The translations under genes and the position numbers were made by a program. Below, piece by piece: positions 1-64,000 of a stretch of DNA of 64,000 nt; position 1 is the stretch's first letter, and every line of letters begins with the position of its first letter. Source of the DNA: Gossypium raimondii (Eukaryota; Streptophyta; Magnoliopsida; Malvales; Malvaceae). The stretch spans positions 2,790,001 through 2,854,000 of the forward strand of contig NC_068565.1 of NCBI RefSeq assembly GCF_025698545.1, read 5' to 3'. The notes beneath the pieces were generated by a model. That model had not been told where the DNA came from. It worked only from the letters and a program-made list of their open reading frames with translations, and did no database searches.

Positions 1-309
1 CACACAGGCGTGTGACTAGACCGTGTGAGACACATAACCTGACCACACGGGCGTGTGAACCCTACAGCTTTGAAATTTTTTAATCTTTTACGAAAAATTC
101 TCTGAGTCTCCGAATTAGTCCCGATTTGTTTCTAACACGTATTTTGGGACTTGGGGGCTCAAATAAGGGACATTATGTATGAATTTAATTGGTTTTTGAC
201 CTAAATGTTATATGATATCAATGTATAAATTTAAGTCTGTTTGATCGGTAATTTTCAGTAATGCTTCGAAACCCTATTCCGACAACGGATTTGAGTTAGG
301 GGTGTTACA
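1..309 (+). mobile_element. 3' end of a Ty3/gypsy-type LTR (truncated by window edge)
   Basis: The segment contains the 'acacgggcgtgtg' type modules and ends in GGGGTGTTACA, the 3' terminus typical of plant gypsy LTRs. It aligns base for base with the last 309 bp of the LTR at 16084-17825. It sits at the same position relative to the adjacent S-RLK shard. It is therefore the duplicated copy of one insertion rather than a second insertion. Confidence 0.85.
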
Positions 310-430
310 ATTTAATGGTGTTATGGTGTATAAAGCAGTGGCAAATAATAAGTAAAGGGAAGATACTAAAGCTAGTAAAACAGAGCAGCTAATAGTTTTT
401 CTGATAATCTCTTCCCAGAACTTGGAATTA
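310..430 (-). pseudogene. S-RLK exon 1 shard, proximal arm
   Basis: Read on the minus strand, this encodes a decayed signal-peptide region (CSVLLALVSSLYLLFATAL) like that of the S-RLK at 9499. It corresponds to the shard at 17826-17921. The ATG seen there (GATTATGGG) is ATC here, and the DTITPS motif has become YTITPL. The reading is cut off at 309 by the LTR. This is a non-functional relic. Confidence 0.75.
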
Positions 431-511
431 TTTGGGATCTTAATTTATTTTTCCAGCTTTTTTCTTTTTCTTAAAAAAGGATGATAAGATGTAATAATGT
501 TTCATAACAGC

Positions 512-702
512 TTCTATGCATTTAACAATATACTAACGATAAGTCCACTATGTTTACTGTTGTTTCATTGCTTAATAGTGAGATTTCAATTTTTAACACA
601 CTAAAATGGCGTGCTTTCACTTAAACACCATTAATCACACATAATGTTCCACATAGGGCTTCGCTTTATGACGTAACTCTTATCGACTTTGATGGCAGAT
701 AA
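512..702 (+). pseudogene. S-RLK last-exon shard, proximal arm
   Basis: The sequence resembles the 3' end of the S-RLK last exon (13890-14064). It runs from the DRPTMSTVVSMLNSE-type region to a TTDFDGR-like terminus and stop. The frame is disrupted and no upstream kinase exons are present. The following noncoding DNA (about 703-1000) also matches the downstream flank of the intact S-RLK and the region 15430-15680. This shows that whole 3' ends of S-RLK loci were copied. Confidence 0.72.
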
Positions 703-2097
703 ATGTACAAATTAATTACTTTTAGTTTTTAGAAATAAAATTGTAAATATTAAAACCCTTCTTCATAATTTCTCATTTTGATCAGAGTTGTATTGGCTCA
801 AATCCATAGTAAATTTACAATTACACTTACACATGTAAAAACATGAAAACTCAATCTAATTAACACAAATCTAAATTCAAGTCCTATCTCAACTTAATTT
901 GAACATAAATAACCAATAAGTTGAAACTCCTCCAACTCAAACCGAAGATTTAAGAACTGTTTCAAACTTAAAATAACTCAAACACGCATACTAATCCATA
1001 ATGTTTTGAACCCAACCTAAACAACTTGACTAGTAAATCCGAGTATCTCAATCCCAAAATAACTTTAACTTAAAACTAACCCAAATTAAAAACTATCTCA
1101 AACCCTAATCCAAAATTACTCAAAAAATTTATTATTTGATGCAAATTGATTCTATGCAAAACCAACTCAGATCGATACATACTTTAATGCACTACTCGTG
1201 AACGTTATCACTTTGCTTTTGGTTACTGCATTCTGTCCCTAAACTTTTGTTTTTATTGTTAGTTGCTTGACTTTAGTTTTGAATTCGAAAATGAAATTTT
1301 ATAATAAAATCTTTGGAACATTAAAAAAAAGCTATAAAGAAGGATTAGACTTTGTACCAACACCAATATCAAAATGCAGCATTAATATATAAACAGTCTT
1401 TTCTTTAATAAAATGAGAGGGGGGGTGGAAGGATTACAAACAATAAATTCGCAGGATCAAAACAAAAGCTTCAACGTCACCATTATGAGAGCTAAACTGA
1501 CCATTTTAGCTCAGCAGGCAAAACTATGATACTCATACTTCCCTCCTGTAAAGCTACAACCAACAACATCAATCTGCATTGCCTATTAATCGGTGTCTTC
1601 CACATTGCACGGTGACGACTATTCCGAGAGAGACATCCATCCCGCATTTGGGAAATAATACTCAAGACACGGGATATCTGTATTGAACCCTGTACATGCT
1701 AACCAACTAACATCCCCATACCACAAATTTCACAACAGAGCATCAAAATAAGCTCCAATCTATATGGTAAGGACCCAAGGAAAGAAAAAATTTCTAGCAA
1801 GTTTCTATCATGATACACATAGGCCCACTTCAATGTTTTTTCATAATAATAAAAAAGGCATAAAAACACAAGTAATAAAACTAAAATCTCAAAGGAAATT
1901 GACCTTTACTTTAAAAAGTATCTTTGGAACTTCACCTAAACCATTGTCTGTGCTCCATTATAGACATATCATGTAAAACGGTATGGCTAATTGAATTCCT
2001 TTCAGCACATGGCATTCACTTGCGCCATTGTGTACTTCACAAAGTCGCCTTCTTGGACACGTTTGGATTTTAACTTCTCCTAGGTACTGCTTATCTA
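703..2097. other. Intergenic spacer and PAT1-type 3' flank
   Basis: No gene is seen. The segment is AT-rich, and from about 755 to 1100 it is shared three ways (here, 15430-15680 and 18236-18600). The part from about 1320 to 2097 is the 3' flank or 3' UTR of the PAT1 pseudogene and is nearly identical to 18790-19570. Short open frames here, such as 1764-1976, are present in both arms but look like chance. Confidence 0.7.
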
Positions 2098-4658
2098 TCA
2101 TGACTGCCCTACAAGCATAGGCCGTTGAGAGAGATCCAAAAGCTGCTTTTTCTGCTGGTCATTAAGGTGGGGTAAACATGCATGTAAGAGATCAACCGGC
2201 ATTTCTCTTTTAATAGCTTTGGCTGAATCTGATTCATCAATTGCCATATTTGGTTTGGCCTGCATTCGCAAGGACTGCATCACAGTGTCGTATTTGTTTA
2301 TGCAATACTTGGTAAGAAGGTTAAAGAATTCATCAAACGAGGCCTTCCAAAGGGACAGATTAGTCGTATTATAATTGCCCGCAGCACTAGAATCAGTCAT
2401 GAGCTTTGTTGCCCTATCAAGAACAGACTTAAGAATAAAAGATGTGTTGGAACATTGGCAGCAGCAAAAGAAGAGAACAGAGAGAACAGAACAATGAAAC
2501 TAGATACAAGAAAAATTTTACTTGCTCACAAATGTGCAGCAAGGGAGCATATGGCTGATAGCTCATTCAACTCATTCATTCAACTAGAAAAACAATATAT
2601 TTATAGTCAAATACATCACCAAATACTACCTACTACCACTAATCATACTTTGAAACAAGTAAAACTTAACTTGCACACAAGCTGATTATGTCAATCAGCA
2701 CCTAAAAACATCAAAACAATACCAACTTAGTTCATTTTCAACTTAGTAGCTTAACAAAGTAACTAAACAACCTTGTTATTACAGTAAGCATACGTACTGC
2801 AGCATGTTTACAAGCTGCATGCACTTAACCTAAAATATAACAGCAGCATGGTTGGCCAATTTTCAACAAGATGCTCCATCTCCAGCAGGACTTCCAAGGG
2901 GACGAAGCGGGCTGCTCAGAGGAACAAACCACAGATGCAAGACAGACACCAAGTGCACGAAGATCCATTCTATGAACACAAGAGGAAACAACCCTTGCAA
3001 GGTTAATAGTGATTTCATCTTCTCCTGGATCAGAGGGAAGGCCTCCGAACAAGAACCTTAAATAACGGAAAATGGACATGCAGACAATGCGCATAAGCTC
3101 ACCACCTGGAGGAAGAAGCTGAAGGAACCGTGCAAGAAGCTTCCGGCCTTTGGGGAGGGAAACTATCCTTAAAAACACAAGATCATCCTTCTGAGCAAGC
3201 TCATCTGTGTTACCACTCTTGCCAAGTGGGTCAACCAACTGAAGCAATGCACCAAGCCCTTCCAACAAAACCTGTCGTCTTTGTCTCATCTGAGCTCCAC
3301 CATCCTGCAACTGATTAAACTGTAAAAACCTATCAATATCGTCTACATCAAGAAGGCATAGACCATCCTCTATAGTAACTCTAGCAGCAAGCATAGGTTC
3401 CTCCTCCAGCGGAATATCAGAAGCTTTCTGATCATTGTTGGTGACAGCAGATGAATTTGGAGGGTCAACTTCAAGAAGAGGGCGAGGCCTGCGAACTGAA
3501 GAGAAAGGAAGCCTCCCAAGAGCATCAACCCGGAGAAAAGCATGAGGCTCAGTATTCGCACGTGCTCGGGGAGGAAGATCCCTAAGATGAGTTGGACAAA
3601 AATGATGTCTCAACTTCGCCCTAGCAGATTTTCTTCCAAGACAATCCTCTTGGTAATAATCATCCACGTAGGGGTCGTTACTGTGGGTTGCAACAAGCTG
3701 CATTCTAAGAATGCCCTCAATCTCATCGGTTGACATGTATTTGGATGTAAACTGAGGCCATCCACAATCACTCTTCAGCGCCCCACTATCAAAGCCTCGT
3801 AGACTCTGCCTACCTTTCTGAGCTGATTTGGCTCTTTGATCTCTCAGATCACCAATACCAAGTATAGCTTCAACCTTGTTCATTACAGGTGGGGACGGAG
3901 AAAGATGAGGATTAAATTGTTGTGACTGAATCCCAGAAAAGTGGCTAAATGAAGGCTGAACAGGATGCTGCAGTCTCTGCTGGTGCGACTGCAGCTGTGG
4001 CATTAACTGTGGTGGAATCAAACCATTTTGACGAGTTAACTGTTGTTGCAACATATTGTTCAAAACACTGGAATTATCTCCATACAGTTTTGGCTGGCTC
4101 CCCCATTTACTTGACGGCTGACTACTGACAGGCAGACCAGGAGCAAATTGAGGCATATTCCCACGATAATTTGGCCCATGGTGTAAGCCTGGCAGTTGAA
4201 GCTGAGAATTTGGGAGGCCAGAGAGGTTGGGTGAAGATGCCATCTGTGGTCCACCAGCCATATAAGGAATATTTAGGTGTCCAGAATGTTGGTTTGGTGA
4301 CGCCTGAGGAGATCTGCCATCGGGGGGAGGGTAAGAAATATAAGAAGATTTTGGAACTAAAATTGGTTCACTAGAGAAATGTTGGTGGTACTGTTGTTGT
4401 TGTTGTAGTTGCTGCTGCTGCTCAGGGTACGAGGATGTCCTGTAGAGATGCTTTGCATCCAAATTGGCCAATGGTTGTGAAGACCAGCGTTTGTCATCAG
4501 GAATACTTTCAGTTTCAAGAGGCTGCTGATCAAGCCAGTGAGGAAATTCCTCCCCATGTGTCCATTCGGCAGCAGATGAACCTTCAACAACATAATGATA
4601 AATGTCAATATTGGTATGTTGATCTGCGTAATTGGTCCCTTCACTGTGATGATGTAGG
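2098..4658 (-). pseudogene. PAT1-like pseudogene (last exon only), split by a solo LTR
   Basis: This is a second copy of the large last exon of the PAT1 gene at 19571-24740. It starts in the frame that gives [19 protein letters not shown] and would end at the same stop codon (2098-2100). Exons 1-4 are absent, because homology ends just upstream of the exon-5 acceptor. Two further lesions are visible. A 2-bp deletion at about 2908-2911 (gcgggctg versus gcgggggctg) shifts the frame within the [13 protein letters not shown] motif. A 424-bp LTR at 2445-2868 separates the last 115 or so codons. Conserved residues have also drifted: the [17 protein letters not shown]-type motif reads DDYYQEDCLGRKSARAK here. 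It is almost certainly non-functional as a PAT1 protein, although the remnant ORF of about 548 codons (2825-4471) could still be transcribed. Confidence 0.92.
2445..2868 (-). mobile_element. Solo LTR (Ty1/copia-like), 424 bp, 5-bp TSD
   Basis: The element has TG...CA ends (TGTTGGAACATTGG ... CCAATTTTCAACA). It is flanked by the direct repeat AGATG at 2440-2444 and 2869-2873, and it is missing from the paralogous site in the distal arm, which gives an exact empty-site comparison. A TATA-like motif (TATAAATATA) lies on the minus strand near 2598-2607, so the LTR points in the same direction as PAT1. No internal gag/pol is present, so it is a solo LTR. The copia assignment rests on end sequence and length and is tentative; the insertion itself is secure. 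Confidence 0.93.
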
Positions 4659-6298
4659 ATTTTCTAAGTGTTTAAATCTCTTAGTATTCTCAAATTTGTA
4701 GATAGATTTAATCTTGATCATTTATATAATTTAAATTGTACCGTTAGATCTAGGAAAGTTTAATTATAAATAGAGATCTTCCCTTCCATTTGTAAATAAT
4801 CTTTACAGTAATTGATATTACTGAGAGCATTTACTCAAATACTTAGATGTGCTATTACTTTTTTGTGGTTTTTTTGTTCAATCGCTACTTCTTTACTTTT
4901 GAGTTTGCTTCTGCTAACTTCGGTACCTTAGAGAATTTTCTTTATAAGTTATCGTCTAAGGCCACAGATTTGCTAGAGTTAGTTTTAGCCATATTGCACT
5001 TTCAAATAGAGAACACATATTCAAATCTGAGATACGAATTGACCAAAAATGATAAAATGGACATAGAAAATACCCGATTTGTTCACAAATTATTCAGGCC
5101 CATTGTTTATTTATATAAAAAAAATGATTGTCATTATCAAGCCAAGACTCAAATAACTTAGAAACTTAATTAATTTGATGACTCTAAAATTGAGTTCAAT
5201 TTATAATACTCTATTTGTTTCACTAAAAATGATTTCGAAAAATAATTTCGGAAAATGACTTACTTTTCTAGAAAAGCTAATTTTTTCGGTGTTTGGAAGA
5301 TTTCTGAAAATATTTCATAAAAGCATTTTCAATAAAACAAACATATATTTGAGATTTTGTTATCTTTTCATTATTTAATTAAATTTATTTCATAAATTTT
5401 ATTTATATTTTAATTAATCATGTTTTAGTTTTAATCAATCTTAATTTATTTAATTAAGCTTAATTGTTAATTTCATACATTAGGGAATATAAATTTATAG
5501 ATATAAATTTATGTTTAATTAAGTTGAAAGTGGTAAATATTTATTTTGAATATTATTTGGATGAGTAAGTTGAAAAATAATTTAATTTAATAAAATGGAA
5601 GTAAGGTCTAAATTGTAAAATTTGTAATTTTTGAATTCTAAGGATTTGAGTAGTAAAATGAAACATTGATGTCTGAAACATTGATGTAGTAACTAAATTA
5701 TATGATTATGAAATATGAAAATTTGGAAAGTTGAGCATAAAATAGTAAAGTTTGAAACTATAGGGGTTAAATTGTAAAAATTTCAAAACTTGAGTTTTAG
5801 GACTAATTTACATTATTTGAGAATTTGCAATTCTAAAAATAGAATATGAAAGTTTAACTGTTCAAAATTAAGTACTAATTTTTGGAAATTTTGACAATTT
5901 TAATTGTAAGGACTAAATCATAAAATCTGGAAATTTTAGAAAATTGATTGTTTTACAAAAGCTGTACAAAACGGGATTTAGAACTAAATTGTAGAATAAG
6001 AAAATCTATTTTTGAAGAATTAAATTGTAGAATAGTAAAAATTTGGATTTTAGAGACTAAATCGTAAAAAATATAAAATTAGAATGTAAGAGATTGTTTT
6101 CTTCGACAATGAAGAGAGCTTCCCCTTTGTCTTTTTTTTTTGTTTCTTCAAAAATAAAGACAATGAACATAACCTTATCAATTTAAAAAATATCTTACGG
6201 GAAAAAAATTGATAAGATATTTTTCTTAAAAAAATCTTGATTTTATCTTTTTTTGGGAGAATTGTTTCATTTGATAATTCATTTTCGATCAAACAAAC
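4659..6298. other. Intergenic DNA with LTR-like and foldback remnants
   Basis: No gene is seen. The first 250 bp have an LTR look: a TTATAAATAGAG box near 4764 followed by T-rich sequence. From about 5570 to 6100 the DNA repeats the 'ggactaaattgtaaaa' theme common in LTR-retrotransposon noncoding DNA. A loose inverted similarity between about 5213 (tttgtttcactaaaaatga) and the reverse complement of about 6298 (gtttgtttgatcgaaaatga) may mark an old TIR element. If the duplication is tandem, 4659 is the first base of the second unit. Confidence 0.5.
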
Positions 6299-9059
6299 TG
6301 TAACACCCCTTACCCGCATTCCTGATCGGAACAGAGTATGAGGTATTACTAAATTTTTAAAAAAAATTCAACAGCATTTCTGCTTATTTTTGCTTAAACC
6401 TCCTGCAAGTTTTCAACACAATTCAATATTCCAACCAAGTTCAGTTGTACAAACATACAAAATTTAACCATTAATAAACACTACATTTTAAATCGAACCA
6501 TAACATATATTTACATGGTGACGCCCCATTACATAAGTCGTCTATACATGCCATAATTTCCAGAATACTAGTAGCCAAAATACTCAAACGTGGATGATAG
6601 TGTAGATGATTGTCTGACTCCGTCCAAATTCCGAGTTGATGGAAATCACTATAATCAAGGGAAAAATAAAAACGAGTAAGCATATAGCTTAGTAAGTAAA
6701 CATATGACAAATAAATAATTTCTCACATGACTACACCATAGTATAAATTTATTCACAAATAAATTTCATTATTTGTGTAATTTCCAGCAAGCTGGTTTTC
6801 TGCGTCATGACCACTAATTTATTTTTATTCGGAGCTACATGGCTTCAAATTGAATTCTGTAAATTTTTCATGAAACTAGACCCATATATCTTTCTATTTC
6901 AGAATTTTTGATCGAGCCAATTAGTACAGTTTATTCTTTAAATCTTCCCCTGTTTCACTGCCCAACAGTCCTGACCTCCCCTTACAAAATTTCACATAAC
7001 TCTCTGTACAAGTTTCAAAAAATGTTCTCGTTTGTTTCTATTAAAAATAGACTCAAAAAGGAATCCAGTCATATAGATTTCAAGCCATAATTATTTTTTT
7101 TAAATTTTTGGTGATTTTCCAAAGTTGGAATAGGAGATTTCGAAATCAATCCAGCCCTGTCTCAGTAAAATTCAAATATCTCCAAAAATACAACTCTTTT
7201 GCTTACTATATTTCTTTCATATGAAAATAGACTCATTCAGCTTCAATTTCATATATTATTTAACCTCTAATTCATTTTCCACCATTTATGGTGATTTTTC
7301 AAAGTTGCCCAACTGCTATCATTCAAAACAGTTGGCATTCAAATTGTCTCTTTTTGTGTTTTTGATTTTCCTCCCATCTTATACATGGGTTGATTAATTA
7401 TCAAACCCAATATTCCTCCCATAAACTTGTCCACCACATATATGAATATTCACCTTCCCAATTTACTCGTTGAACACTCGGAATGTTAACCGTTATCGGT
7501 GGATTCCGCACTTAGCAACCACCAATGAATCGAGGAATCAGCACACAGCAACCCCTTGGGGGAATCAGCACTTAGCAACCCCCTTCACATTTCAGATGCG
7601 GTGGAATCAGCACTTAGCAACCACCAAATGAGTCGGGGAGTCAGCACTTAGCAACCCCTCGGGGGAATCAGCACTTAGCAACCCCCTTTCACATTTAAAA
7701 TACGGTGGGATCAGCACTTAGCAACCACCAATAGGTAGGGGAATCAGCACTTAGCAACCCCTCGGGGGAATCAGCACTTAGCAACCCCCTTTCACATTTA
7801 AAATATGGTGGGATCAGCACTTAGCAACCACCAATAGGTAGGGGAATCAGCACACAGCAACCCCTTTATATGCAATATGCTCCGGCCTATTCCGAGTGTT
7901 CAACCAAAAACCGTGTTTTGCAACCCCTTACCACCTTTCTCGATTTAACAACATTTTTGGAATCTTGCCAAACATTTATTTTATATTCAAATACATCTCA
8001 ACACATATCAAATAATACCAAAATAATACATTAAGTCACGTGTTTACTTACCTCGGTGCAAAATATCGTAATTTTGCAATTCACTCAACTATCTTTTCTT
8101 TTCCTCGTTTGAGATAATCTTCCCGTTTTTCTTGATCTATAATGGCAAATTTAACTCATTTAATGTTCACATTTATTGAAATAATCCACCACCCAACTTT
8201 TTGAAAAATTACAATTTTACCCCCAAACTTCTGCATAATTACACTTTTGTCCCCAAGCTCGGGAATTAAACTTCATCACTTATTCTTATGTTTTATGACA
8301 TGCTGAACATTTTTCGCTTCTATGGCAACATCAAATTCTCACTCTAGCACATACTTTTGAACATTAACAATTTTTACCGATTATGTCAATTTACCCGTTT
8401 TCGTTTAAAATCGCTTAGCAAAAGTTGTTTAACATAATTTCTAGCTTCATATTCCACCATAAAACAGAAAAATAAACACTTTTCACCTATGGGTATTTTT
8501 CCAAATATAAACCCTAACATGAATTATTGATAAAATAAGCTAAACCGAGCTACGAGGATTTCAAAAATGCAAAGAACATTAAAAACGGGGCTAAGATGCA
8601 CTTACTATGAGCTTGAGAAAGCAAAGAAACCCTAGCTATGGTGTCTTCCAAAATTTGGCAGCAACTATGGAGAAGATGACACCATTTCTCCATCTTTTTC
8701 CCATTTTATTTCTTTTTATTACTAAATGACTAAAATGCCCCCATTTAAAAAAATCTATTTCACCCATTTCTTATGTCTATTTTTGTCCATCAATTAACTA
8801 ATGGTCTAATTACTACATAAGGACCCCCAACTTATAATCTCATAACAATTAGACACTTCTAACATGTAGAACTCAACTTTGGCACTTTTTACAATTTAGT
8901 CCTTTTCACTAAATTGAGTGCCCAAACGTCGAAATTTTCGAACGAAATTTTTCCGTAAAATTGTAGACCATAAAAATATAACAATAACCATATTTTCACT
9001 CGTCAGATTTGTGGTCCCGAAACCACTATTCCGACTAGGCCCAGAATCGGGCTGTTACA
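6299..9059 (-). mobile_element. Solo-LTR-like Ty3/gypsy element, 2761 bp, TSD CAAAC
   Basis: The element begins TGTAACACCCC and ends GGGCTGTTACA, giving inverted TGTAAC/GTTACA ends. It is bounded by the 5-bp direct repeat CAAAC at 6294-6298 and 9060-9064. Read on the minus strand it opens TGTAACAGCCCGATTCTGG, a typical 5' LTR start, so it is oriented minus. No gag or pol reading frame is present. Its unusual length comes partly from the internal tandem array at about 7500-7866. I cannot exclude an internally deleted element rather than a true solo LTR. Confidence 0.85.
7500..7866. repeat. Tandem array of 'aatcagcacttagcaacc' units within the LTR
   Basis: About a dozen copies of the core (g)gaatcagcacttagcaacc occur, alternating between variants flanked by 'ccacc', 'cccct' and 'ccccctttcacattt'. 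Two or three variants combine into a higher-order repeat of roughly 100 bp, for example the near-identical blocks starting around 7665 and 7765. The array lies wholly inside the LTR and has no spacers of unique sequence. Confidence 0.9.
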
Positions 9060-9498
9060 CAAACAACATAAAATAAAGAAAACATTTTATATGTAAACAA
9101 AGTATAAGATGTCATCTTCCTTTTAGGACCAAAGCGTAATGTTGAAATTGGAGTGGTATTACTGTTTCATAGTTCACCATTTTTGAAACTTCAATGCAAG
9201 AACAAGTCAACAAATTTAAAAAGACATCAGCGCTTGAAAAAAATTGGAATCCTGAGGTAGACATTTGCAGTTGCCTTGAAACATCATTACATCATATCCC
9301 AAATCAGGGGTAGAGTTAGGGGCGCTTGCACTGTCTCGACCCCAAAAATAACTTTTTCTATTTAAATATTTTCATAATTGATAAAATATTAAATTAATAA
9401 TAATAAAATTGAATTTTGACTTTTAGGAATGATAGAAGTTTAATTTTATCTTTTAATCATTCCTCAACCATAGCCTCAATTCCAAGTTCTTGCAAGAG
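9060..9498. other. Upstream region of the S-RLK gene
   Basis: This is AT-rich sequence between the gypsy LTR and the S-RLK start codon. It includes a relic motif near 9305-9345 (ggggtagagttaggggcgctt) of a kind common in repetitive plant DNA. No clear core promoter element can be assigned. The LTR boundary only about 440 bp upstream means the original promoter may have been separated from its distal part. Confidence 0.45.
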
Positions 9499-12400
9499 AT
9501 GGAGAAAGTTATTAGCGACTCTGTTTTACTAGCTTCTGAAATTTTATTATTGTCTTGTTTTTACTTACAATCTGGCACTGCTTCTGACACCATAACACCA
9601 TCGAAATCCATCAAAGACCCTGAAATTATAATCTCCCAGAGTGGAGTTTTCCGATTGGGATTCTTCAGCTTTGCTAATTCCAGCAATCGTTATGTAGGGA
9701 TATTGTACCATCAAATCCCCGTACAAACAGTGGTATGGGTAGCAAACAGAAACAAGCCTCTCAAAGACTCTTCTGGGATTCTCAACATATCAGATGATGG
9801 CAACCTTGTTGTTTCCAATGGAAAAGCTGAGATTCTTTGGTCATCAAATATTACGAATTTGGTTCCTAATGCAACAACTGCCCAGCTTTTAGACTCTGGA
9901 AACCTTGTCCTTAGTAATGGTGAGGATGGAGCAAGCAGCTTATGGGAGAGTTTTGAAGATCCTTCTAATGCCTTCCTTGAAACTATGAAGATCAGAACTG
10001 ATGTTAAGAAAGGTCGTAAAGTGGAGCTGAAATCATGGAAAAGCATTGATGATCCATCTGATGGTAGCTTTTCTTTGGCTTTGAACCTTTCAATATCCCA
10101 GAGCTTGTCATTAGGAACAATAACAAGCTCTATTTTCGGAGTGGTCCATGGAATGGAAATACCTTTATTGGTGTTATTATGAAGACTGTTTATATTGATG
10201 GGTTTCATGTTGTTGCAGATTATCAACAACAAACGTACTATTTCACTTATGAGTATTCTGATAACTATAGGTTGAAGTACTATGAACTGGATTCTCAAGG
10301 AAAATTATTTGAGCGGACATGGGATGGGGGGAAAGGGGAATGGATAAACAGGTACTCTACTACTCTAACAGAATCTTGTGTTTATGGACAGTGTGGGCCA
10401 TTTGGGATCTGCGATCGAACAAAACAACCCATTTGCAGTTGCTTAAAGGGGTTTAAACCTAGGAATATAGAGGAATGGAGTAGAGGTAATTGGAGTGGTG
10501 GGTGTTTTAGGACTACCCCTTTACAATGCCAAAGGGATAAGAACAATGGCAGTGAAGCAGGCCAAGGAGATGATGATGGGTTTTTGAAGCTGCAGACGAT
10601 GAAAGTGCCGGCATTTCCGGACCGATCATCAATAAATAACGGTGAATGCAAAGATCAATGCATGAAGAACTGTTCGTGCGTGGCTTATGCGTATGATGCT
10701 GGCATTGGTTGCATGTTTTGGAGTGGAGATTTGATTGATATGCAGAAATTCTCCACTCAAAGAGTCAATCTTTACATTCGTCTACCATCTTCAGAGCTTG
10801 GTAAACTAGTCTTCCATGTCGACCATGTGTTGAATTGCCTCAATTAATCTGCTTTTTGGTGTTGAAGTTTTATTAACCAAGTTTTCGATTTGCAGATAAA
10901 GGAAAAGCACTAAAGTTATTGTTATTACAGCAGTAATTGTGGGTATAGTAACCATTACGATTATTATGCTCTTCTTATGGTGTTGGATGGCTAAAAGAAG
11001 AGGTAACATCTCTATCTTTATTTATTAGTTATTAAGATATTCAAACTCAACTCCATTACTCTGTTTGAAAATGATTGAATCCAATTCGCATTTTTTTTTT
11101 TTAATTAGGTAACTCTGAATTCAGTGTATCTCTAATTTAGCAATTTGCATCTCAGGAAGGAAACAAAAACACAAACAGATCAAACTCCAACTCAACAAAG
11201 GAAATGCAATGACAAAATTTTCTAGTGAAAATGTGGGAGAATATTCAATCGGAGTTAAACTCCAGCAGCTGCGGCTATTCAATTTCGAAGAACTCGCCAT
11301 CGCGACGAGCAACTTCGATCACGCAAAAAAGCTAGGGCAGGGTGGTTTCGGTCCAGTTTATAGGGTAATTAATAATGGCGATTTCCAGCTAATCCAGAGT
11401 CAGTGAAATGACATTTTTCTTTTTGCAGTCAAGTCTTGTGAGCTGAATATTGTGTGCAGGGAATATTAAGTGATGAAAAGGAAATAGCAGTGAAGAGATT
11501 ATCGAAAGCTTCAGGGCAAGGATTAGAAGAATTTATGAACGAAGTGGAAGTGATTTCTAAGATTCAACATCGAAATCTGGTTAAATTGTTTGGGTGTTGT
11601 GCTGAAGCAGAAGAGAAGATGCTCGTCTACGAGTATATGCCCAACAAAAGTTTGGACACTTTTGTCTTTGGTTAGTAACTCACGCTAATCCTCTTTCTAC
11701 TATTTTCGAAACTCATATTAAGCCCCAATTAAATTTAAAATCAAACAGGATGAAGTCAAAACATTTCTATCATAATTTTAAATTAATGTATACATCTCTA
11801 TCATCTTTTCTTCTCTCGTCTTTCTAATTTAGAAAGATTAGTTTTTATACATTAATGAAAAATGATCATCCTTTATATTTTATTTCCTCTCACTTTTCTT
11901 CTCAACTAAGTACACTCAAAATTTATTCTCTTTTCAGTTTTCCATTCTCTACTCTCATCCTTTCACTTTTCTACCCAACCAAACACACCCTTGGTCTATT
12001 CCAAGATTTAAATAGTAATTGTTGCTCAATAATTATTTTAATTGATCGATGTAACATCAATTACAGTTACAATCATAATGAATACAATATGGTAGAAAAT
12101 ACAATGATGGTTTTAGTTAGATCCTCGGTTATAAGAATTAATTTTTCATTTTTAAGGTCTTACCATTTAGTTTTTGTTGTAGATCCAATTAAAAAAACCG
12201 TCTTGGATTGGAGAAAACGCTTTAACATTATTGAAGGGATCAGCCGAGGATTGCTTTATCTTCATAGAGATTCAAGACTAAAAATTATACATAGAGATCT
12301 AAAAGCAGGCAATGTTTTACTCGATCAAGAGTTAAATCCAAAAATTGCAGATTTTGGGATGGCGAGAATTTTCGGAGGAGATGAAAATCAAGCTAACACT

Positions 12401-14064
12401 AAAAGGGTTGTTGGAACTTAGTAAGTTGGAATATCCTCCCTGTCTTTTCTTTTCTTTTTGTTCATTTTTTTTCCACTAAAGTATGGTGTAGATATGTCTA
12501 TGATCGAGTCTGGCCATCTCATGATGCTTAAAGAAAATACATGCCTAAATTGGAATAGGGTCTAGCTTTGCTCAGTCTGTTGGCTTATTTTATTGTTTAA
12601 AAAAAGGCATTGTAAAAATTTAAATATATTTAAGTCAAATTATGGTTTTCGCCATTATAAATTGGTCAAATTTGAGATTTAGTATCTATGCTTTAATATG
12701 ACATTTTTGGTTCCTCTATTTTTATTTTATTATTAGTAAGTTCAAATATGTAACACGTGTTTTTACAAATATCTCTTCCAACTCGTCATATTGACATAGA
12801 ACTATATTCCTTCCAACTCATCATATTGACATGGAACTTTTATAATAGAACCGTTGTTTTAAGAAAATCTACACTAGTATTTAACAGAATAGTTAATAGT
12901 ATTTATTTAAACTAACTAAAGGCATTATAAAAATAGAGGGTTAATTCATGTCAAATTAAAATATATGTGCTAAATCTCAAATTTAAGTATAGTAGCGGGA
13001 TCAAAACTAAAATTTTATGTTATATTCATATTCTTGTATGATTAAATTTAAATAAAAATGTTTTTATTATTTAATTCTAATTTAGACCCGATTTAAACTA
13101 GGATTGTAATGGTGGGGGGTTTTTTTGTAATGGTTATTTTTTTTAATGTTAAAATACAGTGGTTATATGTCTCCTGAGTATGCAATACAAGGGCGATTTT
13201 CAGAGAAATCAGATGTGTTCAGTTTTGGAGTTCTACTGTTAGAGATTGTTAGCGGAAGAAAAAACACAACCTTGTTCAACAATCAGGATTATTTTAGCCT
13301 CTTGGGATATGTAAGTTTATAAGATAATTAGAAATGTTGGAAGATCGAATTAGGGGTGTATGTCATCATATTTGCAAGCTATTTGAGCTGCTCATGCAAG
13401 CTGAATTTGAGTATCTTAATGCTTGAATAAAATAGTTCACGAGCTGAATTTGAGAAATCCTAACACTTGGATTGAGTAGCTTGCAAACCTAATTAAGCTT
13501 CTTCTTTTTTTCAATTAATAATGAGAATTTCTGATTCAAACTCAAGTTCAAGTACAAACAATCAAGTTTGAAGTTGAACATGAGAATGAAACCCATTTTA
13601 GACTTGGGTAAACAAGCTTAATCAAGAGAGAGCAGTTCAACCTTTATATTGAATTGAGCTGATCAAACTCTTTTGAAGCTTTGAGTTTAGAATTTCGAGT
13701 CTAAGTTAAATTGGATAATTTAAGCATTAATTTAGACAAACTTTTTTTCTGTTTATAGGTCTGGAAACTATGGAACGATGGCAACATTTGGAGCTTAGTA
13801 GACAAGGTGGTTTTGGAGCCAAAATCTAATTTAAAGAATGAGAAAGAAATAAGGAGATGCATACATATTGGATTGCTATGCGTTCAAGAATATGCTAACG
13901 ATAGGCCCACTATGTCTACTGTTGTTTCAATGCTTAACAGTGAGATTTCAAATTTTACCACACCAAAACAACCTGCTTTCACGCAAACCCCACTAATCAC
14001 CCATGATGATCAAAATAGAGTTTCAGTTAATGATGTAACTCTTACCGACTTTGATGGCAGATGA
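9499..14064 (+). pseudogene. G-type lectin S-receptor-like Ser/Thr kinase with two 1-bp frameshifts
   Basis: The family acts as plasma-membrane receptor kinases. Seven exons are visible: 9499-10800, 10896-11002, 11156-11364, 11460-11670, 12183-12420, 13160-13310 and 13759-14064. In order they encode a signal peptide, B-lectin domain (VVWVANRNKPLKDSSG), S-locus glycoprotein region (YFRSGPWNGNTFIG), PAN/Cys-rich domain (ECKDQCMKNCSCVAYAY), one TM helix, and a full kinase with [32 protein letters not shown], the YMSPEYA activation segment and a TLTDFDGR tail. All introns are GT-AG. I start at the ATG at 9499. A base is missing near 10077 (tttggctttg), and exon 2 is one base short near 10900-10907 and runs into a stop unless an A is restored. 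Both lesions destroy the receptor-kinase frame. It could yield only a truncated secreted lectin. Sequencing error is the alternative. Confidence 0.88.
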
Positions 14065-14164
14065 AGGTACAAATTAATTACTTTTAATTTTTAGAAATAA
14101 AATTGTAAGTATTGAAAAGATATAATTTAATTGTTTTAGTTTAGAAATAAAATTGTAAGTATTG

Positions 14165-15412
14165 AAACTGATAAGTGATAAAAGTAACATGTGTTAATTT
14201 CGTTCTTAATACGTTTATGGATGATTATTTATGCAAAATGGTTAATTTTATGCTCCTGATCCTTTAAATTAAATGTTTCTATACTTAGGAGAGCATTTGG
14301 GAGCAAAAGGAGCAAAAAACGAGTGAAAATCAGACATTTTGAGCAAATTTTAGAAACCACACGGGCTGGGTCTTCCCACACCAGCTGGACACACGATAAT
14401 GTGCTAGACCGTGTCGATTTCACGATTCACATCTCAAACACGCGGAAAAATGAAATTTTTAGGCTTTCTAAGCATTCTAAAGTCTATAAATACCAAATAG
14501 AAGAAGAGAAAAGTAAGCCAACAGAGAATATTGAAGAAAACAACTCGAAGAACACCATTGGAGCCAACTCTGAAGCAAATTTCTATCAAGATTAAAGACC
14601 TCCTTTTAATTTCCTTTGAAGTTTTTATGAGTTTCTTTATTTCTTGTAGTTATTCTGTCTTTAACATATTTTTATTCACAATTATGAACTAATTTCCTAG
14701 ATACCTAAAGAAGATGAACCCTATGATGAATTATATTATTTGATTTCTATTTTATGTGATAAATATTTGATTCTTGTTCTCAGTTATGTGTGCTTATCTA
14801 TTGTTTTAATATTTTTGGGATATTAATTCATGTTTAATGTACTTAAATCAAAGGAGAAAAAGTCTCTGTTTAAGAGTAGAACTAGCATAATTGAGTGGAG
14901 TTGCATGCAATCCTAGAAACAGGACGACATAAATCTACTGGATTAAAGTCAAATTTAATAAGGGAATCTATAAATCGAGTTAATGCGACAATTTAATTAG
15001 AAAGAAATTTCAATTAATCAACCTAAATTCAGTTGTTCTTACTCTCGAAAGAGATACTAGTTTAATTTATGGGTTTCTACGGATCAAGATACCAAGTGAA
15101 TAAATCGTTTGATTCAGATTCATAATGATAGACGAAGTCTAGGTGGATTCTTTCCTGGGTATTGTCTCGCTTATTGGTTATTATTTAATTACTTTCCTAA
15201 TTTATTCTCTGTTGAGTTCATTAGTTAAATTAATTTAGTAATCTTAGTTTAAATAAATCAGTCCAAGTTGTCGGTTAAATAATAGGAAAATGGTAGCTAT
15301 ACTAGTACTTTTAGTCCTCGTGGATACAATATCTCTACTCACCGTAACTATACTATTTATCGATAGGTGCACTTACATTTGTCGTATTTTTAGTTAGTCA
15401 CGTGATACATCA
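14165..15412. mobile_element. LTR-retrotransposon fragment (Ty3/gypsy-like)
   Basis: This block separates two stretches of S-RLK 3' flank that are contiguous in the arm at 700-760. It begins near TGATAAGTGATAAAAG and ends near GTCACGTGATACATCA. The internal motif 'ctatactatttatcgatagg' (15342-15361) is of a kind found toward the 3' end of plant gypsy LTRs. Exact ends and a TSD could not be fixed. The frame 14323-14595 inside it has no recognisable product. Confidence 0.6.
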
Positions 15413-16019
15413 AAAGATTTTCTTTATAATTTCGTTTTGATAAGAGTTGTCAATTTATTGGCTCAAATCAATTGTAAGTTTACAATTACACTTAAACATG
15501 TAAGAACATGAAAACTCAATCTAGTTAACCCAAATCCAAATTCAAGTCCAATCCCAACTTAATTTGAACATAAAAAATCAATAAGTTGGAACTCCTCCAA
15601 ATCAAACCGAAAATAGCTTAAATCTAAAGTGTTTCAAACTTAAAATGACTTAAACTCGAAATAACCCACATACTAACTCATTTGTCCCCTAAAGGCTGCA
15701 AGAAATCTCTCACAATTTGTGTATAACTTATCTCATCTATTGAATCCTATAAGTATGATTTATCTTCCTTGTCTATCTCATCTATTGAATCTGATAAGTA
15801 TGATTTATCTTCCTTAATAAGGTGAGTTCATATAGGCAAGATCTAGGATGTAATTTTGTCTTTTAACTACCTCAATTTAACTTAAATTTAATTATATAAT
15901 GTAAAAATATTAATATAAAAATGATTTTTTATAAAAGCTAGCCGATCCAACTAGGCGAATTTGGACTTACCTAGTTATTGAATTGTTCTTCTAGTTGTTA
16001 TAAATTGGATGTGTTTGTT
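15413..16019. other. S-RLK 3' flank copy and spacer
   Basis: From about 15430 to 15680 this repeats the noncoding flank found at 755-1000 and 18236-18480. It is followed by AT-rich DNA containing a short tandem duplication. No gene is seen. Confidence 0.6.
15727..15820. repeat. Two-unit tandem repeat (about 47 bp)
   Basis: The unit, roughly 'tatctcatctattgaatc' followed by 'ataagtatgatttatcttcc', occurs twice head to tail with about two mismatches. It is a simple local duplication with no evident function. Confidence 0.8.
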
Positions 16020-17921
16020 TGTAGAGGTGAATAATCCCAAATGAAAAACTCCACCCCGGGATATTACAAATTTAGGGTGTTTGTGTAACGACCCGATAGT
16101 CACAGGTGTCGGAAAGTGCATTTTCGAGACTCCGTTATTGTAAATAGGACTCGTAAATATTTTTAATAAATATTTACGAAGTTAGTTGTGTAGTTAATTA
16201 GGAGGTGAAACTGCATGAATTAAGAGTAATTAGGTAAAAAGACTAAATTGTATAAAGGGTGAAAGTTGAATTATAGATTAAAGAAAAATTAAAGGGACCA
16301 AAGGAGAAATTATGCCAATGGTCATGATTGAGGCCGCATAAGTGTATATATATTATAAATATTTAAAGTTAATATATATATATTATAATATTAAAGCTTA
16401 AAAGTTAAGTATATATATTATTATATTATAATGATAAAGTAAAAGAAAAACAAATGGAAAATGAAGGAGAGAAAGAAACGAAACAAAGAAGGAAAGAAAG
16501 AAAGAAAAAAAGAAAGAAAGAAGGAGAATAGTTAGGGTTTCAAGGGTTCAAAGCTCAATTAGTTAGTCAATTTAGTCTCTTTTTTTTCTAATTTTTATGT
16601 TTTTGGAATTCGGTATTAAATACTACCCGACCCATGTCAAAATTTTAGAAATTATTAAGTTTTTAAGTGATGTTTTGTTGAATAATTTAGTATTGGGGAT
16701 TAAATTGATAGATTTTAAGTTAGAAATGAAAAGGATTGAATTGTAGAATAAATTGTAAATTTTGAGTATTAGGGACTAAATTGTGAAAATTTTGAAATTT
16801 GGGGTTTAAGTGAAATTAGAGAGTTAAATCTAATCTAAAGTGGAATTTGTATGAAAATATAAGATTGATTGTGAAGAAATAAAATTAGTCTCGGTTTAGG
16901 GACTAAATTGGAATTTAGGCAAATATTGAGTAAAAATTGAAATATTAAATATGAGATTGAATTGTATTGTATTGATGAATTTTAATTGTTTTAAATCCGT
17001 AGCTAACGTCATATCGAAATCCTCGACTAAAAAGGGAAAAGATAAAGTCGACGAGGAATAGCTCGGAATTTCTAGTTTGTATTTATATAATTCGAATCTA
17101 ATTATTAATTGTTGTATTTTGATTAAATGTTATGGTAAGTGATTAAGGTGAGAATTATTGTGTTTTACAATTGAAATGGATTGATTTAGCATGTAATGAA
17201 TTTATTGAATTTATATTGATTGAATTGGTATATATATATATATATTGAGTATATTGATTATTTGAATTGAAATTTATATTGGTTGTATTTGGAAAGTGAA
17301 TTGAAATCCTATTAATTGTATCGGACTAAGTCGGACATAGATGGCATGCCATAGGATTGGAAGAGTTCAGGAATTTCTTCGACTTCGAGTCGATGAGACA
17401 CTGGGTGTCAATTTATTACTTCGGATTAATTCGATGAGGCACTGGGTGCCAATTTACTTCGGTTTAACCGATAAGACACTGGGTGTCAATTTATTACTTC
17501 AAATTATCTAATGAGGCACACGGGCATGTGATTGGACTGTGTGAGACACATGGCCTGACCACACGGGCGTGTGAACCCTACAGCTTTGAAAAATTTTAAT
17601 ATTTTATGAAAAAAATTTTAAGTTTCCGAATTAGTCCTGATTTGTTTCTAACTCGTATTTTGGGCCTCGAGGGTTCAAATAAGGGACATTATGTATGAAT
17701 TTAATTGATTTTTGACCTGAATATTATGTGATATCAGTGTATAAATTTATGTCTGTTTGATCGATAAATTTCAGTAATATTCCGAAACCTTATTTCAATG
17801 ACGGATGTGGGTTAGAAGTGTTACAGTTTGATGGTGTTATGGTGTCTAAAGCAGTGGCAGATATTAAGTAAAAGCAAGATACTAAAGCTAGTAAAACAGA
17901 GCAACTAATAGTTTTTCCCAT
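16020..17921 (-). pseudogene. Inverted S-RLK exon 1 pseudogene interrupted by a 1.74-kb LTR
   Basis: On the minus strand, 17921-17826 encodes MGKTISCSVLLALVSCFYL and then ATALDTITPS, a good S-RLK signal peptide. The coding trace resumes beyond the LTR at 16083-16020 with sequence matching the intact paralogue's 'ccctgaaattataatctccc ... gtggagttttccgattggga' stretch. It is frameshifted there and then ends. Only the first 60 or so codons of the gene survive. It lies tail-to-head next to a last-exon shard on the opposite strand (18058-18203). Confidence 0.85.
16084..17825 (+). mobile_element. Solo LTR (Ty3/gypsy), 1742 bp, TSD GTTTG
   Basis: The element begins TGTAACGACCCGATAG and ends GAAGTGTTACA, and is bounded by perfect 5-bp repeats GTTTG at 16079-16083 and 17826-17830. 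It contains a purine tract (about 16470-16530), a (TA)n run near 17229-17247, and three to four 'gacactgggtgtcaattta' type tandem modules (about 17385-17510). No gag/pol is present, so it is a solo LTR. It inserted into exon 1 of the inverted S-RLK pseudogene. The proximal arm carries the same insertion (1-309). Confidence 0.94.
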
Positions 17922-18057
17922 AATCTCTTCCCAGAACTTGGAATTATTTGGAATCTTTAAGGATTTACACTTAAATGAACTCAACCCAAATTTATTTTTC
18001 CAGTTTTTTCATTTTCTTAAAAAAGGATGATAAGATGTAATAATGTTTCATAACAGC

Positions 18058-18203
18058 TTCGAATGTTGATATTAGATTGCTATGCATTTCAGAATATGCT
18101 AAAGATAAGTCCAATCTGTTAACTGTTGTTTCATTGCTTAATAGTGAGATTTCAAATTTTAACACACTAAAATGACGTAACTCTTACTGACTTTGATGGA
18201 ACT
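18058..18203 (+). pseudogene. S-RLK last-exon shard, distal arm
   Basis: This matches the end of the S-RLK last exon (ANDRPTMSTVVSMLNSEIS-type region, then the DVTLTDFDG region). About 50-60 bp between those two motifs, present in the proximal shard, have been deleted. It is a relic. Confidence 0.7.
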
Positions 18204-19570
18204 AATTAATTACTTTTAGCTTTTAGAACTCCACTTCATAATTTCGTTTTGATCAGAGTTGTATTGGCTCAAATCCAAAGTAAATTTACAATTACACTTA
18301 CACATGAAAACTCAATCTAATTAACACACATCTAAATTCAAGTCTTATCCCAACTTAATTTGAACATAAATAATCAATAAGTTGAAACTCCTCCAACTCA
18401 AACCGAAACCGAAAATGACTTCAATCCAAAGTGTTTCAAACTTTAAATAACTCAAACTCGCATACTAACCCATAATGTTTTGAACCCAACCTAAACAACT
18501 TGACTAGTAAATCCGAGTATCTCAATCCCAAAATAACTTTAACTTAAAACTAACCCAAATTAAAAACTATCTCAAACCCTAATCCAAAATTACTCAAAAA
18601 CTTTATTATTTGATCCAAATTGATTCTATGCAAACCCAACTCAGATCGAAACATACTTTAATGGACTACTCCTGAACGTTATCACTTTACTTTTGGTTAC
18701 CGAATTCTGTCCCTAAACTTTTGTTTTTATTGTTAGTTGCTTGACTTTAATTTTGAATTCGAAAATGAAATTTTATAATAAAATCTTTGGAACATTAAGA
18801 AAAAGCTATAAAGAAGGATTAGACTTTGTACCAACACCAATATCAAAATGCAGCATTAATATATAAACAGTCTTCTCTTTAATAAAATGAGAGGGGGGTG
18901 GAAGGATTACAAACAATAAATTCGCAGGATCAAAACAAAAGCTTCAAGGTCACCATTATGAGAGCTAAACTGACCATTTTAGCTCAGCAGGCAAAACTAT
19001 GATACTCATACTTCCCTCCTGTAAAGCTACAACCAACAACATCGATCTGCATTGCCTATTAATCGGTGTCTTCCACATTGCACGGTGACGACTATTCCGA
19101 GAGAGACATCCATCCCGCCTTTGGGAAATAATACTCAAGATACGGGATATCTGTATTGAACCCTGTACATGCTAACCAACTAACATCCCCATACCACAAA
19201 TTTCACAACAGAGCATCAAAATAAGCTCCAATCTATATGGTAAGGACCCAAGGAAAGAAAAAATTTCTAGCAAGTTTCTATCATGATACACATAGGCCCA
19301 CTTCAATGTTTTTTCATAATAATAAAAAAGGCATAAAAACACAAGTAATAAAACTAAAATCTCAAAGGAAATTGACCTTTACTTTAAAAAGTATCTTTGG
19401 AACTTCACCTGAACCATTGTCTGTGCTCCATTATAGACATATCATGTAAAACGGTATGGCTAATTGAATTCCTTTCAGCACATGGCATTCACTTGCGCCA
19501 TTGTGTACTTCACAAAGTCGCCTTCTTGGACACGTTTGGATTTTAACTTCTCCTAGGTACTGCTTATCTA
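18204..19570. other. Spacer and PAT1 3' flank
   Basis: No separate gene is seen. The sequence from 18236 to 18600 is the S-RLK flank repeat. About 18830-19570 is probably the 3' UTR and terminator region of the PAT1 gene, nearly identical to the proximal arm. The small frame 19237-19449 is conserved only because the arms are recent copies. Confidence 0.6.
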
Positions 19571-22500
19571 TCATGACTGCCCTACAAGCATAGGCCGTTG
19601 AGAGAGATCCAAAAGCTGCTTTTTCTGCTGGTCATTAAGGTGGGGTAAACATGCCTGTAAGAGATCAACCGGCATTTCTCTTTTAATAGCTTTGGCTGAA
19701 TCTGATTCATCAATTGCCATATTTGGTTTGGCCTGCATTCGCAAGGACTGCATCACAGTGTCGTATTTGTTTATGCAATACTTGGTAAGAAGGTTAAAGA
19801 ATTCATCAAACGAGGCCTTCCAAAGGGACAGATTAGTCGTATTATAATTGCCCGCAGCTCTAGAATCAGTCATGAGCTTTGTTGCCCTATCAAGAACAGA
19901 CTTAAGAATAAAAGATGCTCCATCTCCAGCAGGACTTCCAAGGGGACGAAGCGGGGGCTGCTCAGAGGAACAAACCACAGATGCAAGACAGACACTAAGT
20001 GCACGAAGATCCATGCTATGAACACAAGAGGAAACAACCCTTGCAAGGTTAATAGTGGTTTCAGCTGCTCCTGGATCAGAGGGAAGGCCTCCGAACAAGA
20101 ACCTTAAATGACGGAAAATGGACATGCAGACAATGCGCATAAGCTCACCACCTGGAGGAAGAAGCTGAAGGAACCGTGCAAGAAGCTTCCGGCCTTTGGG
20201 GAGGGAAACTATCCGTAAAAACACAAGATCATCCTTCTGAGCAAGCTCATCTGTGTTACCACTCTTGCCAAGTGGGTCAACCAACTGAAGCAATGCACCA
20301 AGCCCTTCCAACAAAACCTGTCGTCTTTGTCTCATCTGAGCTCCACCATCCTGCAACTGATTAAACTGTAAAAACCTATCAATATCATCTACATCAAGAA
20401 GAAGGCATAGACCATCCTCTATAGTAACTCTAGCAGCAAGCATAGGTTCCTCCTCCAGCGGAATATCAGACGCTTTCTGATCATTGTTGGTGACAGCAGA
20501 TGAATTTGGAGGGTCAACTTCAAGAAGAGGGCGAGGCCTGCGAATTGAAGAGAAAGGAAGCCTCCCAAGAGCATCAACCTGGAGAAAAGCATGAGGCTCA
20601 GTATTCGCACGTGCTCGGGGAGGAAGATCCCTAAGATGAGTTGGACAAAAATGATGTCTCAACTTCGCCCCAGCAGATTTTCTTGCAAGACAAGCCTGGT
20701 GGTAATAATCATCCACGTAGGGGTCATTACTGTGGGTTGCAACAAGCTGCATTCTAAGAATGCCCTCAATCTCATCGGTTGACATGTATTTGGATGTAAA
20801 CTGAGGCCATCCAAAATCACTCTTCAGTGCCCCACTATCAAAGCCTCGTAGACTCTGCCTACCTTTCTGAGCTGATTTGGCTCTTTGATCTCTCAGATCA
20901 CCAATACCAAGTATAGCTTCAACCTTGTTCATTACAGGTGGGGACGGAGAAAGATGAGGATTAAATTGTTGTGACTGAATCCCAGAAAAGTGGCTAAATG
21001 AAGGCTGAACAGGATGCTGCAGTCTCTGCTGGTGCGACTGCAGCTGTGGCATTAACTGTGGTGGAATCAAACCATTTTGATGAGTTAACTGTTGTTGCAA
21101 CATATTGTTCAAAACACTGGAATTATCTCCATACAGTTTTGGCCTGCTCCCCCATTGATTTGACGGCTGACTACTGACAGACAGACCAGGAGCAAATTGA
21201 GGCATATTCCCACGATAATTTGGCCCATGGTGTAAGCCTGGCAGTTGAAGCTGAGAATTTGGGAAGCCAGAGAGGTTGGGTGAAGATGCCATCTGTGGTC
21301 CACCAGCCATATAAGGAATATTTAGGTGTCCAGAATGTTGGTTTGGTGACGCCTGAGGAGATCTGCCATCGGGGGGAGGGTAAGAAATATAAGAAGATTT
21401 TGGAACTAAAATTGGTTCACTAGAGAAATGTTGGTGGTACTGTTGTTGTTGTTGTAGTTGCTGCTGCTGCTGCTGCTGCTCAGGGTACGAGGATGTCCTG
21501 TAGAGATGCTTTGCATCCAAATTGGCCAATGGTTGTGATGACCAGCATTTGCCATCAGGAATACTTTCAGTTTCAAGAGGCTGCTGATCAAGCCAGTGAG
21601 GAAATTCCTCCCCATGTGTCCATTCGGCAGCAGATGAACCTTCAACAACATAATGATAAATGTCAATATTGGTATGTTGATCTGCGTAACTGGTCCCTTC
21701 ACTGTGATGACGTAGGGTCTCAGAAAGTAGTTATTTATTTACAACAGTGAAAATAATGGGTAACACAGTTCATACAAACCCTTCAGTTAAAAATTATAGC
21801 ATAGGAAACCATCAGTTATTCAATCCAAGAAGGATTGGACCAAAACCACATCAATCATCAGCAATTGACTGATAGAAGACAGTACTGAGATGAATAAACT
21901 CACTTTGTCTGGACCCCCCATCACCAATTATCCTTGAGCCTCTTGGTCCACTAATGGCTGTGTTCAACTGCAACAAAATCACAAGCTAGCATCAGCACCA
22001 CTAAATCCAGGCCAGGACTAACCACCAAGAAACATGCATTCATATCCAATACAATCCACTGGTGAATTATGATTTAAGAACAAAAAAAAAACAATAGGAA
22101 CTTTGTCCTTTATGATTTATTTATAGTCCAAAGATTCGATCTAGGAGGAATCAAGGAGATGCAATTTAATAGTAAATTGATTTTTCTGATGAACTTCATA
22201 AAAACTAAGCCAGATATCAAGCAAAGATTCTGGTAGCTTAATGCTAGTGCCGTTACTTAAAAGTTACAATAAAAATTTGGAGGATCAATCCTGTTAGAAC
22301 ACTAGCAGATGATTTGCAAAAGGAGTTGGTAAAGCATTTCTTGTATTTCTTGTATATCTTAAGAAACCAGAAAGATACAAGCTCAAAAGTAAGTAGGTGC
22401 TTCAGTGACATGCTGAGGTTTCATCACTTTAATTCGCTCAGAATGGATAAGGTCTTAAAGCTAACAGTAATTGTGGTTCAGGGGCACCACACTTCTGCAT

Positions 22501-24740
22501 GATTGAACTCTCAAAAAATCCATTATTAGTATATTATATTATAACAGTTGAAAGGAAAAATTGTTTCAGCTCCATGAAAATATGAGAAGACATAAACAAG
22601 TTAAAAGATATTAGAAGCTAATCCTCAAGAGAGGAAAAGATCTTTGGCCATTTCACTGGTTGTAATTATGCAGTGGACTAACCTTTGAAAATGTATTAGT
22701 AAGATCATCAACATCCGATAAGGATCTCAAAACTTCACCCTGCAAATATGAAGAGAAATTAGATGAAGTAGCTAGCACGCAGATATTCCAATAAAATCAA
22801 CTATGAATCTGACAAGCTTGAAGATTAGTTAGTCAGATGTACCCAAAAACACCTAGAGTGATGAAAATTCTAGATTAAAACATGAAATTCTAACCATATA
22901 AAAGTTTGAGGTTCACAAGACCACGGAGAGAAACAGGAGAGGAAGAGAACATTTTCCTCTCCTTTTTGGTTCTCTCCATTTGTTGGTGCGACTTGCATCT
23001 CTCAGACTTGAGCTACTCCAACAGAAATAGATCGTGCTAATATTACTGATACGAATAAATTTCAGCAATTAACTCACTAGTTGAAACTGCATATCCTTCC
23101 AGAGACGTACAAGAAGACTAACTTTCTTACACCCATAATTGATCCAACTTTTAAAACCCATTAGCATAGCCAATCAAATTTGTGTAGATAACTGGATACC
23201 AGATACAGATTCATTTTTTAAAAAGATATAACAGTACAGTGCCTAAGAAGTGAATAGAACTGCCTCTAAGCCTCAACAGCCAAAGAGACTGAAATGAGGG
23301 GGAAACTCCAACGGGGAAAAGGGGCAATCTTCTCTATCTAGCAATTGGGAATGAGTTTTCGCAAAAAACTTTTGCATGATGGGCATAAAGCATCCCATGA
23401 AACTGATTCCATCAAGAAGGCTTCATACAACAATAGAAGTTGTAAACTCAAATATCCTTATCATTCTCAGGAAAGAGGTGTTATGATAAGGAATCAGCAA
23501 ATCAAGAACATGGCAGATACGTAGGAAGGGGGAGGGGGGAACCTCCATAAACTATCTTCCCAGCATATTTGCTTTGGGAAGCATATAACGCAACGAAGTA
23601 CAACTAACACAATCTCCAAAATTTATTCAAATGTAGAATACAATTTTATTGATAGGATAACTAAGCCACAGAAACACTGCAATTTGTACAGTACAATTTT
23701 CTTTAAGAGTGCACAAGAGCTACCTCTCATTGTGAAGACCAAGATACAAAGAGAAATAATTAAGTTCAGAAAACAGCCCAAATCAAGATGGGTACACTGT
23801 TAACTAACAAATAGAGATAACAAGGTTTACAATGTCATGCATGGATAAATAAATATATAATATGAGCTCCCACAGGGTTTTTTCTCCATAAATAGAATAG
23901 CATGCCAACCACTAATTAAATGTAGCGGCATCCCTCTGTTCAGGAAAAATAGAGGAAAAAAACACACAGAATCACTTCAAAAGGATTATTTTTCAGCATG
24001 ATTTCCAAAGGGAACGATTTTCTTTTCAAACAACTAATCATTGCTTTTGTCCTACATTGCATAAATTTACAATAATAATTGAAACAGGAAAGAGAACTGA
24101 AAAGAACAAGAATATTAACCTCATCTCTATCAAACAAAAACTCCTCCTCATCCTCAAGTCCGACTGCAGGTACATCCTCCTCATCATCTAATCCCCCCAA
24201 TTCAACTTCCTCAAGAACATCTTTTCCAAAAAATGCATACTGTGATGCATCAAATACTGCATCTCCTGCATCATAGAAAAAGCCAAGTTTACTAAACATG
24301 CACACTTCAACCAGAAATGAACTCACAACATAAAGATGAGATAAATGGAGACATGAAAATCAACCGAAACAAACATTAATACATCTTTTTCACCAGAAAA
24401 CAAAGGATAAACACAATCATGGGAGAAAAAAAGGTTCTTTTTTACTTTCCCTTAAAACCAAACAGCAAGCAAACAACAATCTAATCCACCATGCGCCCCC
24501 ACAAAAGCCACTTGTACTGTATGCCTATAACTTGAGAGTTCACCCCCTTGGAAATGAAAAAGGGATAGGATAATTGAGATGGGGGCAAATTACAACCCTT
24601 TATGCAGCCAAAGGCCAAGTACCATAGTTGCTTATATCCCATTAAAAGCATAAATTGAGTAAATTAAAGGGAAAAAAAAAGTCGAATATCAAACCTGAAG
24701 AAGTATCGCCAAATCGCTTAAGATTCTCAGAAGCATCCAT
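19571..24740 (-). CDS. PAT1 homolog, mRNA decapping activator
   Basis: PAT1 proteins promote mRNA decapping in P-bodies, acting with the LSM1-7 ring. Exons on the minus strand: 24740-24695 ([15 protein letters not shown]), 24265-24120 ([20 protein letters not shown], the PAT1 N-terminal acidic motif), 22739-22683 ([14 protein letters not shown]), 21967-21904 ([18 protein letters not shown]) and about 21681-19571. Phases close to an 807-residue protein, near the usual length for plant PAT1. The last exon carries [14 protein letters not shown], a polyglutamine tract ([15 protein letters not shown]), [12 protein letters not shown], and the C-terminal PAT1 domain from about residue 400 ([39 protein letters not shown]). 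It stops at 19571-19573 (PMLVGQS). Every GT-AG site is clear except the intron-4 acceptor (TTACGCAG/AT), which lacks a pyrimidine tract. A telo-box-like TAGGGTTT lies upstream at 24924-24931. Only this copy of the duplication is intact. Confidence 0.93.
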
Positions 24741-25225
24741 TTTATCAACAATTCAAAATTACTACTCAATATGGAAAACCCAGGAAAAAAACTTGATAAT
24801 TTAACTGAATCTTCGATCTGACGTTTATTTTTTAAGATCGAAAAAAGGAATGAAAGAAAGGAATTAAAAGAGAAAGGGCAAAAAAACAAATTTGAGGTTT
24901 AAAAAGCAAAAACCCTTTGCAAATAGGGTTTGGTGGAGATAAGATCTGTGCTGGATTATTTCATTGTTAATGAAATAGGTTTTTTTTTCCTTGAAATTCC
25001 TTTTTTCTCAAGTCAAAATTATTGAGACAATTTTAAGAAAGGAACCCTAAAGAAGTGATGACGATGGGTAATTATTTATTATTAGGATATTCTTTTTTTT
25101 TTAATTTTATTAGTTTTTTCTGGCTTTAAATTTATGCTGTTTTTTTAGGTTAAATATTTTTGAATATTCATTATTATAAGTTTAGGTTAAATAAATTTTA
25201 TTCAATTTGGTTGAATTTTAGTTTG

Positions 25226-25278
<53 letters not shown>

Positions 25279-25860
25279 ATCATAAAAAGTAGGATAATAC
25301 GCTTGGTATGCTTGAACTCGATTCTACTACATTAGTAATAATTATTATTATAGTTGTAACTTATCAAGTAAATGTCTTTAAAATAGTAGTAAAATTAACA
25401 ATAAAACAAGAATTATACAATATACAAACATTAATAATAAAATAGTAGTAATATAATAATAAAATGATAGCAACAATAGCAAAAAAGAAAGTTTAGGTTA
25501 TTCGGGCAAGACTCAAACCAAAAAATCTTACCCGAGGCCTAACCTGTTTAGAAAATGGGTCTTATCTTTTATCCAAGTCTATTTTTACGAACTTATATTT
25601 TTACCCAAATCATCTCACATTTTGGGAGAACCCTCAAACCCGGATGAATGACTTAACTTATGATCAGGTCTAATTAAGACAAATTAAAAGTAACATCAAC
25701 TCGGTCAAAATTTTAAATAATGAAATTTTATTTTATCAATTCATTTTATATTTGAATTTAGGCCTAATCCAAATACAAAATTAATTGGGCTATGCAATCT
25801 CCATGCCCAAGTTTTATAGTTCTCCTTCTCCACGTGCCCACATCTCTACAAAAATAACAG
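24741..25860. other. Upstream region of PAT1 and AT-rich intergenic DNA
   Basis: The first 250 bp probably hold the PAT1 promoter and 5' leader, with a telo-box-like TAGGGTTT at 24924-24931. The rest is AT-rich, includes a TA microsatellite, and at about 25490-25690 has a relic resembling the 'gggcaagactcaaacc' class of dispersed plant repeats. No gene is seen. Confidence 0.55.
25227..25271. repeat. (TA)n microsatellite
   Basis: An uninterrupted dinucleotide run of about 45 bp. It is likely polymorphic and has no coding role. Confidence 0.95.
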
Positions 25861-27576
25861 GGGTTTTTTACCTAAATAGGATAAGAAAAAAAAACTACTG
25901 AAATAGGGTGTCAGAAAAAGTATTTACCAAAATGGGTTACTTTTTTCATTGGAGCCTATTAGATAGGCGCCAATGAATAAAAAATATTAATTTTTTTTCT
26001 TTTTTAATGGCGCCTATCCAATGAATATTTTATATTAAAAAAATTTTTTATAAAATATAATTAAATATTTTTTCGGGTTAGTATATGACCCGTATAATAC
26101 ATAGTATTGACGCCTATCTCAGAGGTGCCAATGGTGGTGCCTATCTGAGAGGTGCCATTAGTGGTGCCATGTTGAGAGGCGCCAATGGTATTATTTTATA
26201 TAAAAATTTGTTTCAAAAAATCAATAAATCTTGTTAAATAAATACAAAATCAAATAAAATTACATAATATAAAAGTTACATTATATAAAAATTAAATGAG
26301 TTAACAACTACTATATGATTAAAAAGTCAGGTTATAATTAAACTTTTAATAAAATAATTTTAATTTTTTATAAACTTTTATGTTAAACTCACCAAATTCT
26401 AAACTAAACACAACAATTTATAGCTTAATCCTAATAAATTAAATTTTAAATAATTACAAACACAAAAATTTATAACATAATCCTAAATTACTAACAAATT
26501 AATTATAAAATAATTACAATATTCATACAAACAATATTACAATATTCATACAAAATTACAAAATTACAATATTCATATAAAATTACAAAATTACAATATT
26601 CATACAAAATTACAAAATTACAATATTCATATAAAATTACGAAATTACAATATTCATACAAACAATATTACAATATTCATACAAAATTACAAAATTACAA
26701 TATTCATACAAACAATATTACAATATTCATACAAAATTACAAAATTACAATATTCATATAAAATTACAATATTACAATATTCATACAAAATTATAAAATT
26801 ACAATATTCATACAAAATTACAAAATTACAATATTCTTACAAAATACTAATCCAAAACTATAAATAAAAATTAATTATAAAATAATTACAATATTCATAC
26901 AAAATACTAATCAAAAACTACAAATACAAAATTAATTATAAAATAATTACACTATTCATTCAAAATTACAATATTCATACAAAATACTAATCAAAAATAT
27001 AAATACGAAATTAATTATAAAATAATTACAATATTCATACAAAATACTAATCAAAACTATAAATACAAAATTAATTATAAAATAATTACAATATTCATAC
27101 AAAATACTAATCAAAAACTATAAATATAAAATTAATTATAAAATAATTACAATATTCATACAAAATTATAATATTCATATAAAATTACAAAATTACAATA
27201 TTCATACAAAATTATAATATTAATTATAAAATAATTACAATATTCATACAAAATTACAATATTCATACAAAATTACCCATTGGCGCCTCCCTATGAGGCA
27301 CTTTTAATGGTGCCTCCCTATGAGGCGCCACCCGACCCGTTTTCCCCTTTGACCCGTTGACTATATTTTGACTCATATTTTTATTTAAAATTTTTTTTAA
27401 AATAAAAAATAATAATATTTTATTCAAAAAAAGAAAAAATAATTTAATATTTTTTTATTTCATTGGCGCCTATCTAATAGGCTCCAATAAAAAAAGTAAC
27501 CTATTTTGGTAAATACTTTTTCTGACACCCTATTTCATTAGTTTCTTTTTTCTTATCCTATTTAGTTAAAAAACCC
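25861..27576. mobile_element. Mutator-like non-autonomous foldback element, 1716 bp
   Basis: Long terminal inverted repeats of about 150 bp are visible: the left end starts GGGTTTTTTACCTAAATAGG and the reverse complement of the right end starts GGGTTTTTTAACTAAATAGG. Both continue through 'aaatagggtgtcagaaaaag' and 'ggagcctattagataggcgc'. The flanks are AAATAACAG (25852-25860) and AAACAACAG (27577-27585), a 9-bp target duplication with one mismatch, as expected for Mutator-like elements. The interior holds 'ggcgcc' modules near both ends and an AT-rich tandem array, with no transposase frame. Confidence 0.88.
26515..27272. repeat. AT-rich tandem array inside the Mutator-like element
   Basis: There are dozens of degenerate copies of an 18-20 bp unit of the form ttacaatattcatacaaaa, mixed with longer units that add 'tactaatcaaaactataaat' and 'ttaattataaaataa'. 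The array accounts for most of the element interior and probably arose by slippage or unequal exchange inside it. Confidence 0.9.
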
Positions 27577-28073
27577 AAACAACAGCCTTCAAAATCGGCA
27601 GGATTTTACGGCATTTATTTGAGCCCTGTTCTTCTCCTTCTTCCTAGGCTTGGGGTTTCCATTTCCATTTCTTCTCGTCCCTTTCTTAAAGTCGGCGTCT
27701 TACTTTGCTTTCTCCAGTTTTCTCCTACCCAGCACTCAATGCTCCAAGTTCTTTTTGTTTCTCCTTTAATTTCTGTTGTATTGAATTCCATGGATGTTAT
27801 TTTAATTTGGATTTAATTATGCCTTTTGAGGTTGTTTTTGCTGTTGAGAATCATAAAAAATAATTGGGTCATTTTTATTTCAGTTTCTTTTGTGTTCTTT
27901 TAGCCTCTATAGGGTTGTTAATTATTAATCCCTACATGTTCATTTGTTTTTCAGTTTCTTTTGATGGGATTCAATTGTTTTAAATGTTGAAATTTTATCT
28001 AATAATGCAATCTTTCGTATATTTTTCAGGGTTTGTTCTTATTTGAATAGCCTTTGTTGTAGCTATTTGCAAA

Positions 28074-29466
28074 ATGCTGGCTGCTAGTGTTACTGCCCCC
28101 TTGCGGCCTTCATTATCTACTGGTATTTTTCTTGGAACTTTATTTTATTATTCATTCAATTTTTCTTAGATTAATGATGATAAAATTTGCTATTGGTTTT
28201 CGGCAGGACATCGATTAGAGTCACGAATTGAATGCAGTAGCCGTTGTGGCTCGGTTAGAATTCCGACTTGGATTAGGCCAAGGGAACTTGGCTTGCAATC
28301 ACAACCTAGTGTAGGAAGAAGTAGAAAACAATCTTCATCCATTGCATGCACCGCAACTGCTTTGGTACGTTTTGTCGCCATAACTAATCGCTTACTTTTA
28401 TTTTTACAGAAGAAATTGAGAATTGTTGCTCATCTTTTGTCAATGTAAACTGTATTAAATCCTGATATTAGATTTAGTGAAACAAATCATTACATGCGTG
28501 CGCGTATGTTATGGCTCTGTGTGTGCTTTGCGCATGCTTATACTCGATTTTTAATGATATTGGAATTCAGAGTTTCTGATTCTGGTTTCCTTTTTTCCAG
28601 CAGAACGCAACTTGCAGTGCATCAGGACAAACTCAAACTGTTACTCGTGAGGCACCAACGATCACCCAAGCTCATGTTCATTGTAAGAACAAACACATAC
28701 TCTCTTTCAGTAGTTTGTCAATATTCATTAGATGTATTCCTTTTCGTGATTTTCTAGTTCGACTTTAGGCACCCCAACTTAGGTTTAAATTGTGGTTAGG
28801 AAGGTCACGGTGAGTTAAACTGATTTTGCCAGAATGACCAATAGGTCATGTATCATCTCATACTAGTTTTGGAAACTTAAGTCTCAAAGTGTCGATGCTT
28901 GCACTTTCATGCTCCATCTTTAGTAGGGATGACCAATGTTTGATTTCGGTACATTAGAATCCAGATGCTGCTTGTTGGCTAAAAGCATTGACAATGTCCC
29001 TTTTTTGATTTCTAGTTTCTCTACTGCCCCTCTTTAGCGAAAATCTTATTCGTGTGATAAACGTATCACTATGAGCTCTTAGCAATTCTTTTGTTACCTT
29101 TTTCTGTTGTTTCGGTGTACTATTGTCCTGGTGATGAACACCTAGGCCTTCAGGTGACAGGGATAGATCCCTGGCCCTAAGGAACTCCCTTACCTATGGT
29201 GGGATATATCATGTATCCAACTGGCTTGAACACCATATAATTTTAAAGAAAGCGTAGCTAACATCATGTATTGAAATGCAGCAAAGGAGAAGTCACCGTA
29301 GCTAGATGATGGTGATTCAGGATTTCCTCCCCGTGACGATGATGGTGGTGGAGGTGGTGGGGGCAACTGGTCAGGTGGATTCTTCCTTTTCGGATTCCTC
29401 GTGTTTCTAGGCTTCTTAAAGGATAAAGAAAGCGAAGAAGATTATCGGGACAGCCGAAGAAGATAA
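28074..29466 (+). pseudogene. YELLOW LEAF 1/BPG3-like chloroplast protein gene with premature stop
   Basis: Four exons join in phase: 28074-28122 (MLAASVTAPLRPSLST), 28207-28364, 28601-28682 and 29282-29466. The N-terminus is Ser/Arg-rich and free of acidic residues at first, like a plastid transit peptide. The last exon encodes LDDGDSGFPPRDDDGGGGGG, then NWSGGFFLFGFLVFLGFLKD, then a charged tail (KESEEDYRDSRRR). That is a Gly-rich linker plus one hydrophobic segment, which I recognise from the small plastid proteins called YELLOW LEAF 1/BPG3; the assignment is moderate. Six codons into the last exon, after SKEKSP, the frame reads TAG (29299-29301), although the rest stays open to TAA at 29464-29466. 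No alternative acceptor I tried avoids the stop. Either the gene is a nonsense allele or pseudogene, or there is a base error. The 5' UTR upstream probably holds an intron ending near 28029. Confidence 0.68.
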
Positions 29467-29758
29467 TGAGAGATTCTCTACATATTGATAACATTTTTAA
29501 AACCTATATTGCATGTTGTTCTCCATGTTATATACTTTTGAGAACCCATTGCATATCGTTCTTCATGATATATTTCTATTTTTGGAACCAATTGCATATT
29601 TGAACTATCTGTAGACTTAATTCAAACATGCAAATATATTTAGTTAAAAAATGACTAAATTAAATACCATCTATACTTATTATAAAGTCTATATTTCTAT
29701 TCACGTGACATCAACTCAATCAATATAGATATAGATAAACAAAAGATGTCACCAATTC

Positions 29759-29897
29759 TAAGGGTAGGTTTGAATGGGCGGTGGGGTATGGTGTGTTTAA
29801 CTTATTTTGTGTCTCATGCTACAGTATCTAATCTCATCGTCACTGTTATTTTTACACTAACTGTAGTTAAATGCATCGTCCATCTAAACGGACCTTA
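29759..29897. mobile_element. MITE-like TIR element, about 139 bp
   Basis: The ends form an imperfect inverted pair: left TAAGGGTAGGTTTGAATGGG, right (reverse complement) TAAGGTCCGTTTAGATGGAC. The interior motif 'ctcatgctacagtatctaat' resembles a family of short DNA transposons seen in cotton-like genomes. The target duplication is not clear (TA or TAA). Confidence 0.6.
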
Positions 29898-32227
29898 AAT
29901 TTGTTATCATTGGTTTAGGATTTGAAGGTTAGAATCAACTTCAGGCATCTCTTTCTAAGCCTTTAAAACTAGTGCGGCTTGTGAAGAATTCATCAAAGTG
30001 TCAACATTTTCAACCAAAATATCAAAATCTTTCCTAATTAATTTATATCGGTTTTAGAATTGGATTGATAGTTGAATCGATCAGGTCATTAGTTCGTCTG
30101 TTTAACCGATAGTATCGATTTAATTAAAAATTTTAAAAAGTAAAAAATTTGGCTCAATCAGTTTATTAGTCTATTCAATCAGTCCATAACGGTTCGTGGT
30201 TTAACCGATTTGATGTCTCAATTAGTTCTCCGTTTAGCTTGTCCAATCCAATATAGCATTGATTTACATCTATATATATCATATATTTTCACATACATAA
30301 ATTTGTACACTAACCATGTATGCATGTTCATATTAATACTTGAAAATTTTAAAACATTTTTAATTCTAATCACAATAAAATTTCAAAAAACTAATCCATC
30401 GCATAGATTGATTGTGCTTATTTTAAAATATGTTTATTTTATTTGTTAAACTTTTTGTACAAATTTTTCAACATTTCATAAATAAAATGATTTTGAAAAG
30501 TGAAAAAAAACCCTTAATGAGAAGTTTATATTTAATTAAAGTAATTTATTTTGTAAACATTTGATAAATAGACATGTTCATGAACCGATCAAAGTCTGAA
30601 CTTAAAAATTTTCATATTTGGGCTTGGGCTTGACTCGGCTTAAACTATTCAAATAACCCATATCGTTATTTTAAAAAGGGATAAATCTCAAAATTGTATA
30701 TAAACTTTGATTTTGTGAAATTTATACATGAAATTTTGATGTGATCCAATTCTCACAAATTACTAACATAATTATTAATATAACATCATTTCATATTTTA
30801 TACTACATACACAAATAATTATATTTATCCAATATAAAAATAATTGATATATCTATTTCTTTAAATGTGTATGACTAAATCAAAAATAAAGTTTCATATA
30901 TACATTTGAACTACAATCAAATTTTTATGTATATAATTGCACCCAATCAAAGTTAATATATTAAAATGCACATTAAATCAAAGTTATGTATAAATTTAAT
31001 ATTTATCCCTTTTAAAAAATAATAAAGTATTAAAATATTAATTTATAGCAATATTTTTATATTTTACAATAATTTTCAAATAAAAATATTTGAAAATTTA
31101 TCTAATTTAGGCCCGAGGACAAAACAAGTCTTTGCCAAGCCCGACCCAGGGTAAAAAAGTTTATTTAATTTTGTCATCCATTATTTTGGAAGAAAATATT
31201 TCATGTCTATTAGTTGAAATATTTAAATTTATTAAAATTAATTTAAAATTTTATACCCTAAATTTTTTAGATAATTTTAACATTATATTAGTATAAAAAT
31301 TCTAATCAATTAAAAATCAAATAAAAGTTAAAACATTTTTAATTTATTAACAATATCTTAAGATTTTAAACATATTTTTACACTGTTAAATATATTTTAA
31401 CACCATTTTATTTTTAAAATTATTAGATAAAGAAATTTAATTAACTATTTAAAATTTTATTTTATTTTTATATTTTTTTTTAAGAAGTTAAATATTATTA
31501 TTTTAATATTTAATATGATTTCTAACTGTTACAGTAATACTCAAAACCGACCACATTTTTCTCACTAAAAGAAAAACAAAATTCAATATAAGTTATATCT
31601 GGATGTAGGGCTATCAATTGAGTCATGCCTTCATGAGTGGTACAAAAATACTTGGGTTGGATACTTGGTACTATTTATATAAATATATTATAAATCATTA
31701 AAAAAAATTTATTAAGAACCCCATAATCTCTTAATTTATTGACAAAAGCATTAAGTTGTAAGGCATGAACTCATGCAACCTCAGCTTTACCTCCAATTAT
31801 ATATATATTGAAATTTTTTATTTATTTTTAATCTTCGCCCAGTTTCATTCAAACCCTCTTAATTTTTTTAACCTCGGAAATCCAAAAATGAAAAATGTTT
31901 TAAACAATGTGACTTTCAAATAAATTCATAAAAAAAAACACACGCACACACGTGTGTACGTCAAATTCTTTAATTAATGCTTATTAGGTTAAGTGGTAAG
32001 ATTTAGAATTCGAATATTGTGGATAGAAAACATAATGTTATCATAACTTTGTCTTTATATTTAAGGATTCAATACTGCTCTACTTTAAATTTAATCGAAA
32101 CTTACTCTGACTATTAGATATTAGAGTCTCAAACTAAAATAAATTAAGTTAAAAATAAAGGTACAATTTGATCACTTAAACTTTAAAAAGTCTATTTTGA
32201 TCTTTAACAAAATGAATAAAATTATGA

Positions 32228-32341
32228 ACCCCATGTGATAGCTTGATGATTAAGGGTGTTCACCGCCCTAAATATGGCCTGAGTTTAAGTTGCGCTAGTC
32301 GCGTTTGTTATTTGAGCTTTACCAAATTATTGTAATACACC
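32228..32341 (+). mobile_element. SINE-like tRNA-derived element
   Basis: It begins near 'ccccatgtgatagcttgatg' with an A-box-like TAGCTTGATGATTAAGGG. About 35 bp on comes 'ggcctgagtttaagttg', a decayed B-box. The layout is that of plant tRNA-derived SINEs. No target duplication was identified. Confidence 0.5.
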
Positions 32342-33595
32342 AAAAAAAGTGAAAAAAATTATTACCTAATCCCTTAAATGTTTTTCCAATGTAATCATAA
32401 ATTTGCATTTTAATTATCCCATAATTTTACAATTCAATTTTTAAAAAATTCCTGGAAACTTCTCAATATTCTCATTTTCATGATTTTGTAATTAGTTGTG
32501 GTATTGAAAGTTGGTGACAATTAGGTCAAAATGACCCATCAAACATGATTTGCTGTTGCAACCTAATTTTAATTTTTTTTAAATCCTTGACCAACTCTAA
32601 TAATAATAATAATTATTTATTTATTTGGCAATATTGTAAACATTAATTCTTAAGATAAGGTATATATATCATTTATGCATCCAAAAATAGAAAGAAAAAA
32701 AACAACAATCAACTTCAAAATGGTACCAACCAATACACAATTAACAGTTAGAAACTTTTAAGGGATTAGGTAATAATTTTTTTCGCTTCTTCTTCATTTT
32801 CTTAGTGTCACTTATAACCATGATACCACCAAGCACTTAGTCAAGCCCTTCCATCCCTGTGGGACATGCCTTGCATCTTTGTCATTATCTTTCATTTCTA
32901 ATTATTTATATCTTCTTCTTCATTTTCTAATTTTTATTAGGCATTTAGGGTTTAATTTCTTTAATAAATGTAACAAATACTAAACAAAAATTAGGTTATA
33001 AATGATGAGATTAGGGTCTCAAAATTTATGGGATGTCACATTTTAAAAATTAAATTTCGGGTTTTGTAACATTGTTTTGTGATTAAAATGAGAGGTGTAT
33101 AAGGTTAGGTTGGGTCAGATTCGGGTTACGACTATGTATAATATTAGTATCTTTTATTTTTTGTCCAAGTTTGGTTTGATAAAAAATATAAGCTTTAAGT
33201 TTTACCCAAATCCGTTCATATCTGTAAACGATTAACTCAAGTTTGTTTTAAATCCAATCATATTTTTTAATATATAATAATTGTATATATTTTATTAAAA
33301 TATTAAGCATGGACAATTTAATATTTTTTAATATTTACCTTATAGCATTAAATATTATTGTATATTTAATTTTACATGATATAATTTACATAACAACAAA
33401 AAATATTACAAAAGTATAAATTAGGTCAAGTTCGGGTTTTAAATGTTGGAAACAGACCTAAATTTTTATCTAAGCCCATTTCCTCGAATCTCTTTTTTTT
33501 TTTGTCTAAATTCTCTCATATTTTAGACAAATATTCGGATATGAGCATATAGTCTAACTATTATACATGTCTAATCAATATTAATGTATATATAT

Positions 33596-33945
33596 TAAAG
33601 GTCAAATTCTGCTATTAAACCCTTTACTTTATGTAAGGTGTGGATTTAGTACTTTTACTTTAATTTGGCCATTTTCAGTCCTTGTACTTTTAAATTTTGA
33701 AAATTTTAGTCCTAACCAAATGATAACTATTAAATTCATTGGTGAACGTAAACTAAATCTATAACTTCACGCATAATATGGGACTAATGACATAATTTAA
33801 CCAAATAGATTTAACTGCTACCATATTGGATTAGGACAAAATTTTAAAATTCGAAAAATATAGAGACTAAAATCAATCAAATTAAAATACAGGTACTAAA
33901 TATATAACTTACACAAAGTACAGGATCTAATAGCAAGTTTTGAAG
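33596..33945. mobile_element. Foldback MITE with TIRs of about 110 bp
   Basis: The left end 'ctgctattaaaccctttact' pairs with the reverse complement of the right end, 'cttgctattagatcctgtac'. The pairing continues through 'gtaaggtgtggatttagtac' and onward for about 110 bp. The interior is short and non-coding. Flanking duplications were not resolved. Confidence 0.75.
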
Positions 33946-34245
33946 TATTTTAAAGCTCCCCATCGTATATTCCCTCAAAAAAATTCATGAAAATGATGAG
34001 TCCACCGTCTCTTTGAATTCATATAATTAAGATGTTTTAGTTGCTAAGGTCGATCCCACTAGTTTTATTTTCTAGCACCGAAATACAAAGACATTGCACC
34101 CACCAATGTACCCAAAACCCTTTTAAGTACCCCTTTTATTGTTCAAGTGTAAATCAAGTTTCCTTTTAGCTTCCAAAAAAAAAATCTCTTCATCTTTCCA
34201 TCAAAATCCCATAAATTTCCTTCCATCCAAACAAGATATTCAACA

Positions 34246-34680
34246 ATGAAGAAGATAAATCTCCTACTTAGGAAATGCAAGAGCTTGTCGAGACAACTAG
34301 GAAGGTCATCTTCATATAGTAGCTTAAGATCGAAATCGGCTCGAGAAGATCTTCGCCATTATATATGGGATCATATAAGAAGAAGAACGAGGAGGAACGA
34401 AGATGGAGATAATGATGATAATGATGATGGGCACCAATGTTACGAAACGATTTATGTCGGGAGTACGAGGAAACGATACGTGGTTAGTTCGAAGTACCTT
34501 AAACATCCATTATTGGATGCTTTAATAGAGAGGTCTAAACAAAAGCATGGAGGGGAAGATCACATATTGGTTAAATGTGAGGTAGTTTTGTTTGATCATC
34601 TTTTGTGGATGATTGAGAATTCTGATCCAAATCTCATTTTGGATTCATTGGAGGAATTGACTGACCTTTATGTGTTTTGA
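34246..34680 (+). CDS. SAUR-like auxin-responsive protein (SAUR76-78 type)
   Basis: This single-exon gene encodes 144 residues. The start MKKINLLLRKCKSLSRQLGR followed by a Ser-rich stretch is characteristic of the SAUR76/77/78 branch of small auxin-up RNA proteins. The SAUR core lies at about residues 66-143 (YETIYVGSTRKRYVVSSKYL, then HPLLDALIERS and ILVKCEVVLFDHLLWMIEN). Family members are short-lived regulators of growth; many SAURs act on PP2C.D phosphatases and so on H+-ATPase, though this branch has also been tied to ethylene signalling. An acidic, GAT-repeat-encoded insert (NEDGDNDDNDDG, about residues 51-62) lies before the core. Being intronless fits the family. The 3' flank carries another GAT repeat near 34730. 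Confidence 0.93.
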   Translation: MKKINLLLRKCKSLSRQLGRSSSYSSLRSKSAREDLRHYIWDHIRRRTRRNEDGDNDDNDDGHQCYETIYVGSTRKRYVVSSKYLKHPLLDALIERSKQKHGGEDHILVKCEVVLFDHLLWMIENSDPNLILDSLEELTDLYVF

Positions 34681-35856
34681 ATCAATTTACTTATATATAC
34701 ATACATATGTTATTTTATTGAGTATTCAGATGATGATGATGGTGATGATTTAGAGGTTTATTGTGATAATTCAATATTTGTTGATGTCCCTTTTATTAAT
34801 TAACTCTTAATTGTGTTATCTTTTTGTTCTGAATTTGGGTACCCAAATTTATTTTCTTTTCATTGGTATTCTTTCTGTATGACAAATAAAAGCTGTAATG
34901 AATATACATTTTATTCGATTAAAATTGACTACTATTACTTATTTTCAAAAGAATATTAATCAATGTTGGTCTAGTTTTACTATATCAGTACATATATAAA
35001 GTACTTAACATTGAATTATTTTGTTGTTATATACTGGCAAACAAGTTTTAATTTATAAAAATAATGAGCAGACCAAGGGTTTAATTTATATATAACACAA
35101 CATAATCAATTTGTGTACAATCAACCTTTTGTTGACAAATTTTTCAAAGAATTTTTAAATAAATAAGAAATAATTTTTAAATAAATAAGAAATAAATAAA
35201 CTTTGGTTACATTAGTTAAGTAGTAATAAAATCAATGTCCTTAAATAGAATTACGGATTCAAATTTTATGAATGCGAGAATAAGAGAAAACCGTATGACC
35301 AATTAAATCGATTGAACTGAAAATAAATTGAGTTATTAATCTAGAGAATGATATTGAACCAGTTAGAACTACAAAACCAATTGATTTTTTTCAAAATTTC
35401 TATTACTTTTTTAATTGAACTGATTAAGCTAATAATCTAATCGATTGATTTGACCAATTCAACCACTAATCCGATAGAGAAAGAGAAAATGTATTAGAAG
35501 AGTTCATAAAACTACCCAATAAGAGATTTCAGAAAGAACAAAAAAAGAAGTTAGAGTAAAAATTTGGTCAAAGAAATTATCAGGCCTTCAAAATGAAGGA
35601 CCAATATATAGAAGAGCAATAAATGGAAGATTAAAGAATGAAGGGGAAACCATAATCAAGACCAAACAACATGCATTGCATAGGTTTGTTCTCACATAAC
35701 ATACAAATCAACAGTTATATCCAACTCAAGCATAGTCTGCTCGGAAATTCGATGTCAAAAAGTCCCCCTTTTATACCGCTACTACTATAGACCTGCCTAG
35801 AAGCTCACATAATTTTAGCTGACTTAAACGGAGAAACACTCGATATAAAGAAAGTT
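34681..35856. other. Intergenic region between SAUR and NRPB8 3' ends
   Basis: These are the convergent 3' ends of SAUR (plus) and NRPB8 (minus). The DNA is AT-rich. A relic at about 35290-35480 is rich in 'aaccaattgaa' and 'atcgattgaac' variants and resembles 30050-30240. No gene is seen. Confidence 0.55.
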
Positions 35857-38277
35857 TCAGAGCTTCCTTATGAGAAGAAATAGCCTCTGGTCAAGTTCAA
35901 AGTGGGAAACATGAGAAGCTTCTCCTCTCAATAGCATTAAAAGCCCACCATATGATACATAGATCTCCCTGAAAGTAACACACACCTTTAATTTTAAGAT
36001 CAAGCAGCTACAATGATAGAATAAACAAAGATATACTAGTGGTTAGCAAACATACGCTTTAAGTCCTTTCCCTGAAGAATCATCGGATATCTTGTATAAC
36101 TTCCCATGCATGACATACTCATACTTATCTGCAAGAGACTTCCTCCCCTGGAATACATGTTGAAATTTTTTAGGCATACGGCAACAAAGTAATGGATGTG
36201 TTTAAGATATAGGCACCTTTTCATACATAATAACCATATAGACTTGTTTAAATAAAGTTGGCCAGCCGCTCCATAATAAAAAATGATAACAGATTATCTC
36301 TTTCTCTTTGTTTAACTCTCTTACTGAACAGTTTCATTGAGATAATAAATAATAGAAAACAAGACCAGCCGTTTGTGTTTGTGCATGTTAAGAGGACAAG
36401 GTATATAGATAAGTTCTCCGATAAATGATGTATCTTGGGCAAAAGAGTGCAAACAAAGGAAACTGGTCTTTCTATTGCTTATCGAGGAAGACCAACAAGA
36501 AACTACACATGAGGACAGAAAATTTAAATTATTAATGGCACATTGTTCTGTATAGCAGACTCTACTAATAAAGCTCAACTTGTTATTGTTATCATATGGC
36601 ACATTAAAGACAATGTGTAGTATTCATGGAAAATAAGTAGAATTTTGGAGCACTATTTTAGCTGACTTGGTAGCTAACCGATCAAACCTATAATTATTTC
36701 ATTGTTAGAATTAGAACCCTATGAACATCTTAGTTATTGAGACCAAACTTCAAGGGAAAATTGTTTATTTACCCCCACAAACTATAACATATGCTACAAA
36801 CACATTCCATATGCAACAGTAGTAATCGGTTTAATGTAGCCACTTAGTCCTCTTAAGACCCTAAGGAAACATAAACACTTTTTTTTTTCCTCTACAGCAC
36901 ACCCTCCAAAGCCCCAAACACCGAACACACACATAAATGGCAATGTCAACCACAATTTATGCACATTTTTCTAGCTTAGTTCAACTTTGATAATATCATA
37001 TGAGAAGGCCAAACTATATTAAACTTTATGAATAGCTTTAGTGACTGACAAACTATATTAACAATTAGGACTTAAATCATTGATTAGAACCAAATTGAAA
37101 CTGAATATACAAACAGTTAATGATCCAACTCAAGCTCGGGAGATCAGAGTCAAGGTTATCCGAATAGTTTCATTTCCAATAAGAATATCTTTTGCTGCAG
37201 AAAAAGAAATAGCCAAGAGCATTAACCATTAAAACATGATAGTAAGATTACCGGATTGAAATAGCCAGTATCAGGCGTCCCATCCAAATTCAACGTGTGA
37301 GATAACGCCATTGTGAATTTATCACCAACATGCATAGGATATATCTCTGTATTTACATCGAGGTGCATGAACATATCACAGTTCTGGCTCCGTGCTTCAA
37401 TGCGGGTAACTGCATCAATGTATAAACAAATGTAAATTGAATGCAAATTAGGGGTGTAAATCAGACATTAATGCTCGCAAGCTACACAAGTTCGACTCAA
37501 AAAAATTCAAACTCGATTCAGCAATTATCGAGTCAACCTCAAACTTGAGCAGCTTGAGCCATTGGTCAAGCTGAATTCGAGCTTAGTACTTGACTCGGAT
37601 GGCTTATGAGCCTTATCGAGCTTTTCATATTTTTACATTATTAAATTATGTTACTACCCTTAATATATATTATTAACCTTAAGCTTAATTATTGAATCGA
37701 ACTTGAGTACAAAAATTTGTAAACTAGCATAATCAAGCTCAAGTAGCTTGATTATATCTCAAGCCGAACTCGAGCTTAAAAATAGATGTTTAATTGAGCT
37801 CAAATTGAGTATCGAGCTCCGAATTCCAAGTCGAGTTCAAGCTAGCTGTAAAAATTAGGTGGAAAAAAACCCATTAAAACTGCTTTATATCTACCATATA
37901 AGTAAACATTAAACAAAATATGCACTTCTAACCCTACATAGTTTAGAGTATTACCTCAAAAAAGTTAATCAAAATAACAAAAAACAACACCAATAATACT
38001 AATAATTGGGAACAAAATCCAGGGTTTCTCAATGAGCATGGAGTACTAGAAAATCATCCAAATCCATAACATATACATAAAATTGAAAAATATTACAGAA
38101 CAATGAAATAAACACAGTGAAATAAGAATACCCAAAGTAAGTAATTAGAGAAAGAACCGCAAAAATAACTTAAAAAAAGAAGAGGAGATTAAAGATTTGA
38201 CCTTTATCAAACTTTTTACCATCTGGGTCAAGCTTATCAACAACAAAAATATCCTCAAAAAGTATTAAGTTTGACAT
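35857..38277 (-). CDS. RNA polymerases I, II and III subunit RPABC3 (RPB8)
   Basis: RPB8 is a shared OB-fold subunit of all nuclear RNA polymerases. Four exons on the minus strand: 38277-38202 ([20 protein letters not shown]), 37409-37252 ([20 protein letters not shown], then [20 protein letters not shown]), 36147-36056 ([20 protein letters not shown]) and 35968-35857 ([19 protein letters not shown], then [14 protein letters not shown]). All introns are GT-AG and the phases close to 145 residues, the normal length for the family. Intron 1 carries a foldback-type repeat relic (37447-37860). The start is the first ATG, just upstream of the conserved LFEDIFVV strand. The 1.04 kb to SR45 serves as a head-to-head promoter region. 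The gene looks intact. Confidence 0.96.
37447..37860. repeat. Dispersed repeat relic in NRPB8 intron 1
   Basis: It begins 'aggggtgtaaatcagac' and is dense with 'gagctcaa', 'tcgagc' and 'caagctcgag'-like words in both orientations. That composition is typical of a widespread plant non-autonomous DNA repeat. A similar but older piece occupies S-RLK intron 6 (about 13345-13690). It is spliced out. Confidence 0.6.
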
Positions 38278-39266
38278 CGTCTGCAAAATTTTAAACACTC
38301 GAAACAGAGAAAAACTATCTGAACAAGAGTCAACAGATACCAAAGAGAGTGGCTTTGTAGCTTTTATATAAAAGAAGGGAACCCCAAAACCTAGGGTAAA
38401 TTCAGGCTCGGTCTGAAAGCAAATTAGAATCTTTTTTTTTTAGGTAATTTGATTATTATTTGAATAATATTTAAGGGTAAATTACGCCATTAGTTATTAA
38501 ACTAGGAGTAAATTTTAGTTTTGGTCATTTAACTAAAAAAGTTACAATTAGGTCATTGAAATATTCAAAAATTTTTATTTAAGTCATTAAGCTATTCAAA
38601 AAATTTTATTTGAGTCACTGGATTATTAAGTTTTTTTTTAAGTTCCATGAGTGAGCTCCAAACGACGATCTGACAATTGATATGGTGAATTAGTATCTAT
38701 CGATGAGTAGAAAAACATATCTTAGATCAAAATTGATATGATGTTCAGTGTCGAAGATCAAAGAAAAAAGTAGTTTCAATTTTGGTTAAAGAAGTTTGAT
38801 GGTAAATCGCAGACTGTGAATCAATATGAGTTGAAGGAGAAAGAGAAAGATGATAAGAGAAAGAGATAGAGATCATTGTGTATTAGTAGCATCTGGAGAA
38901 GAAATTGAATGAACTTTTCACCATTGAATTTAGCAAGTGCTGCTCGAAAAAGAACTAATATTAGTTTAAACATATCAAAGATTCTTTTAGCGACACCCAT
39001 GGAGCAAGGATTAGTTCCTAAAAAGATGTTCACAAATTAAATTAAATTGTTTTATTTTAAATTTGTAGATATAACATATATAATATTATTATTAATTTCA
39101 AATTATATATTTAATTTTTAACGAAAGTACGAATACAACATGGAAAAAAAATAAAATAAGATCAAAAGTGGCTTGTAAGGGAAATAAATAAAATAAAAGC
39201 GGTAGCCTATCTTTACCAGATAAATTGAGTCCTCTGCCGCAAAATACCATCTCAACTACGACCCCC

Positions 39267-39285
39267 TAGGGTTTATCTAGGGTTT
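39267..39285 (+). promoter_or_regulatory. Double telo-box (TAGGGTTT x2) in the SR45 leader
   Basis: Two TAGGGTTT words at 39267-39274 and 39278-39285 lie about 40-55 bp upstream of the SR45 ATG. Telo-boxes (AAACCCTA) are known in plants near transcription starts of highly expressed housekeeping and translation-related genes. Function here is inferred from motif and position. Confidence 0.6.
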
Positions 39286-39321
39286 CCCATTTTCTACCGT
39301 TCCTCTCTTTGTATTCCGCCA

Positions 39322-42300
39322 ATGGCGAAGCCGACGAGAGGCCGCCGTTCTCCTTCTGTCTCCGGCTCCGGTTCCTCTTCCCGTTCTCGTTCACGGTCTA
39401 GGTCTCGCTCCCGCTCTTATTCCGGTTCAGACTCCAAGTCCAGTTCTCGCTCTCGCTCAGTGTCCCGCTCCAGATCTGCTTCCCCGTCTAGCTCTCGTTC
39501 TCGCTCCAGATCTTTATCCTCTTCTCCTTCTCGTAGCGGTAGCTCTCGAAGTCGCAGTCCTCCTCAGCGTCGAAGGTTACTTTCTTTTTCGCTCGTTAGA
39601 TTAAAGATGCTTTTTGTATTCTCCTTAAGGATTGATAACTTTGAAGATTTGAAAATTTTGATGAAAGAAATGAGGGAATTTAATTCTATTTTGATTAGAT
39701 GTTCTCTGGTTGCTGCTTTTGCTATGTAAAAGAAAATAATAAATCTGGATATTGTAGGAAATGATTTTACTTTTTACATGGAACAATTATGTTAGGATTA
39801 GTGTTCCAATCGATTTTCTTGTTTCTTTGCAAATGCTTAGGGAGCAAAAGCAAGTGGTAAAAAAAGTAGTGAAGTAACAACCAGAGGGAGCGGTATTTGG
39901 AATATTAGGGATATCATTTTCCCTTCCTCTGTAGATGGTACTGAAAGTTAGTAAATTATATTCTTGCTAATAGAAAAAAAAACCAACGATCTACCTACAT
40001 CATTCTTTATGGTTGCTAATGGCCAAAAATGAATTATCTACGTCATGATAAGAACTTGGAAACTTGGCTCATGGTGTTCTAGTTCACCTACTTGCTTTAT
40101 GCAGTAATTTAACTTTATTGAGTTATGGTTGCTTGGAGTAGTTGGAAGGGTGAATTCTGACATATCTTTGTTTGCTGATTGGGTTGGAATCCAATATATG
40201 TATACAAGAGTCAATGAAAGTTATGAATTATGAGTCCTGATGGAGGAGTGCAGTCCATTTAATTAACTTGGATTGCGGGCTCAATTCAACTGTCTTATGG
40301 GAATGCCATCCTATTTATTGACATTGCTACATTGGTGTCTCAAGTTTAGATACTATTAGCTGCCCTCCTACTTTTTATTTCCCTCTTGCATGCAGTTGAT
40401 ATCCTTTTGAAATTTTAATTTGTGTATCTGAGTTTTCTTTTCTTTTGTTGACAGTGCGACTGATGCATCTAGGCGAGGTCGTTCCCCTCCTCCGCAATCT
40501 AAAAAATCATCTCCTGCTCCGAGGTAAAGACATTTTAAGTTAAGATTTACCAGTATTGTCAGTTTAGATTTCTGCAGAGGCATTATGTTGTTCTATGTAT
40601 CGTATATGAGCTATGTTAAGTTCAGATTTACCAGTATTGTCAGTCTAAAGTTCTGCGGAGTCCTTATGTTGTTCTGTATGGATTGCATGTGTTCAATATT
40701 ATTACCAATCAGGGAATGAATTTTTAAAGGTAATGCATGATTTAGAAAACGAAATAGTTGTTGAACAAGAAGAAAAAAGAAACTTGGTTTTAATTTGTTT
40801 GAAGTTGGTGGATCTGGGCTTCTAGTGATAGAGAAAACCAATAAATCTTTTAAAAAGCAGTTTTTTAGTTTAATTCTTCTTCTCACAGGATAACTGTCTT
40901 TATTGTTGTTTCTTAATTCTTATGAAACAAAGGATGTTTTTTCCTTCCTATAGTTCTGAGTATGGGGAATTTTTTTATTGCTTCCTGTTTTCTTCATGAG
41001 AAAATGAGAAACTTTGACTTGGTTGCTTGTATTATATGAAATTTGTGTAAACATGCATTATGCTTGATAATACGGGAGGAGTTTAACTGTATGCTAATGT
41101 TTCCATATTATGAAAATAAAAGATTGAAGTTTGTGCGCTAGTACTTATTTGTTCTTGACATTGATTTCAGGAAGACTTCTCCCATCCGTGAGTCTCTGGT
41201 TCTTTACGTCGACTCACTGAGCAGGAATGTTAATGAAGGTCATCTAAGAGAAATATTCGGTATGTGCTTTACCTTTTAACCTTTTGAGAAGCATAGATGC
41301 TTGACTGAGAATAATTATTTCTTGTATTTGGATGATTTTTTGTTTTCTTAGTTTTTTTAAACATTAGATGCTTCACTAGTTCAATGCTTAACATAATTGT
41401 CCTCATCTTTCCACTCTGTAGGTAATTTCGGTGAAGTTGTAAATGTGGATCTTGCAATGGACCGTGCTGTAAGTTCATACAAGTTATATCTTGGTGTTTA
41501 TCATCATCATCGTCATCATTATTATTATTACTAAGACATTTTTTGTGTTAACAGCTTAATCTTCCAAGAGGATTTGGATATGTTGAATTCAAGACAAGAG
41601 CAGATGCTGAAAAAGCTCTACTTTACATGGATGGTGTAGGTTTTGCTAAGATGTGAAAGTAAAACTATTAGTAGTATTTAGATTTAGCATTTGTGAGAAT
41701 GATGTTAACTGTTGGTTCAATGCAGGCCCAGATTGATGGCAATGTAGTAAGAGCGAAATTCACACTTCCTCCACGACCAAAAGCTTCTCCGCCACCAAAG
41801 CCAAATCCTTCTGCTACTACTAAAAGAGATGCTCCCAAATCTGATAATGTCAATGCTGATACCGAGAAGGATGGGCCAAAACGACCACGGGAACGTATGT
41901 TTAATTTAGTAAAATTTTATGTTTTTTTAATTTGTATGTTTAGTTGTTTACAATCCAACTTGTTATCTGATGGATACAGCTTCTCCTCAACGGAAGCCCC
42001 CGCCTTCACCACGAAGGAGATCTCCTGTGGGCCGAAGAGGTGGATCTCCTAGACGACCACCAGAGTCTCCTCGTCGGCGGCCTGATTCTCCGGTTCGTCG
42101 TCGTGGTGAAACACCTCCTAGGCGCCGACCTGCCTCTCCTGCTAGAGGTCGTTCTCCATTGTCTCCTCCAAGGCGACTTCGATCTCCAGCAAGGTCTGTT
42201 AGTCCTAATAGGTAATAGCTTGTGTAAATGAACTGGTTTTGAAAGATTTTGACCCATTTAATCTTCTCAGGACCTCTCCGCGTAGGATGCGTGGCAGTCC

Positions 42301-43520
42301 AATCCGAAGGCGTTCTCCACCCCCAAGGCGCCGGTACGCATGTGTTTTATCTATTTCCATAATGCTTTAATTTTATTGCCCTAAGGTATTAGTGAGTCGA
42401 CACAACTTGTGAATAAATGAATAAATTCACAACATCTTACTGAACCAGAGAAATCAAGAGTGCTATAATTTGCTAGGCAAACCCAGTTTTGGCCGTTTTA
42501 ACCAAAACTTTGGCGTTGATCATTTGCCAGTATGAAGTGTAGAATAGTCAAGACAAAGTAGTTCAACTATAATTTGCTTACTATTAAGTTTTATTACAGT
42601 TCACCTCCCAGACGACCTCGTAGCCCTCCAAGAAGGTCTCCCTTCAATCGTAGACGTAGCCCTTCTCCAATTCGTAGGCGGAGCCGTTCTCCAATTCGCA
42701 GGCCTCTTCGTTCTCGTTCAAGGTCAATCTCACCACCAAGGTAGGGCATTTGCTCTAAACAATCCTTCTTTCTTTTTCATCACAACACTATTTATCCTGC
42801 AATATGCCAATTTTTTTTCAAGAATAGGGATAAAATGGAATACATTATTATATTTAATTATATGGGCTGGAATTAAATTTGATTAACTGCATTGAATGAG
42901 TTAATTTGAGCTTGTGCTGGTCCTCTTATCAATTGTCTACTGTTGTTTGTAATCATGTGTTCACCTCATATCTTACTTCGGTATTTTATCTTCAAAACAG
43001 AGGCAGAGGACCTGCAGCACGACGTGGGAGGTCATCATCCTATTCCCGATCACCCAGTCCCCGAAAGGTTTTGCATTTTCTTTACTTTTGGTTTTGAGGG
43101 GAGTAACATATTTACTAGTTATTTAACATCTGACTTTTTCTTTTTCAATTATGACAGGCAGGACGAAGGGTTTCAAGGAGTCGCAGTCCTAGGAGGTAAT
43201 TTCAACCTTTTCCCCCCAATCTTTTGAAATTATTATTTCATCGCAAGATGGTTTCTTTTTTCTTCATTTATTTGTTATTAGTTCGTTAATGATAGATAGA
43301 TGCTGTGTGTTCACGGAGACTAAGCTGCTCTTGCACGAGAACTATCTCTCTCTTGTGCATGTGCTTATTCTCTAAACTTTTGCCTATGGCCCAAGTTGCT
43401 TCTTGTTGTGGTTTCCAATTTATAATATGAAGGGATGCTTTTTTCATGTGCAGGCCATTGAGAGGAAGAAGAAGCAGCAGCAAAAGCAGCAGCAGTAGTT
43501 CGCCTCCTCGGAGGCCGTAG
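39322..43520 (+). CDS. Serine/arginine-rich splicing factor SR45 (RNPS1-like)
   Basis: A nuclear splicing factor and exon-junction-complex associate. Twelve exons join in phase to 438 residues: 39322-39575, 40455-40523, 41171-41259, 41422-41468, 41555-41635, 41726-41894, 41980-42211, 42271-42333, 42600-42740, 43001-43067, 43158-43195 and 43454-43520. Residues 1-108 form the first RS domain. The RRM follows at about 115-195, with RNP2-like LVLYVDSL and RNP1 RGFGYVEF. The rest is a long Pro/Arg/Ser-rich RS2 domain ending SSSSSSPPRRP. This RS1-RRM-RS2 layout is diagnostic. All introns are GT-AG. Exon 7 has two in-phase donors 18 nt apart (after 42193 and 42211). Exon 7 opens with SPQRK, the region alternatively spliced in Arabidopsis SR45. 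Confidence 0.96.
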
Positions 43521-45239
43521 ATTCCCTCAGCTGATTCTCTATTTGTTGTGTGAATGATGTAATAGGGGAGTCAGTATCGAGTTGCTTCAGAATAATACTT
43601 ACACATTGCATCTGTGATAATACTTTAACTGCCTTTTAACAAAGTCTTGATGATGAGTTTGTGAGTATTGATAATGAGTACATTATGTATGAAAGAGTTT
43701 GTTTCCCTAAACCATTAGTTACTCATAAATCTCTTTAACACTTAGCCTTTATTTTTAGGGTTAATATATATTATGCCCTTGAATTTTTTTATCTGGTTCT
43801 CGAATTTGTAATTCGTCAATCAGGTTGGCATTTTCGTTCACATTTTGCCATTCCAGTGACGAAATATAAGTTTAGGTACCAATTAGGTCATTAGATACAA
43901 ATGAATAAGTTTGGAGGTAAAATATATATTAACACTTATTTTTATTTTCACCATGAATTTAGTCCTCTTCCCAAAAATTAAGGAAATTTGAGCAGTTAGT
44001 TTATTTGGGCTGTAGGGTTAAACATTATTGTTAAATTGCTGATCTGATAATTAAATGTTTGTAGTTACGTTAAGTATGAGAAATAGGTAAGATAATTAAT
44101 TGTTTGTAGTTTCGTAAAGTAGGAGTATTAGCTAAGGTTTTTGACAAAATTAAAGTTGAGGAGTTAGCACTAATTTTTATAGAGGAAAACTGATAGAGGA
44201 AGGAGTGAAATGTGAATTGAGCTGTAATAGATTTTTATTAGTTCTTTTTGTCCTTTGTTAGAAAGGGTAGAAAGGGGTAACCGTAGTAATAAATTCTTTT
44301 TGTCCTTTGTTAGAAAGGGAAGAAAGGGCTAACCATGGTTTGAATCTTGACCTTGGTGTCAATTGATTATTTAACCTTACTTGAATCTTTTCTTAGGTAT
44401 CAACTAGGTGAAGCTAGAAAATTTGAGTGGGAGCGAAATTAAATGGTATGTTTTTACGATAATAAAAGTATAATTTAATTATTTTAATAGTTTATATTTT
44501 TATAATTTTTAAAGATTAAATTAATTTTTTATTATTTTTTAGGGGTTAAAATTTATATTTATTATTTTTAAGGAGTTTAAATAGAAAATTTATATTTCAG
44601 GGGAGCTAGATCCTTGCCAGCCCCCTGGATTCGTCATCGGTGTTAATCGTAAATTTATAATTAATGTAACTTTTTTACTGTTAAAAACACTTAGTGTTTA
44701 ATATTACTGGTAAATTATTTTTAAAAAGATAAAATATTTATTTTAAATAAAATGTTCTACATTAAAAATAAATTATTTACATCAATTTAAATTATAATAA
44801 AATATAAGAAATAATTTATTATAATTTATTAATAATATTTTAATATATGAAATATGAATTTTTATGTTTTAAGTAATTAATACAAATTATTTTTAAATTT
44901 TAATTTGAATATATAAATTATATTTTAAATGTTAAGATCACATATAAATCATAATTGTTATAAATTTAAATATACAAAATACTGTATAAATATTACAAAA
45001 TTTTGATGATAAACATGATTTTGATCATGAAAATGATTTTCCAATTTTTATTTTTATTTTATAAATTATAGGTTTTGCATTGAGGTTAAAGATATTTTCA
45101 AGATATGTTTTTGCCGTAAAATTGATGTATTTGACATTATTTATAGGTTGAAAAGTATTTTTAAAAACAATAAATTCGAGACGAAATTTAGGATTGAACT
45201 AACATTAATATATCAAAGCTCAAACATTAACGAGGCTTA
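43521..45239. other. Intergenic DNA between SR45 and the NAL1 promoter
   Basis: This holds the SR45 3' UTR, then AT-rich sequence with no supported gene. A short direct duplication, 'ttctttttgtcctttgttag' (near 44242 and 44298), is visible. At 44380-44640 there is LTR-like noncoding DNA. Confidence 0.5.
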
Positions 45240-45720
45240 GCTCTAAGCAAGGCCCATAGCCATTAAACTCATTTTATGAATAAATATAAGGAAAAAAAAA
45301 AGTGCTTTATTTTTTCCTTGTTTAACCGAGGAAATTCCATCTCCCTTTCCCACTCTAGTTGCTCACAGTCACAGTTTCAGCTGTAGAACAAGAAGGAAGG
45401 CGCTTCGCTCAACCAAAGGCAAGTTCTTTTTTTCCTTCATAAGTCAATTTCTTCAGTTTTGTTTATTTATTAAGGTTTTTGGTATTTGTTTTTGTTTTTA
45501 TTTTATTTTATGAATTGAGAATTTCTTTTTTAAAAAATCAAAATTAAAAGCAACTTCACTTTTTTTGTGGCTGTTGTTTCTTAGAAAGAATGGAAATTTT
45601 GATGGTTTGTAATAGGATGAATTATTTGATTTTCTTTCGAATTTTGATTAGAGCTTTACTTGCATAAATATGTTTCGAAAAAATGAAAATTTTTTTACGG
45701 GGGTGGGGTTCTAAATTCAT
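45240..45720 (+). promoter_or_regulatory. NAL1 promoter/5' leader and start of leader intron (paralogous to 51315-51780)
   Basis: This block aligns with 51315-51780, upstream of the neighbouring gene. Shared landmarks are 'attttatga..aa..gg' followed by an A-run and 'gtgct', then 'ccgag', 'ccatctcc', 'ctgtagaa', and 'gaaggcg.ttcg.tcaacca' ending in 'aaggcaagttctttt'. The similarity continues into the intron ('ggatgaattat.tgatttt'). The likely leader donor is AAAG/GCAAGT at 45418/45419, a GC-AG type site. The coding exon begins after an acceptor shortly upstream of 46383. Confidence 0.78.
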
Positions 45721-46382
45721 TGTATATTATTCTCCATTAGTAATAGCAACTAGTGTGTAAACACTTTGATCATGATGAAGAACTCTTAATTTTATATTTT
45801 TTCTTTCTAAAAAAGTAAATAAAATATTTTTATTTGACTAGAAGTCCCTATGAAAAGTTATTCAAATTATAAGCAAATAATTTAATATGAAAAAATTTCA
45901 AAATTATGACTCAAAAAATTATTCAAAAGTTAAGTGACCTAAATTATAATTTTCTTTAGAAAAAAAATCAAAATCAAAATTTTCATTTTTCAACATACAA
46001 TGGTGGCAATATCTAGTTTCATTTTAATAGTTGAATGAAGAAATTTAACGTGTCCTAGACAAGAATATGATTTATATTAAACATATCATGTTGATGTTGT
46101 GTTTATTGAACTGTTTTATATATTTAGAATATGGCGCTTATCATATTTTCATGTTATATCTAAAATTAACAAGGCTGAATTGAAGTGAAAAAAAATTCCC
46201 GTCATTACATTTGGCCTTTCATGTTATTATTCTTTCAGGGTTTGAATCAGAAAGAAAGGGTAATCTTTTATTTGTAAATCATAGTCTAACTGCCTGCTTA
46301 GATGCTTGTGTATATTGAGTCATTGTCATTTATTATGGTTTCCAGGTGTTTCACTGCATTATCTGTTTAGCCAGTCCAAACG

Positions 46383-49300
46383 ATGGACCGATCTAGACTT
46401 AATATGAGGGGTCGTTGCTCCGGTTCAACACCATCAGAGGAATCGGCTTTGGATTTTGAAAGAACCTGCTGCTGTCATCCTCATCTTCCTTCATTTAGTT
46501 CACCGACACTTCAGCCTTTTGCTTCGGCTGGACAGCACAGTGATAACAATGCTCCTTACTTTTCATGGCCGACATCCAGCAGGTTAAACGATGCTGCTGA
46601 AGAGAGGGCAAACTATTTTGCTAATCTACAGAAAGGAGTTCTGCCTGAGACTCTTGGTGGGTTGCCAAAAGGGCAACAAGCAACAACATTACTCGAGCTA
46701 ATGACCATAAGAGCATTTCATAGCAAGATTTTGAGATGCTACAGTCTTGGGACAGCGATTGGTTTTCGTATTAAAAAGGGTGTGCTGACTGACATACCAG
46801 CTATCCTTGTTTTCGTCTCCAGGAAAGTTGACAAGCAATGGCTCAGTCCCATCCAATGTTTACCTACAGCCTTAGAGGTTATTCAATTTGACTTCCTATC
46901 CTTCCCCGTTTCCTCTGTTACTTATATTCTTTTTCCTTTTCCTTTCTTATTACACTGTGGTTTTATCTTGTTTCAACCCCTTTTAGTTGGAATCTGGTTC
47001 AATATGTTGATAAAATAAGTGTTAAATATTTTAATCAGGGACCAGGAGGAGTGTGGTGTGATGTGGATGTTGTGGAGTTCTCATATTTCGGTGCGCCTGA
47101 GCCAGCACCCAAGGAGCAGCTGTACACAGAGATTGTGGATGATTTGCGTGGGGGTGATCCGCATATTGGCTCAGGTTCTCAGGTATTTTCAAGTTGCCTT
47201 GCACAGTTTTTTCCCGATGTATGGTAGTTGGTAGATTTTCTTTGGTGTACAAGAATGTTTGAGAACTCTGATCATCCGAAGTAAGCTTTAGATAAACTCT
47301 AGTCCTATATGGTATATCAGTGATTAAAGAAATCACGAGTTACTTTATATATCTGGGCAATATGTTTGTGTTCACAATTAGTGACTAAAGAAATCTTCTT
47401 CAGCGAAGTCTTAGATGACTAACATGTAAAACTTTATTGACCATTTCACATCCCTTTTTTGTTCATTTTGTTTCATGTCTCATAAATCTTCATATACACC
47501 ATTACTATTGCTTTTTTCACCTCAGGTAGCTAATCAGGAAACTTATGGGACTTTGGGTGCTATTGTGAAAAGTCAAACTGGCAGCCGACAAGTTGGGTTT
47601 CTTACAAATCGTCATGTTGCAGTTGACTTGGACTACCCAAATCAAAAAATGTTCCATCCTTTGCCTCCAACACTTGGTCCTGGTGTATATCTTGGTGCAG
47701 TGGAGAGAGCTACTTCATTCATCACAGATGATCTTTGGTATGGCATTTTTGCCGGAACGAACCCAGGTAAGGATTTTATGATAACTCAAGTTGCACTAAT
47801 TCTCTTTTTGATTTCATTTTGAAGCTTATGCTGCAACATGAACAAACCACTTAACTATTTTGAAGTTATCCTAATGAAGCTTTTTGAAGATGCCATTCTC
47901 ATTTCCTTTAGAAACCTATCCAATACAGTTGGTTCATTAAAATCTTCGTGCCAATATTTGGTTATTGTTACACCGTTACTTTTGGTTGGTGGGCGGATAT
48001 GTTTTGTGCGTTGCTTCCTTCTTCATGTTTCTTTAATTTTGCGCTTGATTTGAAACGGGATTTTTTTACCTTGCTTTTATTTTAACTTCCATGACCTATT
48101 TGTCTTGAGATCTTTTTAGTTATGTATCTTGTCAATGCCTTTGCACTATTTGGAATATGATACGTAGTTATGGCTCTATTGAAATTGGACCTCATTGGTA
48201 TTCTTTTTTGTTTATGTCATTGGACTAGTTGATTAAATGAGGAGCTCCCACTTTTTACTTGGATGGTGTATTTGCCGGTTGATACATCATTTGCTCCTGT
48301 TCTCTAGGAGACATTGATGGTTAAGTCTCTAAACTCCAACATGTAGGTCTCAAGTGCAAACTAGGGGGGTGGGGATATCACATTGGGTTCTGGTTTTTAT
48401 TGCAAGTTGTTCCCTTATCCTCTTTCATGTTTGCCATTAGATCTACTAAGCAGGTTTTCCTAGTGTCCGTCATTGTTCACATCTTGATTGGTTTTCAGTC
48501 ATGTTCCTAACAATTTCGTTTACTTGCAGAAACATTTGTCAGAGCAGATGGCGCATTTATCCCTTTTGCTGATGATTTTGACATGTCCACTGTTACTACA
48601 TCCGTTAAAGGTGTTGGTGAGATTGGTGATGTCAAGGTTATTGATTTGCAGTTTTCAATCGGTAGCCTTATTGGTAAGCACGTTATGAAGGTTGGAAGGA
48701 GTTCTGGCTTAACATCGGGAACTGTATTAGCTTATGCCCTTGAATATAATGATGAGAAAGGCATATGCTTCTTAACTGATTTTCTTGTCGTTGGCGAGAA
48801 TCAGCAAAGTTTCGACCTTGAAGGTGATAGTGGAAGCCTCATCATAATGAAGGGTGAAAACGGGGAGAAGCCAAGGCCAATAGGAATTATATGGGGTGGA
48901 ACTGCTAACCGGGGCCGACTTAAGCTAAAAGTTGGACAGCCACCCGAAAATTGGACCAGTGGGGTTGATCTCGGGCGACTGCTCAACCTCCTCGAGCTTG
49001 ATATCATCATAACAGAGGAAGGGCTTAAAGGTTTGTCCCTTCCGAAACACTTCCTTTAGCATTTTATCAATTCTGAGAAGATGCCTTGATGTGTAGAATG
49101 AGTTGAACTGTCTCTTTGATGCCATGACTGAATTTTTTAACCTTAACCGTGTTATTGTTGTGCTGATCATAAAGATGACTAAAGGCCTTTAGCTTGAATG
49201 CATATTCTCTTCGTTTCTGAGTGAGTAATCTTAGTTTAAGTGTGTCTGTCGTATTTCCTCTTTAATTTAAGAGTTCTCTTTGGCAAGATAGACCAAGAGA

Positions 49301-49907
49301 GACGGAACCTTGTGATGGACGAATATCCAAATATAATGCTGGAAATTGAACTTACACTTCAATTATGGTCTTTAGGCTACGAAAAGCCATATTCATCGGT
49401 AGGCATGCACCATACAAACTTGCTATGGGACTTCACAACTTGTTCCTAATGTTACTTCGTTTCTTTTTATTTACAGAAGCAGTGCAAGAACAAAGAGCTG
49501 CCTCAGCAGCAGCTATAGCCTCAACGGTTGGGGACTCTTCGACCCCGGATAGAGTTCTTCTAAAGGACAAAAGCGAAAACAAATTTGAGCCATTGGGTTT
49601 TCAAATTCAGCATATCCCATTAGAAGTAGACTGCAACAGCCCGGAAACAAATCCATCAACAATAAAAACAGAGTTTCATTTGGAAGATGGTATCAATGCT
49701 GGTCCTAGCATAGAACACCAGTTCATTCCAAGCTTCATCGGACGGTCTCCCTTACACAAAAACTTCTCTGACAAAGTTGTCTCCGAAAATCTAGCATCCT
49801 TAAGGAGTGGCTGCGATGAAGATCTTTGTGTTTCGTTGCATTTGGGTGACAACGAAGCCAAGCGGAGACGTTCTGAAGCTTCAACCAGCACCGAAGAACC
49901 AAAGTGA
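46383..49907 (+). CDS. NARROW LEAF 1-like trypsin-type serine protease
   Basis: NAL1 controls leaf width, vein number and auxin-related growth in rice. It is a trypsin-like Ser protease found in nucleus and cytoplasm. Five coding exons join in phase to 603 residues: 46383-46877, 47039-47182, 47526-47766, 48530-49030 and 49477-49907. Visible catalytic positions are His243 (FLTNRHVAVD), Asp300 (VRADGAF) and Ser394 (LEGDSGSLI). These match the known NAL1 triad by spacing and context. Other family landmarks are IGFRIKKGVLTDIPAILVFV, YGTLGAIVKSQTGSRQVGFL, KVGRSSGLTSGT and GIIWGGTANRGRLKL. The C-terminus ends RRRSEASTSTEEPK. The 5' UTR is in a separate leader exon near 45355-45418. The gene appears intact. 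Confidence 0.95.
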
Positions 49908-51314
49908 ACCATTTTTGGAGATTGAGCTGGTGGGAAACTGAGACCCACCATTGTAGTTGGATATGGGTTGCAGTCCTATAACTCTAATCAAGTGAGTTAA
50001 GGCTGCAAATTGTATGTGCTTCTTTTAACTTTGTCAACTTACTAGGTCGAGTTAACCTCAGCAAAATTATAAGTGATTGAGTAAAGTTTTTGTTTCCTTT
50101 TAAATAGCTCGACTCGACTCGTAATTTAAGGCTCAAAATTTAACTCGAGTTGGTTAAAGTTTCACTTTCAAAAGAGCTTAATTTGAGATAAAATCAAAAT
50201 ATTTGCTCGTTTATGATTTATTCAAACATTATTATTTATATTTAATTTTTGTATATGAATATATATTATAATATATTATAAGGTCTTAGACCTTGGGTTG
50301 ATGCAGACAATTTAATTTTTTATTATGCGGTATATCTATTTTATTGACACGTGATAATTGTGTTTTTTACTTATTTTAATAAATAGAAGATAATTTTAAT
50401 TATGTTTGAAATCAAATATTTAATAATTTTAGTAATTATATCAAATATATTTGCAGGGTCTTAGGTTTTACGTTATTTGTAATTTTTTCTTAAAAATAAA
50501 TTATTTAATAATTAATTTCACTAAAGTAAAGTTATTTAATATTTTTAAATTATAATATATATTTTAACAGAACTTGATAAACATGTGTTTTGAAATATTA
50601 TTATAAAATAATAAATGTCTATAACTAAAAGTAAAATAATAGTGATTTATTCATTTAAACATTTTCTTTCACTACATGATTATTAATTAAAATTTTAAAT
50701 CAGAATTGGTTAAAACAAAATGTCATAATTTATTTCAAAGTATCAATGAAATAAATTTGGACTTCATACAAATTGAAAACTTCTCCTATTGAAAATTATT
50801 CACAAAACTTCACATAATTCAAAAATATTCATTTATTTTATTAAAATATAACTAATTTAATATATAAAAATTAATTCAAAAATAAATATCATAATTAAAA
50901 TCATTACTTAAAATTAAATTAAACCACAATAATTAAAAAACAATTTGTTATACATAATTGTTTAGTAATCTTTAAAAAATAAAATAAAAGTTTTACAACA
51001 TAACACTAGACAGTGATAATGAAATAAATAAATAAATTGGGAAAATTGTTATACATATATATATATTTCCTTTGTTTTAATTCCTTAATTAGTGTAATGG
51101 TACACTTTTTCTTAAATAATAAATAATTTGATATAATTTAATTAATACATACATTCAGTTCGTACATCGCACCAATAAAAACTAATAAAATATATTTAAT
51201 ATGAATTATTTGTATATTAAATTTACAGAATTTTTTTAAAACATATCAAAATACATGAATATATGAGAATACTGAGATAATATAAAATATAAATCAAAGA
51301 TCTGGACCTGTAAT
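49908..51314. other. Intergenic AT-rich DNA
   Basis: This is the NAL1 3' UTR followed by AT-rich sequence. No gene, TIR element or clear LTR ends were recognised, only relic 'ctcgactcg' type words near 50105-50150. Confidence 0.5.
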
Positions 51315-51780
51315 CTTCAAAGCCCAAACCTAACCGAGTACATTTTATGAAGCAAAAGGGAAAAAAAAAGGTGCTTCTTCCTGTTCTCCCGAGAAAATGC
51401 CGTCTCCATTTTACCTCTCTTGCTGCTCATAATCACAACTTTTTAGCCTTTCAGCTTTGAATTCACTGTAGAAGTTGAAGGAAGGCGATTCGTTCAACCA
51501 AAGGCAAGTTCTTTTTATTTTTTCACAAAATCAAATTGGAAGTTTCTTGGGTTTTTTTTTTAAATTTTTTTTACAGGTATCTGGGCATTTATTTCTGTTA
51601 ATTTTTTATGTTATGAATTGGGGTTTTTTTTAAATATTGTAAAAATTCAGAAATTAAAGCAAAGTTCATTTTTTGGCTGTTATATGTTTTGTGATAGGAT
51701 GAATTATATGATTTCTTCTGGATCTGTTTAGAGTTTTTCATGCATGAATATGTTCAAAAAATGAAAAATTTATGGGTTTT
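51315..51780 (+). promoter_or_regulatory. Promoter/5' leader of the oxygenase-like gene (paralogous to 45240-45720)
   Basis: This is the homologue of the NAL1 leader block, in the same orientation and at a similar distance from the coding exon. The leader ends 'gttcaaccaaag' at 51503. It is followed by GCAAGT, the same GC-type donor context as in NAL1. The coding exon starts at 52095 after an acceptor at about 52067. Confidence 0.78.
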
Positions 51781-52094
51781 AATTTACTATCAAATATATC
51801 CTACCAATTGGTATAAAAAACCAGCTTGAATTGTGGTAGCTATGAAATGAAGAAAATTATAGTTTCATCTGCAAGAAGATAGCTTGACTGTTTTTGTTTC
51901 CTTAATCTATTTGTAGGAACTAAAATTAAGCTAGCAATCGAGTTTAATCCGGTTTTTCGAATAATTTTGCTTGTTCTATTTTGGAGATTTTACTGTATGA
52001 CAGATTTCGCCTTAAGGGTCTTTTGATTGATGCCACTTTTGAATTTCTATTGTTTGTTGAAACGTAGGTAGCCGGTATACATTGGTAGAATTTA

Positions 52095-54093
52095 ATGGCA
52101 GGTGATGATGGCCTGCCGTCTTTGGGTCGTGTAAAGATTACTGATCTCATACCCTCAGAGGGCTTACCTTCAGACTCTTACAAGCTGTCAGTCTCTACTT
52201 TATCACAATCGTTTGCTCAATATTCAGCTGCTGTCATTCAGTTTCCAGCTGGTGATGGAGCTCTTTTGAGATCCGGTTTAGATTCTGCTTGCCTTTACTT
52301 CCAACAAAGGGAAGCATACCCATCCGCGGACATGATTCACACAAATGATTCTCGTGAATGGTGCAAAACGTCTGGTTACTATGCTGATCCGCAACTTTGG
52401 CAAGAAACTTATGATTATAGACCAGGCTTAACTCCTATAGAGCCCAGTAATGCAATGGAGCTTCCTCCAGGTGGTTTGCCCGACATATTTGGCTTGCTTG
52501 GTAAGGCAGCACGAGGCGTACTGGATGCTATGAGCTATTACTTGAATTTGCGCAGCTCTCCGTTTACCGAAATACTTGATAACGTACCATTAAGAAGCAG
52601 GGAAGTATCATCTTCGGTATTATCTGTGTGTTGTCATGCAAGGCCTTCTTTTCATGGGGCACAACACCACAATTTAACAACACAGGATGATGGTCAATTG
52701 ATGATGTTCCATGACCATGATCACCAGGTTGATAAAAGCTTAATATCTGTCGTTAAGTCAGATAAGGCAGGTTTGCATGTAAGAGATTTTCATGGTCGGT
52801 GGTTTCTTGTTGATGGGGACCTTGGTCCTCAAGAAGCTGTCGTTTATCCTGGACTAGCACTTTATCAAGCAACTGCAGGTTATGTCAATCCTGCACTGCA
52901 TAGGACAGAGATTAATAATATTCCGGGTAACATGTATGGACGATGCTCTTTGGTTTTCAAACTCATGCCCAAATCCATGACCAGTCTCAGTTGCTCGGAG
53001 ATGAGAGCAGCTGGTCATGGGGTTGAAGCTCAGTTCCAGATTCCAGTGCCAGTTGATGACTTCATGCAGAGATCTCACCCAACTGATCAGCTCTTTAATA
53101 GAAACACTTTCCAGAGCTTCAGTTTCCCGACTGCCCAAGACGGTAGGCAGTATTTCTTGATATATATGCAGCATTTTCTTATACTAGTTTTGGTCCTAGA
53201 AAAAGCAATAAAATGACTATAATAGGAAAATATTTTCACAATTGTCTAGCTAGTTTTCCAAGTGAAGAACAATAGAAATCATGCCTAGAAATGTGAAGGG
53301 TATTATCGATACCCTTTGTTAGTAACGAATGCTGCACCGGGATTATTGTTGAATTAATGTTTTCACCCCAAAATTTCCAAAAATATGGGCAAGATAGGGG
53401 TTTCAATAGTTTGATCTGGACCATAACATTTTAGCCTTCTTGATGTTGGATTATCGTTTTTGTTATATTATTTTTCTGTCCATGTAGCCTTAGTGAGAAG
53501 TTGTTAACAGCAGGTCCTTGGATCAATGAAATGCTGGTACAGGATCTATGAAGCCCTTGATGAGAAGAAGGAAGAATAATACAAGATGCAAACCTCTGCC
53601 TCCTTCCAAGAGATTACGGCTTGAGGCTCAACGTGTCCTTAAGGAAAGGGTTCAGGATATTGCAGACAAAAAGGGCATCAAACTAAGGTTTTGTAACCTA
53701 AAAGAGTGCGAGAATCACATTCATGCACTTGATAGCCCTTGTGCCAATATCAGAATGGAAATCGGGTGGCCACATGGAGTGCCATTTGTTCATCCCCATG
53801 ATTTACCTAATAAGGCAAAGATTGGTTTTCTTGAAGCATATGAACCTGGTTGGACTGCAACTCATGATATGGATTTAAGCCTGACGGAACCAGGACAGGC
53901 CAGCCAACAGTCAGCAAACTGTAACTGTAAGTCTCTTGTTTATGTTTCTGCCAACACCAAGAAAATTTTGCTAGATTTATCTCGAGCATTTTTAATCGTC
54001 ATTAATATAAGCTAAAGTGCATTGGATTTCTTTTTCCTCTGATGATGATCTGAATGCTGTTAACCGAATGAGTTATATATATTGTCTGCAGGA
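52095..54093 (+). CDS. 2-oxoglutarate/Fe(II)-dependent oxygenase-like protein
   Basis: Exons 52095-53142 and 53543-53926 join in phase, and the stop TGA is completed by the first two bases of a third exon at 54092-54093, giving 477 residues. The middle resembles the isopenicillin-N-synthase/2OG oxygenase fold: HDHDHQVDKSLISVVKSD, then GLHVRDFHGRWFLVDGD, a distal His (NPALHRTEI), and an RxS-type motif (YGRCSLVFKL). The first metal motif reads HxxD rather than HxD, so activity is uncertain. The N-terminus (ITDLIPSEGLPSDSYKLSV) and QETYDYRPGLTPIEPSNA mark a plant-specific, poorly characterised group; an At5g48020-like annotation is from memory. The second exon encodes a basic segment (MRRRKNNTRCKPLPPSKRLR) and GWPHGVPFVHPHDLPN, possibly nuclear. 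All introns are GT-AG. Confidence 0.8.
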
Positions 54094-56282
54094 ACCGGAA
54101 TGTAGTTCCCTTTTGTGCAATTATCCTCAATGAGCTCATTTGTGGTGATCGGCTTGGAGGATTTCAACTCGGAGGTTATGTATGACATGAGCTTTTCTGC
54201 TGAACCAGATTTGAGTTGTACTTCAACTGCCAATTCTCACAGAACACAACACCACAACACATCTGCAGACCGAGTATTGTCTGCAGAAACCAATCTGGAT
54301 TTCCAACGCAACCAGCAGGATTGTTCTGTTGAAACCCCAGCCCTTTGTAAACTGAAAAGGTTTTCACTGTATCGATTAGCAAACAAGACAGGTCACTAAA
54401 CATGTCTGTGTAAACTATAAGGAAAGAATACATTTGTATGTGAATAGTTAGTTTCTTAGGTAAATTTCACTCTTTGTGGTCTCAAGGTTCTTCCATTGCT
54501 CATTTCTTTTTGGTTTCTTGAGTTCCCTCCATGTTTCAGCTTTCATTTTGTAGAGAAAGCAAAAATTGAGGAATAACAGGGATCTTTTCAGTTTGATGAC
54601 TTGTTACAGTGGCAGTTGATGCAATTTTTACAGATACAAATCTACTTATTTAGAGGAATATCCTTTGTTATTATATTTATTAAAGGCTCATTGGTATATA
54701 TAGTTGTGATCAAGGTGTATGGGTTAGCTCAAATTTAGTAAATCTTTGTTTAGAGTCTTAGCGGGGTTACGTAGACGGTTCAACTCTTGAACATGTCTAT
54801 CATGTCGGATTTAACTATAGCTCGTTCAGTAGTAGCCAGTGTTAGGTTTGCAGCCTTAACCTACATTTAGGCACCACAAACACAAACAATACCAATGAGA
54901 TCTTCATTATAACTAATTGGGCCTTACGGTGCAACTGCTTGCACTTGTTAAATGTATGAATCCTATTAAGGAAATGATTAAGGGCATTATCCAGAAGAGT
55001 ACAAGAAGCCGAACATGTAAGTATTCTGATTCCAGTTGATGTTGATCCGTGTGATTAGTGAAAGATGATACCTATCTGCGATCGCAGCACCTACCATAAG
55101 AGTGCCCGCAGGGCATGAGGCGATGAGCATGTAGTGCTGACCGAACCTAGCAGATGGAAACAGCTCCACCATAGGAGTTCTCTATCAGCCAGTGCTTGTG
55201 AGTGATTCCTTCAGGTGTTGACTCAGCTTTCAACTGCAAAACGGTGGTCGGGTTTCAGATGGCAGCTCGATGAGTGTTGTGTTACCGTAAAACTCTTCCA
55301 AATTGTAAAAAGCCCTTAGTTGGGGAAGAAACATGGGGATAACTACATCACCTGGAACTATGACGGGAAGAAGCATGGCTAAATAAGTTTTAAAAATCAA
55401 GAAACTAGCTTACTTGATCAGGGTACTCAATCATGCTGGACATTAATGTGCCACATTGCCATTATTAACGACATATGTTATAGGATATGTGTATGTATCC
55501 AACACGGGAAAATCCAAAATTTTCAAGGCTGTTCCATAAATTTGAAGGTATTTAAAGGGCCATTTTTCTCAAAATCGTGTTAAAAAATGTGTTAGACATG
55601 ATAGTTCAAGAAAAATCAAGACTCACTATGACACAAGAGTATAGTAAGAGAGCTGAAAATCAACGCCGGAAGCATTAGATTGGTTGGCACAAAATCCCTA
55701 ATGTAAATAATTTGTCTCATTAAAATCTAAAAGCGTCCATGAGTTCGGTTTTGTATTTCCAGATGAAATTTTGCCATAATATTTCATCTCAGCCAAATCT
55801 CTTATTTTGGATCTACATTGAAACTCAAAAGACTATTATATTCTCCTTTTCTCCAAGTTCCAGCTTCCTTTCATCTTGAAAGATAAAACACACACAAAAA
55901 TACTAGTTAATTCGTCATAATTACCAAAATAATTTATTGAGAGCGAAACAACATTGATTGTATTTCTACGTCAGGTTCGATTTCATCCCAATAAATGGAT
56001 CCAAACTACTAGTTTTATAGAATACTCTACTCATCTAAACGTTATGTTCCAACATTGCTTAATTTGTTGTGAAGAGTTCTCTTTTTGGGTTTTACTAATT
56101 TTGTACTTGGAGACTTAAATATATTTGCTACTTTGAAAAACATTCTACAACATTGGTGTGCTTATCTCATTGATTTTATTTTAACTCTTAATTTTAGTCA
56201 CCAAAATCAAACCTCTGTAATCTCTCTCTCTCTATATATAATTGTATATATACTTTTTAAAATTAATTGTGCTACATATTTT
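54094..56282. other. 3' UTR and intergenic DNA
   Basis: The first 350 bp or so are probably 3' UTR. The frame 54115-54399 is open but begins after the stop and is not family-like. 54960-55330 is less AT-rich and has a minus-strand frame (55172-54987) without a recognisable product. The remainder is AT-rich, with a TC/TA microsatellite at about 56221-56240. Confidence 0.5.
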
Positions 56283-56682
56283 AAATTATGACTCTCATTT
56301 TAAATTGGTTCCTAAAGTTTAAGACGTTCTAATTACATTGTCAAACTATCAATGTTATATCAACCAGTTCTTCTATTATTGAAACCGTTAATTTAACCAT
56401 TAAATAACATGTAAAATCTTATTTGACATAATTTAAAATAAAATTTTTAAAGAAAACTAAAACGTTGTCGCATAACTTTTAAAATCGGATTTTCACAACA
56501 TCCATTTTGTAATATTCATTTTTTCTTTATAAATTATGTCTCATAATATCGGCATCTCGTTTAACGGTTAAATTAACGATTTTAGCAACAGAATAACCTT
56601 ATAGACTTATCATTGATAGTTTGAAGATATAATTAGAATGTTTTAAATTTTGAAAACTAATTTAAAACGAAAGTCATAATTT
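56283..56682. mobile_element. Foldback MITE with TIRs of about 70-80 bp
   Basis: The left end AAATTATGACTCTCATTTTA pairs with the reverse complement of the right end, AAATTATGACTTTCGTTTTA. The pairing continues through 'aagacgttctaattacattg' and 'tcaaactatcaatg', and symmetrical 'gttaatttaaccattaa'/'ttaacggttaaattaac' motifs lie further in. No ORF is present. Confidence 0.8.
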
Positions 56683-56685
56683 GAA

Positions 56686-57103
56686 GGGTAAACTATAAAA
56701 ATAGTCACTTTTGTTTGCCTCGGATTACATTTTAGTCACTTATGTTTGAAATGTTATATTTCAGTCACTTACGTCATCGTTTTGTTACGAAATGATCATT
56801 TTGTAATCAAACCTCTGTAATCTTTATATATCGTTAATTATTTTATGCATCTTTTTTCTGTAATCTTTTCATATATAATTGACTGAAAAAACTATTCTTA
56901 TCCCAGTTGGATATCCAAGTTGGTATTTAAAACCTATTTGGACTGCCACGTAAGATTGATGTTAGGGAGGTAACAGAGCTTAACAACAAAGTGACTACTT
57001 CGTAACAAAATGATAACATAAGTAACTAAAACGTAACATTTCAAACATGAGTAACTAAAAGACAATTTGAGGCAAACAAAAGAGACTACTTTTATAGTTT
57101 ACC
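56686..57103. mobile_element. Mutator-like MITE, 418 bp, perfect 10-bp TSD
   Basis: The TIRs are about 115 bp: left GGGTAAACTATAAAAATAGT, right (reverse complement) GGTAAACTATAAAAGTAGTC, both followed by 'cttttgtttgcctc' and by 'catgtttgaaatgtta'-like sequence. The direct repeat ATAATTTGAA flanks it at 56676-56685 and 57104-57113. It landed at the right terminus of the neighbouring MITE. Confidence 0.88.
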
Positions 57104-57250
57104 ATAATTTGAATGCCTTTGATGCAGTTGACTCTGTTTTTTACAAAATAAATACCTATTAGCTGAGTTGGTTGGATTGATTTTATATTCCGTAAATCTG
57201 GAGAAATTATTTTATAGATACTTCCCATTGCATTATTCATAATTCCTTTT

Positions 57251-57559
57251 CAATTATTTAATAACATTTCAATAAATTTTTTCATGTCATTGACACGTAA
57301 TTTTGATAATTTTTTATCTCGAATCCCAAACCTAGATTCTCGAGTTCAGGTTCGGGGAATTCATGGTACAAGATTCAGATTTGGGTTTAGGGTTCAAGGT
57401 TTGGGCTTCAGAGTTTGAGTTTGGGATTCGAGGTTTGAGGTTTATAATTTAAGATTTTAAATTTGGGGTTTAAGGTTCTGATTCAAAATAAAAAATTATC
57501 AAAATTATATGTTAATGACATGAAAAAATTGTTGAAGTGTCATTAAATTATTGAATAAG
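57251..57559. mobile_element. Foldback element with inverted ends of about 70 bp
   Basis: The left 'aattttttcatgtcattgac' and 'taattttgataattttttat' pair with the reverse complement of 57480-57559. The interior (about 57330-57480) is made of degenerate 'gggtttgaggttt'-like words. No TSD was resolved. Confidence 0.72.
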
Positions 57560-57891
57560 ACAATAAATAATGTTGTGAGAAAGATGCATAAAATAATTTC
57601 TCGTAAATCTAAATAGATTTTGTTTAAAAACTTTTACTAACATTAAAAGAGCCCAAAACATGAACAAAAGAAGAAGCCCAAAACACTTTCACCAGATTCA
57701 CCTACACAGCATAATTCTGCTCAATTAAATGAAAATTTCTCATTACTTAAAAATATATCAATACCAATCACACAACTCAAAACATTTTACATTATTAATT
57801 TCCTCCTTCCAATAGTAAGTTTTGAAATAAAAAAAATACATTTAATTAATTCATATTTTTTTTCTAAATGATAACATATAAGGGCAAAATA

Positions 57892-58774
57892 CCAAAAAAA
57901 GCCCTATTTTTTTAAAATTTACCGAAATGGGCCCGGTATTTTATTATTTATCGGAATGGGCCATTTTCTCCGAAATCGCGTCCACGTCAGCGCGATGTCA
58001 GGGGACGTGTCAGAACATCGCGTCCACGTCAGCGCGCTTTGCTTACGTGGACACAAATCGCGCCTACGAGGACGCGATTTGCTGACGTGGATGAACAGTT
58101 TATGTTTTTTAACTTGGAAAACTTTGAAAGGCCATAACTTTTGGCTCGGTTGTCCTATTGAGATGCTTTTTTTTTTATTTCGAATAACTTTTCGAGATCT
58201 ACACACTGACAAACAGCCGAAGGCGGTTTGCCGCAGTTTTCGTCGAAAAAGATCCTTTTTTGCCCCTAATTTTCGATTTTTTCGGTTTAAAATTGAATTT
58301 TGAAACATTCAAATCATTATGTTCCTTAATTAGTTGAAGTAAACACCGGATTTTTTTTACAAAATTATTGTATTATTTTTTCTGATTTGACACGCGTATG
58401 GAATAGGTCCGATAAATCGTTAGAACGTAAGTAATATAATTAAGATAATAACAGTATTTCTATAATATGTCAATTAATTAGTTTAGCTTAGTTGGTTAAG
58501 ATGCTTGCTCTTTTCCCTTAGTATTTATTTTTTCAAAATACCAAAAAAGCCATATATTTTTAAAATTTATCGAAATGGGCCCGGTATTTTATTTTTTTGA
58601 CCGTTGGGTACTGTTCACATGCGGGCCGAAATCGCGTCCACGTCAGCGCGAGATGATGACATCGTGCTGACGTGGACGCGATTTCCCGAAAAAAGGACCA
58701 TTCCGGTAAATAATTAAAAAATGGGCCCATTTCGATATTTTTTTAAAAAAAGGGCTTTTATTGGTAAATTACCC
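57892..58774. mobile_element. Mutator-like non-autonomous element, 883 bp, perfect 9-bp TSD
   Basis: The TIRs are about 150 bp: left GGGCAAAATACCAAAAAAAG, right (reverse complement) GGGTAATTTACCAATAAAAG. Both share 'cgaaatgggccc' and 'atcgcgtccacgtcagc'. The flanks are identical 9-mers, AACATATAA, at 57883-57891 and 58775-58783. It contains several copies of a GC-rich 'cgcgtccacgtcagcgcg' module in both orientations. Overlapping open frames (57956-58303 plus, 58308-57919 minus) have no protein homology that I recognise, and there is no transposase. Confidence 0.92.
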
Positions 58775-61065
58775 AACATATAATTCATGAAAAAAAATAT
58801 ATATAAAAAAAACACTGTCACCACATTGTCATGATAATGTCACACATTTTCTTCTAATAAATGCAAGAGGAAAAAAAGATCTGAAGAAGGTAGAAAAAAA
58901 TGCAATAACTATAGGTGTGATGATTAATTTCTGTCAAAAAATGTTCAGTACTGTGTTACTGCATATATATATATATGAAAGCAACTCAACATCTACTTCA
59001 TGGGGTTTATCTTCTTCTTAATAAATTGTCCTTGAAAATAAAAACAAAATAAGAAAATGGAGGTCCAATCCATTTCAATTCATGAATGATGAAAATCAAT
59101 TAATAATTTCCAATGGACTGAAACTGGGTTCTGTTTTTTGGGTTAGCAGATTATTGAGGAAATGAATGTGAAAATAACTTTTGTCTTAAAATAGGACAAG
59201 GGTAGGGAAAATAATGCACATGGAAAAAGATCAGACCAGACATCATCAGACATTGTAAAATATAAAAATATATTATTTTATTATTAAAAATCTGAAATAA
59301 ATAATTTGATTGGGAAGTGTGTCATTGATCTTGCAAGTGCAAAAAAATAAAAGAAAAACTCAGTTGCTATTTTCAGGCCCATATTTCCACTGAAATTTCC
59401 CAAAAAACTTTTTTTTTATTTAATTTAATGTTTTTTTTTTGTTTGTTTGGTTGCCGTTTGCATTATTCATGCAAAGTTGACAGTCACGTTTGCCCTACCA
59501 AAGTAAGGTCACCATTTAGTTCAGTAAAGAAAATAAAATATATTATATATAGTTTTGAGGGAAGTGAATATATATAATAAATTTGCTGGCATTTTACATT
59601 TTTATAATATATAAATCTTATAACTTACTTCTATATACAAGATCGAGTAATAAAAAGTTTGATGTTTTTAAATAAGATTTGAGTTTGATATAAATAGAGA
59701 AAATAAAACTTGAAGAATTCATCCTTCAGAATGAGATTGGACCGAACTAGAATCGGGGTTTAGTCGGAACCCTTTTAGGTATTGAAAAATGAAGGGTTAA
59801 ATTATTTTTGAAGTTTGAACTTGACAATTACTCTACATCAAGGCTTGAACTTGACATTTGTTCCTATATCGGGACTAGAATTTTTTTTTGTCTAAATTAA
59901 TCCTTGATGTTTTCTTGAAAATCTTAAAGTTGAAATCACAATATAAAAAAAATACTAAATTCAAGAATTAATTTAAATTAAAACCCAAATAATAATTTAA
60001 TCCAAAAATAAAAGATGAATATATTTGTTTGCTCAGTCCAAGCAGGGTATGTTTCCAATTCAAGAAATAATGATAGCTCAAACAGAAACCCAACATCAAG
60101 CATTCATTAACACCATTACTTGGTAAGAGCGAAAAAGAAGAAGAAATAAAGTTCAAGAAAGGAAATATTTTCGAAGAAATATCTAATTTATCTTATATGT
60201 CATTATAATATAATTGTCACATTTTAAAATAAATAATTTAATAAATTAAATTAAAAATTATCTTAAAAATATACAATTTCGAGATTTATTTTAACATTAA
60301 TTTTATTATAAATTCTTATAATATCTGTTTCTTTTTATATAATGTCTAGAATTGTTCATAGCCCTTCCCCAATCATTAAATATGAGGATAATGTATTTTA
60401 GCACATTTAAACACACATTCTCTTATCTTGATAATAATAATATCATACCAATCAATTAAAATTCAATCTGCAAGTTTAAGATTTTTAAATAATACTTATA
60501 TATATCATATAAAATGATGAATGTGACTTGGTCAAAGTTATGATTTGAATCATATATAAGTATATATGTATGTATATGTATATGCATATATTTTGTATAG
60601 ATAATAAACTAGATTCCCAGTGAAAAAAATACAAAATAGTAGTGCAAGATAATAGATTCTCATTGTGTGTGATATATAAAAAAAAGTTGGATATCACATG
60701 AAGAATACTCAATACCCATAACTTTAATAAGTTTTTTTTCTTCTTTTTTGAATTTAATAACTTTAATAAGTTGAATGTGAGAGAAAGGGAAAAATAAAGT
60801 TAAAGGAAACCTATATAAATCAAGTCAATTGGTGCTATATATATAAAATAATAATTCAATGCCTTTAAAAGAGGGAAGCACAAAAAACATGATCCCCTCT
60901 TCATATCTATCATATTCATATTCTTTCTCTTTTCTTTTTTAATTATGTATATATTTTTGATGTCTTAATTTATGATGACAAGATGTATATATTCAAGAGC
61001 AATGACTATCCCAATTTTCACCTTTCTTTTAATATTCTTTATATTCAAGTGCTCTATTTCAAAAA

Positions 61066-61200
61066 GTCGATTGGATGTTAGCTCAATTGATATTAATATT
61101 ATTGTCAGTGTAGGAGGATGTGGGTTCGAGTATACTGAAATGTATTATCCCCTTATTTAAGAGTTAAGAGGGACTATTCTAGACTTTATCTCAAAAAGAA
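61066..61200 (+). mobile_element. SINE-like tRNA-derived element
   Basis: An A-box-like TTAGCTCAATTGATA (61078-61092) is followed, with about 30 bp between, by the B-box GGTTCGAGT (61123-61131). The tail then reads 'agagttaagagggactattc' and 'tagactttatctc'. Spacing and boxes fit a plant tRNA-derived SINE. The ends are approximate. Confidence 0.65.
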
Positions 61201-61765
61201 CAGATGTGATAAGAACTTATAATGAGATTAATGTTAAAAAAAATTAAAATATAATAAAAAATAATAGTATTTGTGGAATTGAAAATTTTCAAAGAGAATA
61301 TAACAAACTTTTGTGATGACTAAGACAAAACCTTATTATTATTTTGACATTAAAGTAAATCTAACTTTTCTTTAATAATTAACTTTGCCTTTTCATGTGT
61401 TTTTCTTTCATGATTTTGGTGGTGTGCTGGGTTGAATGTAAGTATAATGATTAATCAATAGGGTTGGATTTATGTGAGCAATAATAGAGCTAGAAAATTG
61501 AAAAAGAAAAAAGATATGAAGAAAGTACAATGAACAAATAATCATTAATAACCTTTTACATTTAAAAAAGAAATTGTTGTAATTGGAATCTATATATGTC
61601 TATAAAAATACTAAAATGAATCAATACATTAATTTAATTAAAAATTTTATTTTAATAGTAAAAATGGATGAAATTTTTAACAGTTTGACCAATTTACACT
61701 TTAATGTAACGTATAGGGGAGAGAGTAAAATGTAATCCAACTCTTAATACAAAAGCTTCCGTGTA

Positions 61766-62412
61766 AGGGTGAGTGTTCGATCGAATTGAGTAAAAATTTT
61801 ACGTTAATCGAGTTGACGAGTCTTATTTTATCATCCTAATTCAATTTGATTTTTTTTAAAATTAAATCGAGTGAAATGAAATAAGAGTTGAACCGAATCA
61901 AGTGAAATTGTTCGAGTTAAACTAAAAAATCTAACATGTCAAATTAAAATATTATTACAATATAACTAATTCTATTTTAGAGTATATAAATTTGAAACCA
62001 TATATATTTGATAACTTTTTCAAAGCAAAATAAAAAGAAAAATACTTTAGTATGATAAAGTACTTGAATCGTTAATTAACTTATTTAGGTCCCAAAATTA
62101 TTATTTTAGAAAATTTTAAATTTCTTTAGATCTTTTTATAATTTTTAAAAATATAAAATATAAAATTTTATAAATATTTTTAATTTTGATTTTGATTTTT
62201 TTTGTAAATTTTGTTGAGAGAGAGATCAATTTACTCATTTTCAAAATAGACAGGGATCAAAAGGGTGTTTATATCAATCTGTTATTTGAATTGTAAAATT
62301 CAACTCGACTCGAACTCAAAACTCGAATAAGTTGAACAACTCGATTTGATTAACTTGAAGTGCAATTTTTTTTTTGAATTTTTCGAATCGAATCGAATTT
62401 TACTCATCTCTA
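61766..62412. repeat. Foldback DNA-transposon relic
   Basis: The left end 'gggtgagtgttcgatcgaat' pairs loosely with the reverse complement of the right end, 'agatgagtaaaattcgattc'. Both are followed by 'cgaatcgaa'-type words. This resembles the widespread 'GGGTGAG..TTCGATTCG' hAT-like non-autonomous family. It is old and has no ORF. Confidence 0.55.
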
Positions 62413-63200
62413 CTTCCATGATACTTATTACTCTAAGCGTGCTGATTTGATTTTAATTCTAAAAAAAGCATGATATATGAAATTACTTAAATAACTTTTT
62501 TATTAAAAAATTGATATAATATATCATTACTTTATTTATTTTCACATGCATGATCTAATATTTTTATTGTAATTAGATCCCCACAACAATTTTCACTCAT
62601 TAATTTAGTCCTTTTTAAAAAATCTAACCTCAATTATCAATTAATTTTCCAACTTCCAAGCAATTGCTTGACAGATCCATGAAAGGGAAATATGAGTAAA
62701 TGGGAAGTGGCAATGAATTTATTAATGAAAAATAATGGCCCTCACTGTCTGTACGGCCTGCCTTACAAGGCACATCTTTTCTTATAATCTTTTTAATTAA
62801 TTAATCTAAATAATATATAAACCCATGTGGGTTTATGATAATTAAAATCTTTAGTAATTATTTTAAGATAAAAATATCTTTTATGATTAAAATATGTTAA
62901 GGTTTTTCTTGTATGTTTATTAGAGAAGTCATCTATTTTGTCATTTTGTCTCCTTAAATGAAGCTAATTTGTCTAATCTTTGCTTAAGTTAAAAAAATTT
63001 TAAATGCTAAAACCCTAAAGTGTGAAGCACTTTATATATATTGCTCCAAAATTAAGCTTTTTATTAATGAAGATGGAGATTTGCATTAGAAGCATAACAT
63101 TAGTACATTATTTTGTTACTATGCGACATAAAATAAAATAATTTATGTGTTTTGTCATTGTGTCTTAAAATAAGTCATATCCTTATATTCGATTCTAATT

Positions 63201-63392
63201 TGGGTTGGTATAGCATGGCATATATGGAAGAATAAAAATCTATTTGTTTTTCAAGGCTTATCATGGAGTTTAACAAAGACCATTAAGATATTTGTTTGTT
63301 GAGCAAGGCCGTATATTGCTACCCATGCGTGGGATCCGTCTAAAGATTCAAACGAAGAGTCTGAGCAAATCTTAGGAACAATCGTAGAATAG
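63201..63392 (+). pseudogene. LINE reverse-transcriptase 3'-region relic
   Basis: A 64-codon frame with one internal stop reads WVGIAWHIWKNKNLFVFQG and later ATHAWDPSKDSNEESEQIL. The 'WHIWKxRNxxVF' motif is typical of the region between reverse transcriptase and RNase H in plant non-LTR elements. Only this fragment was recognised. Confidence 0.65.
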
Positions 63393-64000
63393 GCAAGTAG
63401 ATTTAGGCTTTTGTATGCTTTTTTTTAGTTTAGCTAGGTTTTCCCAAAAAGAAATGAGGGTAAAATATTTTGTTTTGGTTTGTTTGAATATTTTGATTCG
63501 GGTATTTGAATTTAATGTAAAATTTGATTGAATTAAAATCGAAGTTTGATATGTATAATTATATCAAATTAATGTTTATATGCTGCGTTTCATATTAAAT
63601 TAAAATTTACGTTTAGTTTTGAAAATTATCTCTTAAAAAGAGGATAAAGCAACATTTAACCTGAACTTGCTATTTTTTCATAGTTTAATCCTTACACTTT
63701 TTTGTCCGCATTAGCTTGAAATTTGAAAAATTTTCTCAATTTATTTTATTAAGGTGTAATGACATAGCACGTTAAGATTGTGTCATATTATCACTTGAAA
63801 ATTTTTAAACTTTTATATAAAATCTAAAAATAAAAAAATTCAAATGATAACATGAGACAATCCTAAGTTTTCACATCATAATACCTTAATGAAATATTCC
63901 AAATTTAATGATCAAATTGAGAAATTATCAACTTTTGTGACTTGTAATATGAACTCTAGAAAAGTCCAAGGACCAAAAATGAAAATTAGTAAATCGAGGG

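Follow-up and report, generated by a model that had tools for sequence, protein, structure and literature searches.

The window analysed here is a stretch of 64,000 nucleotides of Gossypium raimondii DNA (C1:2790001-2854000 in the 750.8-Mb assembly). It carries the native PAT1 gene, which is the right-hand neighbour of an array of S-receptor-like kinase genes and to whose tail the nearest kinase remnant points, together with a partial PAT1 copy and LTR insertions. Positions are those of the window unless preceded by C1. The features were the following.

1-308, plus strand: 3' end of a solo LTR, presumably gypsy-like, in the proximal arm; unit A copy of 16084-17825 (82.5% in the match 1-612/17517-18178)
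514-986, plus strand: receptor-like kinase gene remnant in the proximal arm, from the 3' end of the gene and its 3' flank; 514-755/13876-14117 at 84.7% and 759-986/15420-15658 at 84.2%
2099-4643, minus strand: proximal copy of the PAT1 last exon, with a 2-bp deletion and split by a solo LTR; 612-codon open stretch at 2825-4663
2445-2868, no strand: solo LTR of 424 bp, TGTTGG...CAACA, with target duplication AGATG; the native copy has no insertion
4656-4658, no strand: duplication junction, AGG present both in the last intron of PAT1 and in a truncated LTR (3-bp microhomology)
4656-4943, plus strand: 5'-truncated fragment of a dispersed LTR, fused to PAT1
4659-21716 (C1:2794659-2811716), plus strand: repeat unit B, 17,058 bp, from self-BLAST and upstream homology
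6299-9059, no strand: solo LTR of 2,761 bp in unit B, TGTAAC...GTTACA, with target duplication CAAAC; empty site in the copy at C1:2536628
9457-14061, plus strand: G-type lectin S-receptor-like kinase gene of unit B, first exon frame-broken
16084-17825, no strand: solo LTR of 1,742 bp, common to units A and B, with target duplication GTTTG
17517-21716, plus strand: distal arm of the direct repeat (self-BLAST)
19571-21701, minus strand: native PAT1 last exon; 719-codon open stretch at 19571-21730
C1:2770332-2794658, plus strand: unit A, 24,327 bp, from upstream homology

The kinase gene of unit B gave matches to B_lectin, S_locus_glycop, PAN_2 and Pkinase above the Pfam cut-offs on separate open stretches, and to DUF3403 below its cut-off. 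Among solved chains it matched SRK8 and SRK9, and it was assigned on these grounds to the G-type lectin S-receptor-like kinases. Its S-locus/PAN stretch matched 18 loci with an S-locus domain in the 264 kb read, all 18 on the plus strand. In 8 of the 18 loci the open stretch around this domain spans 430-521 codons, whereas unit A has 163 and unit B 259; the first exon of the kinase is therefore broken in both units, like that of several other loci.

We take the exon at the right of the repeat to be PAT1 from its likeness to plant PAT1 sequence together with a weak Pfam match (PF09770, E-value 0.0038 and 16.1 bits for the native last exon alone, under the cut-off of 25). The native gene probably extends to about 24.3 kb, with a presumed N-terminal part. 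The proximal piece 2825-4660 gave no match to PF09770, and a search of the PDB with the exon returned no solved structure at E-values up to 0.1.

An earlier reading from the sequence alone had described 1-4658 and 17517-21716 as colinear direct repeats, and the self-BLAST of the window recovered them as three matches with an E-value of 0.0: 2868-4658/19912-21716 (97.5%, 1805 columns), 668-2444/18172-19917 (94.6%, 1790 columns) and 1-612/17517-18178 (82.5%, 663 columns). Gaps count in these identities and are left out of the figures per 150-bp bin, which ranged from 85.3% in the LTR part to 100%. The arms are interrupted by the 424-bp solo LTR in the proximal arm and by indels within 430-980, the largest of them about 60 bp long. 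The K2P distance between them was 0.030 in the 3' flank and 0.016 in the exon, values that stand without a calibrated rate and are not given in years. The uneven divergence of the arms, from 82.5% to 97.5% in BLAST, speaks against one simple event.

Homology had been said to end exactly upstream of the PAT1 last exon. The right edge is indeed exact to the base, both arms ending in AGG (4656-4658 = 21714-21716) with divergent sequences beyond, but it falls within the last intron, some 15 bp short of the exon, because the inferred minus-strand acceptor sets the exon edge at 21701. The left edge is not readable within the window, as homology extends to base 1. Since homology also extends past the stop codon for about 1.4 kb, into kinase remnants and the LTR, and includes those 15 bp or so of intron (the splice site being an inferred one), a retrocopy of PAT1 mRNA, to which the presence of the last exon alone could point, is refuted by homology outside the mRNA, is at odds with the mRNA-limited homology and lost introns of retrocopies, and is hardly credible.

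The left flank was then read over 200 kb joined to the window, 264 kb in total with zero N, and these 200 kb were searched with window 1-22500 as query, rows of at least 150 columns being reported. The sequence-only reading had proposed a tandem duplication of a unit of about 17,058 bp with the proximal arm as the end of the preceding unit, and had named the absence of 4659-17500 homology upstream as its own refutation. This homology is present, in the same order and strand. Matches to 4659-17489 were found at C1:2770332-2770520, C1:2774153-2775152 and C1:2776284-2784455, bounded on the left by a PAT1 fragment with an identical junction. By stretch, 3455-4844 matched C1:2769126-2770520 at 96.6%, 5214-6298 matched C1:2774153-2775152 at 85.5%, 9106-13355 matched C1:2776284-2780506 at 93.6% and 13615-17489 matched C1:2780606-2784455 at 91.3%. 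Unit A therefore precedes unit B, which is followed by the remainder of native PAT1. The locus thus shows adjacent direct copies with order and strand kept, and a novel joint of unit end to unit start, as a tandem segmental duplication does.

Unit A is longer mainly by two stretches absent from unit B, one of 3.6 kb (C1:2770521-2774152, where unit B has 4845-5213) and one of 5.5 kb (C1:2784456-2789997). Unit A in turn lacks counterparts of window 4845-5213 and of 6299-9105 at the corresponding places. Window 16085-17826, at the LTR common to both units, aligned to C1:2783095-2784455 and C1:2789998-2790309. For the 424-bp solo LTR at least 41 rows were listed across the genome, its own among them, with 40 of 376 candidates scored.

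Position 4658/4659, proposed earlier as the duplication junction, marks a fusion of PAT1, broken within its last intron, with the interior of an LTR, and this junction exists in three copies. It was found on C1 at 2794658 (window 4658), 2770331 and 2535017, the latter two 24 kb and 260 kb upstream of the first, and is absent at the native position 2811716; at least three matches crossed it among the 41 listed (40 of 600 candidates scored). As the junction is identical at the three places, it was probably formed once and then re-duplicated. The tandem arrangement of the earlier proposal thus stands, but not its simplicity: with the junction at three places and a fourth, native PAT1 copy, there was more than one event.

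The LTR fragment at the junction was 72-78% identical to dispersed copies among the matches listed (40 of 807 candidates scored). The sequence left of its cut point is common, by eye, to at least 5 of the 10 LTR copies fetched (L041, L042, L044, L045 and L047), and the junction piece is therefore truncated on its 5' side. For a transposon-captured gene fragment (Pack-MULE, Helitron), in which element termini with a target duplication would enclose the gene piece, the relevant observation is this internal cut of the LTR at 4656. An LTR inserted into a once-longer PAT1 copy, as the cause of the loss of homology at 4658, is unlikely on the same ground; it is also opposed by the self-BLAST, in which the native gene beyond 21716 found no match within 4659-17516. 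The next kinase unit leftward, here unit C (about C1:2763350-2769130), has an LTR of the same family ahead of its kinase and no PAT1 there. With its sequence 5' of the cut, 4 of the 10 LTR family copies scored above all 200 shuffles and 6 did not, versus 0 of 10 with the PAT1 arm, the shuffles being plain and not dinucleotide-preserving. Unit C thus appears to retain LTR sequence 5' of the cut, and so the unfused arrangement; this is the weakest link of the chain. Short shared sequence was found at two further breakpoints, ATTTG at C1:2769126-2769130 and 6 bp with one mismatch at C1:2534904-2534909.

A rival reading, in which a transposon or repair placed a copy of the PAT1 tail by itself in the array and the unit as a whole was not duplicated in tandem, could draw on the transposable-element fragment adjoining the junction and on the small PAT1 fragment 260 kb away. 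We consider it very unlikely, given that the junction falls in the interior of the LTR and not at its terminus and, above all, that not the PAT1 piece alone but the whole unit recurs upstream in order, as the colinear unit A.

Matches to the last exon at 95% or above numbered four among the 30 listed (all 24 candidates scored) and all lie on C1: the native copy, the proximal copy (97%), C1:2769126-2770331 (97%) and a 114-bp piece at C1:2534904-2535017 (96%). The PAT1 fragment preceding unit A begins only at C1:2769126. Over the 1.2 kb common to three copies, private differences amounted to 16 in the proximal, 17 in the upstream and 7 in the native copy, with one site different in all three, which fits a faster, unconstrained change in the PAT1 fragments. 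The proximal pieces, each read alone, have no in-frame stop, so that it is by its 2-bp deletion, its LTR and its truncation that this copy is called dead; the upstream fragment C1:2769126-2770331 has one stop in its best frame. The fragments are probably without function.

The earlier claim that the distal copy runs into native PAT1 and the proximal one does not was confirmed by the parting of the two sequences after 21716/4658 and by comparison with the paralogue on C13. The latter aligns unbroken over 19569-21809 at 83.7%, crossing 21716 where the proximal copy stops, and the distal arm is therefore the ancestral arrangement. The alignment of the C8 paralogue ends at 21645 and restarts at 21881, so it says nothing on the break and the polarity rests on C13. 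By this comparison the proximal copy is a partial gene duplicate, truncated from a longer ancestral copy.

We searched seven alignments for a single best identity step, with 1000 permutations for each, and in four of them the step exceeded every permutation. The stretches were picked after viewing the identity profiles, and the permutation counts therefore flatter the steps and are not clean probabilities. Between the arms, noncoding 309-2098 rose from 92.4% to 98.5% at 995 (0/1000), and 1243-2098 showed no step (352/1000). Between units A and B, identity rose from 93.6% to 99.4% at 14967 (13701-16050, 0/1000) and fell from 98.8% to 92.6% at 16011 (14900-17489, 0/1000); the whole of 13701-17489 gave 1/1000. 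Unit B and the copy 260 kb away showed a step at 6130, near the alignment end (4656-6298, 0/1000), and 9060-14600 gave 11/1000. These abrupt steps suggest later exchange between units, by conversion or unequal exchange, and a single age for the duplication was dropped because of them.

The far copy differed from the window at 10 of 5528 columns over 9060-14600 versus 100 of 1593 over 4656-6298, a contrast for which an assembly error may be the alternative. The far kinase (C1:2536628-2542191) shares 99.4% identity with window 9059-14625 and resembles it more than the adjacent unit does; this would be accounted for by conversion or by misplacement in the assembly. For the locus as a whole, uncollapsed haplotypes or a misjoin could leave such a trace as the 5.5-kb tract 99.8% identical to a copy 262 kb away. 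We hold such an artefact to be very unlikely indeed, the 264 kb being joined without N, the arms differing by 2-18% and the copies carrying private insertions.

We therefore favour, with a probability of about 0.9 for the whole account, a kinase array beside PAT1 shaped by a founding fusion, re-duplication, private insertions, decay and exchange. From the observed repeat, upstream unit, common junction, private insertions and identity steps, we infer the following order of events. Microhomology-mediated illegitimate recombination would have fused PAT1, within its last intron, to the interior of an LTR situated 5' of a kinase copy; end joining at the 3 bp of shared sequence is the most likely route. 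The product would have been a repeat unit of LTR fragment, kinase, flank and PAT1 last exon. The junction would have been re-duplicated at least twice, giving unit A, unit B and the copy 260 kb away. Afterwards each unit would have received private LTR insertions, the PAT1 fragments would have decayed and parts would have been reset by gene conversion or unequal exchange.

In the available part of the source, end joining plus unequal recombination in a tandem array is described for the maize p1/p2 locus and P1-wr cluster (PMC2686159). As far as that part goes, the P1-wr cluster resembles this locus in its tandem array, its end-joining breakpoints leading to gene fusions, its unequal recombination and its stretches of several kb common to copies, read as possible conversion tracts; it differs in that the array gene itself was fused, whereas here the non-family neighbour PAT1 was caught at the edge (PMC2686159). 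Partial gene duplicates, in the portion of the work available, likewise have a truncated derived copy, an intron breakpoint and an ancestral copy identified through comparison, for which a paralogue alone served here; in contrast to them, no new reading frame or function is shown for the PAT1 fragments (PMC3449122). In unequal sister-chromatid exchange, as the accessible text presents it, short shared sequence also starts a tandem amplification, but the short repeats of the model flank each unit, whereas 3 bp are shared at this junction (PMC8831618). Judged by titles and abstract openings, none of the papers listed in the literature searches describes this locus.

According to the part of the source available, Arabidopsis PAT1 has an immune role and is phosphorylated by MPK4 (PMC6305221). 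That the fragments of the PAT1 tail, which lie in convergent orientation to kinase copies, yield putative antisense or small RNAs against native PAT1 mRNA we regard as extremely unlikely; if true, it would tie the dosage of an mRNA-decay factor to the expansion of the adjacent receptor array. For annotation, PAT1-like models in 2099-4643 and C1:2769126-2770331 would be fragments and not whole genes. The locus is an ordinary yet well-resolved partial-gene tandem duplication by an already known mechanism. It offers a sequence-resolved case of a non-family gene drawn into a receptor-gene array, in which the founding breakpoint, the re-duplication, the private insertions and likely exchange tracts are legible.

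Self-BLAST of the window showed that both colinear direct-repeat arms contain an inverted match to the start of the first exon (9478-9605) of the G-type lectin S-receptor-like kinase gene, at 315-429 in the proximal arm and at 17827-17945 in the distal one, and that in each arm the kinase 3' end, on the direct strand, adjoins this inverted piece. The inverted pieces are perhaps the scar left by an older inverted kinase copy. Another kinase copy (C1:2536628-2542191), located 262 kb apart from window positions 9059-14625, exhibited 99.4% identity with them; unlike this kinase tract, its flanks have diverged from those of unit B.

The relatives of the 424-bp solo LTR (2445-2868) were often paired with a spacing of about 0.86-1.07 kb, at least 8 pairs being present among the 41 matches listed genome-wide (for example C10:3608297 and C10:3609225). 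This paired layout looks like that of a miniature LTR element of the TRIM-like type.

The self-BLAST also revealed the following repeats:

7497-7866, tandem repeats with a period of about 102 bp, within the 2.76-kb solo LTR
26436-27276, a block of tandem repeats, on the upstream side of the PAT1 gene
45270-45693 and 51341-51771, additional direct repeat pair, 67% identity
56280-58800, several palindromic and inverted repeats

The palindromic and inverted repeats might correspond to transposon remnants.
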